Assembly: GCA_009917695.1 (NCBI GenBank)
Contig: JAACJG010000003.1
Coordinates: forward strand, 372,001 to 436,000
Direction: 5' to 3'
Origin: Candidatus Rifleibacterium amylolyticum
GTDB lineage: Bacteria; Muiribacteriota; Ozemobacteria; Ozemobacterales; Ozemobacteraceae
Length of the DNA stretch: 64,000 nucleotides
Below the pieces are notes generated by a model. That model did no database searches and was not told the origin of the DNA. It saw only the letters and a list, made by a program, of their open reading frames with translations. Made by a program: the position numbers and the translations under genes. Below, one piece after another: positions 1-64,000 of this stretch. How positions within the stretch are numbered: position 1 is the stretch's first letter; each line of letters starts with the position of its first letter.

Positions 1-355
1 TGCTGAGATCGAGTTCATCATAGCCAAGTTCAAGCGCGTTATCGGCTTCAATATCGAGTTTTTCGAGCTGCTGGGTAGACCGGCTGATATCGATATAACT
101 TTCTTCAGGAACTGGCTCCGGAAAAAGTTCGCTGAAGCCACGCCTGATTCGGCGCATCATTGTTGTTGCCGGCAGAGTTTCGTAACGCAGTCTGAAGAGC
201 TCTCCTGACTGGTCTGTGTGTTGCAGCGGGTGTCTGATAAGCTCAGGTTCGCCATGTGCTGGTATTCTCTGCCAGTGTGATATATTCTGAGCCGCGGCCA
301 GGTCGCAGATCAGCAGGCTCAGAATTACTGTAATAATGGCTTTGTTAAACTGCAT
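1..355 (-). CDS. Exported hypothetical protein (N-terminal part only)
   Basis: The frame opens with ATG at 355 and runs off the left edge with no stop, giving about 118 residues. The first 22 residues form a typical Sec signal peptide: a Lys near the N-terminus, a hydrophobic stretch IITVILSLLI and a probable cleavage after AAA. The rest is charged, rich in Arg, Glu and Leu, and matches no family I recognise. The start overlaps the end of the upstream hydrolase gene by 11 bases, so translation is probably coupled. Its place as last visible gene of a minus-strand run suggests co-transcription with the hydrolase and the DUF120-like gene. Function unknown. Confidence 0.6.
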   Translation of the reverse strand, partial: MQFNKAIITVILSLLICDLAAAQNISHWQRIPAHGEPELIRHPLQHTDQSGELFRLRYETLPATTMMRRIRRGFSELFPEPVPEESYIDISRSTQQLEKLDIEADNALELGYDELDLS

Positions 356-1226
356 ACCACACCGGCAGGTTGTCGAGAACACGGTATTTGATTTCGCCAT
401 GCTTGTGCAACGATGAAAGATAGCCGTTTACCATGGCACGGTAGAGATAATATTCCCAGTTGGTCTTCTTCAGGCCATAATGGTCGAGAAATGCTTTGAC
501 CACACGATCCTGAGGCATAGGCGTTTTTAGCAATCCGCGCATGAAGTCGAGAGACTCGTTTAAATGGCTGAGATTGCTGGAGATAAGAGTGTTGATCGAA
601 TTTTGCGGTTGGAAGTGGCCGCCAATATAGCAGCGGGCTTCGATTTTTCTGAGCTTTTCGAGTGTCTGCGAGTGCGCATTCGGGTCGTAATTGAACGGCA
701 GTCTTTGTTTGTTGAAAAAGTTGTCAGGAAACAGGGTGTCAGCTAAAAAAGCGACGCCATCCACAAGAAACCCTTTCTGATTAACCGAATGACCCGGCAG
801 GTCGAGTATTTCTATGCTGAGATCGTCAAGCTGTAGCTCGTTGCCGGAAATTACATCGACCTGGCTGGGGTTGGCCATGATGAAGCGGTTCATCAGGTCG
901 CCGATCGGAGCTCCGGCAAAAAGTACGGCACATTGAATCAGGGGTTGTCTTATGGTTGGAGCTTCAAGTGTCGAAGCCATGATTTTGCAGCCACATTTTT
1001 CCTGAAAAAGGCTGTTGCCACCTATATGATCAGCATGCGCATGCGTATTGAGAATATGTGAGACCTTGAAGCGATAATCTGAAAGCATTTCCAGAAGCTT
1101 ACCGGCAAACTGTTTGTCGCAGCCGGAGTCGATCAGTGCGACATTACTGTTGCCAAGCAGAATGACGCCGACATTGGCGGGCCCGCGAACCCATAATACC
1201 CGCTCGGTAAGGCGCGCCAGTTCCAT
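345..1226 (-). CDS. Metallo-beta-lactamase-fold hydrolase
   Basis: A 293-residue protein of the MBL superfamily. The signature HAHADH (His62, His64, Asp66, His67) forms the usual dinuclear metal site. Later ligands are visible as the His of LPGHS, the Asp of LADTLF and the His of GGHFQ. There is no signal peptide, so it should be cytoplasmic. The family covers glyoxalase II-like thioesterases, RNases and many uncharacterised hydrolases. The substrate cannot be read from sequence, and nothing supports a true beta-lactamase. It lies two bases downstream of the DUF120-like gene and overlaps the next exported protein, so these genes probably form one transcript. Confidence 0.85.
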   Translation of the reverse strand: MELARLTERVLWVRGPANVGVILLGNSNVALIDSGCDKQFAGKLLEMLSDYRFKVSHILNTHAHADHIGGNSLFQEKCGCKIMASTLEAPTIRQPLIQCAVLFAGAPIGDLMNRFIMANPSQVDVISGNELQLDDLSIEILDLPGHSVNQKGFLVDGVAFLADTLFPDNFFNKQRLPFNYDPNAHSQTLEKLRKIEARCYIGGHFQPQNSINTLISSNLSHLNESLDFMRGLLKTPMPQDRVVKAFLDHYGLKKTNWEYYLYRAMVNGYLSSLHKHGEIKYRVLDNLPVWYAV

Positions 1227-1228
1227 TC

Positions 1229-1675
1229 TCAGCCTGCCGGACGCTCAGAATCATCGACAACCACAAAGCCTTCGCTGCATCGACTGAGAATTTCGATCGA
1301 GCAGGAAGGTTCGCCGCTGAAGCCAATCGGCGGCGCCAGCACTTCGATGTAAAAGGGGTTGTCGTGATATGGCGAAAACTGCGCTTTGTAAATCCATGCT
1401 TTAACCGGCTGACAGCCTTCTACTGTAAGCTTGATGCGCACGAATTTAAAGACTTCGCCACCCTTTACCACTTTGAAAGCCGGATGCCATGGGAGCGGTT
1501 CACTGGTGAAGTCAGGTGTCAATATGACCAGAGGTTTGTCGAGCAGAATATTTATTGTGCCTTCTCTACAACCAGTAACTTCAGGAAAGCAATCTTTAAA
1601 AAACGGCATCTGTTCGCGAACAGTGTTTTTTGATTCGCCAAGACCCCTCTGTATTCTGCCTTTAATGATGCCCAT
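1229..1675 (-). CDS. DUF120 / CTP-dependent riboflavin kinase-like protein
   Basis: A 148-residue protein with a GGAGAA ribosome site before its ATG. The N-terminal pattern IKGRIQRGLGES, followed about 25 residues later by EGTINILLD, resembles the archaeal CTP-dependent riboflavin kinase family (DUF120), where GxGxG and the GTLNxxLD block form the core of the cradle-loop barrel. The C-terminal half (an Ile-Lys strand, SPYH, then EVLAPP) also follows that family's order. The second Gly-rich position is GES instead of GEG and the GTLN motif reads GTIN, so catalytic competence is uncertain. The family is mostly archaeal. The call is by eye; an HMM search against PF01982 would decide it. Confidence 0.5.
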   Translation of the reverse strand: MGIIKGRIQRGLGESKNTVREQMPFFKDCFPEVTGCREGTINILLDKPLVILTPDFTSEPLPWHPAFKVVKGGEVFKFVRIKLTVEGCQPVKAWIYKAQFSPYHDNPFYIEVLAPPIGFSGEPSCSIEILSRCSEGFVVVDDSERPAG

Positions 1676-1764
1676 GCGGCTGATTCTCCTTCACAGGTTC
1701 TTATCCAAGCATAGAACACTCAGGCTGACTTTTACAAGCAAATAAATCATCAGATATGAATTTA

Positions 1765-2238
1765 CTAAGCGATTTTTTTTATCATCTGCAGGCAGGGATT
1801 GCCTTGTCCCCAGAACACCGGGTATTCTTCGAGAGGTCTGAACCCGAGAGAAAGGTAAAATTTGCGGGTTTCTTCGTAGTGCGGCCAGTTGCTCGATGAG
1901 CTTACCGTTTTTACCTGCATGTATTCATAACCACGCGACCGGCAGTATTCGGTTACTGATTCTATTGCCGACCGCCCGAGTCCATGCCGGTGAAATTCGG
2001 GCAGTAGACCAAGCACATAAAGCTCCACCGACTCTTTGAAATGCGGCTTGATACTTATAAAGCCGCAGTTCTGCTGCTGTCTTCTGATCATGAATGTTGG
2101 CAATGTGTCTATTTCGGCACGGTAGCCAATTAGCGCGTCACCACTGCCAAACCATTCCGGTAAACGACTCAGGATTTTTTCGCATTCCTCACCCTTGTTT
2201 AACGACGGTCCCTCAACACTGAAATAATCTGATTTCAT
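1765..2238 (-). CDS. GNAT-family N-acetyltransferase
   Basis: I place the start at ATG 2238, giving 157 residues. It has an AGGTG ribosome site nine bases upstream, while the longer in-frame TTG start at 2286 lies inside the terminator hairpin of the preceding gene. The acetyl-CoA-binding motif A is visible as HRHGLGRSAI at about residues 83-92 (consensus R/QxxGxG/A), followed by the helix of motif A. The motif B region includes ARG-type spacing to YLSLGF, typical of the GNAT C-terminus (FYLSLGFRPL). The acceptor substrate is unknown. It is separated by 89 bases from the DUF120-like gene and may head that operon. Confidence 0.85.
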   Translation of the reverse strand: MKSDYFSVEGPSLNKGEECEKILSRLPEWFGSGDALIGYRAEIDTLPTFMIRRQQQNCGFISIKPHFKESVELYVLGLLPEFHRHGLGRSAIESVTEYCRSRGYEYMQVKTVSSSSNWPHYEETRKFYLSLGFRPLEEYPVFWGQGNPCLQMIKKIA

Positions 2239-2257
2239 ACATTTCGACACCTGGTTT

Positions 2258-2301
2258 TTCTGAAAATGAAAACAGGTCTGCCTCAAGAGACAAACCTGCT
2301 T
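2258..2301 (-). terminator. Rho-independent terminator after the Lys-rich exported gene
   Basis: Read on the minus strand, AAGCAGGTTTGTC, a short loop and GGCAGACCTGTTT form a 12-13 bp stem with G-U pairs, followed by the U-rich tail TTTTCATTTT. It sits 36 bases past the stop of the lysine-rich protein. It also overlaps the upstream TTG candidate start of the GNAT gene, which argues for the internal ATG there. Confidence 0.75.
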
Positions 2302-2336
2302 CGATTAAATTGTTAGAACCGTCTGATTATATCACA

Positions 2337-2801
2337 TTATCTCTTCGAACGGTTAAAATTCGGGAGAACTGGGTCCTGTGCCGGGGGAAGGGGCTGACCG
2401 CTTACTGCCGGTGCGCTGCTGCCGCTTGAACTTGAGCTTGAGCTTTTCTTGCCGCCTTTTTTGCCGACTTTGCGGAAGTGACCCTTGGTGTGGCTCTTTG
2501 AGCCCTTCTTGTAGTGACCCTTAACCCAGGTTTTCTTGGCTTTTTTGCCGGTAAGTTTTGACTTGGCTTTTACGGCGCCATCCATGATCTTGTTGGTAAC
2601 AGCCGAACCTGCTTTTACGAAAGCACGTTTGGTTTTCTTGCAGGCTTTTTTGATATTTCTTTTCATTTTTCTGGCGGCTTTTTTGAAGAATGACTGACAG
2701 CCTTTCTTTTTTGCTGCCATTACTTCATTCATTTCACCGGATACAGCGAAGAAGCCGAGAGCCAGAAGAAGGACTGCGAGGGTTTTATACACTTTACTCA
2801 T
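2337..2801 (-). CDS. Lysine-rich exported protein with WxxGH-type repeats
   Basis: A 154-residue protein with a GGAGG ribosome site eight bases before ATG. Residues 1-29 make a signal peptide (hydrophobic LAVLLLALGFFAV, likely cut after VMA). The mature protein is strongly basic: residues 30-85 are dominated by Lys, Ala and Arg, with regularly spaced KK pairs that could form amphipathic helices. Next come two related units, WVKGHYKKG and HTKGHFRKV, like the WxxGxW-type repeats seen in some envelope proteins. Then follow a run of seven Ser and a Pro-rich tail. It is monocistronic with its own terminator. Possible roles are binding of polyanions (LPS, DNA, teichuronic-type polymers) outside the cytoplasm; that is inference. 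No known family. Confidence 0.75.
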   Translation of the reverse strand: MSKVYKTLAVLLLALGFFAVSGEMNEVMAAKKKGCQSFFKKAARKMKRNIKKACKKTKRAFVKAGSAVTNKIMDGAVKAKSKLTGKKAKKTWVKGHYKKGSKSHTKGHFRKVGKKGGKKSSSSSSSGSSAPAVSGQPLPPAQDPVLPNFNRSKR

Positions 2802-2855
2802 AACTTGTAACCTCCAGTTGGTTTCTTATAAAATGCTTGTTTAATGATGTTTTTG

Positions 2856-2861
2856 AGTATA
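2856..2861 (-). promoter_or_regulatory. Candidate -10 box (TATACT) of the Lys-rich exported gene
   Basis: On the minus strand TATACT lies 55 bases before the start codon. No good -35 box is visible 16-18 bases upstream, so the call is weak. The 271-base gap before rph holds this box, the palindrome at 2899-2922 and the rph ribosome site; I see nothing else in it. Confidence 0.3.
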
Positions 2862-2898
2862 AGAATTATTTTGCGAACCCGTAACCCCCCTCTCATAA

Positions 2899-2922
2899 TT
2901 TTTTTAAAAAAAGTGTACACTT
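2899..2922. promoter_or_regulatory. T7A7 tract joined to the palindrome AAGTGTACACTT
   Basis: Seven T and seven A (2899-2912, itself symmetric) run directly into a perfect 12-base palindrome AAGTGTACACTT (2911-2922). It lies between divergent genes (the Lys-rich exported gene and rph). This is the usual form of a dimeric repressor site beside a bent A-tract, but which promoter it serves is not clear. Confidence 0.35.
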
Positions 2923-3072
2923 GGGCGATTGCTCTGTTAATGCCGCCTTTTGGCGCAAATTGCTGAGCCTGTTAACTTGATACTGTTGCTGGAATGGCAA
3001 GTTTTTCTTTCACCAGGGCGCCTGACATGATATCTTTGCCATGTAAAATTTGCGTTCGGAGGAACTTATATC

Positions 3073-3807
3073 ATGGCAAGACACGACGGTCGCGCTTACG
3101 ATCAACTCAGGCCGGTCAGCATCGAGACCGGTTATGTAAAATATCCGCATGGTTCAGCTCTGATAACCTTTGGAGACACCCGGGTTCTATGTACTGTTCA
3201 GGTCGATGAAAAAGTTCCTCCTTATGTTGCCTCCCGCGAAGTCCCGCAGGGTTGGATAACTGCCGAATACGCTCTTATGCCCGCCGCCGGACTGGTGCGC
3301 AACGACCGCGCCGGATATGGCAAAACCACGGTCAAGGGACGGGTTCACGAGATTCAACGTCTGATCGGGCGCTCTATGCGTTGTGCGCTTGACCTCAAAA
3401 AGCTCGGGCCACGCACTTTGATGATAGACTGCGATGTCATTCAGGCCGATGGCGGCACAAGGACCGCATCGATTACCGGCGCCATGGTTGCTCTTGATAT
3501 GGCGGTTAAAAAGCTTATGGCCGAAGGCAAACTTACTGAGAACCCTATTATCAACCAGGTTGCTGCCGTAAGCATCGGGATTGTCAACGGCAAGCCCTGT
3601 CTTGATCTTGATTATGTCGAAGATTCACACGCCGAGACCGATCTCAATCTGGTAATGAACGCTAAGGGCGGTTTTATCGAAGTTCAGGGTACTGCCGAAG
3701 ACGGCACCTTCAGCCGCGCCGAGCTTGATGAAATGCTTAAAATTGGTGAGGCCGGCATCAAAAAGCTTTTTGAACTCCAGAATCAGGCAATGGGGAAAGT
3801 AAAATGA
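3073..3807 (+). CDS. rph: Ribonuclease PH
   Basis: A 244-residue phosphorolytic 3'-5' exoribonuclease that trims tRNA precursors and some rRNA 3' ends. The N-terminus RHDGRAYDQLRPV is diagnostic. It is followed by GWITAEYALMP and the QADGGTRTASITGA block of the RNase PH fold. The acidic active-site region DLDYVEDSHAETDLN carries the conserved metal and phosphate-site Asp residues. Length matches the family (about 240). A GGAGGA site stands ten bases before the ATG. Its stop overlaps the rdgB start by four bases, a common rph-rdgB pairing, so the two are co-translated. Confidence 0.97.
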   Translation: MARHDGRAYDQLRPVSIETGYVKYPHGSALITFGDTRVLCTVQVDEKVPPYVASREVPQGWITAEYALMPAAGLVRNDRAGYGKTTVKGRVHEIQRLIGRSMRCALDLKKLGPRTLMIDCDVIQADGGTRTASITGAMVALDMAVKKLMAEGKLTENPIINQVAAVSIGIVNGKPCLDLDYVEDSHAETDLNLVMNAKGGFIEVQGTAEDGTFSRAELDEMLKIGEAGIKKLFELQNQAMGKVK

Positions 3808-4385
3808 ATCTCTGGGTCTCCACCCGAAATGCTCACAAGGCCGAAGAAATAGCGCATATTCTTGGGGAGTCATGCTCGATAAAGACACTCCTCGATTTGC
3901 CGGATTTTCCAGATATCGACGAAAACGGTGATTCATATCGCGCTAATGCCGAACTTAAGGCGCGCGCCCTCTGGGAAAAAGTTAAAGAGCCCGTTTTTGC
4001 TGACGATTCCGGCCTGGAAGTCGATGCCCTCGGTGGTCGGCCGGGCATACATTCTGCCCGATTTTCCGGGCTCGATACCAATCATCCGCGTAATATCGCC
4101 AAGCTTTTAACCGAACTTGGCGACCTGCCGGCAGATCAGCGCACAGCCCGTTTTCGCTGCGTAATTGTTTACATAGATCAAAATGGCGTTGCCCATGAAT
4201 TTGTCGGTACCGTTGATGGCTATATTGGCTTTGAATGCCTTGGCAAGGGCGGTTTTGGTTATGATCCTGTTTTTATGCTGTCAGATCGCAACTGCTCAGT
4301 AGCCCAGCTGCCAGCTGTAGAAAAAAACGCTATCAGCCATCGCGCCCGCGCTGTCGAGAAACTCAAGGCCTTTCTCAAGCTTTGA
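3804..4385 (+). CDS. rdgB: XTP/dITP pyrophosphatase (HAM1/RdgB)
   Basis: A 193-residue nucleotide-pool sanitising enzyme that hydrolyses non-canonical purine triphosphates (dITP, XTP) to monophosphates. Family motifs are clear: STRNAHKAEEI at the N-terminus for substrate binding, FADDSGLEVDALGGRPG with the metal-binding and catalytic Asp pair, GFGYDPVF, and the C-terminal ISHRARA. Length is normal. The ATGA overlap with rph indicates translational coupling. About 100 AT-rich bases separate it from the CheW-like gene, which may have its own promoter. Confidence 0.96.
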   Translation: MNLWVSTRNAHKAEEIAHILGESCSIKTLLDLPDFPDIDENGDSYRANAELKARALWEKVKEPVFADDSGLEVDALGGRPGIHSARFSGLDTNHPRNIAKLLTELGDLPADQRTARFRCVIVYIDQNGVAHEFVGTVDGYIGFECLGKGGFGYDPVFMLSDRNCSVAQLPAVEKNAISHRARAVEKLKAFLKL

Positions 4386-4488
4386 CAGTCACTAATATTT
4401 ATTCTTTTTTATACTGACGTTTTCTGTTATATATAATTGCACGCTGGCACCCGGGTGTCGCAACCAATCACACACAGGAAAAGAATCA

Positions 4489-5004
4489 ATGTCGCAGATA
4501 TTGCCGCTAATAAAAAGAATCGCCCAGAATGTCCGCGAAAAGAGCGGTGATGGACGGCTCGAAAAGTTTTTTATCTTCAAAATGGCCCGCAAGGCTTTTG
4601 CTATTCCTGCTGTCGATGTCGAAGAAGTTTCGATGCCAGTATCTTTGCTCGATATTCCGCAACGTTCTGAGCTTATCAAAGGCGTTGTCAACATTCGCGG
4701 CATAGTGATTCCGGTAATCAACCTGCGCTCCCGCATAGGTCTTGAGGCTGATTATCAGATCGAAGACGGTTCGCGTCTGCTTCTATTTACCTTCAAATCA
4801 GGAGCTCAGGTGGCCATGATGGCTGATGAAATTGAGTATCGTCTCAGAGATGGCGTGGTCGAAACGGTCGCACCTGAAAATGCCGAAGACCGCTCCTTTC
4901 GTATGGCGGTTATCGATAACGTCAGATACCCGGTTCTGATGATAGACATGTGGCTTGAAAAAAACGAGATCGAAATTCTACAGACTGTGGTAGAATCTTT
5001 TTGA
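4489..5004 (+). CDS. CheW-domain protein
   Basis: A 171-residue single-domain CheW homologue. The core spans about residues 25-165, with the recognisable LIKGVVNIRGIVIPVINLRSRIG segment that docks to receptors and the CheA P5 domain. A 25-residue leader precedes the fold. CheW proteins couple chemoreceptors to the histidine kinase. No receptor or CheA gene is nearby, but cheB and cheR occur 38 kb away in this window, so a dispersed chemosensory system is likely. A GGAAAAGAA site precedes ATG. It could equally be a scaffold in a non-motility Che pathway. The gene lies just upstream of rubredoxin and may share its terminator. Confidence 0.85.
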   Translation: MSQILPLIKRIAQNVREKSGDGRLEKFFIFKMARKAFAIPAVDVEEVSMPVSLLDIPQRSELIKGVVNIRGIVIPVINLRSRIGLEADYQIEDGSRLLLFTFKSGAQVAMMADEIEYRLRDGVVETVAPENAEDRSFRMAVIDNVRYPVLMIDMWLEKNEIEILQTVVESF

Positions 5005-5028
5005 TAAATTTTTCTGGAGGTAATGATA

Positions 5029-5187
5029 ATGGATAAATACGTTTGCACCGTATGTGGTTATGAATATGATCCAGCTGCTGGTGATCCCGATAACGGTATC
5101 GCCCCGGGAACACCTTTTGACAAGCTTCCCGCTGACTGGGTCTGCCCGGCCTGCGGCGTTGGCAAGGATCAGTTCGAAAAGATGTAA
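5029..5187 (+). CDS. Rubredoxin
   Basis: A 52-residue protein with the two rubredoxin knuckles CTVCGY (Cys6, Cys9) and CPACGV (Cys39, Cys42), which bind one iron. Also diagnostic are [17 protein letters not shown] and the aromatic-acidic LPADWVCP block. A strong GGAGG lies eight bases upstream of ATG. Rubredoxin carries single electrons in the cytoplasm, commonly to rubrerythrin, superoxide reductase or flavodiiron oxygen reductases in anaerobes. A ferritin-like protein lies at 42.6 kb. Its presence suggests an anaerobic or microaerophilic host. It ends its transcription unit at a strong terminator 43 bases downstream. Confidence 0.97.
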
Positions 5188-5230
5188 ATTCGCAGGCCAC
5201 TAAGGCCGCTGAAAAATGTCTTAAAACAAG

Positions 5231-5260
5231 GGTCTGCAATAAATTGCAGACCTTTTTGTT
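5231..5260 (+). terminator. Rho-independent terminator after rubredoxin
   Basis: A perfect 9-bp stem, GGTCTGCAA / TTGCAGACC, with the tetraloop TAAA is followed directly by TTTTTGTT. It separates the rph-rubredoxin block from the phosphatase operon. Confidence 0.92.
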
Positions 5261-5275
5261 ATCTTGTCTTCGTGC

Positions 5276-5305
5276 TCGTAATCGTAATCGTAATCGTAAT
5301 CGGAA
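5276..5305 (+). repeat. Hexanucleotide tandem repeat (TCGTAA)4 plus one variant unit
   Basis: Four exact TCGTAA copies (5276-5299) are followed by TCGGAA. It is a short microsatellite between the rubredoxin terminator and the phosphatase operon. Changes in copy number could alter promoter spacing. Confidence 0.85.
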
Positions 5306-5365
5306 TATAACCGTCATTCGGCACGCAGGATTTCAGAGAGCATCAATTTGAGATTGCACCGGGTA

Positions 5366-5389
5366 ATTCTACAGATTTTCGTGTAGAAT
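5366..5389 (+). promoter_or_regulatory. Inverted repeat ATTCTACA-N8-TGTAGAAT upstream of the phosphatase operon
   Basis: Perfect 8-base arms lie 45-68 bases before the first phosphatase start. It could be an operator or an RNA hairpin in the leader. I found no convincing -35/-10 pair in this stretch. Confidence 0.45.
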
Positions 5390-5433
5390 ATAGCCCTGAG
5401 AGTAATATTGCTAAGAGACTTTTTACCGGGAGC

Positions 5434-8322
5434 ATGAAATTGCGCAGAGGGAACTGGTTCAACCTGTTGGCCAGAATTGTTTACGGCCTTCTGTTGCCGG
5501 CTGGTCTGCTTTATGTTGCTATGTACAGCCATTACGGCCTGGTGCGGGAGCGCCAGATTATGGAATGGCGCGAAAAAATGCGTGACTCGCTCGATCAGAT
5601 CAGCAAGTATCATTCTGATGAAAAATATTTTCATGGCATGCTGCAGGCCGATTTTCGCAGGGCTGACAGTTCTGCCAGGCCAATGCACGAATGCAACCGT
5701 CGTCTGAAATACTATAAATCCAGATACCCCGGCATGTTCAGGTTTACCGTCTACGACTCATCCGGGCGTATTATCGATGAAATGACCGATGAAAAGCGTT
5801 TTCAGTATGTTTTTAAAGGCATGCATCAGGTTATTGCAAGCGTTAAGGCGCATGTAGCCGAAGTAATTATTCCTTATCCCGATCGTCTCAATGATGTGCG
5901 CAGCCGTATTGGTCTTTTGCGCGGATATTTCGGGCAGTTCCTTATGGAAAAGCACCTGAGTCTGCCTCTGCTCGAAGGCTATCTTGGCAGTTGTATAAGA
6001 GCCAGCGAAGAACCTGAAAAGGCGCTGCTCTGGTATCAGCGATTGAAAAATTTTACGATAGTAGTATTTGTTCACCGAGATATGATCGGACGCGATATAG
6101 GCCCGCGACTGATCGTTGACCGCTACAATCAACAAGATACGGCAATACAGCTTGGTTTGTTCGATACTCAGCAGATGAATGTTTATGGTATCGATCGTCA
6201 TCACAACGAAATGGTAATTCAGGCGAACGCTTATGCCAATTCAGCGGTTGAATTTGTCGAAAATGAGCATAGCCTGATCTTTTTCAGGCAGATTTCACCT
6301 CGTTTGATAGTGTTTTCTCTGCTCGACAAACAGATGAATCTGATTCATCCTGAGCGGGCAACTGTCGAATTCATGTTGCGGATGATTCGCTGGCTTATTC
6401 TGGCAGCTTTCTTGGTCTTTTGTGTCAGTCTGCGTTCAGCTGATTTTGCTCTGTCGATAAGGCAGAAGCTACTGTTGCTTTTTCTGTTTGCCAATGGATT
6501 GCCAATGCTGATTCTGGCGGCAACTGCCTATGAGTTTTTCGAACAGAAAAAGAACTCTCTTATCAATGCTACGCATGATCAGTCTGTTCGCATCATCAAA
6601 CAGTTTGACAATGGTTACCCTGATGGGCGCGAAAGAATGGCCGGCCTGATCACCGACTATGTCAGCGAAAAAAATCGCCAGTATGGCAAGAGAAAGTGGC
6701 CAGACGAGGAGATTGAAAGTCTGAAGAAATTTATACTTACCTTCAATCCGGGCGAAAGTTACATCTACGATTGCGATGGCAACCAGATTCTGCACGCCGG
6801 CAGCGAAGCCTTGCCCAACTCGGTAAAGATCATCAGGGATTTTTTCAAGGGCGCTCTCGAATTTTTTAACCATGCTGATGCGGATTTTGTTGGAGCCCGC
6901 CGAACCATGCTCGAAAAGATCACGGATGATAGTGGTCTTTATGCTGGAGTTCTCGAACAGCTTGGCAACATCAGCCCACAAAATTTTGGCTCAGGTCTGC
7001 GCTGGACCTATCTGGAACTGCTGGGTGACCGATCAAATCATGATTCGTGGGGATTTCTGGTGATTTCGTGGCGTCCCGGCGATCTGCAACGCGCCTTTCT
7101 TAATCAGCATCTTGAAGAAGTTAATCGTAAGATCAGCCCGCGCAAACTGTTGGTTATGGAAAAAGGCACCGAAACAATATTCCCTCTGAATGCCCAGCAT
7201 CATCGCCAGGTGCGCAATATAATGCATCTTACGCAATCGCGTAAACTGATTACAGAAAATAACCTCGGTTTGTCGGGAGAACATTTTGTGGCGACTTCGC
7301 TTGTTGGAATCGAGCTGTCTGATGCCATAATCATGACTTTGTATCCGAGCTCACTCATCCTTGGCGAAATCGAAGAATTGCGGCGCGGCGTAATTCTGGC
7401 CGGTCTTCTTAGTTTTTTCATCGTGCTGGTAATTGTCAGGTTTTTTTCGGGGCGCCTGTTACGCCCGGTTAATGCGCTTTCGCAGGGCATGCGTTCGATC
7501 GCGCGCCGAGATTTTAAATATCGCATCGACTATTCCTCGGGCGATGAGTTTGGTGGGCTTACTTCAGCTTTTAATGCAACCATTGCCGGCATGCATGAAC
7601 TGGCTGTTGGCACTGCCGTTCAAGAGAGCCTGCTGCCTCCTGGTAGAGAGCATTTCGGTCGCGTCAGTCTTTTTGCCCGTTCAATTTTTATGAGCAAAAT
7701 GGGTGGCGATTATTTTGATTATTTTAAAGTCGATGAGCAGCGATTTGGCGTATATTTTGGCGATGTCGCCGGGCACGGAATTCCGGCTGCCCTGGTCATG
7801 TCAATGGCCAAGGCGGTGGTCGCCTCTTCTGACGAGGCGAGAAAAGCCGGGCCGGCCGAGCTGCTGAAGAGCGCAAATTCTTTGTTTCTGCACCTCAAAT
7901 CAAGAGGCTGGAAACGCATGATGACGGCGCTTTGCCTCGAAGTGAATTATCAGACAGGTGAATTCAGGGTAGCCAATGCCGGGCAGTGTTACCCGGTAGT
8001 TGTGAGTGCCGCCCGCGATAAAGTTGATTACGTTAAGGTCGTCGGAATGCCATTGGGTAGCCAGGCGCGCAAGCCTTATTCTGAAATCAGCGGCCGGCTC
8101 ATGCCCGGCGATTCACTGATTCTCTATACCGACGGCATAATTGAGGCTACCAACGCCATGGGCGAAGCATTCGACTTTTCCCGCTTTGACAAACTTTTGC
8201 TGGCAAGCTGGCATGCTGATCTGGAAACATGGTGGGAGGGCATTTACCGTGGTTATCAGGGCTGGGCTGCAGCGCAGGATGATGATATCACCTTTCTGAT
8301 GTTGAGATATGACAATGACTGA
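5434..8322 (+). CDS. Membrane receptor with HAMP and SpoIIE/PP2C phosphatase domain (copy A, intact)
   Basis: 962 residues. Predicted order: TM1 about 12-34; an extracytoplasmic segment to about 315; TM2 about 316-335 and TM3 about 346-370; a second extracytoplasmic segment; TM4 about 648-668; HAMP about 669-722; a RsbU/SpoIIE-type PP2C domain from about 735 to the end. Catalytic metal ligands are all present: Asp759 in GGDYFDYF, Asp777 and His781 in GDVAGHG, Asp900 in YTDGIIEA, Asp950-Asp951 in DDDIT. Such enzymes dephosphorylate anti-anti-sigma (STAS) proteins in partner-switching circuits. No STAS or RsbW-type gene is visible here. It is the first gene of a five-gene operon, overlaps copy B by 14 bases and is paralogous to the gene at 11230. 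Confidence 0.9.
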   Translation: MKLRRGNWFNLLARIVYGLLLPAGLLYVAMYSHYGLVRERQIMEWREKMRDSLDQISKYHSDEKYFHGMLQADFRRADSSARPMHECNRRLKYYKSRYPGMFRFTVYDSSGRIIDEMTDEKRFQYVFKGMHQVIASVKAHVAEVIIPYPDRLNDVRSRIGLLRGYFGQFLMEKHLSLPLLEGYLGSCIRASEEPEKALLWYQRLKNFTIVVFVHRDMIGRDIGPRLIVDRYNQQDTAIQLGLFDTQQMNVYGIDRHHNEMVIQANAYANSAVEFVENEHSLIFFRQISPRLIVFSLLDKQMNLIHPERATVEFMLRMIRWLILAAFLVFCVSLRSADFALSIRQKLLLLFLFANGLPMLILAATAYEFFEQKKNSLINATHDQSVRIIKQFDNGYPDGRERMAGLITDYVSEKNRQYGKRKWPDEEIESLKKFILTFNPGESYIYDCDGNQILHAGSEALPNSVKIIRDFFKGALEFFNHADADFVGARRTMLEKITDDSGLYAGVLEQLGNISPQNFGSGLRWTYLELLGDRSNHDSWGFLVISWRPGDLQRAFLNQHLEEVNRKISPRKLLVMEKGTETIFPLNAQHHRQVRNIMHLTQSRKLITENNLGLSGEHFVATSLVGIELSDAIIMTLYPSSLILGEIEELRRGVILAGLLSFFIVLVIVRFFSGRLLRPVNALSQGMRSIARRDFKYRIDYSSGDEFGGLTSAFNATIAGMHELAVGTAVQESLLPPGREHFGRVSLFARSIFMSKMGGDYFDYFKVDEQRFGVYFGDVAGHGIPAALVMSMAKAVVASSDEARKAGPAELLKSANSLFLHLKSRGWKRMMTALCLEVNYQTGEFRVANAGQCYPVVVSAARDKVDYVKVVGMPLGSQARKPYSEISGRLMPGDSLILYTDGIIEATNAMGEAFDFSRFDKLLLASWHADLETWWEGIYRGYQGWAAAQDDDITFLMLRYDND

Positions 8323-11254
8323 CACCGACAAGCGAAAATGCATGGCAAACTGGCTGATGTTCGCATTTTTTGCGGTAGTTGTGCCGTTGCTGGTGGCATG
8401 GCAGACTTTTGTCTATCTTGAGAAGTTGCATGCTGAATCTTCTTTAAGACGCTACCAGATTAAAGCCGCCGACATGCTTGAAAACCTTCGGGTGTCGGCA
8501 GATGCCAACCTTTATGTCTGTTCTTTGATGAACCATACCTTTCAGAATGCCAAAAATCCGCGGCTGCTCAAAAAAGATCTGGAAGAGTTGCGCAACAGCA
8601 GTGGCATGAAGTTTGAATACATTATCTGGGACAAAAATGGCGGTATCCATTCAGCTGATTTTGACTGGCGCAGTACCGGCGCTGATATGCGCTATGCCTG
8701 GCAAACGCTCACCGGCATCGGCAGGCGCAAGATTGAGGTGGCAGATGCCAGTTCAACCAGCAATCTGCGTAAGATTTTCGGGCCGCAGTTTTTTCCCGAG
8801 CTTTACCAACGATGCTATTCCGGGAGAAACATCAGTCTTATTCTGTCTGACAGCTCTCTACAGAAAAAACTATCCTGGATCAGAATGCGGTCAAGCATGG
8901 GGCTGGCAGCTTTTTTTGACCACGATGTTGTCAAGGGTTTACCCGGGCTCAAATTCTTTATCAGTACGGTTGCCAGCAGTTCCGAAATGAAAGTTGGAGT
9001 AGTGAACGCTGAAGACTGGCTGGGTCTCGGCCCCTCTGATTTTTCTAAATCTGAAATGGCAGCGATCAGCAGCAGCTATGAAAATCCTGTCAGAATACGT
9101 GACTGGTATGTTTTTAAAAATGCTCTGAGAAAAGATTTATGCGGCATCTGCTACATAAGTGCTGACAGTATTGAGCGGCTTGCTGTAAATAAATGGGCCT
9201 GGTTGTTGATTGGCTTTCTTATGGCTTTGGCGCTTTATATTCTCTGGCGCAGTTATCGGGTTATCTGTTGTGGTAGCAGTCTCAGTCTCAATATTAGAAA
9301 ACAGCTGATTATTCTTTTTGTGCTGTCGAACGCGATTTCACTTCTGATAATGGCACTGATAGGGCATGATTACCTCGGTCAGTACCGGCTGTATCTACAG
9401 ACAGAGAGCTTCAGCAAGGGCGTAACCTTTCTGCAGAATATCGACGAAATGTTTGTCGGTGAATATTCCCGTCAGCTGCGAAGAATGCGCAAATCTCTCG
9501 GCATTCTGGAGAAGCGCCTTAAGAACCATCGTCCTGACCGCAACAACATCATGGAGTTTCTGAACGCACAGTCTGGCGATCATTTCAGGCTTTTTCTTAT
9601 CGGCAGCACTACTCCATATATTGGCAGTGAGCTGGGAATAATGAAGGATGGCAAGTTCGTCGAAGAGATTCATATCGACTGGGCACGTTACAAATCAATG
9701 CAGACGCTTGTCGATTCTATGGGCAAGCTTGGTCAGTATTATCTGGCGCTGCTCAATCGTAAACCGATTTCTGAAATGATGATGGCACAGGTCGAGCTTA
9801 TTGCAGAATCGCTTGGGCAGCTCCGTCCGCTCGAAATGTTTCAGGAGTTTTTTGCTGCTACCGGTTCGTTCTGGCAGTGGGGAATGGGCTTTCGCTACTT
9901 TCCTGCTTATATCGATCTTCTCAGAGATCCTGACAGCGGGCTGGCCAACTACGTGTTTCTCTATCTGTGGAACGCCGACAGGCTGCACCGGCACTACATC
10001 AACCAGCTTATCACCGATTTTAACCGCAATCCGATTGGAATCAAGGTAATGGCGGTCGATGAAAACTTCTTTTATTCCAATCCGCCAGAATTGCTCGAAA
10101 ACCAGCAGTTGCGTCTCTACTCAGCCAAACTACGCGAGAGGTCTGGTGTCGAAATTGAATTTTGCGACTGGGAAGGCGAACAACATTTGCTTATGGGGCT
10201 TAAATGCACGTCGATAGACACTATTCGTCTGATCGGCCTTTATCCCGCTTCGGCCATAGATCGCAAGGTAACTCGTAAACAACAGATTTTCGTTGCTCTG
10301 GCAATTGTCAGTATTCTGGTTTCACTTGCCATGGGGCTTTTTGTTTCGCGCTCGATTCTTATTCCTCTGGCCGAATTACAGCGCGGTATCGCGGCTCTGC
10401 AGCAACGTGATTTTGCCTTCCGACTGGCCGATCTGGGCGGAGATGAATTTGGCAATCTCGCCAGAGTATTTAACACCACGCTTGTCGATCTTGAAGAACT
10501 CCAGGTTGCTTCTACCGTTCAGGAAAAGCTGAGCGATAACATGTCTGAAGTTGCTCATTCTGGTTGTCTGAAGTGGTTTGCTGCCAGTTCAAGCCAGTAT
10601 CGTTTTGCCGGAGACTACCTTGCTGTTGAGCAGATCTCTGCTGAGAAAGTGATGATTCTTCTCGGCGATGTTGCTGGTTCGGGTATCGGCGTCAGCCTTA
10701 TCGTCGCTTTTGTTAAAGCGGCTCTTTTGCAGCTGAAACAACTGTATGACCGACCAGAACAGCTTTTGTTGCGGCTTGATTTTCTTCTGCGCGAACTGAG
10801 CAACAGAGCTGGTCGCAAATGTATGACGATGCAGTGCGCGCTGCTCGACTGCCAGAAAGCTGAAGTTATTGTTGCCAATGCCGGCCACTGTTTTCCTGTA
10901 AGAGTCAATCTCATCGAAGGCAATGCAAAAGTTGTCGAAATGCCTTCTACTCCTCTTGCCACCGGAAGCAGAGTCTCATGCTCTGTCAAGTCCTTCAATC
11001 TGCAGCCGGGTGAGAGTATGATTCTGTACAGCGGCGGATTTTATCGCAGCTGCGAAAATGGTTTTGCCGATTTTATCAAAGATCTGGTGCAACTTGGAAA
11101 TTGCTGCCCGAAGAAATGGTATGAGACCGTGATTGCCGCAGTAAATGCTAGAATTGATGCTTCTGCCGGCCGCGATGACATGACTATGGTGGTAATAAGT
11201 TTTAACGAAAAGTCGGAAAGAGAAAACGCTTGTCTGAAGACGCCAGAAAAATAA
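8309..11254 (+). CDS. Receptor with degenerate SpoIIE/PP2C domain (copy B, predicted pseudophosphatase)
   Basis: 981 residues with the same layout as copy A: N-terminal TM, first outer segment, paired central TMs (about 295-315 and 328-350), second outer segment, TM, HAMP (LIPLAELQRGIAAL onward) and a PP2C-like domain. Two ligands remain, Asp769 in AGDY and Asp787 in GDVAG. The GHG histidine is Ser791, and the Asp of the TDG motif is Gly909 (YSGGF). The final GRDDMT is kept. Loss of the TDG aspartate usually abolishes metal-dependent phosphatase activity, so I infer a regulatory pseudoenzyme. Outer regions resemble the gene at 14121 (FGPxFFP, FFDHDV) more than copy A. ATG 8309 or 8315 could start; both overlap copy A. 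Confidence 0.85.
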   Translation: MTMTDTDKRKCMANWLMFAFFAVVVPLLVAWQTFVYLEKLHAESSLRRYQIKAADMLENLRVSADANLYVCSLMNHTFQNAKNPRLLKKDLEELRNSSGMKFEYIIWDKNGGIHSADFDWRSTGADMRYAWQTLTGIGRRKIEVADASSTSNLRKIFGPQFFPELYQRCYSGRNISLILSDSSLQKKLSWIRMRSSMGLAAFFDHDVVKGLPGLKFFISTVASSSEMKVGVVNAEDWLGLGPSDFSKSEMAAISSSYENPVRIRDWYVFKNALRKDLCGICYISADSIERLAVNKWAWLLIGFLMALALYILWRSYRVICCGSSLSLNIRKQLIILFVLSNAISLLIMALIGHDYLGQYRLYLQTESFSKGVTFLQNIDEMFVGEYSRQLRRMRKSLGILEKRLKNHRPDRNNIMEFLNAQSGDHFRLFLIGSTTPYIGSELGIMKDGKFVEEIHIDWARYKSMQTLVDSMGKLGQYYLALLNRKPISEMMMAQVELIAESLGQLRPLEMFQEFFAATGSFWQWGMGFRYFPAYIDLLRDPDSGLANYVFLYLWNADRLHRHYINQLITDFNRNPIGIKVMAVDENFFYSNPPELLENQQLRLYSAKLRERSGVEIEFCDWEGEQHLLMGLKCTSIDTIRLIGLYPASAIDRKVTRKQQIFVALAIVSILVSLAMGLFVSRSILIPLAELQRGIAALQQRDFAFRLADLGGDEFGNLARVFNTTLVDLEELQVASTVQEKLSDNMSEVAHSGCLKWFAASSSQYRFAGDYLAVEQISAEKVMILLGDVAGSGIGVSLIVAFVKAALLQLKQLYDRPEQLLLRLDFLLRELSNRAGRKCMTMQCALLDCQKAEVIVANAGHCFPVRVNLIEGNAKVVEMPSTPLATGSRVSCSVKSFNLQPGESMILYSGGFYRSCENGFADFIKDLVQLGNCCPKKWYETVIAAVNARIDASAGRDDMTMVVISFNEKSERENACLKTPEK

Positions 11255-14124
11255 CTCTCTTTCTTGCCAGGCTGACTTTTGCTCTGGTGCTGCCAGTCTA
11301 TCTGATCTGGCTGATACTGGTTTCACACTTTACCATGCAGCGCGACAATGAGATTCAAAGCAGCTTTGCAACTCTTGATCTGGCTCTCGACAATCTCGAA
11401 AATCTGCATGATGACAGGGCTTTTCTGCATGCCGTTCTACAAAAGAATTTTGTCATGGCCGATCGCTCAGACCAGCCGCAAAAGCAGCTGGAAAACCGGA
11501 TCAGGGCTTTCAGAAAGCTTTTTGGTGAGCGCATAAGCTTTGTTGTCTATGACGGAAATGGCGCGATAAACAAGGACCTGACAGAAGAGAAGCGCTTTCA
11601 GTATGTCCTCAAGAGCATGTTTGAAGTAATGGTGTTGTTGCGGCAATATTTTGTCAGCGATCCTTTCGCTGACCCGGCTAGTTTTGACAAGATCAATCAG
11701 CGCATAAACCTTTTGCGTGGCTATTTTGGGCCATATCTGCTGCCGGCTCATCTCTTTGCGCCTCTGCGCCCGGGTTATCTGGGCAGTTGTCTTACTGTAA
11801 GCGATGAGAGTGCGCGCAAGCTGCTCTGGTACTACCCAGGAGATAACTTCTCTCTGGCCTGCTTTATCGATGCCAGGTTGCAATACAATCAGATTGGGCC
11901 GCGACTGATTGTACAGCACTTCAATCATGGCGCTCAGCCAGAAAAACTGGCTTATGTGAAAACCCGAATATACGGAAATTTTGGCTTGCCGCTCGACCGC
12001 GGGCTTGCCAGTCAGTTGTTGATTGAAGTACGTAATTTTGAGAGTTATGCGGTATCCAAGCGTCAGAGCCGCGACTTTCTCGTCAATATCAGACAGGTTT
12101 CGCATGATCTGATTGTTCTCAGCTATCTTGATAAAAGTGGCATAGCTAAGCCAGAGCAGCGTGCTCTCGCGTTGTTGCTGAACATTTTCAGGTGGCTTTT
12201 TGTCGGCGGTTTTATTCTCTATTGCCTGTCTTTACGCCATTATGGATTCTGTTTGTCGGTACCACAGAAAATGCTGCTGCTTTTTGTTTTTGCCAATGGC
12301 TTACCTTTGCTGATGCTGGTTTCAACCGGGTATGAATATTTTAATGAAAAGAAAAGTGAACTGATAAATGCAGCTCATCAGGAATCTCTGCGAATTCTCC
12401 GCGAATTTGACCTGCGTTTTCCCGAAGTGTCGAACTCACTGGCTCAGAGAATGAACGCTTTTATCGATGAGCGTAATCAGCTTTATGGCAAAGAGCAATG
12501 GCCAGAAGCAGAGATAGAAAAATTAAATAAATTGCTGCTCGAAATCGACCCGCAGGAAGCCGCATTATTTGAGGCTGGCGGCCGTCGGCGGCTTTATATT
12601 TCGAATTCGACCGACCGCGCCGAGCGTCTGGTAACCAGTATGTTGATGAAGGCAATTGTCTCTTTTAATCGAAACAAGGTTGAAGAGACAGTCAAACGCG
12701 ACTCGATGCTGGCGAAGATGTCTTCTGACGATCTCATGCTGCACTACTTTTTATCGACACTAGACCGGTTTTCGATGCTTGGAGCTGGTACCAGTGAGCG
12801 TTTCACTTATCTGAAATTTATGGGTGACCAGAAGAATGCAGATTTATGGGGAATTCTGGGTGTCTCCTGGGATCGTAACAGATTTCTACAGGCTTTTACT
12901 CCCGGTCGTCTCGAGCAAAGCCGTGCCGCTGTTCTGCCGAGATTACTGGCAGTAATGGATAAGAAGAGCGAAAGGATTTTTGCGCTGCAAAATGCCGAGA
13001 CTCCTGTAACTCGCAGACTTATGCGTCAGACCAGTAGTCGAAAATTGATTACCGAAAAGGATGTTGAACTTGATGGCCAAAGGTATCTGTTTACATCAAT
13101 TCCTGGTAATGAGCTTTCAGAAGGCATACTCGTCGCTTTCTATCCACAGAATATTATCGATACACGTATTAATCGCTTGAAAATTGCTATTGCTCTTGTG
13201 ATTTTGCTCGTTTTTGCAGTGTTATTTCAGATTGTCAGATTATTTTCACGGCGCCTGCTGTTGCCTGTTGAAGCGCTGGCAGAAGGCATCGGCCATATCC
13301 GGGCAGGTGATTTCAAGTACCGTGTTGATTTTCAATCTGAAGATGAGCTTGGGCAGCTGATAAATGTGTTTAATCAGACCATGAAAGACATGCAGGATCT
13401 TGCTCTCGGAACCTCGGTTCAGGTAAGCCTGCTGCCGGCCGAAAAGTATCGCCGAGGTTCTGTCAGACTTTTTGCCCGTTCTCTGTTTATGAGCAAAATG
13501 GGGGGCGATTATTACGATTATTTCGATCTGCCAGAAAACCGCCTGGGTATTTTCTTTGGCGATGTTGCCGGTCATGGCATACCTGCGGCTATGATAATGT
13601 CAATGGCAAAGGCTGTTATCAGCAGTATGCAGAAAGATTTTGCCGGCCCGGCCGATCTGCTTGGCAGAACTAATAAGATTCTTCTGAAACTCAGGGAAAG
13701 AAACTGGCGACGCATGATGACTGCACAGGTGATCAGTCTTGACTGTCAGTCTGGCGAGTTTGTTATCTCGAATGCCGGACATTGTTATCCATACATCGTC
13801 GGCAAAGATGGTTCTTCGGCAACTCCTCTTGAGATCAATGGCATGCCCCTGGGCAGCGCAAGTAAAAAAGCCCACTCTGAAAGTGCCGCTATTATTGGTC
13901 TTGATGAAACTCTGGTTTTGTACACAGATGGCATTGTTGAATCCGTCAATGTTCAGGGCGAGATGTTTGGTTACCGACGCTTTGCCATGCTTTTGCAATC
14001 AGCCTGGGCAGATGATCTCGAAGAATACTGGAAAAACATTATGTCGGGTTACAAAAGCTGGGCGGTTAACCAGGACGATGATCTTACCTTTATGATAATT
14101 CGTCTGTCCGGAGAATCCAGATGA
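11230..14124 (+). CDS. Membrane receptor with HAMP and SpoIIE/PP2C phosphatase domain (copy A', intact)
   Basis: 964 residues, starting at TTG 11230 with GGAAAGAG upstream, and overlapping copy B by 25 bases. It is a full-length paralogue of the gene at 5434. Shared blocks include LRGYFGP, GYLGSC, IGPRLIV and LLLLFVFANGLP in the sensory half. The four-TM layout and HAMP are the same, and the PP2C ligands are complete: Asp760 in GGDYYDYF, Asp778 and His782 in GDVAGHG, Asp900 in YTDGIVES, then DDDLT. It should dephosphorylate a phosphoserine/threonine on a STAS-type partner in response to an outer signal (family knowledge; the partner is not visible). It differs from copy A mainly in the first outer segment, suggesting a different ligand. 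Confidence 0.9.
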   Translation: MSEDARKITLFLARLTFALVLPVYLIWLILVSHFTMQRDNEIQSSFATLDLALDNLENLHDDRAFLHAVLQKNFVMADRSDQPQKQLENRIRAFRKLFGERISFVVYDGNGAINKDLTEEKRFQYVLKSMFEVMVLLRQYFVSDPFADPASFDKINQRINLLRGYFGPYLLPAHLFAPLRPGYLGSCLTVSDESARKLLWYYPGDNFSLACFIDARLQYNQIGPRLIVQHFNHGAQPEKLAYVKTRIYGNFGLPLDRGLASQLLIEVRNFESYAVSKRQSRDFLVNIRQVSHDLIVLSYLDKSGIAKPEQRALALLLNIFRWLFVGGFILYCLSLRHYGFCLSVPQKMLLLFVFANGLPLLMLVSTGYEYFNEKKSELINAAHQESLRILREFDLRFPEVSNSLAQRMNAFIDERNQLYGKEQWPEAEIEKLNKLLLEIDPQEAALFEAGGRRRLYISNSTDRAERLVTSMLMKAIVSFNRNKVEETVKRDSMLAKMSSDDLMLHYFLSTLDRFSMLGAGTSERFTYLKFMGDQKNADLWGILGVSWDRNRFLQAFTPGRLEQSRAAVLPRLLAVMDKKSERIFALQNAETPVTRRLMRQTSSRKLITEKDVELDGQRYLFTSIPGNELSEGILVAFYPQNIIDTRINRLKIAIALVILLVFAVLFQIVRLFSRRLLLPVEALAEGIGHIRAGDFKYRVDFQSEDELGQLINVFNQTMKDMQDLALGTSVQVSLLPAEKYRRGSVRLFARSLFMSKMGGDYYDYFDLPENRLGIFFGDVAGHGIPAAMIMSMAKAVISSMQKDFAGPADLLGRTNKILLKLRERNWRRMMTAQVISLDCQSGEFVISNAGHCYPYIVGKDGSSATPLEINGMPLGSASKKAHSESAAIIGLDETLVLYTDGIVESVNVQGEMFGYRRFAMLLQSAWADDLEEYWKNIMSGYKSWAVNQDDDLTFMIIRLSGESR

Positions 14125-17021
14125 ATCAGAGACAATTGGCATGGCTAAAGCTTATTGCGGTGACTTTGTTTTTGCCCTCACTTATTCTTGCTGTGGGCAG
14201 CTGGTACATGTTTTCACTCGGGCGCGAACTAAGATTGAGAGATATAGAAAGCGAAGCCGGTGAACTTCTTGAAAGCATGCGCTATGTCGCCGCAACCGAA
14301 AAGTATCTGTGCAAGAGTATCGACGACATTTTCAACATGAATCCGGAAGTTGATAATCTGCAGAATGAGCTCGAAAAGTTTATGAAAAGCCATGAACTGC
14401 GTGCCAGATATATCATCTGGGACGCCGATGGCAGCGTAAAGCACAGTAATTTTGACTGGCACGGCATTCCCGGTAACTGGCGACAGGCCTGGAAAGAAAT
14501 GAAAAAAGTGATCGCCCGGCCAGGATACACAAAAAATATGCCGGAAAAGGCACTCGAAAATCTCAGGCTGATATTTGGCCCGCATTTTTTCCCGCGATAC
14601 CATCATATGTGTTATGCAGGCCGCTTTCTTACTCTTTTGCGAACAGACGTATCCAAAACCTATCCATTAGTCTGGATGAAACTGATGGAAAACTCCAGCC
14701 TGTTCATGTTTTTCGATCATGATGTTCTCACCAGCAGTTGCGGGTTAAAGCATCTGGTTACTAATGAAACGCATGCGCTTAAATCGGGTTACTTTGACTC
14801 AGGCCGGATTGTCACCAACGACACCACTTTGGCGCAAAAGCTGCAGCCCATGATGGAGCGCATGAAGGGCAGCTATAGCCGTATGCATGATATAGCAGGT
14901 TATAAAATCTTTACCAATTTCATTTCAAACAAGATCACCGGTTTTTGCGCAATAGAAACAGAAAAGCTTGAATCTTACAATGTTTCGCTCTGGTTTGTTG
15001 CGGCTTTGCTCGCAATGACCTTGATTGCCATGATTTTCGCGACAGTCTCATACCGACTGGTAGTTCTACAGAAAAGCGCTTCTTTGACTCTGACCCGGCA
15101 GCTGCTGATTCTTTTTCTGGTCTCGAACTTGTTGCCGGGATTTGTTCTGATGATTATCGGCTCTGATTATCTGCAACAGATGCGAAGAAGTCTGGTGAAC
15201 AGCGCATTTGATCAAAGCAACAGCTATCTCCAGAATATTGACGAACTATATATCAGCGAGCTTACCGTGCAGAAAGGACGCATGGAAAAACATCTGCCCG
15301 AGCTTATTGCCGCCCTCGCAAAAAATCAGATAAATCGTGCTTCGATCAGAGGTTTTATTGATAAACAACTGCCGCAGCCATATCGTTTCTTTCTGGTTGC
15401 CAGCGACAGCGGCATTGTGGCCGGTCATCGTGGAATTCTCAAAAATGGCAAAGTCAAGGAATCCTTTGTTAAATCATTTAAGAATGATGATGTTCAAAAA
15501 AACACATTAGACGCAGTTCATAAGCTGGGCAGCTATGTAATGAACGTTCTCAATCAGCGTGCCGTCAGCAAAAAAGTCGGAACTGAAGTAGAATTCGTCG
15601 TCGAAACACTCATGCAGAGAACTCCCCTCGAAATGATTCAGATGTTCATCGAGCTCGATCATTTCTGGCGCTGGGCATTGGGCAGCAAGAGTTATCCGAC
15701 TTATCTCAAGATGATCAGGCTATTCGATCAACAGGTTTACGATTACCTTCTGCTCTACCTCTGGGACGCATACGAGCTCGAAATTGAATTCATGAACCGG
15801 ATATATCACAATCTCAATCGAAACGAGTATGGACTTAAGATTCTTGCGATGGACGAGCGTTTTGAAAAGGCCTTTCCACCGGAAGCTTTGCAACATGAGC
15901 GGATAAAGGAGTTTCTGCTCAAAATGCGCGATCGCACGATAACCCGGCCGGAGTTCTGTGATGTTGAAGGCTCCGAATATCTGCTGATTGGTCATAAATG
16001 CATATTCATGGAAAATCTGCGGTTGCTGGCGCTTTACCCTGTAGAAAATATCAATAAAGAGATTGCCGGCAAAAGAAAATTGCTGCTCATGTTCGTTCTG
16101 GTGAGTTTTCTTGTCTCGATATCGCTGGGCCTGTTCGTTTCTGGTAGTATTACCGGGCCTCTGGCCATTTTGCAGAAGGGTGTCGAAGCCATGCACAAGC
16201 GCGATTTTGCCTATCGCCTGCCTGATCTTGGCGGCGATGAGTTCGGTAATCTCGCCCGCATATTCAATGAAACGCTCGTTGATCTAGAAGAAATGCACGT
16301 TGCCAGAATCGTTCAGGAAAAGATCATGACTCAGATGGATGCTCCTTTAAAGGCAGGCCCTCTGCAGCTTTACGGGCAGACTATTTCTTTGTCGGGAATG
16401 GGCGGCGATTATTTTGAGCTGCTCGAAACAGAGCCTGATAAGGCGGCCGTGCTGCTTGGCGATGTTGCTGGCAGCGGGGTGGCTACCAGTTTGATTCTGG
16501 CTTTTATCAGATCTTCTACCATGCAGTTACAAGACTATATTGCCGAGCCGGGAAGGTTTCTGCATAGACTCAACCAGGTAATGTCGGTTAATGCCGGGCA
16601 ACGCAAACCTTTTGCCTGTCAGTATGCTTATCTTGCCGGCGAAGATATTGTAAGGCTTGCCTCCGCCGGCTTACCTTACCCTCTGATCGTAGATCACCTG
16701 AGACTTTCGAGTTCTCTGCTTGAGATTCCTGCAATACCGCTTGGCTGTAGCCCTGGTTTCAATCCGGCTGTGACTGAAGTGCGTCTGCCGCCAGGGCACA
16801 GTCTGGTCTGCTTTACCGGAGGCTTTATCGGACACGGAACCTTTGATTATGGTAGAATGACTGATCTGATTTGTAATTCTGTCGATGCAGATCCTCAAAA
16901 GTTCTGCCAAAAATGTTTCGATAATTATTTTGCCCAGGTGAATCGCAGTGAATGCAGAAACGATCTTAGTCTGCTGATAATCCACAACCCCGAGGCCGCC
17001 GATGGAAAGTCGAATAGTTGA
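14121..17021 (+). CDS. Receptor with degenerate SpoIIE/PP2C domain (copy B', predicted pseudophosphatase)
   Basis: 966 residues, ATG overlapping the previous stop by four bases with GGAGAA upstream. It is a paralogue of the gene at 8309 over its whole length (FGPHFFP, MFFDHDV, YLQNIDELY). The PP2C domain keeps Asp763 in GGDYFE and Asp781 in GDVAG. It carries Ser785 in place of the GHG His, Gly900 in place of the TDG Asp (FTGGF) and RNDLS instead of DDxT. Copy B has the same His-to-Ser and Asp-to-Gly changes, so they predate the duplication and have been maintained. That argues for a selected non-catalytic role, perhaps pairing with the adjacent intact phosphatase. Its end overlaps slyX by 20 bases. 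Confidence 0.85.
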   Translation: MNQRQLAWLKLIAVTLFLPSLILAVGSWYMFSLGRELRLRDIESEAGELLESMRYVAATEKYLCKSIDDIFNMNPEVDNLQNELEKFMKSHELRARYIIWDADGSVKHSNFDWHGIPGNWRQAWKEMKKVIARPGYTKNMPEKALENLRLIFGPHFFPRYHHMCYAGRFLTLLRTDVSKTYPLVWMKLMENSSLFMFFDHDVLTSSCGLKHLVTNETHALKSGYFDSGRIVTNDTTLAQKLQPMMERMKGSYSRMHDIAGYKIFTNFISNKITGFCAIETEKLESYNVSLWFVAALLAMTLIAMIFATVSYRLVVLQKSASLTLTRQLLILFLVSNLLPGFVLMIIGSDYLQQMRRSLVNSAFDQSNSYLQNIDELYISELTVQKGRMEKHLPELIAALAKNQINRASIRGFIDKQLPQPYRFFLVASDSGIVAGHRGILKNGKVKESFVKSFKNDDVQKNTLDAVHKLGSYVMNVLNQRAVSKKVGTEVEFVVETLMQRTPLEMIQMFIELDHFWRWALGSKSYPTYLKMIRLFDQQVYDYLLLYLWDAYELEIEFMNRIYHNLNRNEYGLKILAMDERFEKAFPPEALQHERIKEFLLKMRDRTITRPEFCDVEGSEYLLIGHKCIFMENLRLLALYPVENINKEIAGKRKLLLMFVLVSFLVSISLGLFVSGSITGPLAILQKGVEAMHKRDFAYRLPDLGGDEFGNLARIFNETLVDLEEMHVARIVQEKIMTQMDAPLKAGPLQLYGQTISLSGMGGDYFELLETEPDKAAVLLGDVAGSGVATSLILAFIRSSTMQLQDYIAEPGRFLHRLNQVMSVNAGQRKPFACQYAYLAGEDIVRLASAGLPYPLIVDHLRLSSSLLEIPAIPLGCSPGFNPAVTEVRLPPGHSLVCFTGGFIGHGTFDYGRMTDLICNSVDADPQKFCQKCFDNYFAQVNRSECRNDLSLLIIHNPEAADGKSNS

Positions 17022-17199
17022 ACTCGAAAAACGAATGGCATATCTCGAAAAGTTCATCGAAGAACTCAACGAGGTAATTGTCGATCAGCAGCATCAGCTC
17101 ACCCGCTGCCAGAAAGAAATTGCGCGTCTGCAACCCAAAACAGCGCCTTCGCCGCTCGACGAAGACCGCCCCCACGACGAAAAACCCCCGCACTATTGA
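17002..17199 (+). CDS. slyX: SlyX family protein
   Basis: A 65-residue protein. A continuous coiled coil (about residues 1-45, heptads of Ile, Leu and Val, with the block FIEELNEVIVDQQ) is followed by a Pro-rich tail ending in PPHY, the hallmark of SlyX. Length matches the E. coli protein (72). The biochemical role of SlyX is unknown. It starts inside the end of the last phosphatase gene with GAGG six bases upstream, so it belongs to that operon. This neighbourhood is different from its usual place near slyD and may hint at a scaffolding task, which is speculation. Confidence 0.88.
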   Translation: MESRIVELEKRMAYLEKFIEELNEVIVDQQHQLTRCQKEIARLQPKTAPSPLDEDRPHDEKPPHY

Positions 17200-17239
17200 G
17201 CTAAATGGGACAGCGCACTTAAAAGGGCGAATTAGCTCA
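17197..17239. terminator. Inverted repeat between convergent slyX and exported-protein genes
   Basis: TGAGCTAA (17197-17204, containing the slyX stop) pairs perfectly with TTAGCTCA (17232-17239) around a 27-base loop. It lies exactly between two converging genes and may act as a bidirectional terminator. There is no U-tract, so confidence is moderate to low. Confidence 0.4.
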
Positions 17240-18814
17240 TCAGTAACGGCTCAATATCAGCCTGTAACCCATTAAAAATGCTTCGTCGTTGCTGATTTCT
17301 ATCAGCAGCTGATCGCCTTCTCTGGTTAGATAATCCTGGGCCGGGCCGCCGCAGGTGATGATGCCGGCCATGCCGACGTTGCTGTTCATTTTCAGCGGAA
17401 TCTTCGAACCTGCGGCAGACTCTAGCAGTATCGAGGCTTGAGCTTGCCCTGAGCGGCCAAAATAACCGTCTTTGTTGTATTCAAGACTGGTCACATCGAG
17501 GTCACCGATCGCTGTTTCGACCAGTTCTATATGACAGCCGGGCGGTAATGCAACCCTCAGGTTGCCGTCGACGTCTTCGCCAGTACCGACTTCAAAACGG
17601 TGCTCTTCCGGCAGTCCTTCCAGCTGTTGCCGACGTGTTGCCCGGTTTTTGCCGAGAAGCAGTGCGCCCGGAAACTTGCCACCCAGCCTTGGCCCCCCAC
17701 CAATCAAAGGCACTGGCTTGCTGCTGCCTGCATCGCTGAATGAAGTCTCAGGCGTGAAAATCTTTTCGATTACGATGTTACCGGTGCGGGCTGGCGCAAA
17801 CATGATTTCGAGCTCATGTATGTTTGCTGTCGATTTTTCCGGGTCGCCTTCACCGACATTGGTAAGGCGAAAACGATCTGCTTTTATCGAACCGAAGGTT
17901 CGCAGACAGTTGTGTAATGTCTCATTTTCAGCATTTTCTGGCGGTCTGACCTCAGAAAATTTGGCTATACTCGAGCGGTCGGCCCATTTATACCATAAAT
18001 TGTTCAGTGAGCTGTGTGCCTCGCATAAAATGTACGCTGCATTGGGGTTAAAGACATCGTAATTTTCAGGATCAGCGGCCAGAGCCGGGTCTTTGCGATG
18101 CTTCAGAATCACCTGTAGAATTTCACGCTGTTTAAATTCGTCTGGAAACTCGAATTCAAAACACTCAGCCGGTTTTAACGCCAGACCTCGCATGTTGTCG
18201 AGTACATAACGTATAGTTATGCTGTTGAGTCGGGTATGCTCTTTAAATAACCGTTTGCTTGAACAATTGCGTTCAGTGTTGAGATAATAGATTTCGAGAC
18301 CGTGCAGGGATGCCACTGCTTTTGTCTGGTCTCCTTCGCCACGATTAAAGACTCTTATGCAATCAGGCGAGAAATTACCAACATATTCTGGAAAATTATA
18401 AAGAGTATTTTGTTTGGGATAAAAAGGTGACGCCAGCGCAGAACGCTTTTCCGGCCCGAATTGATCCTGCCAGGCCACCCACTCATCAGTTTGCGGATTA
18501 TGGAAAAAAACCGATAACCATGGACTGTCGGGGTCGTGTTCCAGGGCATTTTGGGCGAGAAAGCTGCGGTCTTTGCGGTGTCTGATACGGGCAAAATTCG
18601 GCAGTCTGTTTCTAAATTTTTCGGGTACAGCGAATTCGATGCTTTGGCCAGCCGGTATCAGCATGCCCATGCTGGTGCCGGTATAAAAGCTGATGCTGTC
18701 GGCATCGATCAATCTGTAACTGGTTATCTTTGTTTTTGGCTGTGTTGAGGCTGTAAGATCGGCCGAATTCAGGCAGAACAGGCAGATCATGCTCAGCATA
18801 AATCTCAGTCGCAT
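17240..18814 (-). CDS. Exported protein with an internal duplication, function unknown
   Basis: 524 residues with a GGAGAA ribosome site. Residues 1-23 are a signal peptide. The body contains two related units of about 150 residues. Each has RHRKD or KHRKD, then a Trp-rich stretch, then a closing motif (NRGEGDQTKAVASLHGLEI in the first, NVGEGDPEKSTANIHELEI in the second). A third, more divergent beta-rich region ends the protein. The closing motifs resemble the last strands of discoidin/F5-8C carbohydrate-binding domains, but this is only a fold-level impression. The gene overlaps the end of the upstream exported-protein gene by ten bases, so the two products are made together and may act together outside the cytoplasm. 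Confidence 0.7.
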   Translation of the reverse strand: MRLRFMLSMICLFCLNSADLTASTQPKTKITSYRLIDADSISFYTGTSMGMLIPAGQSIEFAVPEKFRNRLPNFARIRHRKDRSFLAQNALEHDPDSPWLSVFFHNPQTDEWVAWQDQFGPEKRSALASPFYPKQNTLYNFPEYVGNFSPDCIRVFNRGEGDQTKAVASLHGLEIYYLNTERNCSSKRLFKEHTRLNSITIRYVLDNMRGLALKPAECFEFEFPDEFKQREILQVILKHRKDPALAADPENYDVFNPNAAYILCEAHSSLNNLWYKWADRSSIAKFSEVRPPENAENETLHNCLRTFGSIKADRFRLTNVGEGDPEKSTANIHELEIMFAPARTGNIVIEKIFTPETSFSDAGSSKPVPLIGGGPRLGGKFPGALLLGKNRATRRQQLEGLPEEHRFEVGTGEDVDGNLRVALPPGCHIELVETAIGDLDVTSLEYNKDGYFGRSGQAQASILLESAAGSKIPLKMNSNVGMAGIITCGGPAQDYLTREGDQLLIEISNDEAFLMGYRLILSRY

Positions 18815-20547
18815 ATTTTCTCCAGATATCGATAAAATTCGGTGAAGCGTTTGAACTTTTGTGGAGCCAGTTTGTCGCCATTTCTATATGATTCTAGATA
18901 TTCAAGCCACAATCCATATTTTTGGTTGCTTAGAGCCTGGTAATGACTGAAATGCGGAGTGAGAAAGAATTTCCGACCCTGTTTTTGTGCCAGCGCTGAG
19001 GCCTTGTCAGCTATTTTGCTGAAGGCTCGTATCTTATGATGCTGCCTGGCTCTGTGCATGATTCGGAATAATGTCGGGTGAGATTCTTTTAGCAGCATCA
19101 TCAGCCAGGTCTCACGAAACCCGCGGTCGGTAGATTCCATCGCTTCAACGAACAGTCTGCTGAAGTGAACGCCGCAGTTGTACTCCCAGTGGTCACATGT
19201 GTTGATCATTTCACTCTGATACGCCTGACGGTAAGATTTGGCACTGTCTGGCGGTACAATGGCGGCTGTCATATAATCGCGAACGGCGGCGGTCTGGTAG
19301 ACTCGGATTTCATTGTTGACGACGTTGCCATTAAAAAAGCAGCGTTTGAAAACGAAGCCTGGCTCAAGATCAGAACTGCTGTTGGTTAACCCATATTGGC
19401 AAAGGCTTTCTTCTATTGCAGGCAGCAGGCTGGCCTTAAGCTCAGAGCTCGACCAGATAACTTTTTTATGGAGTTCAGCTCCCTGTTCTGAAGTTTGTTG
19501 AAAGATATTTATCGCGGCGAGCCGGCCTGTGCCCTTTTCTTTCGGTTCTATGCTGTATGTGGGATAAAGTTGAATTCTTTCAAGATTGACGATGTCTTTG
19601 TGAAAATACAGCCTGGGGCAGGGTATGTTTTTTTCCGGCTGTTTCCATGGGTTGTCGAAATAGTTTATTCCCGACCCGGTTGACAGGAAAACCAGATGGT
19701 TCTGGCCGCTGCCGATGTCGGTGTTGTCGAGAAACTGCCAGTTGATTTTGACGAAACCAGGCACCATTCCAAGCTTCAGTCGCATGTCCTGCGAATACAG
19801 GTGCTTCTCGTCTGCGATCAGATCGATGACCAGCTTGCGATCCCTTTCTGATTTCTCGACCCAGTCAGATACGCTTTTGTTCAATGTTGCCTTATGCACT
19901 GGCGGAAAAATGACATTGTCAGAGGTTCTGTCCTTGATCAATTCAACCGGCCCATAATAATTGTCGCGAAACAGATAATATCGATTGAGTCTTACCTCTT
20001 TGCATATCTTTGCATTGTTGCCAAACAGGCCTTTCAGGATAGCCGCAAGATCACTTTTTGATCTCAGATATGCAGCGTCGATGTTGATTTTGAGATATCC
20101 CAGGTCGCTGACAAAAGCATCATTGATTCTTCCGTTGATGTTGAAAGGTACATAAAGATATTGCCATTGTGAGTTTCTATCTGATGGGCTTTCAGAAATG
20201 CGGGCGATACCTTTCTCATACAGCGGTTCTCCGTTTTGCTTAAGCGGAGAAAAAAGAGCCGTTTTGCCTGTAAAAACCTGCGGTTGCAGCAACTTTTCTT
20301 CGGCTTCTGAAAGGCTTGTGTGCAGAATAAAATGCCCGGAAGTGTGGCGCAGGTAGAATACTTTTTCTACTCCCGCCAGTTCAACAAAAATTGCTCTTTC
20401 GCTGCCGGCATGACCTGTCAGATCGCTGAAGAAGTTTTCGTCTAGCCGCTGCACAAACAGGCGGTCAAGATCAACGGCTATAGCCAGGTTTGCCGCAAAT
20501 GTCAGCAGAAAGACCAGTAAAAATCTGGTGACGGCTCTATTTCTCAC
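18805..20547 (-). CDS. Exported hypothetical protein
   Basis: I choose GTG 20547 as start (580 residues). It overlaps the Uma2 stop by 11 bases and puts a classic signal peptide (Arg-rich, then FLLVFLLTFAANLAIA) at the very N-terminus. ATG 20604 or the frame start at 20631 would add a long basic tail and overlap the Uma2 gene much further. The mature protein is rich in aromatic residues and Lys. It contains several short blocks such as NRYYLFRDNYYGP and HWEYNCGVHFSRLF, but I recognise no family. Charged surface and the absence of further TM helices suggest a periplasmic or surface-associated soluble protein. It is co-transcribed with the 17240-18814 gene. Confidence 0.7.
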   Translation of the reverse strand: MRNRAVTRFLLVFLLTFAANLAIAVDLDRLFVQRLDENFFSDLTGHAGSERAIFVELAGVEKVFYLRHTSGHFILHTSLSEAEEKLLQPQVFTGKTALFSPLKQNGEPLYEKGIARISESPSDRNSQWQYLYVPFNINGRINDAFVSDLGYLKINIDAAYLRSKSDLAAILKGLFGNNAKICKEVRLNRYYLFRDNYYGPVELIKDRTSDNVIFPPVHKATLNKSVSDWVEKSERDRKLVIDLIADEKHLYSQDMRLKLGMVPGFVKINWQFLDNTDIGSGQNHLVFLSTGSGINYFDNPWKQPEKNIPCPRLYFHKDIVNLERIQLYPTYSIEPKEKGTGRLAAINIFQQTSEQGAELHKKVIWSSSELKASLLPAIEESLCQYGLTNSSSDLEPGFVFKRCFFNGNVVNNEIRVYQTAAVRDYMTAAIVPPDSAKSYRQAYQSEMINTCDHWEYNCGVHFSRLFVEAMESTDRGFRETWLMMLLKESHPTLFRIMHRARQHHKIRAFSKIADKASALAQKQGRKFFLTPHFSHYQALSNQKYGLWLEYLESYRNGDKLAPQKFKRFTEFYRYLEKICD

Positions 20548-21247
20548 GTTTTTTCTTATTGACGGTGTTTGCTCTGGTTTTTTTGCTGCTTTTTCGGGAA
20601 TCATTCTTTTTTGATGCCGTTTTGCCCGCATATTCGAACGGAATTTCTTTTACTACATATCCATCCGGAACCGGGCCGAACACTTCTATCAGATCAATGT
20701 TGAGATCGGGAAAAATGGCTGACTGCGCGCCCGATAAACGGTCAAAAATCTCAGGTTTGCCATATAAACCGTCTTTGAGGCGGTAGGCCATCACCATGCC
20801 GTCGGTCGGATGCACCAGCCAGAACTCTCTGACTCCGGTTTTCTCATACAATGCGCGTTTTTTGACGTTGTCATAAGACATGGTTGCCGGCGACAGAATC
20901 TCGACAATGAGGTCGGGCGTGCCAAGGCAGCCTTTCTCATCGAGTTTGTCGGGATCGCAGATAACCGAAATGTCTGGCTGTACAACGTCGAAAATTTCTT
21001 CATCTCTTTTCGACCTGCTCGCAAGGCGAACGTCGAAAGGAGCAACGAAAACTTTGCATGTCTTGTTTTTAAAATGATTGGCAAATTGCCTGGTGAATTC
21101 AACCAGTATCTCCTGATGAATGCGCAGCGGCGCATTCATGGCATACGAAACGCCATCGATTATTTCAAAGCGCTCATCATTGGGCCAATTTAGATAATCA
21201 GCGTAAGAGAGTTCCTCATGCGTATCTCTCTGTGCATTTCCCGCCAT
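20537..21247 (-). CDS. Uma2 family (DUF820) PD-(D/E)XK nuclease-like protein
   Basis: 236 residues from ATG 21247, which has GGAGGTG six bases upstream; the longer in-frame start lacks a site. The Uma2 signature is plain: RFEIIDGVSYAMNAP near residue 25, PDISVI, then GTPDLIVEILSP (Asp and Glu of the PD-ExK core) and YEKTGVREFWLV. The family is widely scattered in cyanobacteria and other lineages. It is thought to have a nuclease fold, but no function has been settled. A Lys-rich C-terminal tail of about 30 residues follows the domain. It heads the two exported-protein genes, though the relation may be positional only. A decent promoter lies just upstream. Confidence 0.85.
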   Translation of the reverse strand: MAGNAQRDTHEELSYADYLNWPNDERFEIIDGVSYAMNAPLRIHQEILVEFTRQFANHFKNKTCKVFVAPFDVRLASRSKRDEEIFDVVQPDISVICDPDKLDEKGCLGTPDLIVEILSPATMSYDNVKKRALYEKTGVREFWLVHPTDGMVMAYRLKDGLYGKPEIFDRLSGAQSAIFPDLNIDLIEVFGPVPDGYVVKEIPFEYAGKTASKKNDSRKSSKKTRANTVNKKKREK

Positions 21248-21273
21248 AATGACACCTCCCCGAATCTTTATCG

Positions 21274-21303
21274 ATTGTAACACAACCCCGGCAACAAAAG
21301 CAA
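21274..21303 (-). promoter_or_regulatory. Candidate sigma-70 promoter of the Uma2 gene
   Basis: On the minus strand TTGCTT, an 18-base spacer and TACAAT stand 27 bases before the chosen start. The -10 matches five of six consensus bases, the -35 three of six. Confidence 0.45.
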
Positions 21304-21326
21304 CAGCGCCCTGAATCGGGCGCTGT
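21303..21326 (-). terminator. Hairpin between the ABC exporter and Uma2 genes
   Basis: A perfect 9-bp stem ACAGCGCCC / GGGCGCTGT with a six-base loop. Read on the minus strand it is followed by TGCTTTTGTTG, a mildly U-rich tail, and immediately precedes the Uma2 promoter. It is probably the terminator of the exporter operon, 230 bases past its stop. Confidence 0.5.
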
Positions 21327-21384
21327 GCATTGTGGTTACTGCATAAGTAAGCGGATTCACATGCCTTGCTAAGATTATTTTACA

Positions 21385-21510
21385 GGGCGCAGGCGGGTTT
21401 CTCATGAGCGAAAACTTCGAGCCAGGCAATATTGACGCAAATCCATAGCTTTTCACAATCAGCACTCGCCTGGTGAGAGTTGTAGCGAATGAGATTCCGC
21501 CGAGAGCCCG
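21385..21510. other. Long imperfect inverted repeat in the exporter-Uma2 gap
   Basis: The two arms, 21385-21427 and 21466-21510, pair with interruptions. Blocks GGGC/GCCC, GGCGG/CCGCC, CTCAT/ATGAG and CCAGGC/GCCTGG occur in matching order around a 38-base centre. No frame is open across it. It fills most of the 310-base gap and could be a structured RNA, an extended 3' UTR or the remnant of a miniature element. Confidence 0.4.
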
Positions 21511-21558
21511 AATAAGCAAGATGCATTAAGTGTTATTCTATTTTGAAGTTTTCAATGT

Positions 21559-23379
21559 TTATGCGTGAGCGAGGTCGCGGTAGGTCGGGCAGGTTGCCAT
21601 CAGTTCGGCGTGCGTGCCGGTCGCTTCGATACGACCGTCTTTGAGCACTATGATGCGGTCGGCCATCATCGCGGTTGCCATGCGATGCGTTACGATCAGA
21701 CAGGTGATCGCGCCGTATTCATCAGCGAGATCGGCCCAGAGCTTCTTTTCGTTGGCAGCGTCGAGACTGGCCGTGATGTCGTCCATCAGCAGCAGTTCTG
21801 GTCGCCCGACCAATGCGCGCGCAATCGACAGGCGCTGCCTCTGACCGCCAGACAAGGTAACGCCACGTTGTCCGACCGGTTCGGTATAGCCGCCCGGAAA
21901 CGCCAGCACTTCCTTTTCGAACTGCGCCAGTCGCGCACACGACTGAATCAGCGCTTCTGGCTGATTGCGCCAGAAGTCGATGTTGGTTTTGATCGTTTCA
22001 GAAAAGATTACCGGCTCCTGCTGGATATACCCGATTTTATCGCGGAAAGACTGCTTTCTGACCTCCGACAGGGGCGTGTCATTGATCATCACACGACCTT
22101 CATCCGGCTTCATGACTCCCGAAATCAGGTTCAGAAGAGTTGTCTTGCCTGAGCCGATCTGGCCGACCACCGCAACCTTTTCGCCTTTGCGCAATGCAAA
22201 GTTGAGATCTTTGAACGCGAAAGGCTCCTTGTCACTTTCGAGCTTTTCCAGTGTGTTGTGCTGAAAACTGACATTTTCGAAGCGTATGCTTTCGATGCTG
22301 GCAATGTCGGTGCTGCCATCAGAATCGAGCTGCTGCCAGGCGCGGTCGGCTTCCTGCAAATCTTCGAGACGATCAATTGATACGCAGGCCTGCGTCAGCG
22401 TCACCAGCATCATTGGTATGTCCATGAGCGGGTAGATGATCATGCCGAGGTAACTGAAGAAGGCGTAGTAAGCACCCAGAGACAGTTCACCACGAATGAC
22501 CATGATGCCGCCGAAGATCAGCACGAGAATCTCACCTATGTAGTTGAGAAACTCGAAAAAGACCATGAACATGCCCCATAGCGTATCGACACGCACTTCC
22601 TGCTGGATGCGTTTCTGCATCAGCCGGTCGAACAGGCTGATCTGCTGCTGCTGAGAGTTGAACGAGGTGATGATCTTGATGCCAGAATAGGCGGCTTCGA
22701 GAAAGTCGTTGGTTTCTGACATGCCTTCCTGCACTTCCTTGAAACTCTCGCCGAAGCTGGTTTCAAGTCTGATGAAGATGTAAAGCATTATTGGTAGAGG
22801 AATACAGGCGAGAATCGCCAGTTTCCAGTTCAGATACATCATCGTCGCCAGACAGAAGAAGATAATGCTGGCCGAGTTAACCGCCCGGAAGATACCTGAG
22901 CAGCACAGCCACGAAAGCCCTGGTGGCCAGCTTCTTATGTCTTCGGTGAGACGGGTCACCAGGTCGCCGGTGCGGAACTTGAGAAAGAATCGGTGCCCTT
23001 TTGAGAGTATTTCTGCGAAGAATTTTTCGCGGAAATAGACTTCAAAAAGCACGTTCATTTTAGCCCGGAAATACGGGTAAATTCCCGAAAATACCGGGCC
23101 AAGTCCCATCGCCAGCAGCATCAGCAGCATGCGGTTGCGCTCACTCTGAGCGTCTGCCAGAGTGATCTTACCGGCCTGATAGCTTTCGAGACCGCTTACC
23201 AGTCCATCAACGATGTATTTCAGCACTATCGGAAACAGCACTGCGATAATCGTCGAGAGCATGGTCAGAAGCAGCAAGAACAGCACCATGCGCCAGTGCG
23301 CGCGGTATTCGTTCCATATCCATTTTATATAGTAGGTTCGATTATTTCTTAGTTTTCTTTCTTTTGCTGGCTGTTTCAT
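21559..23379 (-). CDS. ABC exporter half-transporter, degenerate ATP-site subunit
   Basis: 606 residues: a six-helix type IV exporter membrane domain (about 30-330) fused to an ATPase domain. Walker A is GQIGSGKTT, the signature is canonical LSGGQRQR (from residue 509) and the H-loop is His565. The Walker B segment reads LLLMDDI, so the catalytic Glu is Asp534. Such a change usually marks the slow or inactive site of heterodimeric exporters, many of which pump drugs, lipids or peptides. Its start overlaps the stop of the partner gene by four bases, with AGGAG upstream. Both subunits are therefore made in equal amounts and should assemble together. Substrate unknown. Confidence 0.93.
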   Translation of the reverse strand: MKQPAKERKLRNNRTYYIKWIWNEYRAHWRMVLFLLLLTMLSTIIAVLFPIVLKYIVDGLVSGLESYQAGKITLADAQSERNRMLLMLLAMGLGPVFSGIYPYFRAKMNVLFEVYFREKFFAEILSKGHRFFLKFRTGDLVTRLTEDIRSWPPGLSWLCCSGIFRAVNSASIIFFCLATMMYLNWKLAILACIPLPIMLYIFIRLETSFGESFKEVQEGMSETNDFLEAAYSGIKIITSFNSQQQQISLFDRLMQKRIQQEVRVDTLWGMFMVFFEFLNYIGEILVLIFGGIMVIRGELSLGAYYAFFSYLGMIIYPLMDIPMMLVTLTQACVSIDRLEDLQEADRAWQQLDSDGSTDIASIESIRFENVSFQHNTLEKLESDKEPFAFKDLNFALRKGEKVAVVGQIGSGKTTLLNLISGVMKPDEGRVMINDTPLSEVRKQSFRDKIGYIQQEPVIFSETIKTNIDFWRNQPEALIQSCARLAQFEKEVLAFPGGYTEPVGQRGVTLSGGQRQRLSIARALVGRPELLLMDDITASLDAANEKKLWADLADEYGAITCLIVTHRMATAMMADRIIVLKDGRIEATGTHAELMATCPTYRDLAHA

Positions 23380-25181
23380 GCAACAGCTCCTTTTACTTCA
23401 CCGTTTTCCTCGAGTTCGGAAAAACCATTGCGCAGATCACTGCCGGTCTGTATTGCTACCAGCTCACGGTAGATACCCTGCTGACGCATCAGATCTTCGT
23501 GATTGCCCTGCTGTATGAGCAGACCCTTTTCGAATACAAGAATGCGGTCGGCTTTGCGAATCGTGCTGAGACGATGGGCGATGACTATGCAAGTGCGACC
23601 CCGCATAAGTTTTTCCATCGAATTCTGCAGTTCGCGTTCGGTGATTACGTCTACTGACGAAGTTGCTTCGTCGAGAATAAGCAGATCAGGATCTTTAACC
23701 ATCGCCCGCGTATATGAAAGCAGTTGGCGCTCTCCATAAGAGAGATTGCCGCCCCGCTCAGCCAGCACGGTCTGGTAGCCCTGCGGCTGTTTCATGATGA
23801 AATCGTGCGCTCCCAGTTCTTGAGCCGCTTTGATAACGGTTTCGTCATCGACGTCAGTATGAAACGCCTTGAGGTTTTCCATTATCGTGCCCGGGAACAG
23901 GTAGATTTCCTGAAGAACCAGCGCGATTTTGCGGCGCCAGTCGATCAGCCTGACGCTTGCGATATCTCGCCCGTCGACGGTTATGCGCCCGCTGGTCGGA
24001 TCGTAGAAGCGCAGCAGCAGGTTGATGCAGGTCGTTTTGCCTGAGCCGCTCGCCCCGACGATCGCCAGTTGCTGGCCGCGCGGTATCGAGAACGAGGCGT
24101 TCTTGAGCACTACCTCGCTGTCGTAGGCAAAGCTGATATCTTCGAATTCTATGCTCTTTTCAAGAGCCAGTTCGGGCGCCTGTTCGCCATTGTCGCGCAC
24201 AGCCGGCTCGGTATCGAGAATGTCAAACAGGCGTACGCCGGCGGCCAGAGCTGTCTGCATCTGAGCCAGAACTTCGACCAGACTTTCGAGCGGTCGGAAA
24301 AACTGGCGCATCAGCTCGATGAACATGACCATGGTTCCGACGGTCATCGTTCCCTCAAACACGCGTGTGCTACAGTAGGCGAAGAGTATCATTATCGAAC
24401 CGATTTCGGTGCAGAACCTGAAGCTCGGTGAGAACAGCGCGTATTCAATGAAGGCTGCCCGGCATTCGAGATCGGCTTTATCCTGATTGAAGTTATGCAT
24501 GTTGGCCATGATGTCGGTCTCGCGACCGTGCACCTTGATCAGCGGCACACCCTGAATATATTCGGTCAGATAGCCGGTCAGCTGACTGCCTTTTTCTCTT
24601 ACCTTCGTGTACAGAGATCTGATGTAACTCAGGTAGAAGAACAGCAGCAGCGAAACCACTACCATGGCTGCCAGCGCGAAGATGCCAACTCTGGCGTCTT
24701 CGCGGAACAGCACGATGACCGTGCCGAACACCAGCAGAGCGCTGGCAAAGAGCTGCGCCGAAGATTGTGTGAACAGCGATTTGAGCTGATTCGTATCTGA
24801 TTCAGTGCGGGTTATCAGTTTGCCGCTCTGGTTCTGGTCGAAGAAGCGCATACCCTGCCCGAGAATGTGAGCGAACAGCTTGCTTTTGATTCCGGCCACC
24901 ATTTCGGCGCCGATTCTGGCCATGATTTTTACGCGCACATAAAGGGTAACCGCTCCGACGAAAAGACAGAGAATGAAGAATCCGGCGAGTTTAAGTGCCA
25001 TTTCCACGTCTTTTTGCGGTATCGCGGTATCGATAATCGAGCGCAGAATCATCGGCCTGATCAGGTGCACTGCCGTAACCACCAGCATGGTGAGCATGAC
25101 GATGCCTATCTGCCCGAGATACGGGCTGAAATAGGGCAGCAGTCTTTTTAATACCGATTTATTACTATTTTTACTGGACAT
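23376..25181 (-). CDS. ABC exporter half-transporter, catalytic ATP-site subunit
   Basis: 601 residues with the same membrane-plus-ATPase architecture. Here Walker B is canonical, LLILDEATSSVD with Glu505, and His536 is the H-loop. The signature is altered to LSYGE (residues 480-484) instead of LSGGQ. In the heterodimer, this altered signature faces the degenerate Walker B of the partner, while the partner's LSGGQ faces this Glu505, giving one good and one poor ATP site. No Shine-Dalgarno sequence is visible before ATG 25181. Together with the leader elements between 25243 and 25512, this suggests regulated expression. Confidence 0.93.
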   Translation of the reverse strand: MSSKNSNKSVLKRLLPYFSPYLGQIGIVMLTMLVVTAVHLIRPMILRSIIDTAIPQKDVEMALKLAGFFILCLFVGAVTLYVRVKIMARIGAEMVAGIKSKLFAHILGQGMRFFDQNQSGKLITRTESDTNQLKSLFTQSSAQLFASALLVFGTVIVLFREDARVGIFALAAMVVVSLLLFFYLSYIRSLYTKVREKGSQLTGYLTEYIQGVPLIKVHGRETDIMANMHNFNQDKADLECRAAFIEYALFSPSFRFCTEIGSIMILFAYCSTRVFEGTMTVGTMVMFIELMRQFFRPLESLVEVLAQMQTALAAGVRLFDILDTEPAVRDNGEQAPELALEKSIEFEDISFAYDSEVVLKNASFSIPRGQQLAIVGASGSGKTTCINLLLRFYDPTSGRITVDGRDIASVRLIDWRRKIALVLQEIYLFPGTIMENLKAFHTDVDDETVIKAAQELGAHDFIMKQPQGYQTVLAERGGNLSYGERQLLSYTRAMVKDPDLLILDEATSSVDVITERELQNSMEKLMRGRTCIVIAHRLSTIRKADRILVFEKGLLIQQGNHEDLMRQQGIYRELVAIQTGSDLRNGFSELEENGEVKGAVA

Positions 25182-25242
25182 ATATATTTAGAGTTTCTCT
25201 TGAGTTAACAGGCCGTGAGAAGCCGGGTAGCGTTTTTGTCTG

Positions 25243-25275
25243 TCAGATGTTCCTGGTTTTGTTTGCTTTGCTCAT
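25243..25275 (-). CDS. Possible 10-codon leader mini-ORF before the ABC exporter
   Basis: ATG 25275 has GGGAG nine bases upstream and opens a 10-residue frame (MSKANKTRNI) ending 61 bases before the exporter start. It is in frame with an ATG in the loop of the upstream hairpin (25353), which would give 36 residues. It is too short to be called a gene with confidence, but a good ribosome site in a regulatory leader makes it worth recording. Confidence 0.35.
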   Translation of the reverse strand: MSKANKTRNI

Positions 25276-25334
25276 ATTTTTGTTCTCCCGTGTTGTTAAT
25301 TGTGGCGATGGCGGGATAAAGGGTTCGAGACGCA

Positions 25335-25369
25335 AGAAGCGGGTTGCCTCCATAAGGCAACCCGCTTCT
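25335..25369 (-). promoter_or_regulatory. Strong hairpin in the ABC exporter leader (candidate attenuator)
   Basis: A perfect 14-bp stem, AGAAGCGGGTTGCC / GGCAACCCGCTTCT, with a seven-base loop. It lies 15 bases past the stop of the 18-codon leader ORF and 150 bases before the exporter. The tail after it on the minus strand is only weakly U-rich (TTCTTGCG). Eight bases of its loop and arm (25346-25353) are exactly complementary to part of the leader ORF (25404-25411), giving a possible competing structure. Confidence 0.6.
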
Positions 25370-25384
25370 GAAAACGGCTTTCAG

Positions 25385-25441
25385 TTACAGATCTGCTGCG
25401 CAGATGGAGGCGGTAACGCTAAAAATCGGGTGATTATACAT
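25385..25441 (-). CDS. 18-residue leader peptide ORF upstream of the ABC exporter
   Basis: ATG 25441 is preceded by a full AGGAGG eight bases away and opens MYNHPIFSVTASICAADL followed by TAA. A perfect consensus promoter lies 43 bases further upstream, so this is the first translatable frame of the exporter transcript. The mRNA folds locally: ATCTGC-GCA-GCAGAT inside the last codons, a second small stem after the stop, then the strong hairpin at 25335-25369. The arrangement resembles translated leaders of antibiotic-induced genes, such as the one before the heterodimeric exporter bmrCD of Bacillus subtilis. The peptide has no homologue I know. Confidence 0.6.
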   Translation of the reverse strand: MYNHPIFSVTASICAADL

Positions 25442-25483
25442 GTTTTTTGCCTCCTGTTCGTTAAATTCAAATTTATTGCCTGA

Positions 25484-25512
25484 ATTATATTGCCCCGCGT
25501 GCGACTTGTCAA
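25484..25512 (-). promoter_or_regulatory. Consensus sigma-70 promoter of the ABC exporter leader
   Basis: On the minus strand TTGACA, a 17-base spacer and TATAAT: both hexamers match consensus exactly. Transcription should begin near 25477, about 295 bases before the exporter start codon, leaving a long leader. Confidence 0.85.
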
Positions 25513-25547
25513 TACTCAATCTGTTGTCGTTTGCTGCTTTATTGTGT

Positions 25548-25576
25548 TTGTGTAGAGTAAGGACGAGTGATAGAAT
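25548..25576 (+). promoter_or_regulatory. Candidate promoter of the cyclase pair
   Basis: TTGTGT, a 17-base spacer and TAGAAT stand 58 bases before the cyclase start. The -10 matches five of six bases and the -35 three of six. It is divergent from the exporter promoter, with 35 bases between them. Confidence 0.45.
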
Positions 25577-25634
25577 CGCTGAGAAGAAAGGCATTTGGCG
25601 GATATGAACATGGGCTTTTCCCGGCAGGCGTGAA

Positions 25635-28586
25635 ATGATGCAAAAATTTAAAACAGCAAGGCGGGCAGACCGTTTGATTCTTCTGCTGGCCGGTTTTGTG
25701 GTGCTTCTGATGCCTTTGTGGTTTTTCAACAGCCTGTTAAGGACTTCGCTGCAAAGAACCCGGGAATCTTCTCTCTCATTGCTGCGAGAAGAGCTTCTAC
25801 AGTCGGCAGAAAAGGTCAGGCGCGCCCTTAAGCCCGAGTTCTACGTCGAAGATGTTCTGCGCGAAGTTCACCGGGAAGTACTGCCGCAGATACCACCGGA
25901 TCTCATTGTGATGCAGCCTCAGAAGGATTTCGGGCATGACATCTTCGATGCTTCGTTGCCGGTGAAAATGTTGCAGGGCCTCCGTCGGCGCGGTCTTGAC
26001 GCGATTCTTGTGCATGTCGATGCGCCGGAATTCGAAAAATATCATTACTGGCATTCACAGGAACTCCAGAGCCAGTGTGACGAACCGGACATGCTGGCCC
26101 TGTCGCTTTCTTTCATCAACTATATAACAGCTGTGGAGCTTCATCAGAAGCGTTACGCCAAACTGTGGTACCGTTTTACCCCCGTTGAAAATCTTCCGGA
26201 TAATATCAAACGCGGTCATACCATAGACAAAATAAAGGCGCCATTTGCCTACCTGACCCGGTTCAGCGAAATGCTCGGTGTTCATGACCGGGCAACCGAA
26301 CATTTCACCGACTATTTTTCGCAGCAGTCGATCTTTCGCTACTCATTCTGCTGCATGAGTGCAGTTAACCTGCATGGTGCCTACACCGTCGTCGTGCCGC
26401 AGAAGTCTGTCAGGCCTGAAGAAATGCTGAAAAGCGCACTGTGTATCAACAATCTCGATCACTCTGTCTCTATTACCGACAAGCGTTCCAACCAGTCCGC
26501 TTTTGTCGTTACCCCGGATGGTGCTGATTATTTTATCAAAGCGCCTTCTGAGTTCTGGAACCATCTCCGGTTTTCCGGACTATCAGTTAGATCAGCATTC
26601 TCTGGCAGTAGCGCAGGTTTTGATATAAGAATCTCCGGCCGTCATAAACCCGCGATCATGAGTCTGGAGTCACAATACCGTCTGTTTCGGCTGACAGCAT
26701 CGCTCTTATTGATAGTGTACTGTGCTGCGGCATTTCATTTCTGGTTGTTCGGTCTGCATCTGCGCCTGTCGGTTCGCCGCCGGCTGGCGATGATTCTGGG
26801 GTTGATCGTGATTCTGCCGGTTCTGGGAGTCGGTGCGCTGACGCTGCTGGCGCTGCGTTCTTTTGAACGTGTTGCCGATAATCATCTGATTCAATATACC
26901 CGGAATAATCTACATGAAGTCGCGCTTTTGAACGATGAGAATCTGCTGCGCCAGATGGGGGCAGGTATCGAGATCAAGCGGCGGGTTGAAGCTGAAACTT
27001 CTGATGAGAAAGATTTGATGAAGAGCCTTGAGCGGCCTGAAGATGATTTGAAATGGTTTTTGGCGTGGACCAATTCTATAACGGAGTGTCGAGATGATGG
27101 TGTTATCGCTCAATACAATGGTTTTCGTCTGCCCGCTCCTGCCAACCGGCTCGTGCACAGTCTCGTCGATAAATACATGACAAGCCTTGGTCTGCTCAAA
27201 AGTGGTAGAAAATCGGATTTTTCGCGGACCATGACTCTTGGAATGCTTGACAATTGCGTTACCTCGGCGCTTGAAGAAGCCTGGATGGTACATGAGGGAA
27301 CGGTTCAGCGTGAGCTGACGCATACTGCCGATACCAGTCGCGCCAACCTGCTGGTCGTCAAAAGCGGTAGCGGCCGCTACCGTCTTTTATATCATCGAGT
27401 TTCAAGCCTGGGCGAACATGTGAACAAATATCTGACCAGTCTGGCTGAGAAAAATCCCGGCTGGTTTGTAAGGCGTGGGCTATATGGCAACGTCAGTGTG
27501 GGAGTGCGACAGAGAAAGGTCGGAGAATTGTTCGCGTATACCTGGCCGCCCGATTGTCTGCTTTCTCCAGCCATGACGTTCAGTTTTGAGAGAGCAATGT
27601 CGTCGCGAGATCATGGCCATGGTGTCATCAAACGAGATAATGAGCTCGAAGTGAGAGCATGGCGATATGAGGAAGGTAAGAGCTCTATTCTGGCGGCAAC
27701 CGGTAAAAGCGATGGCATAAAGCTGGCTTTTGCCGATCTTACGGCGAAGATGCTGCTTCCAGCTCTCTTTGGCTATGCCATTCTTCTTCTATACTTTGTG
27801 ACATCTGTCATCGCTGAGTTTATCAATGGCCCGGTCAGAATACTCAATTCTGGAGTCAATGATCTGAACGATGAGAACTATGGTGTTCTGATCGCCGGGT
27901 TTTCACAGGACGAATTTTCCAAGGTTACATCAGCATTCAATGAAATGTCAGTTGCTCTCAAACAGAGAGAAATGATAAAACGCTACGTTTCCCGAGCCCT
28001 GCTTGAAAGAGTGCAGACATCGGATGGCCTTGTCTCGGAAGAAGGGAAAATGATCAGAGTTGCTGTTCTTGCCTCGGATATCAGAAGTTTCACGGCGATC
28101 AGCGAGAAGTATTCGCCGGCAGAAGTCGTCGACATGCTGAATTCGTATTTTACCAGCATGGAATCGGCTATCAGCACTCATGGTGGCTTTATCGACAAAT
28201 ACATCGGCGATGCCATACAGGCAGTGTTTTACGATGATCCAGCTCTGGATAACTTTATTGTACGCGCTGCTCGGTCGGCTCTACAGATGCGGCGCAATCT
28301 CGCTGCTCTGAATCGTTCGCGCCGGGAGCAGGGTTTGTTCACTATCGAAAATGGTATCGGAATCGACAGCGGTCTCGTCGTTTCCGGCAGTATCGGCAGC
28401 GAAAACGGTCGCAAAGACTTTACCATTGTTGGCAGAGTTATCGAACAGGCAGCTCTTCTCGAATCCCTTACGGTGAATACCCGAAGCAGAATTCTAATAA
28501 GCCGGTCCGCCATCGGCAATGCTGGGACGGGCTTAATTACACGGGAGTTTGCCGCTGATTCACTGGAGTTGCTGGATGTCGCATAA
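25635..28586 (+). CDS. Membrane receptor-type class III nucleotide cyclase, metal-site (C1-like) subunit
   Basis: 983 residues: TM1 about 14-34, an outer segment, TM2 about 352-375, TM3 about 384-405, a second outer segment, TM4 about 708-730, HAMP, then a class III cyclase domain (about 805-975). Both metal-binding Asp are present (Asp815 in SDIRSFT, Asp859 in GDAIQAVF), as are Lys855 and Asp928 of the adenine-selecting pair. The transition-state Asn and Arg of the VNxAxR motif are replaced by Glu937 and Leu941. Alone it should be inactive. The next gene has the reverse pattern, so I infer a heterodimeric adenylate cyclase in the inner membrane. The stop overlaps the second gene by 11 bases. 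Confidence 0.88.
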   Translation: MMQKFKTARRADRLILLLAGFVVLLMPLWFFNSLLRTSLQRTRESSLSLLREELLQSAEKVRRALKPEFYVEDVLREVHREVLPQIPPDLIVMQPQKDFGHDIFDASLPVKMLQGLRRRGLDAILVHVDAPEFEKYHYWHSQELQSQCDEPDMLALSLSFINYITAVELHQKRYAKLWYRFTPVENLPDNIKRGHTIDKIKAPFAYLTRFSEMLGVHDRATEHFTDYFSQQSIFRYSFCCMSAVNLHGAYTVVVPQKSVRPEEMLKSALCINNLDHSVSITDKRSNQSAFVVTPDGADYFIKAPSEFWNHLRFSGLSVRSAFSGSSAGFDIRISGRHKPAIMSLESQYRLFRLTASLLLIVYCAAAFHFWLFGLHLRLSVRRRLAMILGLIVILPVLGVGALTLLALRSFERVADNHLIQYTRNNLHEVALLNDENLLRQMGAGIEIKRRVEAETSDEKDLMKSLERPEDDLKWFLAWTNSITECRDDGVIAQYNGFRLPAPANRLVHSLVDKYMTSLGLLKSGRKSDFSRTMTLGMLDNCVTSALEEAWMVHEGTVQRELTHTADTSRANLLVVKSGSGRYRLLYHRVSSLGEHVNKYLTSLAEKNPGWFVRRGLYGNVSVGVRQRKVGELFAYTWPPDCLLSPAMTFSFERAMSSRDHGHGVIKRDNELEVRAWRYEEGKSSILAATGKSDGIKLAFADLTAKMLLPALFGYAILLLYFVTSVIAEFINGPVRILNSGVNDLNDENYGVLIAGFSQDEFSKVTSAFNEMSVALKQREMIKRYVSRALLERVQTSDGLVSEEGKMIRVAVLASDIRSFTAISEKYSPAEVVDMLNSYFTSMESAISTHGGFIDKYIGDAIQAVFYDDPALDNFIVRAARSALQMRRNLAALNRSRREQGLFTIENGIGIDSGLVVSGSIGSENGRKDFTIVGRVIEQAALLESLTVNTRSRILISRSAIGNAGTGLITREFAADSLELLDVA

Positions 28587-31479
28587 AAAAAGAACTCTGA
28601 TCAGTGAAAAGGTTTCTATCTCCGCTGCCGGACTGTTTCTGACATGGCTTTTGATGGTAGTTATTCCGGTTGCCATTTCTTTTATGGCTCTGCATTACTT
28701 CCTTGATGAATATGCCAGCTATTCGGAAACCGGAAAGCTTGCCGATGCTTACAACCAGCTTGAGCTCTACAGGAGCGCTACGGTTGTCGAAAACTTTCTG
28801 ACAGCCCGCACAGCAGTCATATCTGATATGTCTGCCGACAAATTTACCCGAAACGGCCTGGTTGGGCTGAAAAGCCATATCGACAACGCTATCGGCGGCG
28901 AAAGCATTCTGTGTGTTTTTTTTGATCGTGATTGCAGAAATGTCATGGCCATACCCGGCAACTCCGCTGAAATGCCGGGAATGGTTCTGCCCCCAGCTTC
29001 TCTCATGAAGAGGCAGATTCAGTTCCTGTACCAGCAGATGCACGGTTCTGATCAGAAAAATCAGCAGAACAGGACTCTGACGTCTGAAGCTCAGCGCCAG
29101 GCCCTTTCCATGCAGCAACTCTTCAAAACCATAACGCCGGTGACGCTCAGAACCGATCGGGCCGTCAAAAGCTTTTCAGCGCATTATGGCGGCGAACTTT
29201 ATTTTTTATATGTCGAATTCAGGCACCGCTCTGGCGGGCCTGATGGCTGTCTGATCATTCTGAGGGGTCAGGATTTCTCGACGGACTTTATGTTGAAAAC
29301 TTTGCAGCGGCGATTTCCCCTGTGCCGGGTGGCCTCGCGCGAAATTGACGTTGGCAGAAGCGAGCGGCAGCCAGAAATCATGCACAGCGGAGTATTGCGG
29401 CTGAATGATCGTCTTCTCATCACCGCTCCTGCTGATCAGCGCTTCGTCAGACATGTGATTCATGGCGGCGGCATCGTGCTCAGGGAAAATGAGAGCCGTG
29501 CCGTACCGTTTCTGCAGTATCATCTGCCCCTGACGTCGATGCAGCATCATTTTACCGCGGCCCGCCGCGGCTTTGCCGTTATTGCGGCTATACTGGTGTG
29601 TCTGTCCGGTCTTTATTGTCTGCGATCCGCCTTGTTCGGAATAGAACTTACCGGCAGTTTCAAGAGAAGGATTATGGCTACCACTGCGTTGGCGGCGCTG
29701 TTCCCCTTTACTTTCTTTGCCACCGGGTTCTATCTGCATCTGCAATATGACGAGTTTCTCGGCAAAATAAACCTGCTGCAGCATGTAAATGCCAGGCTGG
29801 CCATTTTCAACAATGATCTCGACCAGTATTTTGCCGACATCGAAGGCGTTCTCGCCATGGATCTGCAGCAGATCAACAAAAACAACTATTTCGATGATGA
29901 GCAGGTTCAGAAGATATTTGCCGGCATTGGCGGGCGGGTTCCGATATCGCGCATATTTCTGCAAAGACCGGATGGCCCGGTTGTAACGGAGTTCGCTGAT
30001 AAAATGTCGCGATATGACGAGAACGATCTGAGCACTGCCATCGAGACATTTTTTCCACGACGAACTCTCCAGTTGTTGCAGGAGACAGGTGTTGTCGACA
30101 GAACCCGGCAGGACATTCTCAGTATCCCCGGAAACAATATCAAAGTAGCGCTTATCGGCACTTCCATGATTTCGAACGGTTCTTTTTACAATCTGAATCT
30201 GTCTGACTATCCGGTATGGCTATCCAATTTCAAAATCACCGATAAAGATGCTGATGGCCGCCGGACCGTGCTGGGCCTTGTGTTCGCACGGCTGGAACCG
30301 GCGCCATTGCTCTCCGATTTTCTTGCGAAGAGCGAATTTGCAGCTTTGTCTTATCGTGAGGAATATGGGAATTACCGGATCGAATATGCATTTTTTCCTA
30401 TCGAAAGAACCGGTATGCAGCAGATCTGGCATGGCAGCGGATTCACCGCTAACGAAATTATGCAGCAGGCCGCCGCGCGTAACCGAACAGAGACCGTTCC
30501 CACTACATCTGATTCTGGAGATGAGAGCTTCGTCATCAGCCGGCTTAATCAGGGAATACCGCATATTGCCGTGGCGCTGGCACGACCGCGGGGTATAGTG
30601 ACGAACTTGCGGACATCTCTGATGATAGGTCTGGTAAGTCTGCTCTACCTGTTTCTTCTTCTGTTCATTGCCGGTAAGATGCTTGACCTGTTCTTCGTCG
30701 CACCGGTAATCGAGCTGGCAGACTGTGCTGAAAAAATTGCCCGCGGCGGCGATTCATGGTCGCTCAAATTATCTACCGGCGATGAACTCGAAGAACTCAA
30801 CGAAAGTTTTGTCGGCATGGTCAAAGGTCTGCAGCAACGAAATATGCTCAAAGACTACGTTTCGCAAGACGCTTATTCAGATCTGGCTGCGACTGACGGC
30901 CAGAACCTGGCTCCTGGCGGTGAATATCGTGAGTGCACTGTTTTTTTTGCTGCGATAAAGGATGCCGGCAATGTTGCCGACGAGTCTTCGCCGCAGCAGG
31001 TTGTCGAGTTTCTCAACCGTTTCACGACGATTGGCGACAGAATCGCCAGGGAGAACAACGGCAGTATCGACAAGATTATCAACCAGACGTTGATGCTGGT
31101 ATTCAGGGAAAATGCCGGCGATGAGACGATGCATGCCTTGCGGGCTGCCAGAGCCGCTCTGGAGTTGGCGTCGGCGGTTAAGGCCGCCGGCTACGCCGGA
31201 GTCTATGCCGGTATCGCTTCAGGAACGGTAATCTCAGGTAGAATAGGCTCTTATCAGGGCAAACTTGATTTTACCGTCATCGGCAATCCGGTAAATCTCG
31301 CGGCCAGACTTAAAAATGAGGCAGCCGAAAGCACCACCGGCATCATCATTTCGGGTTCGACCATGCGTCTTCTCAAGGGGGCCGGTCGCGTAAATTTCCT
31401 GCGAAGATGTTCTTTGAAGGGTAAAGCCCGTGAATACAACATCTACGAATTGATCGATCTGCGCGATCAGCCAGGGTAA
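28576..31479 (+). CDS. Membrane receptor-type class III nucleotide cyclase, transition-state (C2-like) subunit
   Basis: I place the start at ATG 28576 (967 residues), with GGAG eight bases upstream and an 11-base overlap with the preceding gene; a longer frame start at 28549 lacks a site. Layout matches its partner: TM1 about 18-40, TM2-TM3 about 331-385, TM4 about 680-702, HAMP, and a cyclase domain about 783-950. Both metal Asp are lost (Ala793 in FFAAIKD, Gln837 in IINQT). Lys833, Asp898 in LDFTVIG, Asn907 and Arg911 in VNLAAR are intact. This complements the preceding subunit exactly, as in C2 of mammalian adenylyl cyclases. A CAGGG-TAAA-CCCTG hairpin spans the stop. Confidence 0.88.
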   Translation: MSHKKRTLISEKVSISAAGLFLTWLLMVVIPVAISFMALHYFLDEYASYSETGKLADAYNQLELYRSATVVENFLTARTAVISDMSADKFTRNGLVGLKSHIDNAIGGESILCVFFDRDCRNVMAIPGNSAEMPGMVLPPASLMKRQIQFLYQQMHGSDQKNQQNRTLTSEAQRQALSMQQLFKTITPVTLRTDRAVKSFSAHYGGELYFLYVEFRHRSGGPDGCLIILRGQDFSTDFMLKTLQRRFPLCRVASREIDVGRSERQPEIMHSGVLRLNDRLLITAPADQRFVRHVIHGGGIVLRENESRAVPFLQYHLPLTSMQHHFTAARRGFAVIAAILVCLSGLYCLRSALFGIELTGSFKRRIMATTALAALFPFTFFATGFYLHLQYDEFLGKINLLQHVNARLAIFNNDLDQYFADIEGVLAMDLQQINKNNYFDDEQVQKIFAGIGGRVPISRIFLQRPDGPVVTEFADKMSRYDENDLSTAIETFFPRRTLQLLQETGVVDRTRQDILSIPGNNIKVALIGTSMISNGSFYNLNLSDYPVWLSNFKITDKDADGRRTVLGLVFARLEPAPLLSDFLAKSEFAALSYREEYGNYRIEYAFFPIERTGMQQIWHGSGFTANEIMQQAAARNRTETVPTTSDSGDESFVISRLNQGIPHIAVALARPRGIVTNLRTSLMIGLVSLLYLFLLLFIAGKMLDLFFVAPVIELADCAEKIARGGDSWSLKLSTGDELEELNESFVGMVKGLQQRNMLKDYVSQDAYSDLAATDGQNLAPGGEYRECTVFFAAIKDAGNVADESSPQQVVEFLNRFTTIGDRIARENNGSIDKIINQTLMLVFRENAGDETMHALRAARAALELASAVKAAGYAGVYAGIASGTVISGRIGSYQGKLDFTVIGNPVNLAARLKNEAAESTTGIIISGSTMRLLKGAGRVNFLRRCSLKGKAREYNIYELIDLRDQPG

Positions 31480-31489
31480 ACCCTGAGTG

Positions 31490-32011
31490 TCAGCATTTCG
31501 CTCCCGATGTTTCACATGAACCGTCGCAGGCGTGATTATCCATGCCCGGCTGCATGCCAAGGTATTCGTTGAGTCGGCCGTCTTTTTTCAGCTGTTCGAA
31601 TTCGGCATCTGATGAAACTATGCCGGCCTTGCGAAAAAGGCGCTTGAGAATGGCGTCCTGAATTGCCAGCTGCAACGATCGCACAGCCAGCAAAGAACAG
31701 TGAACCTTGCTCTCCGGAAGTCCGTCGAGAGCTTCGACTATCTGGTTGTCGGTGATCTTGAGCGCTTCTTCAATCTGCATGCCTTCAGCAATGACCGAAG
31801 TTATGCTGGTAGTGGCGATGGCGGCCGGGCAACCTTTAACGCGGTAACGAATCTTTGCGACCTTCTGGTTGTCGTCGCTGATATGAACGGTCATTTCGAC
31901 AAAATCGCCGCAGTCAGGGTCGCCGATCAGGCCGATGCCATGGTAGTCATCGAGTTTGCCGCAGTTCTGCGGATTATTAAAATGCTGTATTACCTTGTCG
32001 CTGTATTTCAT
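31490..32011 (-). CDS. iscU: IscU/NifU-type iron-sulfur cluster assembly scaffold
   Basis: 173 residues from ATG 32011 (AGGA nine bases upstream; the in-frame GTG six bases earlier is too close to the site). IscU ligands are in place: Cys34 with Asp36 in PDCGD, Cys61 in KGCPAA, and His104-Cys105 in VHCS. The N-terminus YSDKVIQHFNNPQN is typical. About 45 residues extend beyond the usual end and finish with a Cys-rich tail (CDGSC, then a last Cys), which could hold a further metal. The scaffold builds Fe-S clusters from cysteine-desulfurase sulfur; no desulfurase gene is nearby. It lies 17 bases downstream of a BMC-domain gene, apparently in one operon. Confidence 0.93.
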   Translation of the reverse strand: MKYSDKVIQHFNNPQNCGKLDDYHGIGLIGDPDCGDFVEMTVHISDDNQKVAKIRYRVKGCPAAIATTSITSVIAEGMQIEEALKITDNQIVEALDGLPESKVHCSLLAVRSLQLAIQDAILKRLFRKAGIVSSDAEFEQLKKDGRLNEYLGMQPGMDNHACDGSCETSGAKC

Positions 32012-32028
32012 GGTCACCAGTCCTGAAT

Positions 32029-32367
32029 TTATGCGAAGTCAGAAAACACCGTGTCGCAGAGCTGATTTTGCACAGCCTGGAGAGCGGCTTCGACGGCTGA
32101 GGTGTCGCCATAGACGGCGATCAGGGTCATGTGGGTGGGGCAGACGCCACGGATCTCGGCAACCTGCACGGCAGCAGCTTTTTCCGCAATATCAGAAGCC
32201 GCAAGAATAGCCGCGACGGTGCCCTGAATCAGGCCAACAGCATCGGGCGGGTTTTTATACTCGACAAAATATCCGCTCGCGACCCGGCGATTTTCAAGTA
32301 TCGCCCAGAAGCCTTTTGAAGGCCTTTTAACCAGCCGCAGACTGACACCCGGCGCTGTACGATTCAT
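32029..32367 (-). CDS. BMC-domain (microcompartment shell-like) protein, orphan
   Basis: 112 residues from ATG 32367, with GAGGAG seven bases upstream (an ATG 15 bases earlier overlaps that site). Residues 42-100 follow the bacterial microcompartment fold: DAVGLIQG, AAILAASDIAEKAAAVQVAEI, then AVYGDTSAVEAALQAV, closest by eye to EutS/PduU-type shell proteins. Residues 1-41 are unfamiliar. No other shell gene or encapsulated enzyme is in the window. A Cys (Cys76) in VCPT sits before the last strand; some shell proteins (PduT, GrpU) carry an Fe-S cluster at the pore, and the neighbour is an Fe-S scaffold. A non-shell use is possible. The family call is moderately sure. Confidence 0.65.
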   Translation of the reverse strand: MNRTAPGVSLRLVKRPSKGFWAILENRRVASGYFVEYKNPPDAVGLIQGTVAAILAASDIAEKAAAVQVAEIRGVCPTHMTLIAVYGDTSAVEAALQAVQNQLCDTVFSDFA

Positions 32368-32393
32368 ACAAACACTCCTCATCTATTTCAGCC

Positions 32394-32402
32394 ATTATAG
32401 CA
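32394..32402 (-). promoter_or_regulatory. Extended -10 promoter of the BMC-iscU operon
   Basis: On the minus strand TGCTATAAT combines an exact TATAAT with the TGn extension, 27 bases before the BMC start. No good -35 is seen, which is normal for extended -10 promoters. Confidence 0.55.
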
Positions 32403-32521
32403 TATTCATGCCATTGCTGCATCTAGCAGGAATCAAACATGATAAAATCTTGTTGAGTGAGCAACTGGCAAGTGTTACTCTGAACCAATAATTACTGGAT
32501 CGATCTTGGAGGAGTTAATCT

Positions 32522-35131
32522 GTGACCCGAAAATTCAGCCGTTTTCTTTTGTCTATGGTCGTCTTATCATTCATTATCGCTACAACCGGTTCTGCGTCGG
32601 CTTTTGATTTTGCGCAGGTCAAAAAGGATGTAAAAGAAGCTCTGGAAAAGGGAAAGGGCGAAATCAGACTGGCTGATCTCGGTTATTTAAAATTCTTGCC
32701 GGCCGGTCAGATTGTTTTAAAAGAAGCTGTTTATCATGAACCGGAAAAGAACCCGCACATGATAGTTCTCGCTGGTCGTGGCAATCTTCCAGTTGAATTC
32801 AGCAAACTCGCCGGCAAAGACTCTGATATTGTCTTAACCTTTTCGGCAGATGCTGCAACAGCTAAGACGGCCAAAGACATGGTCTGTTCTGTTAACAGTT
32901 TTTTCGATGCTGCCGGGCTCTCAGACTTTTATGGAAAGATGGATGACAACATTTTCAAGGAACTGCTGGGCGGTAAGTGCATGTTTTCGCACAGCAATTT
33001 CAGGCAGACGTTAACGGCTGACCTGTTTCCTGATAATATGAAAAAGAAGTTCATATCCGTTCTGGGAGAGGGTTTTTCACTCGTTCTCAAGGATGGCGTG
33101 ACGCTTTCCTCTGAAATTAATTTCAATCCGAAACATACTGGTTTTAAAGCAGTTAATAAGTTTGCGAAATTGCTGGGCTGGGACCGCGCCGGACTTATTG
33201 CCAGCGCTTTTTTATCACCTGACTGGAAGCATATTACAATTAAAACCGTGCTGGATGATGGTTTTAAAATGGGTTTTCTGCCCGACAACTTCGGTGTCGC
33301 CAGACCATATTTTTTCTGTAATCTGGCAGAGATTGGCGTAGGTTTCGAACTGTCATTCAAAATGCATGATGATATGCTGCAGGGCGTTTGTCAGATAAGC
33401 TTGCCGGTGCTTCTTGGCAAAACTTCGGCAGCAGAAGCGAAGCCGGCGGCAGATGACAAAGCGGCGGCTGCAATAAATCAGGCCGCAGTGACATCGGCCG
33501 AAGCCTTTGCCGGCAATGACCTCAACAAAGTTAAGAGTGGCAGCGCCGTATTGCTGGCTGCTATGAACGGTGTGTGGCACAATGCTTTTTCGATCAAAAA
33601 TTTTGATATAGGCGATCTTGTTCTAAAAGGCGAGTTGCCGACTTCCTCGGGTAATCTTGTTCTGGGCTTTGGCGGCCGTGTTGATATTGGCAAGATACAG
33701 GTTGCAGTCGGTGGCAAGGTGCCGCTGGGTTTTGATCTTACAAAAGTTGCTTTTATGGGCAAGGCCAGCCGAATTCCATTTGGTGAACTTATTGCCATGA
33801 TTATTAAGAGCGCTGAAGAAAGCAAGAAAGATTCAGACCTGCCGGTAGACAAGCTTGCACTCAAAGATGTGATCGTTTCTATTGCGGCTAAGGATGACCG
33901 CGATCTCAATATCAAGGAAGGCCTTACTTTTGCCGGTGAACTTGAATTTGATGGAAAAGTACTTGGCAAAATAGATGTAAGAACTACGCATCCTGAGCAG
34001 TCGGGCGTAATGAAGCCGCTGGTTGGTTTCAGAGCTCTGGGCTGGCTGAAAAACTTTGACCTTGGCCCGCTCAAAGTTACCGGAAATGGCGCCGATGGCA
34101 AGGCCAAAACCAAAGATGACGGGGTTTACCTTGATATGGCTTACGGTACTAAACTTACCGACCATCTCAAGTTCAGCGGTCTGATCAAGCTTTTTTCGGC
34201 TGAAAAAGAGGCACAAATTAGCATTACCCGCATTTCTATCGATGTTTTCATGCGCGACAAGGTATTTGACCTGTACGAGGCAGAAATAACCATGAAGGGC
34301 TCAGCGAACCCGAAAAAGCCTGATTTTTTGCTTAAAGCGGCCTTGACCGAAAATTTCGCCGACGATGCAGTTAAATATACCACTGAGTTCATGAATGACG
34401 CGGTAGAAGAAATGACAGACAGCCTTGCCGATGCGCAGGAAGACTTTGAAAATGCGCAGGAGGCGCTTGAAGACGCAAGAAAAGATGCTGCCAGAGGACT
34501 GGATGATTTTAAGAAGGATGTTGAAAAAATAGCGGCAAAGGCAGAAAAGGCGCAGAAAAAAGTTGATCGCCTCGAAAAGTCACTTGATAAGAAAGAAAAG
34601 CAGCTCAAAAAGCTGAAGTGGAACAAGTTTAAAAAACGCGCAAAGCTCACTGCACAGATCGCCGGCCTCAAGGTTTCGATTCCCGTTGCAAAGACGGCTC
34701 TTAAAGCAGTTAAATCTCTTATGAGCGAGAAAAATATCGACAAGGCTGCCGAAGGCCTCAAAAAGGTGGCAGACGAGGCGCTCAAACTGGCTGAAAACTC
34801 AATGAAAGAAGCTTCAGAAAAATTTGCCGAAGCGAAGGAACTGGCAGATAAAGCCAACGTTCTGGCCGGCAAGATGAAAGATTTCGGTAAAAACTTCAAA
34901 ATCGATGAAGCTGGTTTCGAAATGGCTCTCGATCAGATTAAGAAGAACAAGTCACCTGAGCTTTATTACAAGGCCGAAATCTTTGGCAAAAAGGTCAATG
35001 GTAAAGCGCAGTTTGATTTTACCAACCAGAAAGAAGCCTTTATGGTTCTGGCAAAAGCGATGTTCGAAAAGTTCGCCGAACAGGAAAAGGAGCTGGGCCA
35101 GGCCGCCCTTTTATTGCTTGAGTCGTTGTAA
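32522..35131 (+). CDS. Large exported protein with C-terminal coiled coil, function unknown
   Basis: 869 residues, start GTG 32522 with GGAGGAG upstream. A signal peptide (about 1-28, ending SASA) is followed by about 600 residues of beta-rich sequence with recurring Gly-Lys-hydrophobic strands (for example LKDGVTLSSEINFNPK and KISLPVLLGKT-like segments). From about 625 to 800 there is a long Lys/Ala/Glu-rich coiled coil. A final 60-residue globular piece closes the protein. No further TM helix is seen, so it is probably periplasmic or surface-bound. No known domain is evident. It is flanked by a 225-base gap and appears to be a single-gene unit; its relation to the lipoproteins and secretin downstream is not established. 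Confidence 0.75.
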   Translation: MTRKFSRFLLSMVVLSFIIATTGSASAFDFAQVKKDVKEALEKGKGEIRLADLGYLKFLPAGQIVLKEAVYHEPEKNPHMIVLAGRGNLPVEFSKLAGKDSDIVLTFSADAATAKTAKDMVCSVNSFFDAAGLSDFYGKMDDNIFKELLGGKCMFSHSNFRQTLTADLFPDNMKKKFISVLGEGFSLVLKDGVTLSSEINFNPKHTGFKAVNKFAKLLGWDRAGLIASAFLSPDWKHITIKTVLDDGFKMGFLPDNFGVARPYFFCNLAEIGVGFELSFKMHDDMLQGVCQISLPVLLGKTSAAEAKPAADDKAAAAINQAAVTSAEAFAGNDLNKVKSGSAVLLAAMNGVWHNAFSIKNFDIGDLVLKGELPTSSGNLVLGFGGRVDIGKIQVAVGGKVPLGFDLTKVAFMGKASRIPFGELIAMIIKSAEESKKDSDLPVDKLALKDVIVSIAAKDDRDLNIKEGLTFAGELEFDGKVLGKIDVRTTHPEQSGVMKPLVGFRALGWLKNFDLGPLKVTGNGADGKAKTKDDGVYLDMAYGTKLTDHLKFSGLIKLFSAEKEAQISITRISIDVFMRDKVFDLYEAEITMKGSANPKKPDFLLKAALTENFADDAVKYTTEFMNDAVEEMTDSLADAQEDFENAQEALEDARKDAARGLDDFKKDVEKIAAKAEKAQKKVDRLEKSLDKKEKQLKKLKWNKFKKRAKLTAQIAGLKVSIPVAKTALKAVKSLMSEKNIDKAAEGLKKVADEALKLAENSMKEASEKFAEAKELADKANVLAGKMKDFGKNFKIDEAGFEMALDQIKKNKSPELYYKAEIFGKKVNGKAQFDFTNQKEAFMVLAKAMFEKFAEQEKELGQAALLLLESL

Positions 35132-35173
35132 TTTATAAAGACGATCTCACAGAATGCGAATTGTTTTTCAGGC

Positions 35174-35266
35174 TCATTTGTTCACGGACTCGGCGATGTA
35201 GTTCTGGATCGCTCTGTCGATCACCTCGAACAGAAATTTTTGCGAATTATTTGAGCTGGAAATAAT
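35174..35266 (-). other. Coding-like remnant without a start codon
   Basis: A 30-codon minus-strand frame in the 225-base gap reads like a real protein C-terminus (KFLFEVIDRAIQNYIAESVNK-like composition, amphipathic helix), but it has no ATG/GTG/TTG and no ribosome site. It may be the fossil 3' end of a lost gene. The rest of the gap holds only the promoter for the next gene. Confidence 0.25.
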
Positions 35267-35304
35267 TTATTTGAAAGTTAAGCAATAAGCACCTGATGCC
35301 GACA

Positions 35305-35333
35305 TTAGCAGACGTATTGCAGAGTTTTATATT
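35305..35333 (+). promoter_or_regulatory. Candidate promoter of the lipoprotein-secretin operon
   Basis: TTAGCA, a 17-base spacer and TATATT (four and five of six consensus bases) lie 24 bases before the lipoprotein start, just ahead of its GGAGGT ribosome site. Confidence 0.5.
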
Positions 35334-35356
35334 GCGTTGCTGTATCGGAGGTCTGT

Positions 35357-36361
35357 ATGAGGATTTGCTTTGTATTGCTGAGCTTGCTTGCTCTGACGGT
35401 TATTCTGATACCCGGCTGTTCAGGTGTCGGAGAAGAGAGCTATAGCAGTTCCTGGACAACTTTGCCGGCAAGCGTTGAAAAAAACGATGCCGATATGGCT
35501 GATCCTACGGCTGAATTGAAGATGACAGTGTTGCCGGCGCAGGCTTCAGTGCAGAACGAAAATAGCGTGCCGGTCAGCGTTTCGTTGGTTGGCAGCGGTT
35601 CTGCCGACATGGAACTGCAGGTTGCCATGTCATCGGTTCTCGGTGGCAAATTTGACCCTGAAAAGGGCGAATTCAATAACGGCAGTTTTATGACCACTTA
35701 TACAGCCCCGGCAGATGTGACCGGTAGTAATGAAATTGTGGCTCTGGCAGGCTCGCTTCTTGCAACCAGCGCGATTCAGATTCTTCCCAAAGCGATAGTT
35801 GCCTATCAGGTACAGGTAGTTCCGGCTGATCTGACTCTTGGCCGTCAGCAGACCACTTCGTTGACGGTCAAAGTTACCGACAGCAATGGCTGGTCTGTTA
35901 ATGACAGCGATGTAATTCTAACCAGCTCGTTGCAGGGTGTGTTTGGCTCAACGACCGGCACAACTGAAAATGGCGCTTTTACTACAACTTTCACCAGCGG
36001 CGACACGTCGGGCAACTGCAAGATCTCGGCTACAGCTCAGGGAACTTCTGGTGCTGCTACCATCGTAATCAGCGTGGTTCCTGAAATCACCATCATTCCG
36101 ACACTCAACCCGGCCGCAGCCGGTTCGACTCAACAGGTCAGCGTCAAGGTGACCGACGAACGTAAGCAGCCGCTCAATGGGGTAAAAGTATTCATCACCA
36201 GTTCCAATGGTGGTGCTTTTGCTTCTACAACAGAAGAGACAGGTGATGACGGGTTTGCCTGTTTCGAATACACGGCGCCAGCAGGGGTCGGTGTGGTTTC
36301 TGATAAGCTTATCGTGCAGGCTCTCGGCTTGAGCGCCTCTGCTGATATGGTTCTGCAGTGA
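35357..36361 (+). CDS. Lipoprotein with tandem Ig-like (Big_1-type) domains
   Basis: 334 residues. The N-terminus carries a lipoprotein signal with lipobox LIPGC, so the mature protein is lipid-anchored at Cys21. Three Ig-like units follow. The last two show the Big_1/invasin pattern clearly: a Thr/Ser-rich strand with SLTVKVTDSNG or QVSVKVTDERKQP, then VFGSTTGTTENGAFTTTF or GAFASTTEETGDDGFACFEY. Such domains act as rigid spacers or adhesion modules on the cell surface. A strong GGAGGT precedes ATG. It heads a run with a second Ig-like lipoprotein and a secretin, suggesting an envelope or secretion complex. Confidence 0.88.
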   Translation: MRICFVLLSLLALTVILIPGCSGVGEESYSSSWTTLPASVEKNDADMADPTAELKMTVLPAQASVQNENSVPVSVSLVGSGSADMELQVAMSSVLGGKFDPEKGEFNNGSFMTTYTAPADVTGSNEIVALAGSLLATSAIQILPKAIVAYQVQVVPADLTLGRQQTTSLTVKVTDSNGWSVNDSDVILTSSLQGVFGSTTGTTENGAFTTTFTSGDTSGNCKISATAQGTSGAATIVISVVPEITIIPTLNPAAAGSTQQVSVKVTDERKQPLNGVKVFITSSNGGAFASTTEETGDDGFACFEYTAPAGVGVVSDKLIVQALGLSASADMVLQ

Positions 36362-36369
36362 GGTATAAA

Positions 36370-36861
36370 ATGAAAGCGATATCAAGACTGGCTCTTATGA
36401 TTCTGGTCGTCATGGCGACGCTTGCCATTGGCTGTGCGCAGTCGAATCCTGTGTCGACAGGTTTTGTCGGCACTGGCGGTTATGCGATAAATCTCAGTGC
36501 ATCGGCAAAATCGGTGCCTTTTGGCGGTAGTGTCGTGTTTAACGCGGTTGTGCAGGACGCTGATGGAAATATGGTCATGACTTCTCCTCATTCAGTGACG
36601 TTTACGACTACCCATGGTGGCCAGGTGACCCCGATTCAGGCTCCTCTTGCCAATGGCATCGCGCAGGTCGTCTATGTCGCCCCACAGTATGTTGCGCCTG
36701 CAAGCCTACGAGCGCAGGCGGCCGCTGATGTTGAAATTCCGGAAATTAAGGAGCTGCCTACGCCAACAGGCGTTCCCTCTGAGTTTCCGCGAACTGATAT
36801 GGTTACTGCCTCATTTCAGGGCGCAATAGCCAAAATCAGTATCAACGTCTACAAACCTTGA
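36370..36861 (+). CDS. Small lipoprotein with one Ig-like domain
   Basis: 163 residues from ATG 36370 (GAGGT five bases upstream, overlapping the preceding stop region; a GTG at 36358 is the alternative). The lipobox is LAIGC. One Ig-like domain follows, with INLSASAKSVPFGGSVVFNAVVQDADG, a middle strand pair and QVVYVAP, similar to the domains of the preceding lipoprotein. A Pro/Glu-rich linker and a final strand (IAKISINVY) complete it. It lies eight bases after the first lipoprotein gene and 15 before the secretin gene. It could serve as a secretin-associated pilotin or a surface structural protein; neither can be decided from sequence. Confidence 0.82.
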   Translation: MKAISRLALMILVVMATLAIGCAQSNPVSTGFVGTGGYAINLSASAKSVPFGGSVVFNAVVQDADGNMVMTSPHSVTFTTTHGGQVTPIQAPLANGIAQVVYVAPQYVAPASLRAQAAADVEIPEIKELPTPTGVPSEFPRTDMVTASFQGAIAKISINVYKP

Positions 36862-36876
36862 GAAGGACGAACTACC

Positions 36877-38400
36877 ATGCTTAAAACAAACCTGCATAAG
36901 GCAAAAGTGATGATAATGGTGTTTTTCGTGGTGACCGGCTTTCTTTTCGCTGTTACACCAGGCTATGCTGATGGTGATGCTGCTGAAACGGTCGCGGCTG
37001 ACATGTATTCTGAAGATGGGGAAACAGCTGATGAGGCTGCTGCTGATAAGCCGGCAGAGCCTGAGCCAGTTCTGCCGCCCCCCCAGGAAATTTTTGGCAA
37101 TAACCTGCATAAGGTTACAACTTCGCGCAGTGAATTGACCTACAGCTGGGCTCTGGCCATGGTTAAAGCTGAAGAAATCATCGAAACCCTGCGTTCGACT
37201 TTTTCGAAAGAAATCAGCGACGGCCAGATCAGCCTCGTGGATAACCGTGCCGGCAACGCGATTCTTGCAATTTTTCCCGATAAAAAAAATGTGGCGACAC
37301 GCAAGGAATGGGCTGATGTCATGGGTGTTATCGATGGCCCGGTCGATCAGGTATTGATCGAAGTTAACATCTTTGAACTTATTCTCAACGATATCGAGCA
37401 GAAGGGCGGTCAATTACGCGCCGTAGCCGAAGCTGCGGTTGGCGGTCAGGATCTGTTTCAGACCATGAACCTGAGCCATACCGCCAACTCGATGGAAACC
37501 GAAGAACGCAAAATCGAAGGCTTCAAATACTATGTGACCAATGGTGACAAGCTCAAGGCATTGCTGTTCTCTGGCAAAGACCGCAACAAAACCAAGTTGC
37601 TGTCATCGCCGATGATGATTGCCTCGAATCACAAGCCGGCCAATTTCAAACTGGGACAGACCGTTCCCATTCTTACCGGCACTCAGATTGCCAATGACGT
37701 AACCAACTATTCTTTCGAACACAAGGATGTCGGCATCAACATTCATCTGACTCCGCATTTTTGTGGCGAAGGCTACATCAATATCGATATCAACCAGGAA
37801 GTAAACGACCTAGTGCAGTATGACGACGTTAAAAAAGTCGCGGTTTTTGCTCACAAAACGCTTACCTCGAACGTCACCATGCGCAGTGGCGAGACAGTTG
37901 CTCTTGGCGGTTACATACACAACAAAAACCGCCTCAGTCGCAAAAATTCGCCGGCTTTGCGCAAAATCCCTTTTATCGGTAAATACCTCAATCGCGACAT
38001 TGACACCAACGAACGCGCCGAAGTGGTTGTCTTTATTACTCCCAAAATTCTCGTTAACAACAACCATACCAAATTCAACCGAATGATCGATAAACAGCGG
38101 CTGACTCGCCGCATGAAGATGGTCGATCAGCTTGATAACGGTTTTGACGACAGCGATATCGGTGCCCGTACCCGTGATCGCCAAAAAAAGGCCGCTGAAA
38201 AGAAAGCAGTTGCCAGAAAAGCGATTGAGTCGCAGCAGAAGCCGTCTGCCATGATAAGGTCTGAAGAAGATGAGAATACAGCCAGAAAAGCAGCAGCCAA
38301 GGAAGCTGCCGCGCGAAAATATGCTGCGCGAAAAGCAGCTATTAAAGAGTCTCTGGCCCGTGACGCCGCTGCCAAAAAAGCAGCCGATGGCGAAAGCTGA
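36877..38400 (+). CDS. Secretin (GspD/PilQ-type outer-membrane channel protein)
   Basis: 507 residues with a signal peptide (cut near GYA) and an acidic, Ala-rich linker to about 75. One N-domain-like region follows, then the secretin core (about 170-390). The core has QTVPILTGTQ, YSFEHKDVGINIHLTPH, then SGETVALGGYIH and KIPFIGKYLNRDID, ending VVVFITPKIL. These are the gate and lip strands of the family. The last 100 residues form a Lys/Ala/Arg-rich tail with repeated AARKAA units, unusual for secretins. It is shorter than GspD or PilQ (about 650-750) and has fewer N-domains. No ATPase, inner-membrane platform or pilin gene is near, so its partner machinery is elsewhere or it is a stand-alone pore. 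Confidence 0.88.
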   Translation: MLKTNLHKAKVMIMVFFVVTGFLFAVTPGYADGDAAETVAADMYSEDGETADEAAADKPAEPEPVLPPPQEIFGNNLHKVTTSRSELTYSWALAMVKAEEIIETLRSTFSKEISDGQISLVDNRAGNAILAIFPDKKNVATRKEWADVMGVIDGPVDQVLIEVNIFELILNDIEQKGGQLRAVAEAAVGGQDLFQTMNLSHTANSMETEERKIEGFKYYVTNGDKLKALLFSGKDRNKTKLLSSPMMIASNHKPANFKLGQTVPILTGTQIANDVTNYSFEHKDVGINIHLTPHFCGEGYINIDINQEVNDLVQYDDVKKVAVFAHKTLTSNVTMRSGETVALGGYIHNKNRLSRKNSPALRKIPFIGKYLNRDIDTNERAEVVVFITPKILVNNNHTKFNRMIDKQRLTRRMKMVDQLDNGFDDSDIGARTRDRQKKAAEKKAVARKAIESQQKPSAMIRSEEDENTARKAAAKEAAARKYAARKAAIKESLARDAAAKKAADGES

Positions 38401-38417
38401 GTTTCGAGAGGTAATAT

Positions 38418-38939
38418 ATGGCTGATCAACAGGTTGACTCGGGTTTGTCGCCACAGGCCGGCGAATGGGTACGAAACTTCGGTTTGATTCCGCATCCTGA
38501 GGGCGGTTTTTTCTCAGAGGTCTATCGATCAGAAGGCGTTATCCCGGCTGGGGCTTTGCCATGGCATGGCGGTGCGCGGTCGTATTTGTCTTCGATTTAC
38601 TTCATGCTGCCGCCGGGTGAGGTGTCGCGCTTTCATCGGTTAAAATCTGATGAAATCTGGTATCACCACGCCGGTGGCTGTTTGAGTATACATCAGATCG
38701 AGCATGATGGCAGGCACAGCGTTTTTAAGCTTGGCCGCAATTTCGCTGCTGGTGAGCGTTTGCAGATTGTGATCAAGGCTGGTAACTGGTTCGGAGCCGT
38801 AGCTGATGCCGGTGAAGAAGTGCTGGTTGGGTGCGCCGTCGCGCCAGGATTTGATTTCAGCGATTTTGAACTGGCAAGATGCCATGAGTTGCTTGCAGCT
38901 TATCCAGCTTTGGAGCAGTTGATCTGTCGTCTGACCTGA
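38418..38939 (+). CDS. Cupin_5 (DUF985) family protein
   Basis: 173 residues with GAGAGG upstream of ATG. The family pattern is clear along its length: LIPHPEGGFFSEVYRS, SSIYFMLPPGEVSRFHRLKSDE, WYHHAGG, then GNWFGAV and GCAVAPGFDFSDFEL. His and Glu of the cupin barrel (FHRLKSDEIW) probably bind a metal or ligand. DUF985 proteins are widespread, structurally cupins, and of undefined function; some are annotated as epimerase-like. It follows the secretin by 17 bases and converges on dxs three bases later with no obvious terminator between them. Confidence 0.92.
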   Translation: MADQQVDSGLSPQAGEWVRNFGLIPHPEGGFFSEVYRSEGVIPAGALPWHGGARSYLSSIYFMLPPGEVSRFHRLKSDEIWYHHAGGCLSIHQIEHDGRHSVFKLGRNFAAGERLQIVIKAGNWFGAVADAGEEVLVGCAVAPGFDFSDFELARCHELLAAYPALEQLICRLT

Positions 38940-38942
38940 TTT

Positions 38943-40838
38943 TCAGCAGGCAACTTTTTTTATAACAGAGGGTTGCAACCACTCGGCGATGCGTTCTTTG
39001 ATGCCGGCTGCATCGATTTTGAGCAGGCGGCGCAGTTCGCTCTGACTGCCGTGCTGAACGAAGCCATCAGGAATGCCGATGCGCAGCATGCCTGCCTTAT
39101 GCCCCATTTCTATGGCATGTTCGGCAATCAGACTGCCAAATCCTCCGGGCAGGGCGTTTTCTTCAACGGTGATCATCGGAATATGCCGATTGACTACTGA
39201 TGTCAGCATGTCAAGATCGAATGGCTTGATAAATCGCGGGTTGATGACACAGGCGTTGATGCCCTGTTGCTCAAGTTCTTTGGCGGCTTCAAGTGCCGGG
39301 TGAAGCATGTGCCCCAGCGCCCATATCACTATGTCTTTGCCTTCTCTGACAATCTCGGCGCGGCCGCTGACGATTGGCTGGCGGTCATTAACGCTGTCTT
39401 CGCAACCGATGCCCGCTCCACGCGGATATCGAATCGCAACCGGGCCATTCTGCTCGGCAGCGTAGGTCAGCATCTGATCGAGTTCGATCTCGTCTCGCGG
39501 CGCCATCACCTGGATATCTGGAACACAGCGCAGAAAAGACACATCAAAGACGCCATGATGGGTCGGCCCATCTTCGCCGACAAGGCCGGCGCGGTCGAGA
39601 CACATAACGACCGGAAGCTTCATCAGTGAGACGTCATGAATTACCTGATCGTAGGCGCGCTGCATGAATGATGAGTATATGGCGACAAACGGACGTAGAC
39701 CGCCTTTGGCCATGCCGGCAGCCATCGTTATCGCGTGCTGTTCGGCAATGCCGACATCGAAGAATCGGGCAGGAAAGTCGAGGGCAAAACGGTTGAGGCC
39801 GGTTCCTTCTTTCATCGCCGCCGTAATTGCGACGATGTCTTCATTCTGGGCCGCCAGGCGGCAGATTACGTTCCCAAAAACATCTGTATATGAGGGTGGC
39901 GTCTTGCTGCTTGATTTTGCTTTGCCGGTCGATATTTCAAAGGGGCCGGTGCCGTGAAATTTATGACAGAACTCCTGTGCTGGTTTGTAGCCACGACCTT
40001 TTTCGGTGAGCACATGTACAAGAACCGGGCCTTTGCGGTCGCGTGCGCGAATCAGGGCGCGTTCGAGCGTTTCAAAATCGTAGCCATCGACCGGGCCAAA
40101 ATACTTGAAGCCGAATTCTTCGAAGAGCATGCCAGGCGTCAGCAGATATTTAAGGCTGCCTTCGAGACGGCTTATAACATTGTAAAGACGCGAACCGAAG
40201 CCAGGGATCTGCTTGAGCACATGCGCCAGATAATCTTTTGGGGTTGTGTAAGCGGGTTCCAGACGCAGGCGGTGCAGATACATCGACATGGCGCCAACGT
40301 TTGGCGAAATTGACATCTCGTTATCATTGAGAATTACCACTACGTCATTCTTTTCGTGACCGGTATAATTGAGCGCTTCAAATGCCATGCCTGCTGTCAG
40401 AGCACCATCGCCGATCACTGCAACAACTTTGCCGTCGCGGCGAAACTGCTGATTGGCAATGGCCAGTCCCTGGGCCGCTGAGATCGAGGTTGAGCTGTGG
40501 CCAGTATTGAACATGTCGTGGCGACTTTCGCAGATTTTTGGAAAGCCGCTTATGCCGCCAAAGGTTCTGATTCCGGCAAACTGCTCGCGCCGGCCGGTAA
40601 CGATCTTGTGTGTGTAGCACTGGTGACCGACATCCCAGACAATCTGGTCTTTGGGTGACCGGAAAATTCGGTGCACAGCCAGAGTCAGCTCAACAATGCC
40701 GAGGTTGCTGGCAAGATGGCCGCCGTTGCGCGAAACGACGTTGATGATCATCTCACGTATTTCACTGCTAAGCTGCTGAAGTTCGTCGTAAGAAAGAAAC
40801 TCCAGATCAGCCGGTTCTCTTATCCGGTCAAGAATCAT
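38943..40838 (-). CDS. dxs: 1-deoxy-D-xylulose-5-phosphate synthase
   Basis: 631 residues, the usual Dxs length. It condenses pyruvate and glyceraldehyde-3-phosphate, using thiamine diphosphate, in the first step of the MEP isoprenoid pathway. The thiamine-binding motif GDGALTAGMAFEALN leads to the NDNEMSISPN segment. The catalytic Glu lies in VGIAEQHAITMAAGMA, and DRAGLVGEDGPTHHG is typical of the family. A good promoter (40879-40906) precedes it, but no Shine-Dalgarno is obvious. Isoprenoids made here feed undecaprenyl phosphate, used by the sugar transferase and Mur enzymes in this window; that link is general knowledge. Confidence 0.98.
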   Translation of the reverse strand: MILDRIREPADLEFLSYDELQQLSSEIREMIINVVSRNGGHLASNLGIVELTLAVHRIFRSPKDQIVWDVGHQCYTHKIVTGRREQFAGIRTFGGISGFPKICESRHDMFNTGHSSTSISAAQGLAIANQQFRRDGKVVAVIGDGALTAGMAFEALNYTGHEKNDVVVILNDNEMSISPNVGAMSMYLHRLRLEPAYTTPKDYLAHVLKQIPGFGSRLYNVISRLEGSLKYLLTPGMLFEEFGFKYFGPVDGYDFETLERALIRARDRKGPVLVHVLTEKGRGYKPAQEFCHKFHGTGPFEISTGKAKSSSKTPPSYTDVFGNVICRLAAQNEDIVAITAAMKEGTGLNRFALDFPARFFDVGIAEQHAITMAAGMAKGGLRPFVAIYSSFMQRAYDQVIHDVSLMKLPVVMCLDRAGLVGEDGPTHHGVFDVSFLRCVPDIQVMAPRDEIELDQMLTYAAEQNGPVAIRYPRGAGIGCEDSVNDRQPIVSGRAEIVREGKDIVIWALGHMLHPALEAAKELEQQGINACVINPRFIKPFDLDMLTSVVNRHIPMITVEENALPGGFGSLIAEHAIEMGHKAGMLRIGIPDGFVQHGSQSELRRLLKIDAAGIKERIAEWLQPSVIKKVAC

Positions 40839-40878
40839 GCTTGATTAAGGACTCAACTTGTTACTAGATATTTAATCG

Positions 40879-40906
40879 ATTATATCACAAGCCTGATTTT
40901 TTACAA
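40879..40906 (-). promoter_or_regulatory. Promoter of dxs
   Basis: On the minus strand TTGTAA, a 16-base spacer and an exact TATAAT, 41 bases before the dxs start codon. The -35 matches four of six bases. Confidence 0.65.
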
Positions 40907-40929
40907 ACTGCCGATTTCGTCAGCAATTC

Positions 40930-40961
40930 CCGGCAATGATGAAAAAAGATGTCATTGCTGG
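40930..40961 (-). terminator. Hairpin at the 3' end of the DUF1858 gene
   Basis: CCGGCAATGA and TCATTGCTGG pair (one G-U) around a 12-base A-rich loop. The arm overlaps the DUF1858 stop. It lacks a U-tract, so it is a stabiliser or a weak terminator of the preceding operon. Confidence 0.4.
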
Positions 40962-41149
40962 TCATGATTTTTTAGCGCATCGAGCAGCTTCTGGAGATCG
41001 ATGTCATGAACTCGGGCGGCGTCTTCAAGACTTTCACCGGCAGCAACAGCACAACCGATACAGTGCATGCCAAATTTTTGTAGAATTTTTGCTGCTTCGG
41101 GCTTTTGTCGCAGTATTTCTGCTATTGTCATTTTTGCTTCAATTGTCAT
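40952..41149 (-). CDS. DUF1858 domain protein (CxxC redox-type)
   Basis: 65 residues from ATG 41149 (AGGAA nine bases upstream), overlapping the sugar transferase stop by 11 bases; a start at 41179 would give 75 residues but lacks a site. The domain is nearly complete: MTIAEILRQKPEAAKILQKFG, then HCIGCAVAAGESLEDAA with the CxxC pair. DUF1858 occurs alone or fused to hybrid-cluster and other redox proteins and is thought to act as a thiol or metal module; no reaction is established. Its coupling to a sugar transferase gene is probably operon convenience. Confidence 0.9.
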   Translation of the reverse strand: MTIEAKMTIAEILRQKPEAAKILQKFGMHCIGCAVAAGESLEDAARVHDIDLQKLLDALKNHDQQ

Positions 41150-42617
41150 GACTGGCGTTCCTGTTTTCTGAATCTTCATTCTGCGGCAGTTTTTTCATGC
41201 CATCAAGCTCGTGGTGACGGTCTTCGAGTGCCTTGTCGGATTTGAACATCAGTACCCAGATGGTTTGAAAAACGATTTTGATATCGAGGATAAGGCTGTA
41301 ATTGTCTAGATAGTAGTAGTCGTAAGTTACCTTGTCGGTCAGTCGCAGATAATAGCGTGAGTTTACCGCGGCCAGTCCGGTTACACCAGGCTTTGCCGAC
41401 AGTCTCCGGCCTTGAAACTCGTAGTAATCTTTAACGAAAAAGGGGCGTTCTGGCCGCGGCCCAACCACTGACATTTCGCCGGTAAGAACCAGAAAAAACT
41501 GTGGCAGTTCATCTATGCCGAAGCGCCGCAAAAAACGACCAAGTGGCGAAATTCTATCGTCGTCGGCAGTTGCCACTTTGGGGCCTGATTTAGCCTCTGA
41601 GCCTACGCGCATCGAGCGGAATTTGATGACGTCAAATTCTTTTCCGTAGCGTCCGACTCTTTTCTGCTTATAAAATAATGGGCCTGGCGAGTCGAGTCGC
41701 ACCATTACAGCTGTAAGCAGCATTACTGGCGAAGCTACCGCCAAAGCGAAGAGGGAAAAGGTGATGTCGAAAGTGCGTTTGCAGAATCTTTGAAAGCCTG
41801 TCAGCGGGTGTGAATGCAGAGTTATGAGAGGGAAATCTTCCAGGCTCTGTAGAGCCACGGTGCCTGAGGTTTTGCGATAATCAGCAGAAATTCTGACTTT
41901 GAATTCGTGTGGTTCTTCCTTGCGTAGATAAAAGACCTGTGCCCAGAACTTGTCGAGGTTCAGTGACGGGTCAGTTACGAAGACTTCATGAGCGTGGCGG
42001 AAAATGACTTCTGCCGCAAGATCGTCTATCTGGTCAGCTTTCATGCTGTGTACTATGCGAAAGCGCACGCCACCCCGCCGATGAAAATGCTTGATGATAC
42101 GCCGTGCTTCTGATTCATCGCCAATAATCACTGCTCGCCTGATCAGCGGGTGCGGCCTGAACAGAGTGGAAACAACCGTCCGCAACAGCACTGCTGCTAT
42201 TACGCAGCAGACTGTCGCCAGCAAAAATACCGGTCTCGGAAAATTATAGGCAAGACTGGCAATATCACGGGAAAAGAAAGCGATCAGGTTAAAGCTGATG
42301 AAGGTGCCAAGCAGAGCATTGGAGGTGTGTGAAAAAATATCGGAAGCGGCGCTGAGATTGCGGATATTGAAAATGCCGGCCAGCAGGCCAAAGGTTATGT
42401 AGAGGCCGAGCAATATCCAGCGCACCTGCAGGTAAGCATTGAGATAGATTTCTGCCTGCTGTAGGCCGCTGAACCACAGCGTGAAGACCCCTATAAACAG
42501 CGCATTCATCAGCAGAGCATCGAAAATCAGAATAGCTGCCGAAAGCAGCCGTTCAGCACCCTGCGGCAATCTTATGCCACAGTAGCGAGAAAACTTTCTG
42601 TTGCCCGTCGCCGTCAT
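41139..42617 (-). CDS. Polyprenyl-phosphate sugar phosphotransferase (WbaP/CpsE-like)
   Basis: 492 residues. The N-terminal half has about four TM helices and a middle cytoplasmic nucleotide-binding-like region (AVIIGDESEARRIIKHF). The C-terminal catalytic domain begins at about 280 with a membrane-embedded helix (FDITFSLFALAVASPVMLL). It continues with RLDSPGPLFYKQKRVG, FDVIKFRSMR, GRFLRRFGIDELPQ and SVVGPRPE, all signature motifs of bacterial sugar transferases. It transfers a hexose-1-phosphate from a nucleotide sugar to undecaprenyl phosphate, starting exopolysaccharide or O-antigen synthesis. No other glycan genes are nearby, so the polysaccharide locus must lie elsewhere. Confidence 0.93.
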   Translation of the reverse strand: MTATGNRKFSRYCGIRLPQGAERLLSAAILIFDALLMNALFIGVFTLWFSGLQQAEIYLNAYLQVRWILLGLYITFGLLAGIFNIRNLSAASDIFSHTSNALLGTFISFNLIAFFSRDIASLAYNFPRPVFLLATVCCVIAAVLLRTVVSTLFRPHPLIRRAVIIGDESEARRIIKHFHRRGGVRFRIVHSMKADQIDDLAAEVIFRHAHEVFVTDPSLNLDKFWAQVFYLRKEEPHEFKVRISADYRKTSGTVALQSLEDFPLITLHSHPLTGFQRFCKRTFDITFSLFALAVASPVMLLTAVMVRLDSPGPLFYKQKRVGRYGKEFDVIKFRSMRVGSEAKSGPKVATADDDRISPLGRFLRRFGIDELPQFFLVLTGEMSVVGPRPERPFFVKDYYEFQGRRLSAKPGVTGLAAVNSRYYLRLTDKVTYDYYYLDNYSLILDIKIVFQTIWVLMFKSDKALEDRHHELDGMKKLPQNEDSENRNASHDN

Positions 42618-42624
42618 TCTCCGT

Positions 42625-43122
42625 TTATTTCAAGCTGCTGAGAAGAGTATGGAGCTTGGCAATATGGATCTTTTCCTGCCTGATCAGTTCTTCTATTAAC
42701 GACCGATTCTCGTCGTTTGGTCCAAGAATGCCGAGAATGTCGCTGAAAAACAGAACCGTGTCTTTTTCGAAACCTATTGCGTGATAAATAGCCTGTTTGT
42801 CGTCTCTGATTTCAGAGGCCAGTTCACTGTGAGATTGCAAATTTGGAAAAACCCTGCCGTCAGACATAGCCTGAATATAAGCGCTCATCTCAGGGGTATT
42901 GTATTCATCTGCAACCTGAATCTCTTCGCCTTGTTTTTCTGCCAGGCGCTCGCGCACCTTCATGAAAATTTCGAGATGAGACTGCTCCTCGCGCACGAGA
43001 AAATTAAATATCTGTTTTACTTTGGGGTTCTCAGAACGCTCAGCCATTGCTGAAAAATATTCCTTGCCATTTTTTTCTATCTGAATGGCGAGTTCCATCA
43101 ATTCATCTGCATTGATTTTCAT
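42625..43122 (-). CDS. Ferritin-like diiron protein (rubrerythrin-type domain)
   Basis: 165 residues with AGGAG upstream. A four-helix bundle is suggested by spaced Glu and ExxH motifs: Glu16 in helix 1, EEQSHLEI in helix 2, a Glu in the third helix (IGFEKDTV), and QEKIHIAKL in helix 4. These would bind two irons. There is no rubredoxin-like C-terminal domain, so it is the erythrin or bacterioferritin-like short form. Such proteins reduce peroxide or store iron in anaerobes, often using rubredoxin as donor; one is encoded at 5.0 kb. It lies seven bases before the sugar transferase gene and 26 after cheB. Confidence 0.9.
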   Translation of the reverse strand: MKINADELMELAIQIEKNGKEYFSAMAERSENPKVKQIFNFLVREEQSHLEIFMKVRERLAEKQGEEIQVADEYNTPEMSAYIQAMSDGRVFPNLQSHSELASEIRDDKQAIYHAIGFEKDTVLFFSDILGILGPNDENRSLIEELIRQEKIHIAKLHTLLSSLK

Positions 43123-43148
43123 AATCCTGTCTCCTGTTTTATGCTTAT

Positions 43149-44210
43149 TTATTTAAGAGCCAGTTCGATCTCTTTGGCTATCTCATCAAGGTTGAGAATG
43201 CGAACGGCGGCTTCCTGTTCGAGAGCGGCACGTGGCATGCCATAAACTACTGATGAGGCACGATCCTGAGCAATTGTAAGCCCGCCCATCAGTTTTATGT
43301 TTTTGAGACCACGCACACCATCTTCGCCCATGCCTGTCAGAATGACGCCTACTGCCTTATGGGCGAATTCCTTGGCGGCTGAGAAAAACAAGGTGTTGAT
43401 ACAGGGAGCGAAACGATCCTGCTCGTTGGTGTTTGAAACTATCGAAAAACAGAATTTGCCATCCATACTTCGCGTCACTCTGGTCTGATAATCCCCAGGA
43501 CAGATGTAGGCAATAGAATTTTGCAGGGTTTCGCCATCACTGGCTTCTTTTACTTTGATGCTGCACAGCATGTTCATCCTTGAGGCAAAAGCCGAAGTAA
43601 AGGCTTTGGGCATATGCTGAGCGATGATCACTGGCGCGGGCAGTGCCGGGTCAAGAACGCTGAGGATCTTTTGAACGGCCGGAGGCCCGCCGGTAGATGC
43701 GCCAATGAATATGGCACGGTTAATAATCTCATCTGCCGGAGTAGGAGCTCGTTTCGCCTGTCTCTTACCAGGAATATATTCGAGTTTCACCGCTTTTGGC
43801 TGGCAGCCTGCCGCTGCGTGAATCTTTTGCAGTAATTCTTCTTTCAGGGTAAGAATGTTTGCCGACAAAGTCGAACCAGGCTTGGGCACATAATCTATGG
43901 CCCCCAGTTCGATTGCGTCAAGAGTGGTTTTTGCCCCTTCTTTGGTCAGCGAACTGACCATCAATACCGGTGTCGGACAAAGCCGCATTATCTCTTTTAA
44001 TGCATGCAGCCCGTCCATGATCGGCATTTCGATATCCATGGTAACGACATCTGGCCGCAGACGAACTACTTTTTCAACCGCTTCGCGGCCGTTGGCCGCC
44101 GACCCGATCAGTTCTATACCCGGGTCAGAAATCAGCATTCTTTCTATCGCCGTTCGCATGAATGCGGAATCATCTACTACCAGTACTTTGATTTTTTTCT
44201 GCGTTGTCAT
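43149..44210 (-). CDS. cheB: Chemotaxis response regulator methylesterase CheB
   Basis: 353 residues: an N-terminal receiver (about 5-125) with the acidic pair in VVDDSAF and phospho-acceptor Asp59 in VTMDIEMP, then a methylesterase domain (about 165-350). The catalytic Ser lies in IGASTGGPPA, the His in QHMPKAF, and the Asp in LTGMGEDGVRG. CheB removes methyl groups from glutamates of chemoreceptors or deamidates glutamines, resetting sensitivity. It lies three bases downstream of cheR and opposes its action. The gene order cheR-cheB without cheA, cheY or receptors indicates a dispersed chemosensory system, together with the CheW-domain gene at 4.5 kb. Confidence 0.97.
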   Translation of the reverse strand: MTTQKKIKVLVVDDSAFMRTAIERMLISDPGIELIGSAANGREAVEKVVRLRPDVVTMDIEMPIMDGLHALKEIMRLCPTPVLMVSSLTKEGAKTTLDAIELGAIDYVPKPGSTLSANILTLKEELLQKIHAAAGCQPKAVKLEYIPGKRQAKRAPTPADEIINRAIFIGASTGGPPAVQKILSVLDPALPAPVIIAQHMPKAFTSAFASRMNMLCSIKVKEASDGETLQNSIAYICPGDYQTRVTRSMDGKFCFSIVSNTNEQDRFAPCINTLFFSAAKEFAHKAVGVILTGMGEDGVRGLKNIKLMGGLTIAQDRASSVVYGMPRAALEQEAAVRILNLDEIAKEIELALK

Positions 44211-44213
44211 GAT

Positions 44214-45068
44214 TTATCTGATTCCATTATGCTTTCTGTATGCGTAAGTTTTTTTGTAATTGACCAGTTCAAAGTAATCAGAAACTCCCGAGAAGCATTC
44301 GCTTTCGCCAAGAAAGACGACCCCTCCCGGGTTCAGGCATTGATAAAACTTTTCGGCCAGTTGCGCCCGCAACGATTCGTCAAAGTATATCAGTACGTTT
44401 CTGCAGAAGATGATATCTGACCCGGCGAGGCAATTCAACCCCCGAATATTTTTAAGATTGAGTTTTTGCAGTGTCACCATTGCCTTTATTTGATCTGCAA
44501 CGATGCATTCGCCCTTTTCATTTTTTTCACCCAGCTTGAAGCCAAAGCGCGCTTCAAAAATCGCCAGTTTTTCTCGGAGCGATCTTTTATTGTAAACTGC
44601 TTCGCGGGCGGCCGCCAGGTTCTTGGCATTGATATCGCCGGCATTGATGGTGAATCTGGCATCAGGATGCTCACGTTGAAAGCACATCATTGTCATCGCC
44701 AGGGAATAGGCCTCTTCGCCGCGCGAGCATCCGGCGCTCCATACTCTGATCGGCATGCTGCTGCCGTTCCGCTTGTAAAACTCGGGCAGAAGCGTTTCGA
44801 GTATGTATTCGAACTGTGCCGGGTTTCTGAAAAAATAGCTCTCGCTGACTGTAAGATCGGCAATCAGATCGTCCATTGCCTTGCTGTTGTGCTCAAAACC
44901 TTCAAGAATAGTAATATAGTCATCGGTTTTGCTGACCCCGAAATGTTTCATCTGGGTATGGATCTTTTTATCGACACTTCGGCTGGTTACGCGTTCGAGT
45001 ATGATGCCAGAATAGTTGTGCACCAGTTCTCTGATTCGAGCTATATGTTTTGGCGCGATTATTGTCAT
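44214..45068 (-). CDS. cheR: Chemotaxis protein methyltransferase CheR
   Basis: 284 residues from ATG 45068, whose ATGA overlaps the rlmH stop; a longer open frame upstream is only rlmH read out of frame. The N-terminal helical domain (about 1-75, IRELVHNYSGIILE) binds receptors. The SAM-binding methyltransferase fold follows, with SESYFFRNPAQFE, VWSAGCSRGEEAYSLAMT, and DIIFCRNVLIYFD near residue 215. CheR methylates receptor glutamates. Length matches the family (about 275-290). Translation is probably coupled to both rlmH and cheB. Confidence 0.96.
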   Translation of the reverse strand: MTIIAPKHIARIRELVHNYSGIILERVTSRSVDKKIHTQMKHFGVSKTDDYITILEGFEHNSKAMDDLIADLTVSESYFFRNPAQFEYILETLLPEFYKRNGSSMPIRVWSAGCSRGEEAYSLAMTMMCFQREHPDARFTINAGDINAKNLAAAREAVYNKRSLREKLAIFEARFGFKLGEKNEKGECIVADQIKAMVTLQKLNLKNIRGLNCLAGSDIIFCRNVLIYFDESLRAQLAEKFYQCLNPGGVVFLGESECFSGVSDYFELVNYKKTYAYRKHNGIR

Positions 45069-45490
45069 TCTTTGTGATAGGGCTCCCCGAACATTATTGA
45101 TATGGCACGATAAAGCTGCTCTGAGAGCACCAGCAGAGCCAGTTGATGATTCATGGTCAGCGGTGAAAGCGAAAGCTGATCTTCGGCAACTGCGCGAACC
45201 CTTGCGTCGTGACCGTCGGCGGCACCCAGGCAGATGGTTAAACGATTCAAACCACTTTTTATCCTGGTATCGAGCCAGCGCACAAAGCCAGCTGTATCGT
45301 AGCATTTTGCATGTTCGTCGAGTATTACAATACTCTCGCGGCCTGAGAGCCTTTTGTAGAGCTCGTCATGATTGCGGCAGGCGGTGATCTCGACAGGCAG
45401 CCGCCGACTGCAGCGCTCAAGATATGAATCGACAAGCTTCTGATAAGGTTTGTCAGAAATTTTGCCGATCATCAAAAGCTCGACTTTCAT
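45065..45490 (-). CDS. rlmH: 23S rRNA (pseudouridine1915-N3) methyltransferase RlmH
   Basis: 141 residues of the SPOUT superfamily. It methylates the pseudouridine at position 1915 in helix 69 of 23S rRNA at the subunit interface. Visible motifs are the N-terminal strand VELLMIGKI, ICLGAADGHD forming the SAM knot, and the C-terminal LVLSEQLYRA with GEPYHKE, the family's universally conserved end (Tyr-His-Lys near the C-terminus). It overlaps the MBL hydrolase gene by four bases upstream and cheR by four downstream, so three unrelated functions share coupled translation. Confidence 0.95.
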   Translation of the reverse strand: MKVELLMIGKISDKPYQKLVDSYLERCSRRLPVEITACRNHDELYKRLSGRESIVILDEHAKCYDTAGFVRWLDTRIKSGLNRLTICLGAADGHDARVRAVAEDQLSLSPLTMNHQLALLVLSEQLYRAISIMFGEPYHKE

Positions 45491-46350
45491 CTGGCTGCTG
45501 ATCTACTGCTTTGTCTGGCGGTATCCTGCAAGAGGAGAGACTGTTTAAGGCTTTCGGGTAATCTCGAACCAACCATCAGGCGTTCGCCATAGCTATCCTG
45601 CTCGGTTATGCTGAAATGAGCAGTTTTGAACCTGGCACCTGAATTTGCAAAAAATGGCTCAAGCGATTCTTTGATAAGTTCGGGAGTGTTCGATTCCTGA
45701 CTGACGTGCATAAGAACGACGATTTCTGGAACCTTATTCATTCTCGACAGTATTCCACGCACGCCTTCATTGGGCAGGTGCCCCATAGGGCTTCTAATTC
45801 TACGTTTCAGCCAGATCGGGTAAGAACAGCCGCGCAGCATGTCTTCGTCGTAATTACTTTCAATGCAGACAAGGTCGGCATCCTTCATGTGGTCTACTAC
45901 TTCCGGGGTGACGTGCCCCAGGTCGGTAGCGAGACACATGACTCTGTCTGAAGACGAGAATCGCAGGCCCGCTGGTTCGGTTGCATCATGCGGGACCTTG
46001 AATGGAAGGCAACTGCACCTGTCGAGCTCAAGCGTTTTTCCATACATAAGCTCGACGTAGTTGGCGGCTTCTATGTTTTTTGAATTAAGGGCGCACATGG
46101 TGCCACGAGTGCAGTAGACCGGCAGGTCGGCACGGCGACTTAACAGAACCCGTAATCCTCTTATGTGATCTTCGTGCTCATGGGTGATGAATATGCCAGA
46201 GAGATCTTCGAATCCGAGACTGCGATCTTCAAGATACTCCTTGACACGCTTGCATGAAAGACCGGCGTCGAGCAGATAGTATCTGCCTGACAGTTCCAGC
46301 AGGGCGCAGTTGCCTTTGCTGCCGGAACCGATAAAAGTTATTCCTATCAA
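45487..46350 (-). CDS. MBL-fold hydrolase, YycJ/WalJ-like
   Basis: 287 residues, start TTG 46350. The first strand FIGSGSKGNCALLELSGRYYLLDAG and the metal motif THEHEDH resemble the YycJ/WalJ branch of MBL proteins. Further ligands are His and Asp in TDLGHVTPEV and a C-terminal His in VLMHVS. WalJ-type proteins are small exonuclease-like enzymes, often next to rlmH in Gram-positive genomes, as here, which supports the call. The activity is not proven in this family member. The last 15 residues are Ser/Arg-rich. A palindromic promoter (46389-46418) lies upstream and is shared in pattern with the murD promoter. Confidence 0.88.
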   Translation of the reverse strand: MIGITFIGSGSKGNCALLELSGRYYLLDAGLSCKRVKEYLEDRSLGFEDLSGIFITHEHEDHIRGLRVLLSRRADLPVYCTRGTMCALNSKNIEAANYVELMYGKTLELDRCSCLPFKVPHDATEPAGLRFSSSDRVMCLATDLGHVTPEVVDHMKDADLVCIESNYDEDMLRGCSYPIWLKRRIRSPMGHLPNEGVRGILSRMNKVPEIVVLMHVSQESNTPELIKESLEPFFANSGARFKTAHFSITEQDSYGERLMVGSRLPESLKQSLLLQDTARQSSRSAAR

Positions 46351-46388
46351 ATCTATTACCCGCTTCCAGGATATATTGTTGTTCGTTC

Positions 46389-46418
46389 ATTATGCACTGT
46401 GCATTAAAAAAATTCCAA
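46389..46418 (-). promoter_or_regulatory. Promoter of the walJ-rlmH-cheR-cheB run with an embedded palindrome
   Basis: On the minus strand TTGGAA, an 18-base spacer and CATAAT. The 13-base palindrome ATGCACAGTGCAT (46392-46404) overlaps the spacer end and the -10 box. The same TTTAATGCACA element sits at the same place in the murD promoter at 62215-62243. Confidence 0.45.
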
Positions 46419-46424
46419 CATTTT

Positions 46425-47993
46425 TTAACTGTTGTTTACGGGTTCATTGCCACGCAATTTTTTAAAGGCAGCAGGAATATATGAGGCAGTTTCACTGATC
46501 GTCATGGCGTCGGCGCCGAGCTCGTTCCGCGCAGTTTCGCCAGCTTCGGCGAGTAGAAAGACGCCGGCCAGTGCTGCATTTAGAGGGCTGATGCCAGATG
46601 TCGCCAGTCCGCAGATAAGTCCGGCCAGCAGATCGCCGCTGCCGCCTCTTGCCATTCCTGAGTTTGGCCGGCTACAGACATATACCTTGCCGCCCGGTTC
46701 GGCAATTACAGTAACCGCCGACTTGAGAACAACCAGAACCTTGTTTTTAATGGCAAAGTCGCGTGCAACACCGATCTGGTCGCCCTTAATTTCTTCTATG
46801 GTCTTGCCGGTGAGCCTTGCCATTTCGCCAACATGAGGCGTCAGAATAAGTGGCCCGGAAGCATATTTAAGAAGCTTGTGGTCGCTTATCAGATTGAGAG
46901 CATCAGCGTCTACTATTGCCAGGTTTTTCCAGTTTTTCAGAACCTGTTTTAATGATTCGGCTCGATCATTGCTGCGACCCCAGCCCGGGCCGATGAGCAG
47001 GCATCCGGCTGCATGCCCGCCCAATTCTCCAGCCTGACTGGCATCTATGGTAAATCCGCCATCGCGCGAAGGCAGGTAATTTACAATTACTTCTGGCAGC
47101 GCCTGACAGGAAAGATTGCCACGCAGACAGTCGGGGAGCAACAGTTGAACGATTCCTGCCCCCGAGCGCAGTGCCCCATACGAGGCAATAATACCGGCCC
47201 CCGGATATTCGGCAGAGCCTGCCAGCAACAAAGCTTTGCCGCAGTCTCCCTTGTGCATGCCGTCATCGCGTTGCGGCAAAATCGAAGCGACCATGTCAGA
47301 GGTCAGCAGAAAATGTTGGCATCCGGCACTGACAGCGGAGGCTTCCGGCAGCGAAATGTCGGCAACCCAGACTTCTCCTGCCGCGCGTTTACCGGGGAAT
47401 ATGAACAGCCCGATTTTTGGCGCACCAAGAGTAATAGTGTATTGTGCGTTGAAGGAAGGCTCTGAAAGGTTGCCGGTTGTCGCGCAAAGACCCGATGGCA
47501 CATCAATAGCGACACGACAGGCGCGGGTATCGTTCATGGCCCTGATTATATCTGCTGGCAACCCGGTAATGTCGCCCTTAATTCCGGTGCCAAAGAGGCA
47601 ATCGACCACACATTCTGAAAATTCCATGGCGATTCGCAGGCGGTCGATATCGCGCCGGCCTTTGATCAGAACTGGCTCCAGTCCTGTTTTTGTAAGAATC
47701 TCACAGTTCGTTCTGGCTTCATCTGACATCTCTTCGGGTGGCGCTGAAATAAACACCTGAGTTGCGACGTTGTTGTTAAAAAGATGGCGGGCAATCACCA
47801 GGCCATCACCGCCGTTGTTGCCTTTGCCGCAGACAATGGTAAACCTTTTGCCCTTGAGGCCGCCGAGAATCTTCTCAAGAGTGATCAGGGACTTGATACC
47901 AGCGTTTTCCATCAGAACCAGACCGGGTATTCCGATTGTTTCGATTGCATGCCGGTCAGCAGCGCGCATTTCCTCGGTGGTGAACAGCCTCAT
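46425..47993 (-). CDS. nnr: Bifunctional NAD(P)H-hydrate epimerase / ADP-dependent dehydratase
   Basis: 522 residues from ATG 47993, with GGAGG eight bases upstream (an ATG at 48008 overlaps that site). The N-terminal YjeF_N domain (about 1-215) has CGKGNNGGDGLVIARHL and the NAD-binding LFGTGI. The C-terminal ribokinase-like domain (about 225-510) has the GPGWGRS segment, LTPHVGEMARLTG and the catalytic MARGGSGDLLAGLI. The enzyme epimerises and dehydrates damaged NADHX and NADPHX back to NAD(P)H. This is a housekeeping metabolite-repair function, and the two-domain fusion is the common bacterial form. Confidence 0.96.
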   Translation of the reverse strand: MRLFTTEEMRAADRHAIETIGIPGLVLMENAGIKSLITLEKILGGLKGKRFTIVCGKGNNGGDGLVIARHLFNNNVATQVFISAPPEEMSDEARTNCEILTKTGLEPVLIKGRRDIDRLRIAMEFSECVVDCLFGTGIKGDITGLPADIIRAMNDTRACRVAIDVPSGLCATTGNLSEPSFNAQYTITLGAPKIGLFIFPGKRAAGEVWVADISLPEASAVSAGCQHFLLTSDMVASILPQRDDGMHKGDCGKALLLAGSAEYPGAGIIASYGALRSGAGIVQLLLPDCLRGNLSCQALPEVIVNYLPSRDGGFTIDASQAGELGGHAAGCLLIGPGWGRSNDRAESLKQVLKNWKNLAIVDADALNLISDHKLLKYASGPLILTPHVGEMARLTGKTIEEIKGDQIGVARDFAIKNKVLVVLKSAVTVIAEPGGKVYVCSRPNSGMARGGSGDLLAGLICGLATSGISPLNAALAGVFLLAEAGETARNELGADAMTISETASYIPAAFKKLRGNEPVNNS

Positions 47994-48065
47994 TTTGCCA
48001 GCCTCCATATCAGAGATGGCATATTATATCAGTTGCAGGAAGATTCGGCAAAATTTGGCAGAAGC

Positions 48066-48821
48066 TTAAAAATTGGCTCCCAGACCAAGAATTAGTGGGC
48101 GGTAGTCGTAAAAATCAGTGTAATTACTTTTGCTGTGCACCGCAGCATCGACCCAGAAACCTCGGTGCGAACTGTAGCGCCATCCGGCTGAGACAACATC
48201 GCCGTTGTAGTCGAGCAGAAACTGGCCGCGATAGCCACGTTCGCCCGGCAGTCTTTCTGGATAAGCAGCACCTATGAGCAGACATAATGACTGAGGTTCG
48301 TGCTTTTTGCGATCATAGCCGCCATAATTTGCCATGCCCGACCAGGGATTGCCGCCAAAATTCCAGCCCAGGCCGAAGCCGCCAACCGAAAAGTAGAGAG
48401 TGTGATAATTATTGGGGTTGGTGTCAAAAACCCCACCAACAGCTATTTCGGTCAATTCACCGCTGCCGAGGGCCGGCAGTCGCACTTTAAAATTGATCAG
48501 TGGATCAGGATCACTGGCGGTATTTCGTGAGTCCATTGCTTTCTGAAAGCCGACCTCAAAATCGCGAAACGGCGAAAATCCAAAGGCCATATGTGACAGA
48601 GAAGCGTCTTTTGCAGTCACTGGAACCTTATACATTCTGGTGTGAACCGCCAGTTCTATTTCTTTGGCGTCGATTGTCCTATGTGAGGGAACCTGAATGA
48701 AGCCAGACGGGCCCTGCACTGTCAGACCAGCGTAAGCAGCCGAGTGCGTGCAGATAATCGCGGCAGCGAGCAGCAGCGTGCGCAGAAGAAGAATGTAGTT
48801 TTGACTGACCGTCATTGCCAT
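48066..48821 (-). CDS. Exported YjbH-like beta-rich protein (probable outer-membrane)
   Basis: 251 residues, with a signal peptide of about 31 residues ending AAYA. Translation may instead begin at ATG 48815; neither start has a clear ribosome site. The mature N-terminus GPSGFIQVPS is typical of YjbH-like proteins that open with a PSGxIxxPSA motif. What follows are alternating short strands with many Gly, Tyr and Phe and a C-terminal aromatic (GLGANF), fitting a small beta-barrel. YjbH relatives take part in exopolysaccharide export in some species. The 13-base palindrome just upstream may control it. Confidence 0.72.
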   Translation of the reverse strand: MAMTVSQNYILLLRTLLLAAAIICTHSAAYAGLTVQGPSGFIQVPSHRTIDAKEIELAVHTRMYKVPVTAKDASLSHMAFGFSPFRDFEVGFQKAMDSRNTASDPDPLINFKVRLPALGSGELTEIAVGGVFDTNPNNYHTLYFSVGGFGLGWNFGGNPWSGMANYGGYDRKKHEPQSLCLLIGAAYPERLPGERGYRGQFLLDYNGDVVSAGWRYSSHRGFWVDAAVHSKSNYTDFYDYRPLILGLGANF

Positions 48822-48823
48822 AA

Positions 48824-48836
48824 GGTTACAGTAACC
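48824..48836. promoter_or_regulatory. Palindrome GGTTACAGTAACC before the YjbH-like gene
   Basis: Perfect 6-base arms around one central base, ending three bases before the start codon. It would mask the start region as a small RNA hairpin, or it could act as an operator. Confidence 0.45.
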
Positions 48837-48844
48837 TCTTTATA

Positions 48845-49201
48845 CTATTTGTCAGAATCTTCTGTTTTCGGGTTCTGACCACTTTCGGCACAGAACTTTT
48901 TGTGACAGTCCCAGAAATTCTGGCAATATGTGCAGCAGTTGCGCAATTCCATGTTGCGTTCGCCGCGATACCAGTTGATTTTGCAGTTCTGGTAGTATTG
49001 ACAACGCCAGCAGCAATGCCAACCGATCTTAAGAAAGTTCCGCCGTTTGATTTCCTCGATTATCAGGGCCATCGACATGAGATTTTTCTCGATGTGATTA
49101 GCCTTCATCAAATCGTTGAATTCTTCAATTTCATCGTCAGTTCCATACAGGTTGACGATAAAAATTTCTTCAGCAAATACCGGCAGATATTCTTTAGTCA
49201 T
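48845..49201 (-). CDS. Small cysteine-rich protein of unknown function
   Basis: 118 residues without a signal peptide. Residues 1-55 are helical and acidic (DDEIEEFNDLMK). The second half holds two similar Cys clusters, HCCWRCQYYQNC and NCCTYCQNFWDCHKKFC, with 11 Cys in about 40 residues, spaced like a duplicated zinc or iron-sulfur binding unit. The last ten residues are polar. No family is recognised. It lies between the YjbH-like gene and the propeller gene on the same strand, each separated by a short gap. Metal binding is inferred from the Cys pattern only. Confidence 0.7.
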   Translation of the reverse strand: MTKEYLPVFAEEIFIVNLYGTDDEIEEFNDLMKANHIEKNLMSMALIIEEIKRRNFLKIGWHCCWRCQYYQNCKINWYRGERNMELRNCCTYCQNFWDCHKKFCAESGQNPKTEDSDK

Positions 49202-49288
49202 ATTCAGCGGATTTCCGGGTAAAGTGTAGCTGTCACTAATAGTATCGGCAATATCTTGCGATCATACGAGCAATTTTACTCGTCAAAC

Positions 49289-51640
49289 TCATTGTCGTCC
49301 AGATAGCAAATTTACCCCTGCGTCTGTAAACACCAGCAGGCTGTTGTTGTCAATCTGGGGAAAAGCGCCGAGGATCATGTCTCTTGTATGGAACGGGGTG
49401 GTGACAAAACTTTTATTTTCAAGAAAATATAATGAATCGCGGCCGGCAACCCAGAGGCATCCCTCATAATTGAGAGAAACCGGCTGATCATCGATTACAC
49501 CGGTAAAATCAAGTTTGCTGGCGGCATATTCAAAGATTCGGCCGTCATTGAGTGCTATGAAGAGATTTTTGTCAGGGCCGGGTTCGCTGGCGACTACTTT
49601 GAGGTTGTCGAGGCGGCCCTTGAAGAAGACCAGGTTCCACTGGCTCTCAGATTCGTGCAGCAGTACGCCTTTGTCGACTATAACCAGATAACGGCCATCG
49701 ATTTTCCATAGTGAATGAAATTCGTCTTTGAATTCATCAGGAATTCTCAGTTTGTCATCGAGTCTGCCGTCTTTAAACTGCTTGATCGTGCCATCGCGGA
49801 AAAGCAGAAGAAGACTGTTGTCTTCGTCGGCGCTGAGGTGTAGCAGATTCTGAGTGGCTGTTGCGCCTATCATCAAAAGTGCTGTATTGTCCATGATCTG
49901 ATAAACGCCGGCGGCATCGCCGTAGATATAACAGTTTGACCTGTTGCGGGCCATTGAATGTGCGCCTGTTTGCGGAACTCCATCGATCTGAGACCAGTCA
50001 CTGCCATCATATATCCAGGCGCCGCGGTTTCGGGTGGTGAGCAGGAACTTTTTGCCTGCACGAGCGATGCCGGAAAATATCGGCCGTTGCAATTCTGTCG
50101 GCAATGGCACGTGTGGTCGTGCGAGCGGCGAGAAGGTTGCCGTCGCGGCTGCGCTTTCGGTAAGAGCCTTGGTGCTGCTTGCCATTTCAAGATGCCTGAA
50201 GTCTGGCAGGCGGCCGACCTGTAGCCCTGGCAGTGGCAGCAGTGAGACAACCGGGATTACCGGGGTAAACGTGCCGATTTCAGGGACTTTAACCGGGCCG
50301 GATATCTCCTGTGCTGAGCCGGTAAAGTAAAACATCATGATCGAATCAGGGTTGACCGCCGCCATAAAAGAGCTGGTCAATGCAAGCGCCTGGCATGGAA
50401 TCGAAGACAGTCTTTCCATGCGCCCTTTGCTGAATCTGTAGACGCCTTCATCAGAGCCGATGAACAGATTGTCGCCAGAGACGATAAGATCGTTGACATA
50501 GCCTGGTTTACCGGCAGAGAGAAGGGTCCAGACCCAGTTGCGCGAGTTGCGGTATCCGGCGACAACTCCCTCGTCAGTACCGATAAATACATTGCGGTCA
50601 GTCGTTACCATGCGGCGCAGATGGCGGCCGGCCAGCACCTGCAGGTTCAGGGGCTCAAAGCTGTCGCCGCGACCGGTCAGTATGCCGTCTTCATGCATTA
50701 TCCAGAGTTCATTGCCTTGTCGGCCAAAATCGCGTATGGTGCGGCCCTGGGTGCCAAGAACCATGACAGCTGAATCTTCGTTGCCGCGCAAAAGACCGCT
50801 GCCAACCGTTCCAATCAGCAGGCGGTTGTATCCGGTCACTGCAAGCGAATTTACCAGCTTGACGGGAAGCTGTGCGTCTCGATATATTGGCTTGATAACG
50901 GTGTTTTCCAGGGCATATATTCCCGGAAACCCTGCGATGATCAGCGAGTTGTCGTTGATGACAAGGTCGCGAACAAAAAAGTCATCAGGCAGTTCACGGG
51001 CTGCCGACGCTTGCCCGGTTGTTGGATCGACAACCGTCAGGCCGCCGTCTCCACCTATGTAGAGCTTGTTCTCAAACCATTCAGCACAGGTCACAACCGA
51101 ATGCATGGACAATGGCAGATCGCGAACTCTGCTGACCTGCCCACTGAAGATTCCTGGTTCGATGCCGGCTTTGGGAAGCAGGCTGCGAACCGGGTTCATT
51201 ACCAGAATGCCGTAGAGAAAAACGATGAAAATACCAACAAACATCAGTTCTGGCGCAATAGCCCAGCAACGGCTGCGCACGAATTCTTCGCGGCTGGAAA
51301 GTCTCGCCAGTTCTTCTGTGATGCCGACCAATGCCTGCTTTTGTTCGATACTGGCTTCGTTGCCGAAGCTTTCTTCGCTCTCGAACTGGTCGAGAAAACT
51401 GGTTCTCTGCCTTCTCAGTGATTTCAGCCTGATTGAAAGCTTGCCGATTTCCCACCAGCGCACGGTTTCATCGACCAGCCAGAACATTGCATCGATAGCG
51501 TGATGCGTCCATTTAACCAGCAGGCCGCTGTTGGCGAGATCGGGCTTGGCATGCAGTGACTCACCGCAGGCACGGCAGAACTCGACCATGGGATAATTCA
51601 TCTCATGGCAATGTCTGCATTCTAAAGTCTTTTCTTCCAT
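49289..51640 (-). CDS. Membrane protein with N-terminal zinc ribbon and extracytoplasmic beta-propeller repeats
   Basis: 783 residues. A zinc ribbon (Cys8, Cys11, Cys22, Cys25) is followed by an amphipathic and coiled-coil stretch (about 40-120) and one TM helix (about 131-148). The remaining 630 residues contain many short repeats of the type LYIGGDGGLTVVD, RLLIGTVGSGLLRG and LFIGSDEGVYRF. These are the repeats of the two-component-regulator-propeller class. The ribbon should be cytoplasmic and the propeller outside. No enzymatic output domain is present, so it may act as a scaffold or a sensor for a separate partner. No Shine-Dalgarno lies before ATG. Confidence 0.82.
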   Translation of the reverse strand: MEEKTLECRHCHEMNYPMVEFCRACGESLHAKPDLANSGLLVKWTHHAIDAMFWLVDETVRWWEIGKLSIRLKSLRRQRTSFLDQFESEESFGNEASIEQKQALVGITEELARLSSREEFVRSRCWAIAPELMFVGIFIVFLYGILVMNPVRSLLPKAGIEPGIFSGQVSRVRDLPLSMHSVVTCAEWFENKLYIGGDGGLTVVDPTTGQASAARELPDDFFVRDLVINDNSLIIAGFPGIYALENTVIKPIYRDAQLPVKLVNSLAVTGYNRLLIGTVGSGLLRGNEDSAVMVLGTQGRTIRDFGRQGNELWIMHEDGILTGRGDSFEPLNLQVLAGRHLRRMVTTDRNVFIGTDEGVVAGYRNSRNWVWTLLSAGKPGYVNDLIVSGDNLFIGSDEGVYRFSKGRMERLSSIPCQALALTSSFMAAVNPDSIMMFYFTGSAQEISGPVKVPEIGTFTPVIPVVSLLPLPGLQVGRLPDFRHLEMASSTKALTESAAATATFSPLARPHVPLPTELQRPIFSGIARAGKKFLLTTRNRGAWIYDGSDWSQIDGVPQTGAHSMARNRSNCYIYGDAAGVYQIMDNTALLMIGATATQNLLHLSADEDNSLLLLFRDGTIKQFKDGRLDDKLRIPDEFKDEFHSLWKIDGRYLVIVDKGVLLHESESQWNLVFFKGRLDNLKVVASEPGPDKNLFIALNDGRIFEYAASKLDFTGVIDDQPVSLNYEGCLWVAGRDSLYFLENKSFVTTPFHTRDMILGAFPQIDNNSLLVFTDAGVNLLSGRQ

Positions 51641-51646
51641 GGTGCT

Positions 51647-51675
51647 ATTTTCAACCAGTTGTCAATATATGTCAA
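51647..51675 (-). promoter_or_regulatory. Candidate promoter placing the transcript start at the propeller-gene ATG
   Basis: On the minus strand an exact TTGACA (51670-51675), a 17-base spacer and GAAAAT (four of six). Transcription would begin at about the A of the start codon, giving a leaderless mRNA; the gene indeed lacks a ribosome site. A second TTGACA lies ten bases downstream. Confidence 0.35.
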
Positions 51676-51699
51676 CTACAGCGGCTATCATGGTTATCA

Positions 51700-52512
51700 C
51701 TATGGTTCATTCTGCCATGAGTGCAGGAAACATTCACCTGCTACCGGACGACCGAGAAAGTCGGCAGCGATATCGGAAAATGCCTGTGGGCTGTCTGAAA
51801 CGAAATAGGTCTCGCGCCCAGCCTGGGTAGAGGCAGTGTTAATGCGCCGCGCCTGTAATACTTCGCGTACTTCAATGGCGGTTTCCCTGGCTGAATCTAT
51901 CAGCAGAGTTTTTCCTTCAAAAAAATTGCCGATCAGATCTTTCAGAAGCGGATAATGAGTGCATGCCAGAATCAAAGAGCTGACCTGCTGCTTTTTGAAA
52001 TCGCCAAGATACATTTCGAGTGCCATGCGGGCAATATCAGAATGCATCAAATTTTCTTCGACAATGGGCACCAGCAGAGGGCAAGCACGGGCAACGACAC
52101 GAAGGTTGCAGCGCAGCCGGCTTATGCGATCCTGATAGGCCCCGGAAGCGATAGTCGCGCGTGTGCCGATTACCCCGACCGGCCCTTCTCCCGCACCCTT
52201 TACCGCTGCGCGAACTCCAGGGTCGATGACACCTATTACTGGCAGCGATGTTTCGGTCTTAAGTGTGCTGAGGGCCAGGGCTGAAGCGGTATTGCAGGCG
52301 ATTACCAGCATTTTAACATTCTGCAGGGCCAGAAATGCCGCGATTTCGGCTGAAAATCTGCGAACGACCTGCACTGATTTGCTGCCATAGGGAACGCGCG
52401 CAGTATCTCCGAAATAGATAAGGTCCTCGTGTGGCAGCATTTCACGGATTTCTTTGAAAACGGTAAGGCCACCGATGCCAGAGTCAAAAATTCCAATAGG
52501 TCTGTTATCCAT
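51700..52512 (-). CDS. murI: Glutamate racemase
   Basis: 270 residues. It converts L-glutamate to D-glutamate for peptidoglycan. The N-terminus PIGIFDSGIGGLTV is diagnostic. The two catalytic cysteines are seen in IACNTAS (Cys73) and LACTHYPLL (about residue 184), with YFGDTARVPYG between them. Length is normal. It lies four bases downstream of the BMP lipoprotein gene, so the two are co-transcribed. D-glutamate is used by MurD, encoded at 60.8 kb. Confidence 0.97.
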   Translation of the reverse strand: MDNRPIGIFDSGIGGLTVFKEIREMLPHEDLIYFGDTARVPYGSKSVQVVRRFSAEIAAFLALQNVKMLVIACNTASALALSTLKTETSLPVIGVIDPGVRAAVKGAGEGPVGVIGTRATIASGAYQDRISRLRCNLRVVARACPLLVPIVEENLMHSDIARMALEMYLGDFKKQQVSSLILACTHYPLLKDLIGNFFEGKTLLIDSARETAIEVREVLQARRINTASTQAGRETYFVSDSPQAFSDIAADFLGRPVAGECFLHSWQNEP

Positions 52513-52516
52513 GCTC

Positions 52517-53551
52517 TTACCTGCCTGCTGCGCCGGTCTTTATCGTTCCGTCAATAATGGCTTTTCTTACCGTTGCCAGTTCTGATATCAGATCGTCGCC
52601 GACAACTTTGGAACTCAGCTGAAAATCGGTCAGTCCGATAACTCCGTCGGAGATTCCGTAAGAACGCTTAATTGCCGCAGGATTTTTCCCTTCACAGATA
52701 TTTTTTATTATGTTTTCAACTACCAGATCGACACGCTTGAGCATGCTCGTCAGCACTAGTCCTGGCGCAAGAGAATCCTGGTTCATATCGACACCGATTA
52801 CCTGCCCGCGGGCTTTAACTGCTGCCGAGATGACTCCAAGCCCGGATGCTCCGGCAGCCGGAAAGATTACATCACAGCCGGTTCTATACATGTCGAGAGC
52901 CATTTCAGATGCCTTTTCCGGGTTGTTGAATCCACTATAGTCTTCGGCGACAAACTGCTCGACCACTTCTGTGCTGTTCACTGCCGCCAGTGCTCCGTTT
53001 CGATAGCCGTTGGCAAAGCGCTCGATTACCGGAATTTTAACGCCGCCAATGAATCCGATTTTTCCAGTTTTACTCATGCGTGCCGCCAGATAACCGCAGA
53101 GGTAGGCGCCTTCATCTTCTCTGAAATACACGCCTCGAATGTTTCCTTCGTCGATTTCAGAATCAATTACAAAAAACTGCAGTTCGGGATGTTCGGTTGC
53201 GACTTTGCGAATAGCGTCGTTAAAGCCGACGCCTACAACAATTATCGCGTCAAATTTCTGTCCGGCAAAGAAGCGCAACGAAGCTTCGTGATCCTGCGTG
53301 GTTGAAGGTTCTATTATTACGCCCTCGATGTTGAATTTCTTTTCTGCCTGCTTCAGGCCATCGTAGGCATAATCATTGAACCCTTTGTCGTTGAGTCCGC
53401 GTGGCGTTATCATCAGGCCGATTCTCTTCGAAGAGGTGAGGTCGTCTTTTGGCGCCTGATTGCAGCAACCGGACGTCATTATCAGCAGTGCGGCGATCAG
53501 AAATCCAGTGCCGAGAATTGATTTTTTGAGAAAAGTCGATTTTCCTGACAT
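52517..53551 (-). CDS. BMP-family (PnrA-like) substrate-binding lipoprotein
   Basis: 344 residues, GGGAGG nine bases before ATG. The signal ends in lipobox TSGC, so the protein is lipid-anchored. The body matches the basic-membrane-protein/Med family: IGLMITPRGLNDKGFNDYAYDGLKQAEKKF, then FDAIIVVGVGFNDAIR, GYLAARMSKTGKIGFIGG, and VIFPAAGASGLGVISA with VIGVDMNQDS. Relatives bind purine nucleosides for ABC importers. No permease or ATPase gene adjoins it. Its first 55 bases overlap the end of the radical SAM gene in another frame. Confidence 0.93.
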   Translation of the reverse strand: MSGKSTFLKKSILGTGFLIAALLIMTSGCCNQAPKDDLTSSKRIGLMITPRGLNDKGFNDYAYDGLKQAEKKFNIEGVIIEPSTTQDHEASLRFFAGQKFDAIIVVGVGFNDAIRKVATEHPELQFFVIDSEIDEGNIRGVYFREDEGAYLCGYLAARMSKTGKIGFIGGVKIPVIERFANGYRNGALAAVNSTEVVEQFVAEDYSGFNNPEKASEMALDMYRTGCDVIFPAAGASGLGVISAAVKARGQVIGVDMNQDSLAPGLVLTSMLKRVDLVVENIIKNICEGKNPAAIKRSYGISDGVIGLTDFQLSSKVVGDDLISELATVRKAIIDGTIKTGAAGR

Positions 53552-54975
53552 TGTTCAGCCTCCCTTGCGTATTCGAGAGCCAGTTCGGGCCCTGCCTGTG
53601 ACAGAAACGACTGCCGCAGGGCTTCCTGTGGACTTGCAAAATTTACTCTAAGTTGCGGTGAAAGTCTATTCAACTCTTCTTTCAGATATCTTATACTCTT
53701 TTTCATCTGCTGCTGGGTGGCCGGCTTGCGGTTTTGCCAGTCTGTGTGGCGCTTGGGAACAAAAAGAGAAAATGCTATTGACAGATGCCCGGGCGAAGGA
53801 GCTGCTGTAATAGTCTTTTTAATGAGATCGACTGTGGCATCCTGGTCGCTCTCGTCTTCGTCCGGCAGGCAGGTAACGAAGTAGAGCTTGAGCTGCTCGA
53901 AGCCCTCTGCAAAAATACGGCGAATGCAGTCAAGAAATCGTTCTTCATGTAGTGGCTTTTTTATTGCGGCCTGAAGTCTGCTGCTGCCGGTTTCTGGTGC
54001 CAGCGTCAGCCCGGTTACGCCCGATCGACGTAGTATTAAAAGCAGCTCTGGTTCTAGTTTTTCCCATTTGATTGATGAATTGCGAATTCTAATCTGCCGC
54101 CGATCCAGCATTCTGAAAATTTCGACAATCTGCGGATGATCGAACAACGAGGGTGCCACCAGTCCCAGATCGTGACAGTCAGGATGTTGATCCAGCCATT
54201 CTGCGAGCCGGTCTGGATGCAGCGATCGCACCGGTTGATAAATGGCCCGGGCCAGACAAAATGAACAGTTGCGGGGACAACCGCGCATCAATTCTATCAG
54301 ATGCGCTCCGCCGAATGCGTTCTCGCTGGAAACAATGTGTGAGTATGCCGGCTGAATGTTTATGTTGTGCATAGCGCACGGTGCAGAAGGCTGTTTGCCG
54401 GTTGCGGGAACCCATACCCCCGGGAGTTCTGCGAGAGCGCCTGCCTCCATACCTTCGTCATGCAGCGTTTTCATTATTGCTGGCAGAGCTGTTTCTGCTT
54501 CGCCTGGAACCAGTATGTCAAAAATCAGGCTGAGCGCTTCGGCATTTGATGCTACTGCTGCTCCACCGGCAATAAGAATAGGATGATAGCGGTTGCGGGC
54601 CTTTGCCATTACCGGCATGCCCAGGGCTGAAAAAATGCCGGGTATCTTATCGAAATCTCCTTCATAGCTGAATGAAAACATTATTATCTGAAAGTCGCCG
54701 AGTGGTCGGCCCGTTTCAAACGAATAAAATGGTGGTTGTAGCGGGCGTTCGGCTTCGAGTGCCGGGAAAAATCTTTCTACAGCCGTTCCCGGTGTTGTCA
54801 GCAGAATGCGATGCACTGTCAGATAGCCGAGATTGCTCATTCCCAGGCTGTAAAGATTTGGGTATACGAGGGCGACACTAAGAGTTCCTGCAGTGTGCGT
54901 CGGCAGATAGTGTCGTTCTGTCGCTTTCAGCGTTTGAACTAATGATTCGTATGAATGTCTATGCTTTAATCCCAA
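53497..54975 (-). CDS. Radical SAM protein with B12-binding-like N-terminal domain
   Basis: 492 residues from TTG 54975, with AGGAAG upstream and no ATG nearby. Residues 30-180 look like the cobalamin-binding Rossmann fold seen in B12-radical SAM proteins (VALVYPNLYSLGMSNLGYLTVH and MFSFSYEGD). The 4Fe-4S motif CPRNCSFC (after LMRG) starts the radical SAM barrel, followed by LAPETGSSRLQAAIKKP and a C-terminal extension (LSIAFSLFVPKRHT). It belongs to the family related to TIGR03960-type and methylthiotransferase-like enzymes. The substrate is unknown. The gene extends 55 bases into the following lipoprotein gene, an unusually long overlap. Confidence 0.9.
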   Translation of the reverse strand: MGLKHRHSYESLVQTLKATERHYLPTHTAGTLSVALVYPNLYSLGMSNLGYLTVHRILLTTPGTAVERFFPALEAERPLQPPFYSFETGRPLGDFQIIMFSFSYEGDFDKIPGIFSALGMPVMAKARNRYHPILIAGGAAVASNAEALSLIFDILVPGEAETALPAIMKTLHDEGMEAGALAELPGVWVPATGKQPSAPCAMHNINIQPAYSHIVSSENAFGGAHLIELMRGCPRNCSFCLARAIYQPVRSLHPDRLAEWLDQHPDCHDLGLVAPSLFDHPQIVEIFRMLDRRQIRIRNSSIKWEKLEPELLLILRRSGVTGLTLAPETGSSRLQAAIKKPLHEERFLDCIRRIFAEGFEQLKLYFVTCLPDEDESDQDATVDLIKKTITAAPSPGHLSIAFSLFVPKRHTDWQNRKPATQQQMKKSIRYLKEELNRLSPQLRVNFASPQEALRQSFLSQAGPELALEYAREAEQCQENRLFSKNQFSALDF

Positions 54976-55108
54976 TGCTTCGTCTTCCTAATTAGCCAGA
55001 AATCAGGGCAAAAGCGGATTTTATGCACCGGGATCTGCTTGTGAAAACCGGCCAATCGCTGATTTTTGTGCGATAACAGGCTCTTTGAACGAGTCGGCTG
55101 TTGTTAGA

Positions 55109-55139
55109 AACCAGGGAAAGGCTATGCCCTTCCCTGGTT
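55109..55139 (-). terminator. Terminator-like hairpin after ftsZ
   Basis: AACCAGGGAAAGG and CCCTTCCCTGGTT form a 13-bp stem with one G-U pair and a five-base loop, 30 bases past the ftsZ stop. The minus-strand tail is TCTAACAAC, so it lacks a strong U-run. It closes the division cluster. Confidence 0.6.
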
Positions 55140-55168
55140 CAAGGAGTTACATGCAAAGCAGTTTAAGA

Positions 55169-56299
55169 TCAGATTTTGCGGGCTCTTCTGCGCAGGAACG
55201 CTGGCACTTCACGATCTTCGATGGAGGCATTGTATGAAGGGGCGGCGTTGACGGCTACCGGTTGCGGAATTTCGACCGGCGGGCGGTTGACGGTGCGCAG
55301 TTCATCGAGGATGCGTTTTTTGTTGTCGATGGCTGATCTGGCTTCTTCGCCAAAACCGGTGGCGATAACTGTGATCTTGATTTCGTCGCCCATGTCGTCG
55401 TTAACAGCATGACCGTAAATGATGTTGGCATCTGGATCGACAACTTCCTGAACGATCGAACAGGCTTTGTTTACTTCGTGTATGCCAAGGTCCCGGCTGG
55501 CGGTGATGTTCATCAGAACGCCCTTGGCGCCCTGAATCGAAGACTCGAGCAGCGGGCTGGAAATCGCCATCTGAGCTGCTGTTACCGCACGATTTTCGCC
55601 AGAAGCAGTGCCGATGCCCATAAGGGCTGAACCGGCCTGACTCATGATGGTCTTTACATCGGCAAAGTCAGTGTTGATAAGGCCAGGCACAACGATAAGG
55701 TCGGAAATGCCCTGAACGCCCTGGCGCAGAATGTCGTCTGCGTAGCCAAAAGCTTCAAGCATGGTTACGTTTTCTTTTGAGATCTCAAGCAGTTTGTCGT
55801 TAGGGATCACGATGATCGCATCGACTCTGTCTTTAAGGTTTTTGATGCCGTGTTCAGCGGCATTAGCGCGTTTTCGGCCTTCAAAGGTGAAGGGTTTGGT
55901 CACTACTGCAACGGTCAGTGCACCAACTTCGCGGGCGATTTCTGCAACGATTGGTGCAGCGCCGGTGCCGGTTCCGCCACCCATGCCAGCAGTAATAAAA
56001 ACCATGTCAGCGCCTTCGAGGACTTCGGCGATGTGGTCTCTGTCTTCTTCTGCTGCTTTTTTGCCTATTTCAAAATTTGCACCTGCACCGAGGCCTTTTG
56101 TCAGCTTGTCGCCAAGCTGGATCTTGATTTTAGCGTTTGAATTGGTCAGAGCCTGTGCATCAGTGTTGGCTGCTATGAACTCAACACCTGACAGATCTGC
56201 CTCGATCATGCGGTTGACCGCATTCATTCCGCCGCCACCAACGCCAATTACCTTAATTTCAGCATTTTCTGCTGCTGCCTGATTAAAATCGAACACCAT
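55169..56299 (-). CDS. ftsZ: Cell division GTPase FtsZ
   Basis: 376 residues from ATG 56299, with AAGGAGG upstream; the longer frame to 56335 has no site. FtsZ polymerises at mid-cell into the Z-ring. The GTP-binding motif is [10 protein letters not shown], with [13 protein letters not shown] at the N-terminus. NTDAQAL and the T7 loop region ([11 protein letters not shown]) complete the catalytic interface. The C-terminal peptide is [11 protein letters not shown], the site that binds FtsA. The linker before it is short (about 40 residues). It is the last gene of the dcw cluster, 62 bases after ftsA. Confidence 0.99.
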
Positions 56300-56361
56300 G
56301 CCCGCCTCCTTAATTACTGCTTTGCCTCTTGGCAAATTTGGTTAATTTTATCTCTGATTTT

Positions 56362-57618
56362 TCAATCCGTAAAGAACTTTTTTAACACAGATTGTATTCG
56401 ATCAACTATACCACTAAAGGCTCCTTTTTCTCTAGTGGGTGTGCGATAATTTTGTGCGCCATATCTGATAAGTCCGAGAGCTGTTGAAAACTTGGGATTC
56501 CGCACCTGCTCCTTAAGACCGGTTATATTAACCGGCATTCCCCGTCTTACCGGAAGACCAAGAATTTCTTCAGCAAGTTCAGGGCACCCGGTCATAAGAG
56601 AACTGCCGCCGGTAAGAACCACGCCAGCGGGTATGACGTCCAATGAAACGTGCTTTTCGATCTGTGCCTTTACTTCGAAGAAAATTTCTTCCATGCGTGG
56701 CTCGATGATTTCGGCCAGATAACCTTGTGGATATTGCTTTATGCGCTCGCCACCGGCTACGGGAACGTCTATCTGCATCTGGCTGTCAACCAGATCTGCA
56801 CATGCAACACCTGAGTTGATCTTGAGGTCTTCGGCAGCGACTGTCGAGGTTTTGAGACCAACCGCGATGTCGTTCGTCACCAGTCTGCCGCCGACATCTA
56901 TGCTGTGCGAATGAATGACGTGTCCGTTTTGAAAAATTATCAGGTCGGTTGTTCCTCCGCCGATATCAACAAGGACCACTCCAAGCTTCTTTTCGTCGTC
57001 AGACAATACTGCCATGCTCGATGCATACTGTTGCAGCACAACATCATCAACCTTGAGCTTAGCCATTTCACAGCACTTCATGATGTTCTGCATGGCTGTG
57101 ATTGCTCCGGTAACTATGTGCACCTGCGCTTCTAGTCTCCCGCCGATCATGCCCAGCGGATTATTGATGTCTTTTTGCTCGTCTACAACAAATTCTCTCG
57201 GGAGTATGTGGATGATGTCCTGATGAGGCGGTATGCTTATCGCAGTTTTGGCATTCTCTACCGCTCTGTCAATGTCTTCGGAGGTTATCTCCTGATTGTT
57301 GCCCTTGATGGCGACAATACCCTGACTGTTCATCGAACAGATATGGGCACCGGCTATGCCGACATATACATTATCTATGACTACGTCGGCTGATTTTTCG
57401 GCTTCTTCAACGGCATCGATAATTGCCTGTGTTGTGCGCTCGATATCTACGATGGCGCCCTTCTTGACACCATCGCCTGAAGATGCGTGGCCAACGCCGA
57501 GTACGTTAATGGTGTTTCCGCTCTGGAGTTCACCTATAACGGCGCAGACTTTGGTTGTGCCTATATCAAGGCCTACAATGAGATCATCCACCAGCAACTG
57601 AACCTCTGCTCCCTTCAT
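56362..57618 (-). CDS. ftsA: Cell division protein FtsA
   Basis: About 418 residues. The start is uncertain: ATG 57618 lies inside the end of ftsQ without a good site, and GTG 57591, overlapping the ftsQ stop by eight bases, would give a more usual N-terminus just before LIVGLDIGTTKV. Actin-fold motifs are GLDIGTTKVCAV, VLVDIGGGTTDL and LTGGSSLMTG. The C-terminal amphipathic helix (IVDRIQSVLKKFF) anchors it to the membrane and tethers FtsZ. Gene order ftsQ-ftsA-ftsZ is conserved. Confidence 0.97.
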   Translation of the reverse strand: MKGAEVQLLVDDLIVGLDIGTTKVCAVIGELQSGNTINVLGVGHASSGDGVKKGAIVDIERTTQAIIDAVEEAEKSADVVIDNVYVGIAGAHICSMNSQGIVAIKGNNQEITSEDIDRAVENAKTAISIPPHQDIIHILPREFVVDEQKDINNPLGMIGGRLEAQVHIVTGAITAMQNIMKCCEMAKLKVDDVVLQQYASSMAVLSDDEKKLGVVLVDIGGGTTDLIIFQNGHVIHSHSIDVGGRLVTNDIAVGLKTSTVAAEDLKINSGVACADLVDSQMQIDVPVAGGERIKQYPQGYLAEIIEPRMEEIFFEVKAQIEKHVSLDVIPAGVVLTGGSSLMTGCPELAEEILGLPVRRGMPVNITGLKEQVRNPKFSTALGLIRYGAQNYRTPTREKGAFSGIVDRIQSVLKKFFTD

Positions 57619-58486
57619 TTGCACCGCTGCTTTTTTTAGGCCGCACGACAATTTGATTCGGTGCTCTCATATCGAGGTAGATAGGTTCTACATTATTCTT
57701 TCTAAGGTTGTCAAGGAGTGCACGCAAAAAATCATAGCGATTTTTAAAATCTTCCAGACTGCGGGGAAATACTTTTTCTCCGCTCATCAGTATCAGATAA
57801 GGGTTCTGCAGACTATGAAAGTTAATTTCCGAGATTTCGTCGAGTATACGGCTTTCCAGAGATTTAACCCAGTTCTGTGCAACAAAGTAGCGATCGTTGC
57901 CGTTCAGATTGTCACCGTTTGTGCTTGTTTCCAGATTAAGGCCGGTAATCAATGGCAGATCTTTCTCGCCATAGCCTTCGGTGTTTATGATTGTGCCATC
58001 GTCTGCAATCTCATAGAACGCGGTGCCCACCTTTGCATAAATGAACGGAACACGTTCGGTAATGTCTATTTTTAGATTATACAAACCGTCCAGCTCTACT
58101 ATTGCGTCTTTTACAACAGGATCGGTCATGACTTTTTTTCTTACTGCTTCCCGGTTCAGTTTGAACAGATTCAGGCCTGGTGCTATGCCAGCTGTTTTGA
58201 GTATATGTTCGCGGCTAAGAATGTTGTTGCCGGTTACTTCAAGGCTCTTGATTTCAAAGTATGAGGTTGCAAAGAACAGGTGGCGCAGTTGAGTGACTGC
58301 AAGATAGCACAAGCCTGCAATAAGCAGTATGAAGCCAAGGGCACGCGCTGGTCTGATCAGTCGGGCAAAGCTGTTGAGCTTGGTGCGGTATTGGCGCCGA
58401 CGTAGTTTCTCCCTGGTTTCGTTGGGAAGCTCTGGCCGGCATGGTTTCCGGTACGCACGACCTGATCTTGAAAAGTCTTCTGACAA
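57584..58486 (-). CDS. ftsQ: Cell division protein FtsQ/DivIB
   Basis: 300 residues, start TTG 58486 without a clear ribosome site. A basic cytoplasmic tail (1-50) precedes one TM helix (about 50-68, GFILLIAGLCYLAV). The POTRA domain begins FEIKSLEVTGNNILSREHIL. The beta domain follows, with the family block KIDITERVPFIYA and LPLITGLN. FtsQ links the early and late divisome and regulates septal peptidoglycan synthesis. It sits where expected between murG and ftsA, but murC, murB and ddl, which usually lie here, are absent. Confidence 0.93.
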   Translation of the reverse strand: MSEDFSRSGRAYRKPCRPELPNETREKLRRRQYRTKLNSFARLIRPARALGFILLIAGLCYLAVTQLRHLFFATSYFEIKSLEVTGNNILSREHILKTAGIAPGLNLFKLNREAVRKKVMTDPVVKDAIVELDGLYNLKIDITERVPFIYAKVGTAFYEIADDGTIINTEGYGEKDLPLITGLNLETSTNGDNLNGNDRYFVAQNWVKSLESRILDEISEINFHSLQNPYLILMSGEKVFPRSLEDFKNRYDFLRALLDNLRKNNVEPIYLDMRAPNQIVVRPKKSSGANEGSRGSVAGG

Positions 58487-58556
58487 GGTGATTTTATCCG
58501 AATAAAAGAATGTTGAATCTTATCACTTTCGCATTGTGATTTACAAGACGGTATTC

Positions 58557-59642
58557 TCAGCTTTTATCAAGAATTTCGGAAATCTGCTTGAGTATGCGCT
58601 GTTCAACGTCATCAGGTCTGCTTTTTGCCGAAGCTTCAGCCATTTTTGCAAGTGTGTCGCCTGTGCGTACTTCGTCAATCAAGTTTACAAGGCTGGCGGC
58701 ATTGAGGTCGGAGTCCAGCAACAGGCGCGCCGCTCCAATCTCTTCGAGGACGCGTGCATTCTTTTCCTGATGATTGTCGGTAGCGAAGGGAAAAGGCACC
58801 AGAATTGCCGGTTTTCTGCATACCGCTATCTCTGAAAGTATTGTCGCACCAGCTCTTGAAATGAGCAGATCGGCGGCATCAAAAGCCTCTTTCATCTCGT
58901 GCAGGTAGGGAAGCAGCTGATAATTGGCAGGCATCCCGTCTGTTTCACTTTTTACCATGTCAAAATCTCGCTCGCCGGAGATGTGTATCAGTCTGACGCC
59001 TGGTTGATTAACCAGCCAGGTCTTTGCCAGCTCAATACAGGCGCGATTTATGGACAGGGCGCCGCGTGACCCACCGACAGCGAGAATGATGAACTCGTTG
59101 TTGTTCCTGGCGAAGCGCTGTGATTTCGTGTTTTGTTTGAGAAAAGCCGATCGTACCGGGTTGCCGGTTACAACGATTCTCTCGCCGTCTTCTTTTGCGG
59201 CGGCAGTATAGGTTAACAGCACCTTTCTGGCTGATCCGGCGAATATGCGGTTGGTTACGCCCATTGCTGCATTCTGCTCGTGTATGACTGTCGGAAGGCC
59301 CAGTAAACGTGATGCAGCCAATACCGGGAACGCTACAAAGCCACCGGTTGCCACAACCAGGTCTGGCGAAAAAGTTCTGAGATATCCCAGTGCATCCGAG
59401 ATTCCGGCAAGGTTTACAAACGGAAAACTCAACCATTTCAGGCTCAAGCTGCGAGGCATGCCCTGCGCGCGAACTCCAAAGAATGCTATGTCGGTTTCCC
59501 GGGAAACAATTTTCTCTTCCATTCCGCCTTTTACGCCAACATAACCGCTTTCAAAGCTGTATTGCTGCCGTAATATATCCTTGATTGCAAGAGCGGGATA
59601 AATGTGCCCTCCGGTTCCGCCGCCACTGAAGACAATTTTCAT
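58557..59642 (-). CDS. murG: UDP-GlcNAc:undecaprenyl-pyrophosphoryl-MurNAc-pentapeptide transferase
   Basis: 361 residues with GGAGAAGG upstream. MurG adds GlcNAc to lipid I, making lipid II at the inner face of the membrane. The N-terminal glycine loop FSGGGTGGHIYPALAI, the second loop ATGGFVAFPVL, HEQNAAMGVTNR, and the donor-binding SRAGATILSEI with LVPFPFATDNHQ are all family hallmarks. It lies two bases after ftsW. Length is normal. Confidence 0.98.
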   Translation of the reverse strand: MKIVFSGGGTGGHIYPALAIKDILRQQYSFESGYVGVKGGMEEKIVSRETDIAFFGVRAQGMPRSLSLKWLSFPFVNLAGISDALGYLRTFSPDLVVATGGFVAFPVLAASRLLGLPTVIHEQNAAMGVTNRIFAGSARKVLLTYTAAAKEDGERIVVTGNPVRSAFLKQNTKSQRFARNNNEFIILAVGGSRGALSINRACIELAKTWLVNQPGVRLIHISGERDFDMVKSETDGMPANYQLLPYLHEMKEAFDAADLLISRAGATILSEIAVCRKPAILVPFPFATDNHQEKNARVLEEIGAARLLLDSDLNAASLVNLIDEVRTGDTLAKMAEASAKSRPDDVEQRILKQISEILDKS

Positions 59643-59644
59643 TG

Positions 59645-60826
59645 TTACCTTCTCCTGGTGATGCCCGAAGCCAGTGGATCATTGAACTGCCCAGAAAATG
59701 GGGCAGAACGTGATTCCTCAAATGCATGCCTGGCGGAGCCGTAGCGTGATATGTTGAGTAATATGCCCATGCCTATGGCCAGAAACAAGAGGCTGGAGCC
59801 GCCATAGCTGATGAAGGGCAGCGTAATGCCGGTAGTTGGCATCAAACTGAGCACAACCCCTATATTTACTACAACCTGAAGGCCAACGATAGCAGTAATT
59901 CCTGCTGCAAGGAGAAAGCCGAAATTATCGGGCGCGCGCGTCGCTATGTAAACACCCCGCCAGATCAAGGCAAAGAACATCGCGAGAACAACTATTCCAC
60001 CGATCATTCCGAGTTCTTCGCAGATTATTGCAAAAATAAAGTCTGTGTGACGCTCTGGCAGAATAAAAAATTTCTGGCGGCTCTGGCCAAGTCCGAGTCC
60101 CCAGAATCCGCCGGAACCTATGGCAACAAGAGACTGTATTATGTGATAACCGCTGGTACGAGAGTTTTCCCAGGGATCCAGAAAAGCCATGAGGCGTCTG
60201 ACGCGATACCCTGCCTGGAAAATCAGCGCGAATATTCCCGAAACCCCTATGGCTCCAAGTGCCGAAAGATAGGCGAGTGAGCCGTTGCCGAGAAAATAGA
60301 GCACCAGGTAAGTTCCAAGAATCAGCGCGGCTGTAGATAGATTAGGTTCCTTATAAATCAATGCGAATACTACTGCGGCAATTGTCAGATCTGGCACCAG
60401 TCCATGCCAGAAACTTTTTATGCGATCCTGATGAACTGAGATAGAATGAGCTATATAGATGACGAAGCAGATTTTGGCAAATTCCGAGGGTTGAAAACCT
60501 ATGCCGCCAAAGCGTAACCATCGGCGGGCACCGCCGATATCGCGAGCCACACCGGGAATCAATACCAGAATCAACAGAAAAACCGACAGCCCGAGAAGAG
60601 GCACGGCAAGTTTCTCAAATTTCTGGTAGGGTATAATTGAGAAGGCAAGCATGGCGAGAAGTCCTGTGATAACCCAGACAAGCTGTCTCTTGAAGTAATA
60701 TAAACCGTCTGACATAGTTGCCAGAGATGTTACAGAGCTTGCCGAATAGACCATGACAAGACCTATGCCCATCAGAGCAACTACCACAAAAAGCAATATG
60801 TGATCGAAATGATGGGTTTTTGTCAT
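59645..60826 (-). CDS. ftsW: SEDS-family peptidoglycan glycosyltransferase FtsW
   Basis: 393 residues with about ten TM helices. The SEDS pattern is clear: MVYSASSVTS near the N-terminus, ARRWLRFGGIGFQPSEFAK, the loop GLGLGQSRQKFFILPE, DFIFAIICEELG, and near the end MPTTGITLPFISYGGSS. FtsW polymerises septal glycan strands from lipid II with a partner PBP. The start overlaps murD by four bases (ATGA). The last 25 residues are a hydrophilic tail. Confidence 0.97.
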   Translation of the reverse strand: MTKTHHFDHILLFVVVALMGIGLVMVYSASSVTSLATMSDGLYYFKRQLVWVITGLLAMLAFSIIPYQKFEKLAVPLLGLSVFLLILVLIPGVARDIGGARRWLRFGGIGFQPSEFAKICFVIYIAHSISVHQDRIKSFWHGLVPDLTIAAVVFALIYKEPNLSTAALILGTYLVLYFLGNGSLAYLSALGAIGVSGIFALIFQAGYRVRRLMAFLDPWENSRTSGYHIIQSLVAIGSGGFWGLGLGQSRQKFFILPERHTDFIFAIICEELGMIGGIVVLAMFFALIWRGVYIATRAPDNFGFLLAAGITAIVGLQVVVNIGVVLSLMPTTGITLPFISYGGSSLLFLAIGMGILLNISRYGSARHAFEESRSAPFSGQFNDPLASGITRRR

Positions 60827-62184
60827 CTCGGAGCCAGCACCTTTACCAGTTTTTTAAAAGTTTCGCCGCGCACTTCGAAATTGGGAAACTGATCGTAGCT
60901 GCTGCATGCCGGCGACAAAAGCACTGTGTCGCCAGCTTCCGCCCACTGATATGCTGTGGCCAAGGCCTGATCAAGAGTTGTTGCCATTTTCAGCGGCACG
61001 AGACCTTCAAGTGCCGAGCGAAAACGGTCGCGGGCTTCACCAAAGAGCACGACACCGCGACTGCGTGTGCGTACTGCCGCTACCCAGTCTGCCAGATCAG
61101 TGCCTTTGTCGCGGCCACCGGCAAGGAGTATAAGAGGCTGTTTGCAGGCCTGCAGCGCTGTGATCGATGCAGCACAATTGGTGCCTTTTGAATCATTGAT
61201 AAAAGTAATGCCGCTGATTTCTCCTGCCCACTCAAGACGGTGTTCTACACCTGGAAAATCTTTGACTACGGCTTCGAGTCGATCATTGGCGACCCCGGCC
61301 AGTATGGCGACAAGTGCTGCGCACATGACGTTTTCGAGATTGTGCCGGCCGATAATGCGCACGCTGCTGGTTGGAAAAAGCCGGTGTTTGTCGCCTGTGT
61401 GGTCTGTGTAAACGAATTCATCGTTTATAACGGTCATCGAAGGCTTGAGGTTGTCAACCTGCCATCCGAACCAGGCCTTCTGGCAGGCAAGCTCGTCGGC
61501 CATTTCCCGCATAAGTTGTTGATCGGCGTTAAGAACGATTGTCTCATTGCTTCCCATGTTCAGGGCAATTCGCTTTTTTGCTGCAATATAGGCGTTGTAG
61601 CTCGGATAGCGGTCAAGATGGTTTTCAAAGAAATTGGTTATTACAGCGATGTCAGGCTTGAATGCAGAAATGGTTTCGAGCTGAAAGCTGCTGACTTCAA
61701 GAACTTGCAGGGATCTGTCAGTCGTCTCTGTCGCGAATTCCATAATCGGAATCCCGATGTTGCCGCCCAGGAAAACTTCGTCAAATTGTCTCCGACAGAA
61801 TTCGGCCAGCAATGTCGTTGTTGTTGTCTTGCCGTTGCTGCCGGTTATTACCAGCCGTCGTCCGTGCGACATGCGATAAGCGATTTCTATTTCCGAATAG
61901 ACTGGAATATTTCGGGCTGCCGCTTCAAGCAACATCAGTATGTCAGTACGCACGCCGGGACTCAATACGATAAAATCTGCGTGCAGAACTTTTTCGGTGT
62001 GCCCACCGGCTTCGTAATCTACCTGACCGAGAAGATGTTCGCGTTCAAGACTGGATTTCAGCTTGCTTTCAGGTTGTATGTCTGAAACAAAAACCTTGGC
62101 ACCGCTTTTTACCAGGCTGCGCGCTGCCGAAAGACCGCTTTTGGCAGCACCAATTATACTTATGTTCTTTCCTGCAACTTCCAT
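60823..62184 (-). CDS. murD: UDP-N-acetylmuramoylalanine--D-glutamate ligase
   Basis: 453 residues from ATG 62184, which has GAGG six bases upstream; an ATG 12 bases earlier lacks a site. MurD adds D-glutamate to UDP-MurNAc-L-Ala using ATP. The N-terminal Rossmann motif is ISIIGAAKSGLSAARSL. The P-loop is ITGSNGKTTTTTLL, followed by FLGGNIG, ENHLDRYPSY and the C-terminal FINDSKGTNCAAS with LAGGRDKGTD. It is the first gene of the division cluster and has a visible promoter. Confidence 0.98.
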   Translation of the reverse strand: MEVAGKNISIIGAAKSGLSAARSLVKSGAKVFVSDIQPESKLKSSLEREHLLGQVDYEAGGHTEKVLHADFIVLSPGVRTDILMLLEAAARNIPVYSEIEIAYRMSHGRRLVITGSNGKTTTTTLLAEFCRRQFDEVFLGGNIGIPIMEFATETTDRSLQVLEVSSFQLETISAFKPDIAVITNFFENHLDRYPSYNAYIAAKKRIALNMGSNETIVLNADQQLMREMADELACQKAWFGWQVDNLKPSMTVINDEFVYTDHTGDKHRLFPTSSVRIIGRHNLENVMCAALVAILAGVANDRLEAVVKDFPGVEHRLEWAGEISGITFINDSKGTNCAASITALQACKQPLILLAGGRDKGTDLADWVAAVRTRSRGVVLFGEARDRFRSALEGLVPLKMATTLDQALATAYQWAEAGDTVLLSPACSSYDQFPNFEVRGETFKKLVKVLAPR

Positions 62185-62214
62185 GGCAAGCCTCATTCTT
62201 GATAAGTCTGCTGC

Positions 62215-62243
62215 ATGATAGCACAGTGTGCATTAAACGACAA
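62215..62243 (-). promoter_or_regulatory. Promoter of the murD-ftsZ cluster with an embedded palindrome
   Basis: On the minus strand TTGTCG, a 17-base spacer and TATCAT with a TGn extension (four and five of six consensus bases), 31 bases before murD. The spacer holds the palindrome GCACACTGTGC (62221-62231), preceded by TTTAATGCACA as in the promoter at 46389-46418. Confidence 0.5.
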
Positions 62244-62273
62244 TGTATGCCAGAGTTTCGAATAATTGTGGGG

Positions 62274-63668
62274 TCAGTCGGTTATTGCAGCTTCAGCAAC
62301 AAGCTTCTTTCTTATGGCATCGGTGGTAGTCTGGTGTTGCTTTGCCAGGCGCACCAATTCGTCGTATTCGGGTATGATTTTTTTCCTGCCATCGGGTAGA
62401 TGTATTTGCTTCGCGACAATCGCACCGAAAGACGTCTGTATCTGAATGATTTCACGCTGCAGAATCGATCTTGCAACAGTTTCTATGCGGATGCCGAGGG
62501 TTGGCAGCAGCTTGAAAACGAGTGTCTCAAGCTGGTCGACAAGTTTGGGATCCGATAAAATCTGGAGCTGGTGGGCAGGTCGTCCCTTTTTCATGATAAT
62601 AGGAATCAGGCAGGCATCAAGAGCGCCTGCCTGCATGAATTCAGAAATGGCGTTTCCAAGCTGTTCGCCGCTGGCGTTATCGATATTACTGGTTAAAACC
62701 GTTACCGAATCAGAGTTTTTTTTAAACTCATTGCTTTCGCCGAGAAAGGCGCGTAAAAAATTTGCCTGACCGATTTTTTTGCTGCCGTGTCCGTGCCCGA
62801 CTTTGGCAAAACTGAACTGTTCGGTAAGAGGTGTTGCCTTTAGCCCTTTCAGCAGGGCTGCCCCGGTTGGCGTGGTCAGTTCGAACGCAATATGATGATC
62901 GAAAACCACAGGCATGTCTTTGAGCAACAGTGCCGTTGCAGGTGCAGGTACTGGCATGATGCCATGCGCGCATTTGACCACCCCTGATCCGAGATGAACT
63001 GGCGAAACACATATCTTCTCGACGCCAAGATCATCGAGGCATATCGCCGCGCCGACTATATCGGCAATGCTGTCGCGGGCGCCGACCTCGTGAAAATGCA
63101 CTTCATCGACAGTCTTGCCATGAATTGTCGCTTCGGCTTCAGCAAGAACTCTGAAGCACTCTTTGGCGATGGATTTGGCAGCAGCAGAGATGTCAGCCTT
63201 TTCGATAAGGGCGGCAATGTCATTAAGTCCTCGGTGTGGCGCATGATGATGATCATCGCCATGTAAATGAGGTTGATCGCTGTCGTCGTGGTGATCATGG
63301 GTGTGTTCATGTAGGTCATGTTCGTGCTGATGTGCTGAGCCATGCTCGTGGCAGTGATTGTGCTCGTGCAATGGTTCATGTCGCAAAAAACCTGATTCAG
63401 GAACCATGACATGGCTTTCATTTTCATGCCCGTGATGGTGGTCGTGCCCGGAGTGCTCTGTGTGCTCGTCTCTTGTGTTGAAATATAAGCCTCTGATGCC
63501 ATCGACGATCTTGTCTTCTATTATCAGCTCGATTTTGCCTTCAGAAAATGGCATGGAAGCAAGTCCCTGTTGCAGCTTTTCACGGCTGGCACCGAGATCG
63601 AGCAATGAGGCGACCGCCATGTTGCCGGCGATGCCGCTGAAGCAGTCCCAGTAAAGTATTTTAGCCAT
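62274..63668 (-). CDS. larC: Nickel-pincer cofactor biosynthesis protein LarC
   Basis: 464 residues in one frame (some species use a programmed frameshift; none is needed here). LarC inserts nickel into the pincer nucleotide cofactor of lactate racemase-type enzymes, in a CTP-dependent reaction. The N-terminal YWDCFSGIAGNM block matches the family, except that the usual Asp of GDM is Asn16. Residues 69-146 are a His-rich insertion with 28 His, presumably a nickel store. The core then resumes with TVDEVHFHEVGARDSIADIVG and LTTPTGAALLKGL. It starts two bases after larB. Confidence 0.95.
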   Translation of the reverse strand: MAKILYWDCFSGIAGNMAVASLLDLGASREKLQQGLASMPFSEGKIELIIEDKIVDGIRGLYFNTRDEHTEHSGHDHHHGHENESHVMVPESGFLRHEPLHEHNHCHEHGSAHQHEHDLHEHTHDHHDDSDQPHLHGDDHHHAPHRGLNDIAALIEKADISAAAKSIAKECFRVLAEAEATIHGKTVDEVHFHEVGARDSIADIVGAAICLDDLGVEKICVSPVHLGSGVVKCAHGIMPVPAPATALLLKDMPVVFDHHIAFELTTPTGAALLKGLKATPLTEQFSFAKVGHGHGSKKIGQANFLRAFLGESNEFKKNSDSVTVLTSNIDNASGEQLGNAISEFMQAGALDACLIPIIMKKGRPAHQLQILSDPKLVDQLETLVFKLLPTLGIRIETVARSILQREIIQIQTSFGAIVAKQIHLPDGRKKIIPEYDELVRLAKQHQTTTDAIRKKLVAEAAITD

Positions 63669-63670
63669 TG

Positions 63671-64000
63671 TCAGAGTCCTTTGATTATTCTAACTGCCGC
63701 CGCGGCGGCGCCAAAACCGTTGTCGATATTTACCACCGTCACTCCGGCCGAACATGAATTCAGCATGCCGAGCAACGCGGCGAGGCCGTTGAAACTTGCT
63801 CCGTAGCCGACAGAAGTTGGTACCGCAATGATCGGGCAACCGACGAGGCCGCCGACTACACTGGGAAGTGCGCCCTCCATGCCAGCTACCACTATCACTG
63901 CATCCGCGTTGCGAAAACGGGGCAGGCGGCTCATCAGGCGGTGAATGCCGGCGACGCCGACATCATATATGCGTTCAGCCGTGTATCCGCAGAATTCAAG
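63671..64000 (-). CDS. larB: Nickel-pincer cofactor biosynthesis protein LarB (C-terminal part)
   Basis: The last 109 codons; the frame is open to the right edge, so the 5' end lies outside. LarB is a PurE-like enzyme that carboxylates and hydrolyses nicotinic acid adenine dinucleotide, the first step of pincer-cofactor synthesis. Visible motifs are [54 protein letters not shown] and [10 protein letters not shown], all typical of the C-terminal AIR-carboxylase-like domain. With larC immediately downstream it forms the larBC unit; larE and the client racemase larA are not in the window. Confidence 0.95.

Follow-up and report, generated by a model that had tools for sequence, protein, structure and literature searches.

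The window, the whole stretch of DNA analysed here, covers 64,000 nucleotides (G000:C3:372001-436000) of a source genome, G000, of 5.39 Mb in 35 contigs. Four receptor genes lie within it on one strand, with successive open reading frames overlapping by 14 (genes 1/2), 25 (genes 2/3) and 4 (genes 3/4) bases (Table 1). The sequence-only reading had described them as an A-B-A'-B' array of membrane receptor phosphatases, each intact enzyme being followed by a pseudophosphatase. This arrangement was borne out, with frames of 962-981 residues and, in all four products, matches to HAMP and to PF07228, the latter over the cut-off (E 4e-38, 3e-21, 3e-38 and 9e-20 for genes 1-4). Hydropathy gave the order TM-sensor-TM-TM-sensor-TM-HAMP-PP2C, with four main hydrophobic helices. 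Gene 1 is 40% identical to gene 3, 19% to gene 2 and 21% to gene 4, and a tree of 32 receptors groups gene 1 with gene 3 and gene 2 with gene 4, so that the likeness proposed for 1/3 and 2/4 also stands. Since the same A/B order recurs in orthologous arrays of related genomes, the pattern is not one of chance. Two close relatives of gene 4 occur in Candidatus Riflebacteria sequences.

Table 1 Array genes, replaced metal-site codons and neighbouring features, in window positions
Feature	Position	Strand	Remarks
Terminator-like stem-loop, parting the upstream genes from the four-gene unit	5228..5255	+	consensus match only
Gene 1 (A), receptor phosphatase, intact metal site	5434..8322	+	962 aa; HAMP 670-718, PP2C 740-962
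Gene 2 (B), predicted pseudophosphatase receptor	8309..11254	+	981 aa; HAMP 678-729, PP2C 750-968
S791 codon of gene 2, replacing the GHG His	10679..10681	+	varies among orthologues
G909 codon of gene 2, replacing the TDG metal Asp	11033..11035	+	motif reading
Gene 3 (A'), receptor phosphatase, intact metal site	11230..14124	+	964 aa; TTG start as listed
Gene 4 (B'), predicted pseudophosphatase receptor	14121..17021	+	966 aa
G900 codon of gene 4, replacing the TDG metal Asp	16818..16820	+	motif reading
N947 codon of gene 4, replacing the first Asp of DDxT	16959..16961	+	second metal ligand gone
Cyclase receptor, first of pair	25635..28586	+	both metal Asp kept, without the Asn/Arg pair
Cyclase receptor, partner	28549..31479	+	without the metal Asp, Asn/Arg kept

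The GGD, GDVAGHG, TDG and DDxT motifs are all complete in genes 1 and 3. In genes 2 and 4 the residues named beforehand are exactly as claimed, Gly replacing the TDG Asp (G909 and G900) and Ser the GHG His (S791 and S785); the N947 of gene 4 is a further lost ligand, absent from that earlier account. We take the TDG Asp to match SpoIIE D746 and the DDxT Asp to match D795, a correspondence made by motif. According to the accessible text of PMC8080068, D628, D746 and D795 of SpoIIE are metal-binding residues. The complete Asp set is present in genes 1 and 3 and incomplete in genes 2 and 4. Matches over the PF07228 cut-off, together with a PP2C fold, place the receptors among PPM proteins of the SpoIIE/RsbU type. 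Structures of A and B were predicted as single chains; the B monomer (mean pLDDT 87.7) has the whole PP2C fold, which aligns with PPM structures with Z scores as high as 24.5 (2.3 Å over 217 residues), 3ke6_A and 6k4e_B being the top matches. With catalytic residues lost and both fold and selection kept, B and B' are predicted to be inactive pseudophosphatases, and we assign them the PPM fold without classing them as active phosphatases.

Loss of the metal site

The two-gene module was sought in related genomes, as the sequence-only reading had suggested, and orthologous arrays or parts of them were found in six relatives (G001, G002, G003, G004, G005 and G019) and compared with the window. 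Across these seven genomes every motif of the A and A' genes is intact. The TDG Asp is absent from all 12 B and B' sequences (two of them partial), its position being occupied by Gly, Ala or Ser or missing, and the B' of G003 and of G004 has lost further ligands. The nearest pair with an intact B is the C12 pair of the source genome. In a tree of the sensor region, B and B' group together against this intact B with support of 95/94, and the AU test gave 0.040 and 0.027 against the two trees that need separate losses. A tree of the PP2C domain alone, made without the motif columns, was not decisive (AU 0.30 and 0.21), one outgroup row being missing from it.

These results bear on the earlier proposal that the module was duplicated after the site had been lost. 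The duplication is upheld, and a single loss of the TDG Asp before the module doubled is probable from the 12 sequences and the sensor tree, which favours one loss over independent losses in B and B'. One shared His-to-Ser loss at the GHG motif is ruled out, as the residue varies among orthologues: it is His in G002 B, G005 B and G001 B', Lys in G001 B and Gln in G019 B. Frame-disrupting mutations, the other observation that had been set against the proposal, were absent from the B-type genes read in relatives; an apparent frame break in G001 B' is a run of N in the assembly. G012 has a module remnant with damage to both A and B, at about 41500-43500 of G012:C82 (L096) near a contig end, where an A gene with an internal deletion precedes a B gene without its first 505 residues. 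It may represent decay or misassembly.

Could B nonetheless be a phosphatase, or possess an altered metal chemistry, and hence not be dead? Gene 2 retains D787 (the GDV Asp) and the DDxT Asp, and PHLPP2 and TAB1, reported pseudophosphatases, still bind one metal according to the available part of PMC12002173. Against this, the residue missing from or replaced in all 12 sequences corresponds by motif to a metal-binding residue of SpoIIE (PMC8080068, accessible text), and other ligands are lost too in gene 4, G003 and G004; we therefore consider an active B highly improbable. PHLPP2 and TAB1 resemble B in combining a PP2C fold and lost metal ligands with long evolutionary retention (PMC12002173, same part), but they come from animals and do not belong to receptors in which a neighbouring active paralogue is the partner.

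Pairing across the genome and decay within pairs

The stretches around all 48 PF07228 matches of the source genome were examined, and a profile of our own resolved 47 distinct PP2C genes around them. All 32 genes with the window-type ectodomain lie in 16 adjacent pairs, as judged with a sensor profile (A5) whose 17 training members were all drawn from pairs; none of the 15 genes without this ectodomain lies in such a pair. The ectodomain profile has matches in 24/24 genomes of the window's family and in 0/15 genomes of other families in the phylum. No Pfam family exceeded its cut-off in the ectodomain of 17 members, PDB sequence matches to the ectodomain did not go below E 0.15, and the matches of a whole-protein structure search were filled by the PP2C domain.

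In the maximum-likelihood tree of the 32 receptors, ten first members (99/99) and ten second members (100/100) form two clades with mirrored branching. Over all 16 pairs the first/second label needs six changes on this tree, and deeper relations are mixed. A FastTree of 182 proteins from 12 genomes repeats the mirror pattern inside each subfamily, its deep nodes being weakly supported. Judging from these trees, the two-gene module is old and has been copied as a unit. Such mirroring arises because linked genes were co-duplicated; contact between A and B does not follow from it.

Over the 12 genomes, 92 neighbour pairs were reduced to 89 by removing the cyclase pair of the window, a divergent chance neighbour (G005_C144) and a contig-end fragment (G005_C40). 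The 89 comprise 82 tandem pairs, 32 of them with an overlap of exactly 4 bases, and seven that are convergent yet adjacent. Regions of the other genomes were picked mostly for two side-by-side PF07228 matches, which biases the pairing rate there; since these outside pairs were picked for adjacency, the counts over 89 pairs describe the decay of pairs and not the frequency of pairing elsewhere.

Both sites are intact in 60 pairs, one is degenerate in 23 and both are degenerate in six (G020_C2_90484 and G020_C36_125069 were scored as intact from their C-termini, though the alignment read them as degenerate). The degenerate member is the second in 13 pairs, the first in ten and both in six. Because 60 of the 89 keep both sites, and because the dead member may be first or second, the pair is on these counts older and more general than the loss of the site, and pairing is independent of a dead partner. 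The retention of the same inactive form in both copies had been read as a sign that the pair works together. This main inference probably holds, but it is incomplete in view of the 60 pairs in which both members are intact.

The degenerate genes form 11 clades, of which nine are without any degenerate partner. The remaining two are the first and second members of a single lineage, the C8 type, in which degeneracy extends over a wider set of first members, suggesting that these died before their partners. Since both members of the six doubly degenerate pairs, all of one lineage, have degenerate sites, an intact PP2C is not always needed. The C8 pair itself (G000:C8:79175-85080, L044) has a first member without all or nearly all metal ligands and a second member with a degraded site; its relatives in G002, G005, G012, G014 and G021 keep their full length across genera. 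In the C17 pair (G000:C17:83736-89623, L055), also found in G002 and G005, the first member is degenerate, with E, S and E at three metal positions. A candidate fusion of two PP2C receptors, G020_C13 (1949 aa), was rejected, its upstream half being a low-complexity open frame in which a second receptor was not seen; fusions were not found among the PP2C receptors examined.

Selection on B and the case for a proposed heterodimer

Identities were compared over three genomes, taking A and B from G000, G002 and G005, and A' and B' from G000, G002 and G001. In the PP2C domain A and A' reach 80% and 78%, B and B' 58% and 66%; the values for A, B, A' and B', in this order, are 70, 75, 79 and 83% in the second sensor and 78, 85, 81 and 91% in HAMP. 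The codon-level check proposed for B and B' revealed purifying selection: pairwise models rejected omega=1 in every region tested, with most dS values saturated, and the G001-G002 comparison, which has usable dS, gave a PP2C omega of 0.091 in A' against 0.166 in B'. Relative to the remainder of the domain, B (p 0.0011), B' (p 2e-5) and C8 (p 3e-5) retain the first switch helix and the helix that precedes PP2C. The test is not specific, since one of three intact control pairs was positive (C7_11117 vs C7_8161, p 0.003) and two were negative; the C17 dead-member pair was negative as well (p 0.18). In terms of RsbU-like switch helices, and subject to these same controls, B, B' and the dead C8 member retain a0 and a1, and of these three the C8 member alone retains a2. 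As read from these comparisons, dead members are relaxed in the PP2C core and conserved in the second sensor, HAMP and the linker helix.

One alternative is the decay of redundant copies. Under it the tandem receptors are independent homodimers, one copy of which slowly loses its enzyme without gaining a new role, and the 11 degenerate clades, spread among first or second members, are in keeping with it, as are the additional ligands gone from B' of G003 and G004 and the G012 remnant, which would mean that modules can be lost. We nevertheless think it unlikely, for the dead forms persist with full-length frames across the array genomes and, in the case of C8, also across genera; all domains have omega values far below 1; and the second sensor and HAMP are not relaxed.

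We favour a different explanation, to which we give a probability of roughly 0.65, namely that the A-B pair is a heterodimeric receptor with B as a non-catalytic sensing subunit. Each pair would form one transmembrane receptor in which both subunits carry the double ectodomain, HAMP and PP2C, and in which both ectodomains sense. HAMP and the linker would pair A with B. A alone would dephosphorylate, probably acting on STAS anti-anti-sigma proteins, and B would contribute sensing together with the second half of a HAMP/linker/switch dimer that turns A on or off. We infer the physical dimerisation of A with B, the direction of regulation, the substrates and the ligands. STAS proteins are the likely substrates of the PP2C domains; the genome contains 15 matches to STAS (13 above the cut-off) and 16 to HATPase_c_2 (nine above it), none of either in the array. 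Because the second sensor of each array pair has lost its enzyme site and yet has been kept, the array suggests that a working sensor consists of two different halves, only one of which needs to be an enzyme.

B may instead serve as a decoy or substrate trap, its PP2C domain binding phosphorylated STAS protein without cleavage and competing with A instead of pairing with it. The predicted intact fold of this domain (Z 24.5 to 3ke6_A and 6k4e_B) and the purifying selection still acting on it are compatible with such a role. However, B is most relaxed in the PP2C core, leaving aside the linker and first switch helix, whereas its second sensor and HAMP are conserved at least as well as those of A; the trap also leaves genome-wide pairing unexplained, and we judge it quite unlikely.

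The proposed heterodimer has partial counterparts in known systems. SiaA of Pseudomonas aeruginosa, like the array receptors, combines a membrane sensor, HAMP and a SpoIIE-type PP2C in one chain, and 6k4e, among the top matches of the B model, is its PP2C structure. The SiaA model (NF038263) is the best NCBIfam model for gene 1, at 60 bits (32 for gene 2), far short of its equivalog cut-off of 700. To our knowledge, SiaA is not a member of a dead/live receptor pair. The available portion of PMC12143880 describes RsbU-type PPM phosphatases as dimerising through a crossing helical linker and switch helices, an arrangement modelled for a HAMP-linked phosphatase too, and Escherichia coli RssB as a PPM-derived adaptor without phosphatase activity. 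RsbU thus shares with the proposed pair a PPM dimer formed through linker and switch helices, and RssB an inactive PPM domain; RsbU, however, is a homodimer activated by RsbT and RssB a response-regulator adaptor, and neither is an A-B receptor pair. In the trypanosome AdoMetDC-prozyme system, a paralogue without catalytic activity forms a heterodimer with the live enzyme and activates it (PMC5201418, in its accessible part), much as we propose for A and B, although the enzyme is unrelated and forms one pair and not a genome-wide family.

Split cyclases, a possible wider receptor class and the surrounding genes

The genome has 61 cyclase matches, and the regions read contain 13 two-gene cyclase pairs and five ORFs of 1986-2020 aa with two cyclase domains each. 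All 18 are complementary: one half carries both metal Asp residues but is missing Asn, Arg or both of these, whereas in the other half Asn and Arg are present and the first metal Asp is absent. In the same set the six unpaired cyclases are all complete; two of them have an ectodomain match, their neighbours being unrelated. In class III cyclases the metal Asp and the Asn/Arg residues meet across the dimer. With the residues of the site split between halves in this way, these pairs should not work as homodimers, and all 18 (13 two-gene, five fused) have the residue distribution of a heterodimeric class III cyclase. The parallel earlier drawn between the phosphatase pairs and the nearby cyclases is accordingly stronger than had been claimed.

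The active site of mammalian membrane adenylyl cyclases is divided between C1 and C2. The cyclase pairs and fusions described here likewise split it between two different halves. Mycobacterium tuberculosis Cya must dimerise to function (PMC9433096, available text). Cya is a homodimer with six TM helices; the Riflebacteria cyclases differ in having large ectodomains and HAMP, with about four TM helices predicted for each half, and most are encoded as two genes. The five two-domain ORFs lie at G000:C23:12750-18764 and 18815-24790 (L208), G000:C1:380459-386509 (L209), and G000:C1:333888-339848 and 339845-345907 (L210), and the metal half comes first in all of them.

The cyclase receptors at 25635-31479 carry ectodomains related to those of the phosphatase receptors: comparison of PP2C and cyclase ectodomain profiles gave 99.6% over 620 columns, single-pair E-values not being calibrated in these comparisons. 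Like-with-like comparisons gave 95% and 97% and crossed ones 6% and 73% (the latter over 55 columns); the sensor profiles of first and second phosphatases gave 86.5% over 75 columns. Sensor matches are weak or absent for several other cyclases, and by these profiles the relation between PP2C and cyclase ectodomains is firm for some pairs only.

We are inclined to believe that one Riflebacteria family possesses a class of heterodimeric receptors with one ectodomain type and two exchangeable outputs. One output would be PP2C, in which a single catalytic subunit is enough and its partner has repeatedly turned into a pseudoenzyme; the other would be class III cyclase, in which the active site is always divided between halves that are sometimes fused. 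From their chemistry, the cyclase pairs would argue independently for heterodimers that carry a related ectodomain. Should this be correct, the family would be a bacterial counterpart of the two-halved adenylyl cyclase of mammals and a natural series showing how obligate heterodimers originate. Within this one family, dead enzymes would have become working signalling subunits repeatedly, at points that can be counted. It would then become testable when a duplicated homodimer turns into an obligate heterodimer and what the pseudoenzyme contributes, the 11 degenerate clades and their intact sister pairs, as controls, forming an unusual comparative series. Among the literature matches listed, read as titles and the starts of abstracts, with preprints and many subscription journals outside their scope, we found no description of such receptor pairs.

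Upstream of the array lie Ham1 and CheW, and downstream Uma2, two ABC transporters and the cyclase pair of Table 1, an order partly kept in relatives. The Uma2-family ORF (20540-21283), between the array and the two ABC transporters, is present in several related loci. Between the CheW gene and the array is a small ORF (5028-5186), named rubredoxin-like by eye, which is followed by a terminator-like hairpin and by short TCGTAA-type repeats.

Follow-up and report, generated by a model that had tools for sequence, protein, structure and literature searches.

A candidate ribosome-mediated transcription attenuator ahead of a heterodimeric ABC exporter operon in Candidatus Riflebacteria

A two-gene ABC exporter operon and its leader

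The window analysed here, a 64,000-nt stretch of the Candidatus Rifleibacterium amylolyticum genome, carries two ABC half-transporter genes on its minus strand. The first (23376..25181) encodes a catalytic Walker B motif (DE) and the signature LSYGE, and the second (21559..23379), which overlaps gene 1 by 4 nt, encodes a degenerate Walker B motif (DD) and the signature LSGGQ. PF00664 and PF00005 are found in both half-transporters. One ATP site is of the consensus type and the other degenerate, an asymmetry typical of heterodimeric exporters. The two half-transporters match chains of the BmrC/BmrD, TM287/288 and TmrAB type and of P-glycoprotein. Judged by sequence, the pair is a heterodimeric ABC exporter of the BmrCD/TM287-288 type, as originally proposed, with two adjacent TMD+NBD halves and one degenerate ATP site. 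None of the curated NCBIfam drug-exporter models reaches its cut-off against the exporter, and the pump may export drugs. Downstream of the pair lies a Uma2-family (putative restriction endonuclease) gene (20537-21283, minus strand). Two consecutive, divergently oriented large proteins are encoded at 25635-31479 on the plus strand; an adenylate/guanylate cyclase domain lies at the C-terminus of the first, and the second is of similar layout.

The exporter genes are preceded on the same strand by a leader. It starts with a sigma-70 consensus promoter (25484..25512) composed of TTGACA (25512-25507), a 17-nt spacer and TATAAT (25489-25484), which matches the consensus at 12/12 positions; the 5.39-Mb genome contains 12 such perfect sites, versus one for the reversed pattern. 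A Shine-Dalgarno sequence, AGGAGG (25455-25450), is followed by an ORF of 18 codons plus TAA (25441-25385) with the predicted peptide MYNHPIFSVTASICAADL. A hairpin of the form AGAAGCGGGTTGCC-loop-GGCAACCCGCTTCT (25369-25335) begins 16 nt past the end of this ORF, and a degenerate T-run (TTCTTGCGTCT, 25338-25328) overlaps the base of its 3′ arm. A second mini-ORF, MSKANKTRNI (25275-25243), lies behind GGGAGA, and no Shine-Dalgarno sequence precedes the exporter ATG (25181). The original prediction had listed an exact consensus promoter, a full AGGAGG, an 18-codon ORF, a perfect 14-bp hairpin, a second mini-ORF and an exporter lacking its own ribosome site. All of these elements and their coordinates were confirmed on the minus strand between 25512 and 25181, with an outer A-T pair added to the 14 bp of the hairpin.

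The leader is conserved ahead of close exporter orthologs

We searched 39 genomes of the phylum and, more widely, 286 genomes; the closest relatives are represented by Candidatus Riflebacteria MAGs. The leader was present in all seven Riflebacteria genomes that have a close exporter ortholog (at least 66% identity) together with upstream DNA. These are the genome of the window itself (G000), G001-G005 from the same genus, and G012 from another genus, and four of the seven leader sequences are close relatives. In six carriers, whose exporter orthologs show 66-100% identity, we read the upstream DNA directly; in G003 the leader lies at a contig end, followed by the first codons of the exporter. 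The leader was found in none of the 279 other genomes searched, and it was absent where the exporter homolog shows 53% identity or less (G009, G016, G008, G020, G015, G017 and G010). No strong match occurred elsewhere in any of the 286 genomes. The weak matches to the leader model were reverse-strand matches to the palindromic hairpin, chance matches or terminators of similar shape, several of them intergenic. A second leader-like match in the same genome as the window (C17, 88% over 33 nt) is surrounded by unrelated sequence and was dropped. No Rfam family matched above its gathering score in the window.

Conservation within the leader is uneven. Relative to the three nearest genomes, identity is 96-100% in the 3′ half of the ORF, 88-100% in the spacer and 97-100% in the hairpin, compared with 67-70% in the 5′ half of the ORF and 73-78% in the DNA past the terminator. 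The DNA upstream of the promoter shows 53-66% identity, and shuffled sequences 53-55%. Since the 3′ half of the ORF and the hairpin are both far better conserved than the flanking DNA, this indicates selection on the two together.

The consensus promoter (with TACAAT in G012), the Shine-Dalgarno sequence and a predicted ORF of 17, 18 or 21 codons are present in 7/7 leaders. The distance from the Shine-Dalgarno sequence to the ATG is 6-9 nt throughout, and the spacing from the stop codon to the hairpin is 16 nt in six leaders and 12 nt in G012. A motif, A-[SF]-[ILV]-C-[AS], is kept near the end of the seven leader peptides. TCC, the least used serine codon in the neighbouring genes (21/307), is retained in 6/7 leaders, as is CCTCC, which is rare in coding DNA.

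A promoter, Shine-Dalgarno sequence, ORF and terminator make a complete unit with a conserved peptide end, which would suit a stand-alone gene for an 18-residue peptide or a small RNA, with the exporter transcribed from its own promoter. We consider this very unlikely: no promoter-like site was found between the hairpin and the exporter in the window, the exporter ATG lies just 88 nt past the hairpin start in G003 and G004, and across the 286 genomes the leader occurs solely ahead of this exporter.

The region between the hairpin and the exporter varies. The second mini-ORF is present in 5/7 leaders, with 10 codons behind GGGAGA or GAGAGA in G000, G001, G002 and G005 and 9 codons in G012. It is absent from G003 and G004, where the exporter ATG occupies nearly the same distance from the hairpin as the mini-ORF does elsewhere. 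In sequence, the mini-ORF is similar to the K/N-rich start of the exporter, as if copied from it. Between it and the exporter, a conserved CGGCTTCTCACGGCC (about 25230-25205, minus strand) has the potential to pair, in the read-through RNA, with the GCCGT..AGAAGC stretch of the leader; this pairing is broken in G005. In G012 (L028), the exporter operon is decayed, with an in-frame TGA at codon 12, internal deletions and gene 2 in fragments, and the leader remains. A MAG named as Erysipelotrichia (L041, SABV01000357.1) has an exporter 74% identical to that of Riflebacteria and is likely a mislabelled or contaminated bin.

A predicted intrinsic terminator precedes the exporter

By its sequence and folding, the hairpin is a predicted intrinsic terminator between the leader ORF and the exporter gene. 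Its energy is -29.4 kcal/mol (z -8.5 against shuffles), and 98/98 cells are paired across the seven leaders; the changes seen are one-sided and give G-U pairs, apart from a single two-sided one. The tail is a canonical T-run, TTTTTT or similar, in G004 (TTTTTTAC), G003 (TTTTTTTATT) and G012 (TTTTATTTTT), and is poorer in the clade of the window (TTCTTGCGTCT or similar). A formula-based terminator score was above 0 in all leaders and lower in the window's clade. A simple consensus terminator scan of the window did not call this hairpin because its T-run is too poor. We rejected the idea that the hairpin is a dispersed or mobile repeat, as each genome has a single copy of its exact pattern, located at the leader, apart from one extra copy in G006. 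In some species a longer ORF starts from an ATG within the terminator loop; it is interrupted in G002 and G003, G004 and G012 lack it, and it was likewise set aside.

The poor T-run in the window's clade, the lack of an exporter Shine-Dalgarno sequence and the mini-ORF in five leaders might suggest purely translational attenuation, in which the folds control access to the start of the exporter or of the second mini-ORF and not termination. The canonical T-runs of the three divergent leaders make this highly improbable. So does the distance of some 150 nt between the switch and the exporter start in the window, with intervening DNA that is dissimilar in the divergent species.

Two predicted alternative folds overlap the leader ORF

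Segment 2 of the ORF (GCCTCCAT, 25411-25404, codons 11-13) can pair with the Shine-Dalgarno region or with the terminator loop. As the original prediction had stated, it is exactly complementary to ATGGAGGC (25353-25346) in the hairpin. Among 54-nt coding windows of the neighbouring genes, 1.1% contain any 8-bp complement to this hairpin and 0.36% contain CCTCC; the complementarity of ORF and hairpin is therefore unlikely to be due to chance. The 8-bp pairing, correct as far as it went, was incomplete: alone it would open just the top of the terminator, and it forms only the base of a larger predicted antiterminator of 24 bp (25346..25411). One end of this structure lies in ORF codon 11 and the other where the terminator 3′ arm begins, and in full it would take the terminator 5′ arm. 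Folding the stretch between GCCTCC (codon 11) and the GGC at the beginning of the 3′ arm, both included, gives -28.6 kcal/mol in the window (z -3.5), near the terminator's -29.4.

When each of the seven sequences was folded singly, a common layout emerged, with GCCTCC:GGAGGC at the base followed by GCA(GC) paired with (GT)TGC, the latter belonging to the terminator 5′ arm. A small CTGAAA/TTTCAG hairpin completes the structure in most leaders. The helix-closing pairs have probabilities of about 0.8-1.0; the exceptions are a single mismatch in G004 and position six in G012. Counted on alignment A2, 90.4% of cells in the 24 pairs are paired across the seven leaders, versus 35-52% with slid partners. 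Covariation, which the original prediction had offered as a check, is modest overall. Four pairs show two-sided changes, and two of them, both in G012, are convincing compensatory pairs (C-G to U-A in the base helix and A-U to U-A in the small hairpin); the other two come from G003, where the rest of the small hairpin is disrupted. Stability alone is non-significant in G004, G003 and G012 (z -0.8 to -0.95), and the G012 antiterminator is no better than synonymous recodings. Overall, the models predict an antiterminator that excludes the terminator and overlaps the ORF in 7/7 leaders.

The GCCTCC of the ORF is also complementary to GGAGGC at the Shine-Dalgarno sequence (25454-25449, segment 1), a pairing that the original prediction had overlooked. 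In the absence of a ribosome, this pairing has a probability of 0.94-1.0 in 7/7 leaders when the RNA ends with the ORF, and of at least 0.94 in 6/7 just before the hairpin. It can be read as a predicted anti-antiterminator. The conservation in relatives of the ORF and of the two alternative stems that the original prediction had in view, terminator and predicted antiterminator, extends to all seven leaders.

The terminator is the firmest part of the leader, and it might act as a constitutive set-point that lowers exporter expression, with read-through fixed independently of the ribosome and the ORF incidental. The patAB genes of Streptococcus pneumoniae are held down by a leader terminator whose inducing signal is not established (PMC4319486). 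We regard a set-point as unlikely here. It leaves unexplained the conserved 3′ half of the ORF, CCTCC with its rare serine codon, the fixed spacing from stop codon to hairpin (16 nt in six leaders, 12 in G012) and the shared antiterminator.

Ribosome position is predicted to set the fold

To place a ribosome in silico, we masked the RNA as far as 13 nt downstream of the first base in the A site. Without a ribosome, the probability of pairing between the ORF and the loop is 0-0.46 across the seven leaders in RNA ending at the loop. It is mostly 0.8-1.0 with the A site at codons 2 to 6 or 7 (2-8 in G012), G003 giving a lower value for the first of these positions and G004 for codons 6-7. For ribosomes at later codons it is about 0. 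A ribosome at the stop codon leaves the terminator 5′ arm free (0-0.01; 0.2 in G003). The predicted pattern is common to 7/7 leaders, with termination for an absent or finishing ribosome and read-through for a stall at about codons 2-7. In the full-length transcript, the terminator is always the minimum. Therefore the switch must be kinetic and co-transcriptional, as in other attenuators.

We propose the following mechanism. With no ribosome on the leader, GGAGGC of the Shine-Dalgarno region would pair with GCCTCC as the anti-antiterminator, the terminator would fold and transcription would stop. A ribosome running freely to the stop codon would cover the 3′ half of the ORF, again allowing the terminator to fold. 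If a ribosome were held early, its A site at roughly codons 2-7, it would occupy the Shine-Dalgarno sequence and leave GCCTCC and the rest of the ORF free. The freed ORF could then pair with the emerging 5′ arm and loop of the terminator as the antiterminator, and the polymerase would read into the exporter. The signal would therefore be slowed or blocked early elongation on the leader. Its simplest source would be ribosome-targeting antibiotics, which the pump may export; induction by translation inhibitors is what this scheme leads us to expect.

The cysteine at the fourth position of A-x-x-C in 7/7 leaders raises amino-acid attenuation, with a conserved Cys codon sensing charged tRNA. This is extremely improbable: in the ribosome scan, segment 2 is hidden by a ribosome waiting at the Cys codon (codon 14), an arrangement that would promote termination. 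The leader ORF also has no run of one codon, and the exporter has no CydDC assignment, its best model matches lying below cut-offs. In a more speculative version of ribosome control, which we hold to be doubtful, the peptide encoded by the leader, with A-S-I-C-A conserved at its end, would itself arrest ribosomes in response to a specific drug or metabolite, and the Shine-Dalgarno sequence would double as a switch arm. If this were true, these uncultured Riflebacteria would own a sensor dedicated to some natural inhibitor of ribosomes in their habitat, and initiation itself would arm the switch.

Taken together, one strong promoter, a short translated-looking ORF and three overlapping folds in seven genomes point to the leader as a probable ribosome-mediated transcription attenuator for the two-gene heterodimeric ABC exporter, like those of bmrCD and vmlR in Bacillus subtilis. 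The attenuator reading in the original prediction gains from the conservation, the canonical T-runs in divergent relatives and the ribosome-position switch predicted in 7/7 leaders, but its pairing was incomplete and it missed the anti-antiterminator that sequesters the Shine-Dalgarno sequence.

Comparison with known attenuators

The B. subtilis bmrCD genes were the first shown case of ribosome-mediated attenuation of an ABC multidrug exporter, and ribosome-targeting antibiotics raise read-through in bmrB-bmrCD (PMC4191407). That system likewise has a leader ORF, a terminator, an antiterminator and an anti-antiterminator before a heterodimeric ABC exporter (PMC4191407), and the exporter chains are related in sequence. 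However, bmrB has 53 codons, contains the terminator within the ORF and is under AbrB (PMC4191407). The leader ORF in the window has 18 codons, with a predicted terminator past the stop codon and a Shine-Dalgarno sequence that would form part of the anti-antiterminator.

In the vmlR leader of B. subtilis, a ribosome stalled on a short uORF blocks the anti-antiterminator, so that an antiterminator prevents intrinsic termination, and NusG pausing has been shown (PMC9226507). Unlike the present case, vmlR encodes an ABC-F ribosome protection protein, its leader ORF encodes a tripeptide, and the Shine-Dalgarno sequence is single-stranded in the repressed fold (PMC9226507). The patAB leader of S. 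pneumoniae also places an intrinsic terminator and a predicted antiterminator/anti-antiterminator before an ABC transporter, PatAB, whereas a leader ORF and an inducing signal are not established in the accessible part of that report (PMC4319486). Translation of a leader peptide links ribosome inhibition to terminator read-through in yxjB of B. subtilis (tylosin; PMC6851288) and in PA5471.1-armZ of Pseudomonas (PMC12057347); their targets differ from ours, being an rRNA methylase (PMC6851288) and an anti-repressor of MexXY (PMC12057347), respectively. The closest precedents are bmrCD, by target type and ribosome-mediated attenuation, and vmlR, by its three-structure logic; on paper, the Riflebacteria leader works like these.

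Our literature search found no publication linking Riflebacteria with attenuation. The attenuation logic is known from Bacillus, and as far as our searches show, the Riflebacteria example is new for the phylum. In the reports consulted, the examples belong to three genera: Bacillus, Streptococcus and Pseudomonas. With a conserved case in an uncultured phylum, the link between stalled ribosomes and pump expression would seem to extend beyond these genera.

Follow-up and report, generated by a model that had tools for sequence, protein, structure and literature searches.

Two adjacent genes of Candidatus Rifleibacterium amylolyticum very probably encode the two chains of a membrane-bound nucleotide cyclase, most likely an adenylyl cyclase, that is active only as a heterodimer. 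The genes, here called A and B, lie side by side in the window (the whole stretch of 64,000 nucleotides that was analysed), and each of their class III cyclase domains carries the catalytic residues that the other has lost. Class III sites of this composite kind are already known in mammalian C1/C2, sAC and soluble guanylyl cyclase. Bacterial enzymes, on the other hand, are treated as homodimers by Schultz (2022), who calls fused dimers of this class unknown in bacteria (PMC9552081); a 2025 paper with a shared author likewise presents bacterial class III cyclases as typically monomers that need to dimerise (PMC12505454). A phrase search of the open-access literature found no paper on heterodimeric or degenerate bacterial cyclases.

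Gene A (25635..28586; 983 aa) and gene B (28576..31479; 967 aa from its ATG), both on the forward strand, are open reading frames with PF00211 matches well above the cut-off of 21.9 bits (54.3 bits for A, 56.6 for B). Their positions agree with the earlier note, as does the 11-bp overlap between the stop of A and the start of B (28576..28586); a GGAG at 28565-28568 is the likely ribosome-binding site of B. In A, hydropathy predicts four membrane segments, namely TM1 (aa 14-32, 25674..25730), a TM2-TM3 hairpin (aa 356-402, 26700..26840) and TM4, which leads into a HAMP-like linker (aa 708-776, 27756..27962). Between them lie two outer regions, each some 300 residues long, the first with a predicted alpha/beta fold (about aa 33-355, 25731..26699), the second delimited from Pfam, hydropathy and the structural model (about aa 403-707, 26841..27755). 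The cyclase domain, placed by PF00211 and alignment, follows at aa 808-958 (28056..28508). B is laid out as TM1 (aa 20-38, 28633..28689), outer region 1 (about aa 39-334, 28690..29577), a TM2-TM3 hairpin (about aa 335-389, 29578..29742), outer region 2 (about aa 390-681, 29743..30618), TM4 with a HAMP-like linker (aa 682-754, 30619..30837) and the cyclase domain (aa 783-951, 30922..31428), assigned by the same means. The four segments predicted in A support the earlier claim of two outer regions per chain; only three segments of B exceed the hydropathy threshold, TM3 having been placed by eye. The HAMP match that precedes the cyclase domain is weak in both proteins and, in A (E=0.002), falls below the curated cut-off. 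Pfam named no family for the outer regions of A or B, and when the predicted structure of A (pLDDT 73, pTM 0.46) was used in a structure search, the top 50 matches were cyclases only and left the outer regions unmatched.

What does each chain bring to catalysis? We assigned residue positions by alignment to solved class III cyclases (OaPAC). A keeps both metal aspartates, D815 (28077-28079) and D859 (28209-28211), and has lost both transition-state residues, with E937 (28443-28445) in the Asn position and L941 (28455-28457) in the Arg position, just as first read. B has A793 (30952-30954) and Q837 (31084-31086) in the metal Asp positions and keeps K833 for base binding (31072-31074), T900 for base recognition (31273-31275; the class IIIb residue), and N907 (31294-31296) and R911 (31306-31308) for the transition state. 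One residue of B had to be reassigned: Asp898 had been listed among the kept residues, while the recognition position, where class IIIb enzymes have Thr or Ser, is found seven residues before the Asn, at Thr900 in B and Thr930 in A, and Asp898 lies two residues before Thr900. In the alignment, neither A alone nor B alone has the full catalytic set of the dimer interface (six residues: D, D, K, D/T, N, R), which is complete only jointly, with D and D from A and K, T, N and R from B. Lys plus Thr at the base pocket (K833, T900) points to ATP as the substrate.

How might the two chains work together? We infer dimerisation, catalysis, cAMP as the product and sensing. The HAMP-cyclase ends of A and B would meet inside the cell, where, by established class III chemistry, A would give the two metal aspartates and B would give Lys833 and Thr900 to bind the base together with Asn907 and Arg911, making one complete site. 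The second site at the interface, for which B would have to give the metals and A the Asn and Arg, would be dead. Neither homodimer would have a full site, each lacking one half of every site. With two outer regions of its own on each chain, the output of the enzyme would depend on both receptors.

The same arrangement recurs throughout this genome. A PF00211 search found 61 class III domains. Of these, 36 are arranged as 18 pairs of neighbours on the same strand, roughly 3 kb apart, and the window pair is one of the 18. All 18 pairs are complementary: one domain (A-type) keeps both metal Asp and has lost Asn and/or Arg, and its partner (B-type) is missing one or both metal Asp and still has Lys, Thr, Asn and Arg. 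When the 18 sequences of each type were aligned, the invariant positions included both metal Asp in A and K, T, N and R in B. Thirteen pairs are separate overlapping genes, and the remaining five each occupy one open frame some 2000 codons long, in which a membrane half and the A domain are followed by a second membrane half and the B domain. Among the 25 standalone domains, 23 carry all catalytic residues and none is a solitary A- or B-type domain. Two standalone cyclase-like domains (L015 and L044) are degenerate at most catalytic positions, in both halves, and are neither A- nor B-type. The genome also has 19 matches to cNMP-binding domains. One of these lies in the gene that adjoins the cyclase pair at C1:277870, and a cNMP-binding protein encoded beside a cyclase pair (L031, 50-1336; C1:274142 hit) is a possible effector.

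Could adjacency, pairing or decay account for the missing residues? We scanned named genomes with a single window protein as query. Apart from those of the near relative L106, the domains found had retained all catalytic residues within reach of the sequence and the alignment, including intact cyclases lying side by side in Spirochaetes and in a gammaproteobacterium. Adjacency was rejected as the cause of complementarity, since adjacent cyclases elsewhere are intact. Of the 48 SpoIIE-type phosphatase domains that this genome also encodes, many belong to paired receptors about 1000 residues long, and most of these pairs keep both active sites; pairing was thus rejected as the cause of residue loss. 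A SpoIIE active site is contained in a single chain and a class III site sits between two, so the contrast between the two families is what the heterodimer model predicts. Pseudogene decay was rejected as well, as the kept residues are near invariant, the frames are open and the pairs co-diverge. The window itself holds four tandem two-sensor HAMP-SpoIIE phosphatase receptors (5434-17021), the second and fourth of which have Gly for the Asp of the YTDG motif and lower scores. The expansion of paired membrane receptors of about 1000 aa in this genome (G000), comprising the 61 class III cyclase and 48 SpoIIE domains, many of them paired, is unusual.

We then considered this genome together with eight others of the phylum, picking adjacent or fused domains by adjacency and not by their residues. 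Strict complementarity was found in 80 of 84 adjacent domain pairs. A search for neighbouring cyclases with the same split had been proposed in the earlier note, and both this count and the 18 of 18 in the present genome bear out its expectation. Of the four exceptions, L098 consists of two intact neighbours whose frames are unrelated, L088 is a fragment at a contig edge, L074 is a domain match split in two that is complementary by eye, and L046:8963 is a fused protein with Asn and Arg still present in its first half and the metal Asp lost from its second; L088 and L074 are artefacts. In the pair tally, 81 of 82 A domains have D/D at the metal positions, and each of K, T, N and R is retained by 80–81 of 82 B domains (T by 81). 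The deviating cells come from the split HMM hit of L074, which exchanged A and B of that pair in the tally, and from the B half of the sAC-like L101, which has S at the Lys position. This half-site pattern is far beyond chance. Each domain alone is broken, as would also be expected if cyclase activity had been lost and the pair served as a nucleotide or metal sensor signalling via its HAMP domains. Such a sensor would have no need of precisely the catalytic set, yet the union of the two partners is the full set in those 80 pairs and again in pairs of separate origin (see below), and we find this explanation highly improbable.

The residues that have been lost behave differently from those that have been kept. 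Replacements differ widely among pairs, with 15 kinds of residue at A's Asn and 15 at its Arg. The second metal Asp is still present in 50 of 82 B domains and the first in three pairs; where the first metal position lay outside the HMM hit, B domains were read by eye as far as the sequence reaches, and the first metal Asp was found in none of these. These details bear on an alternative in which one partner is a true homodimeric enzyme with substitute residues and the other a non-catalytic regulatory pseudo-cyclase. Some class III cyclases, including mycobacterial examples, do work with non-canonical residues, and both the C1 half of L046, with its N and R, and the many B halves that keep one metal Asp, where loss is not total, favour this alternative and count against a heterodimer. 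The variety at A's Asn and Arg, however, offers no common substitute, and the kept residues are near invariant in both partners, whereas a pure regulator would need none of them; we therefore judge a homodimer with a pseudo-cyclase partner to be unlikely. Also to be set against a heterodimer is a 183-aa B-type cyclase fragment in a relative (L249, G005:C90:3861-4337), possibly a relic, for which no partner was seen.

Gene arrangement is conserved along with the residues. The junction could be measured in 53 split pairs, and every one of them has a possible start codon for the second gene 1 to 23 bases within the end of the first, a spacing consistent with coupled production of A and B in equal amounts. 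The window pair itself is found in the same-genus genome G002 (L047; DKDTEE + AKQTNR), with both genes kept, and in the MAG INTA.CYC.134 (L106, contig SABV01000159.1; DKDTEL + AKQTNR). The Erysipelotrichia label of this MAG is a doubtful guide to its phylum, and its genome (G040) is apparently identical with G003, from the genus of the window, because contig numbers, coordinates and frame lengths coincide. Relatives in which one gene was absent or fully catalytic had been named in the earlier note as a refutation, and neither G002 nor INTA.CYC.134 is such a case.

When did the split arise, and how often? A tree of 103 domains placed almost every A and B domain of the main family in one of two groups beside the intact singles, with three B domains of G009 falling outside them. 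Support for the A and B groups was moderate (SH-aLRT 80–82 in one tree, 76–86 in others). The A and B trees are mirrored (r=0.78, 35 pairs), and none of 5000 permutations reached as high a correlation. A single split, after which the pair was copied as a unit, would explain this mirroring. The pair would thus have been copied and diversified as a unit in this bacterial group and sometimes fused to one chain. Alternatively, and compatibly with a heterodimer, subunits might mix among paralogous pairs to form an A-B network and not 18 private enzymes, given that main-family A and B share key residues and probably one origin. Overlapping genes, fusions and the mirrored trees point instead to private pairing, and we regard such mixing as conceivable but rather doubtful.

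Complementary pairs also occur outside the main family. A CHASE2 receptor pair (L076, G006) groups with the intact singles L016/L017, outside the main A and B groups, and a dCache receptor pair (L099, G012) groups with another intact single. Joining either pair to the main A or B groups was rejected by AU tests (p 5e-60 to 4e-4). These trees indicate that the complementary split arose separately in CHASE2 and dCache receptors. The same split is present in a soluble C1-C2-AAA-TPR protein of G013 that resembles animal sAC. G013 has two bacterial sAC-like proteins, L100 and L101, with complementary tandem C1-C2 domains and an AAA ATPase; L100 reads DKDLRA, then HKQTNR, its His being read by eye. 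Outside the phylum, in Spirochaetes bacterium GWE1_32_154, a neighbouring pair that adjoins a CheA-like gene (L228, 1341-4771) reads DKDTGE + HKDTNR and is without an obvious membrane part. AU tests (p 0.30 and 0.05) did not show its split to be independent, which counts against the heterodimer reading. The same Spirochaete has neighbouring multi-helix membrane cyclases (L229, 1702-4350), the first DKDTND, with only the Arg lost, and the second complete, which may be an intermediate stage. In the phylum of the window's genome, single intact receptors, split pairs and fused chains coexist.

The natural fusions allowed both domains to be modelled in a single chain. We predicted the structure of one of them (L042:3678-7262; A domain, membrane half, B domain), with a mean pLDDT of 81 and a pTM of 0.57. 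Its best PDB matches were human AC5 and AC9, with alignments across both catalytic domains, and the TM-score by query length was 0.28–0.29 for AC9 as compared to 0.14 for single-domain matches. A doubled score is what an AC9-like placement of both domains would be expected to give, which is suggestive; the confidence of the model is moderate, and AlphaFold may echo known cyclase dimers. Thus, complementarity, conservation of the pair, fusions and the AC9-like model all support the original proposal that only the heterodimer would have a full active site.

How do these pairs compare with known cyclases? Like mammalian AC1–AC9, they have two non-equivalent domains, one with the metals and the other with the base and transition-state residues, and two membrane halves, the fused members sharing the order M1-C1-M2-C2. 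A membrane half lies between complementary domains of one chain in the five fused paralogues, while the window pair is two genes. In contrast to the mammalian enzymes, the base position is a class IIIb Thr and not the class IIIa Asp (in window B and its paralogues), a HAMP linker is present, most pairs are two genes, either gene order occurs and the hosts are bacterial. Each half has four predicted helices and two large outer regions as opposed to six helices with short loops; four helices were predicted in A and in each fusion half, and three were over threshold in B. Because of the class IIIb Thr, the four helices per half and the large outer regions, the family, judged from its sequences, is not a mammalian tmAC.

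Soluble guanylyl cyclase alpha and beta are encoded by two genes and form one composite catalytic site, as predicted for the two genes here. That enzyme has a soluble haem sensor and makes cGMP, whereas A and B are membrane receptors whose Lys and Thr point to ATP. ADCY10 (sAC) has C1 and C2 in one chain with asymmetric sites, like L100; unlike ADCY10, proteins of the main family lack the ATPase and have their C1 and C2 separated by a membrane half. The catalytic fold and the Lys/Thr residues are those of the class IIIb enzymes CyaC, OaPAC and CyaB, but these are homodimers with two equal complete sites and neither chain here is complete.

Read from their sequences, the fused pseudo-heterodimeric proteins have the layout that the 2022 review calls unknown in bacteria (PMC9552081). 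The review dates the mammalian fusion to an early eukaryote and regards the advantage of a duplicated, fused cyclase as an open question (PMC9552081). We suggest, tentatively, that the mammalian solution might have been reached independently here, with class IIIb homodimers turned into private heterodimers, 18 pairs per genome and several of them fused, and that the freed second site may bind a regulator like the forskolin pocket. If so, the inputs to each enzyme would come from as many as four outer regions and from one inner signal. In annotation, the neighbours of a class III domain that is missing half its residues should be searched for the other half before the domain is called inactive. 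The pairs offer many natural two-input cyclases, and with singles, split pairs and fusions coexisting and the split recurring separately, the advantage of duplication and fusion becomes testable.
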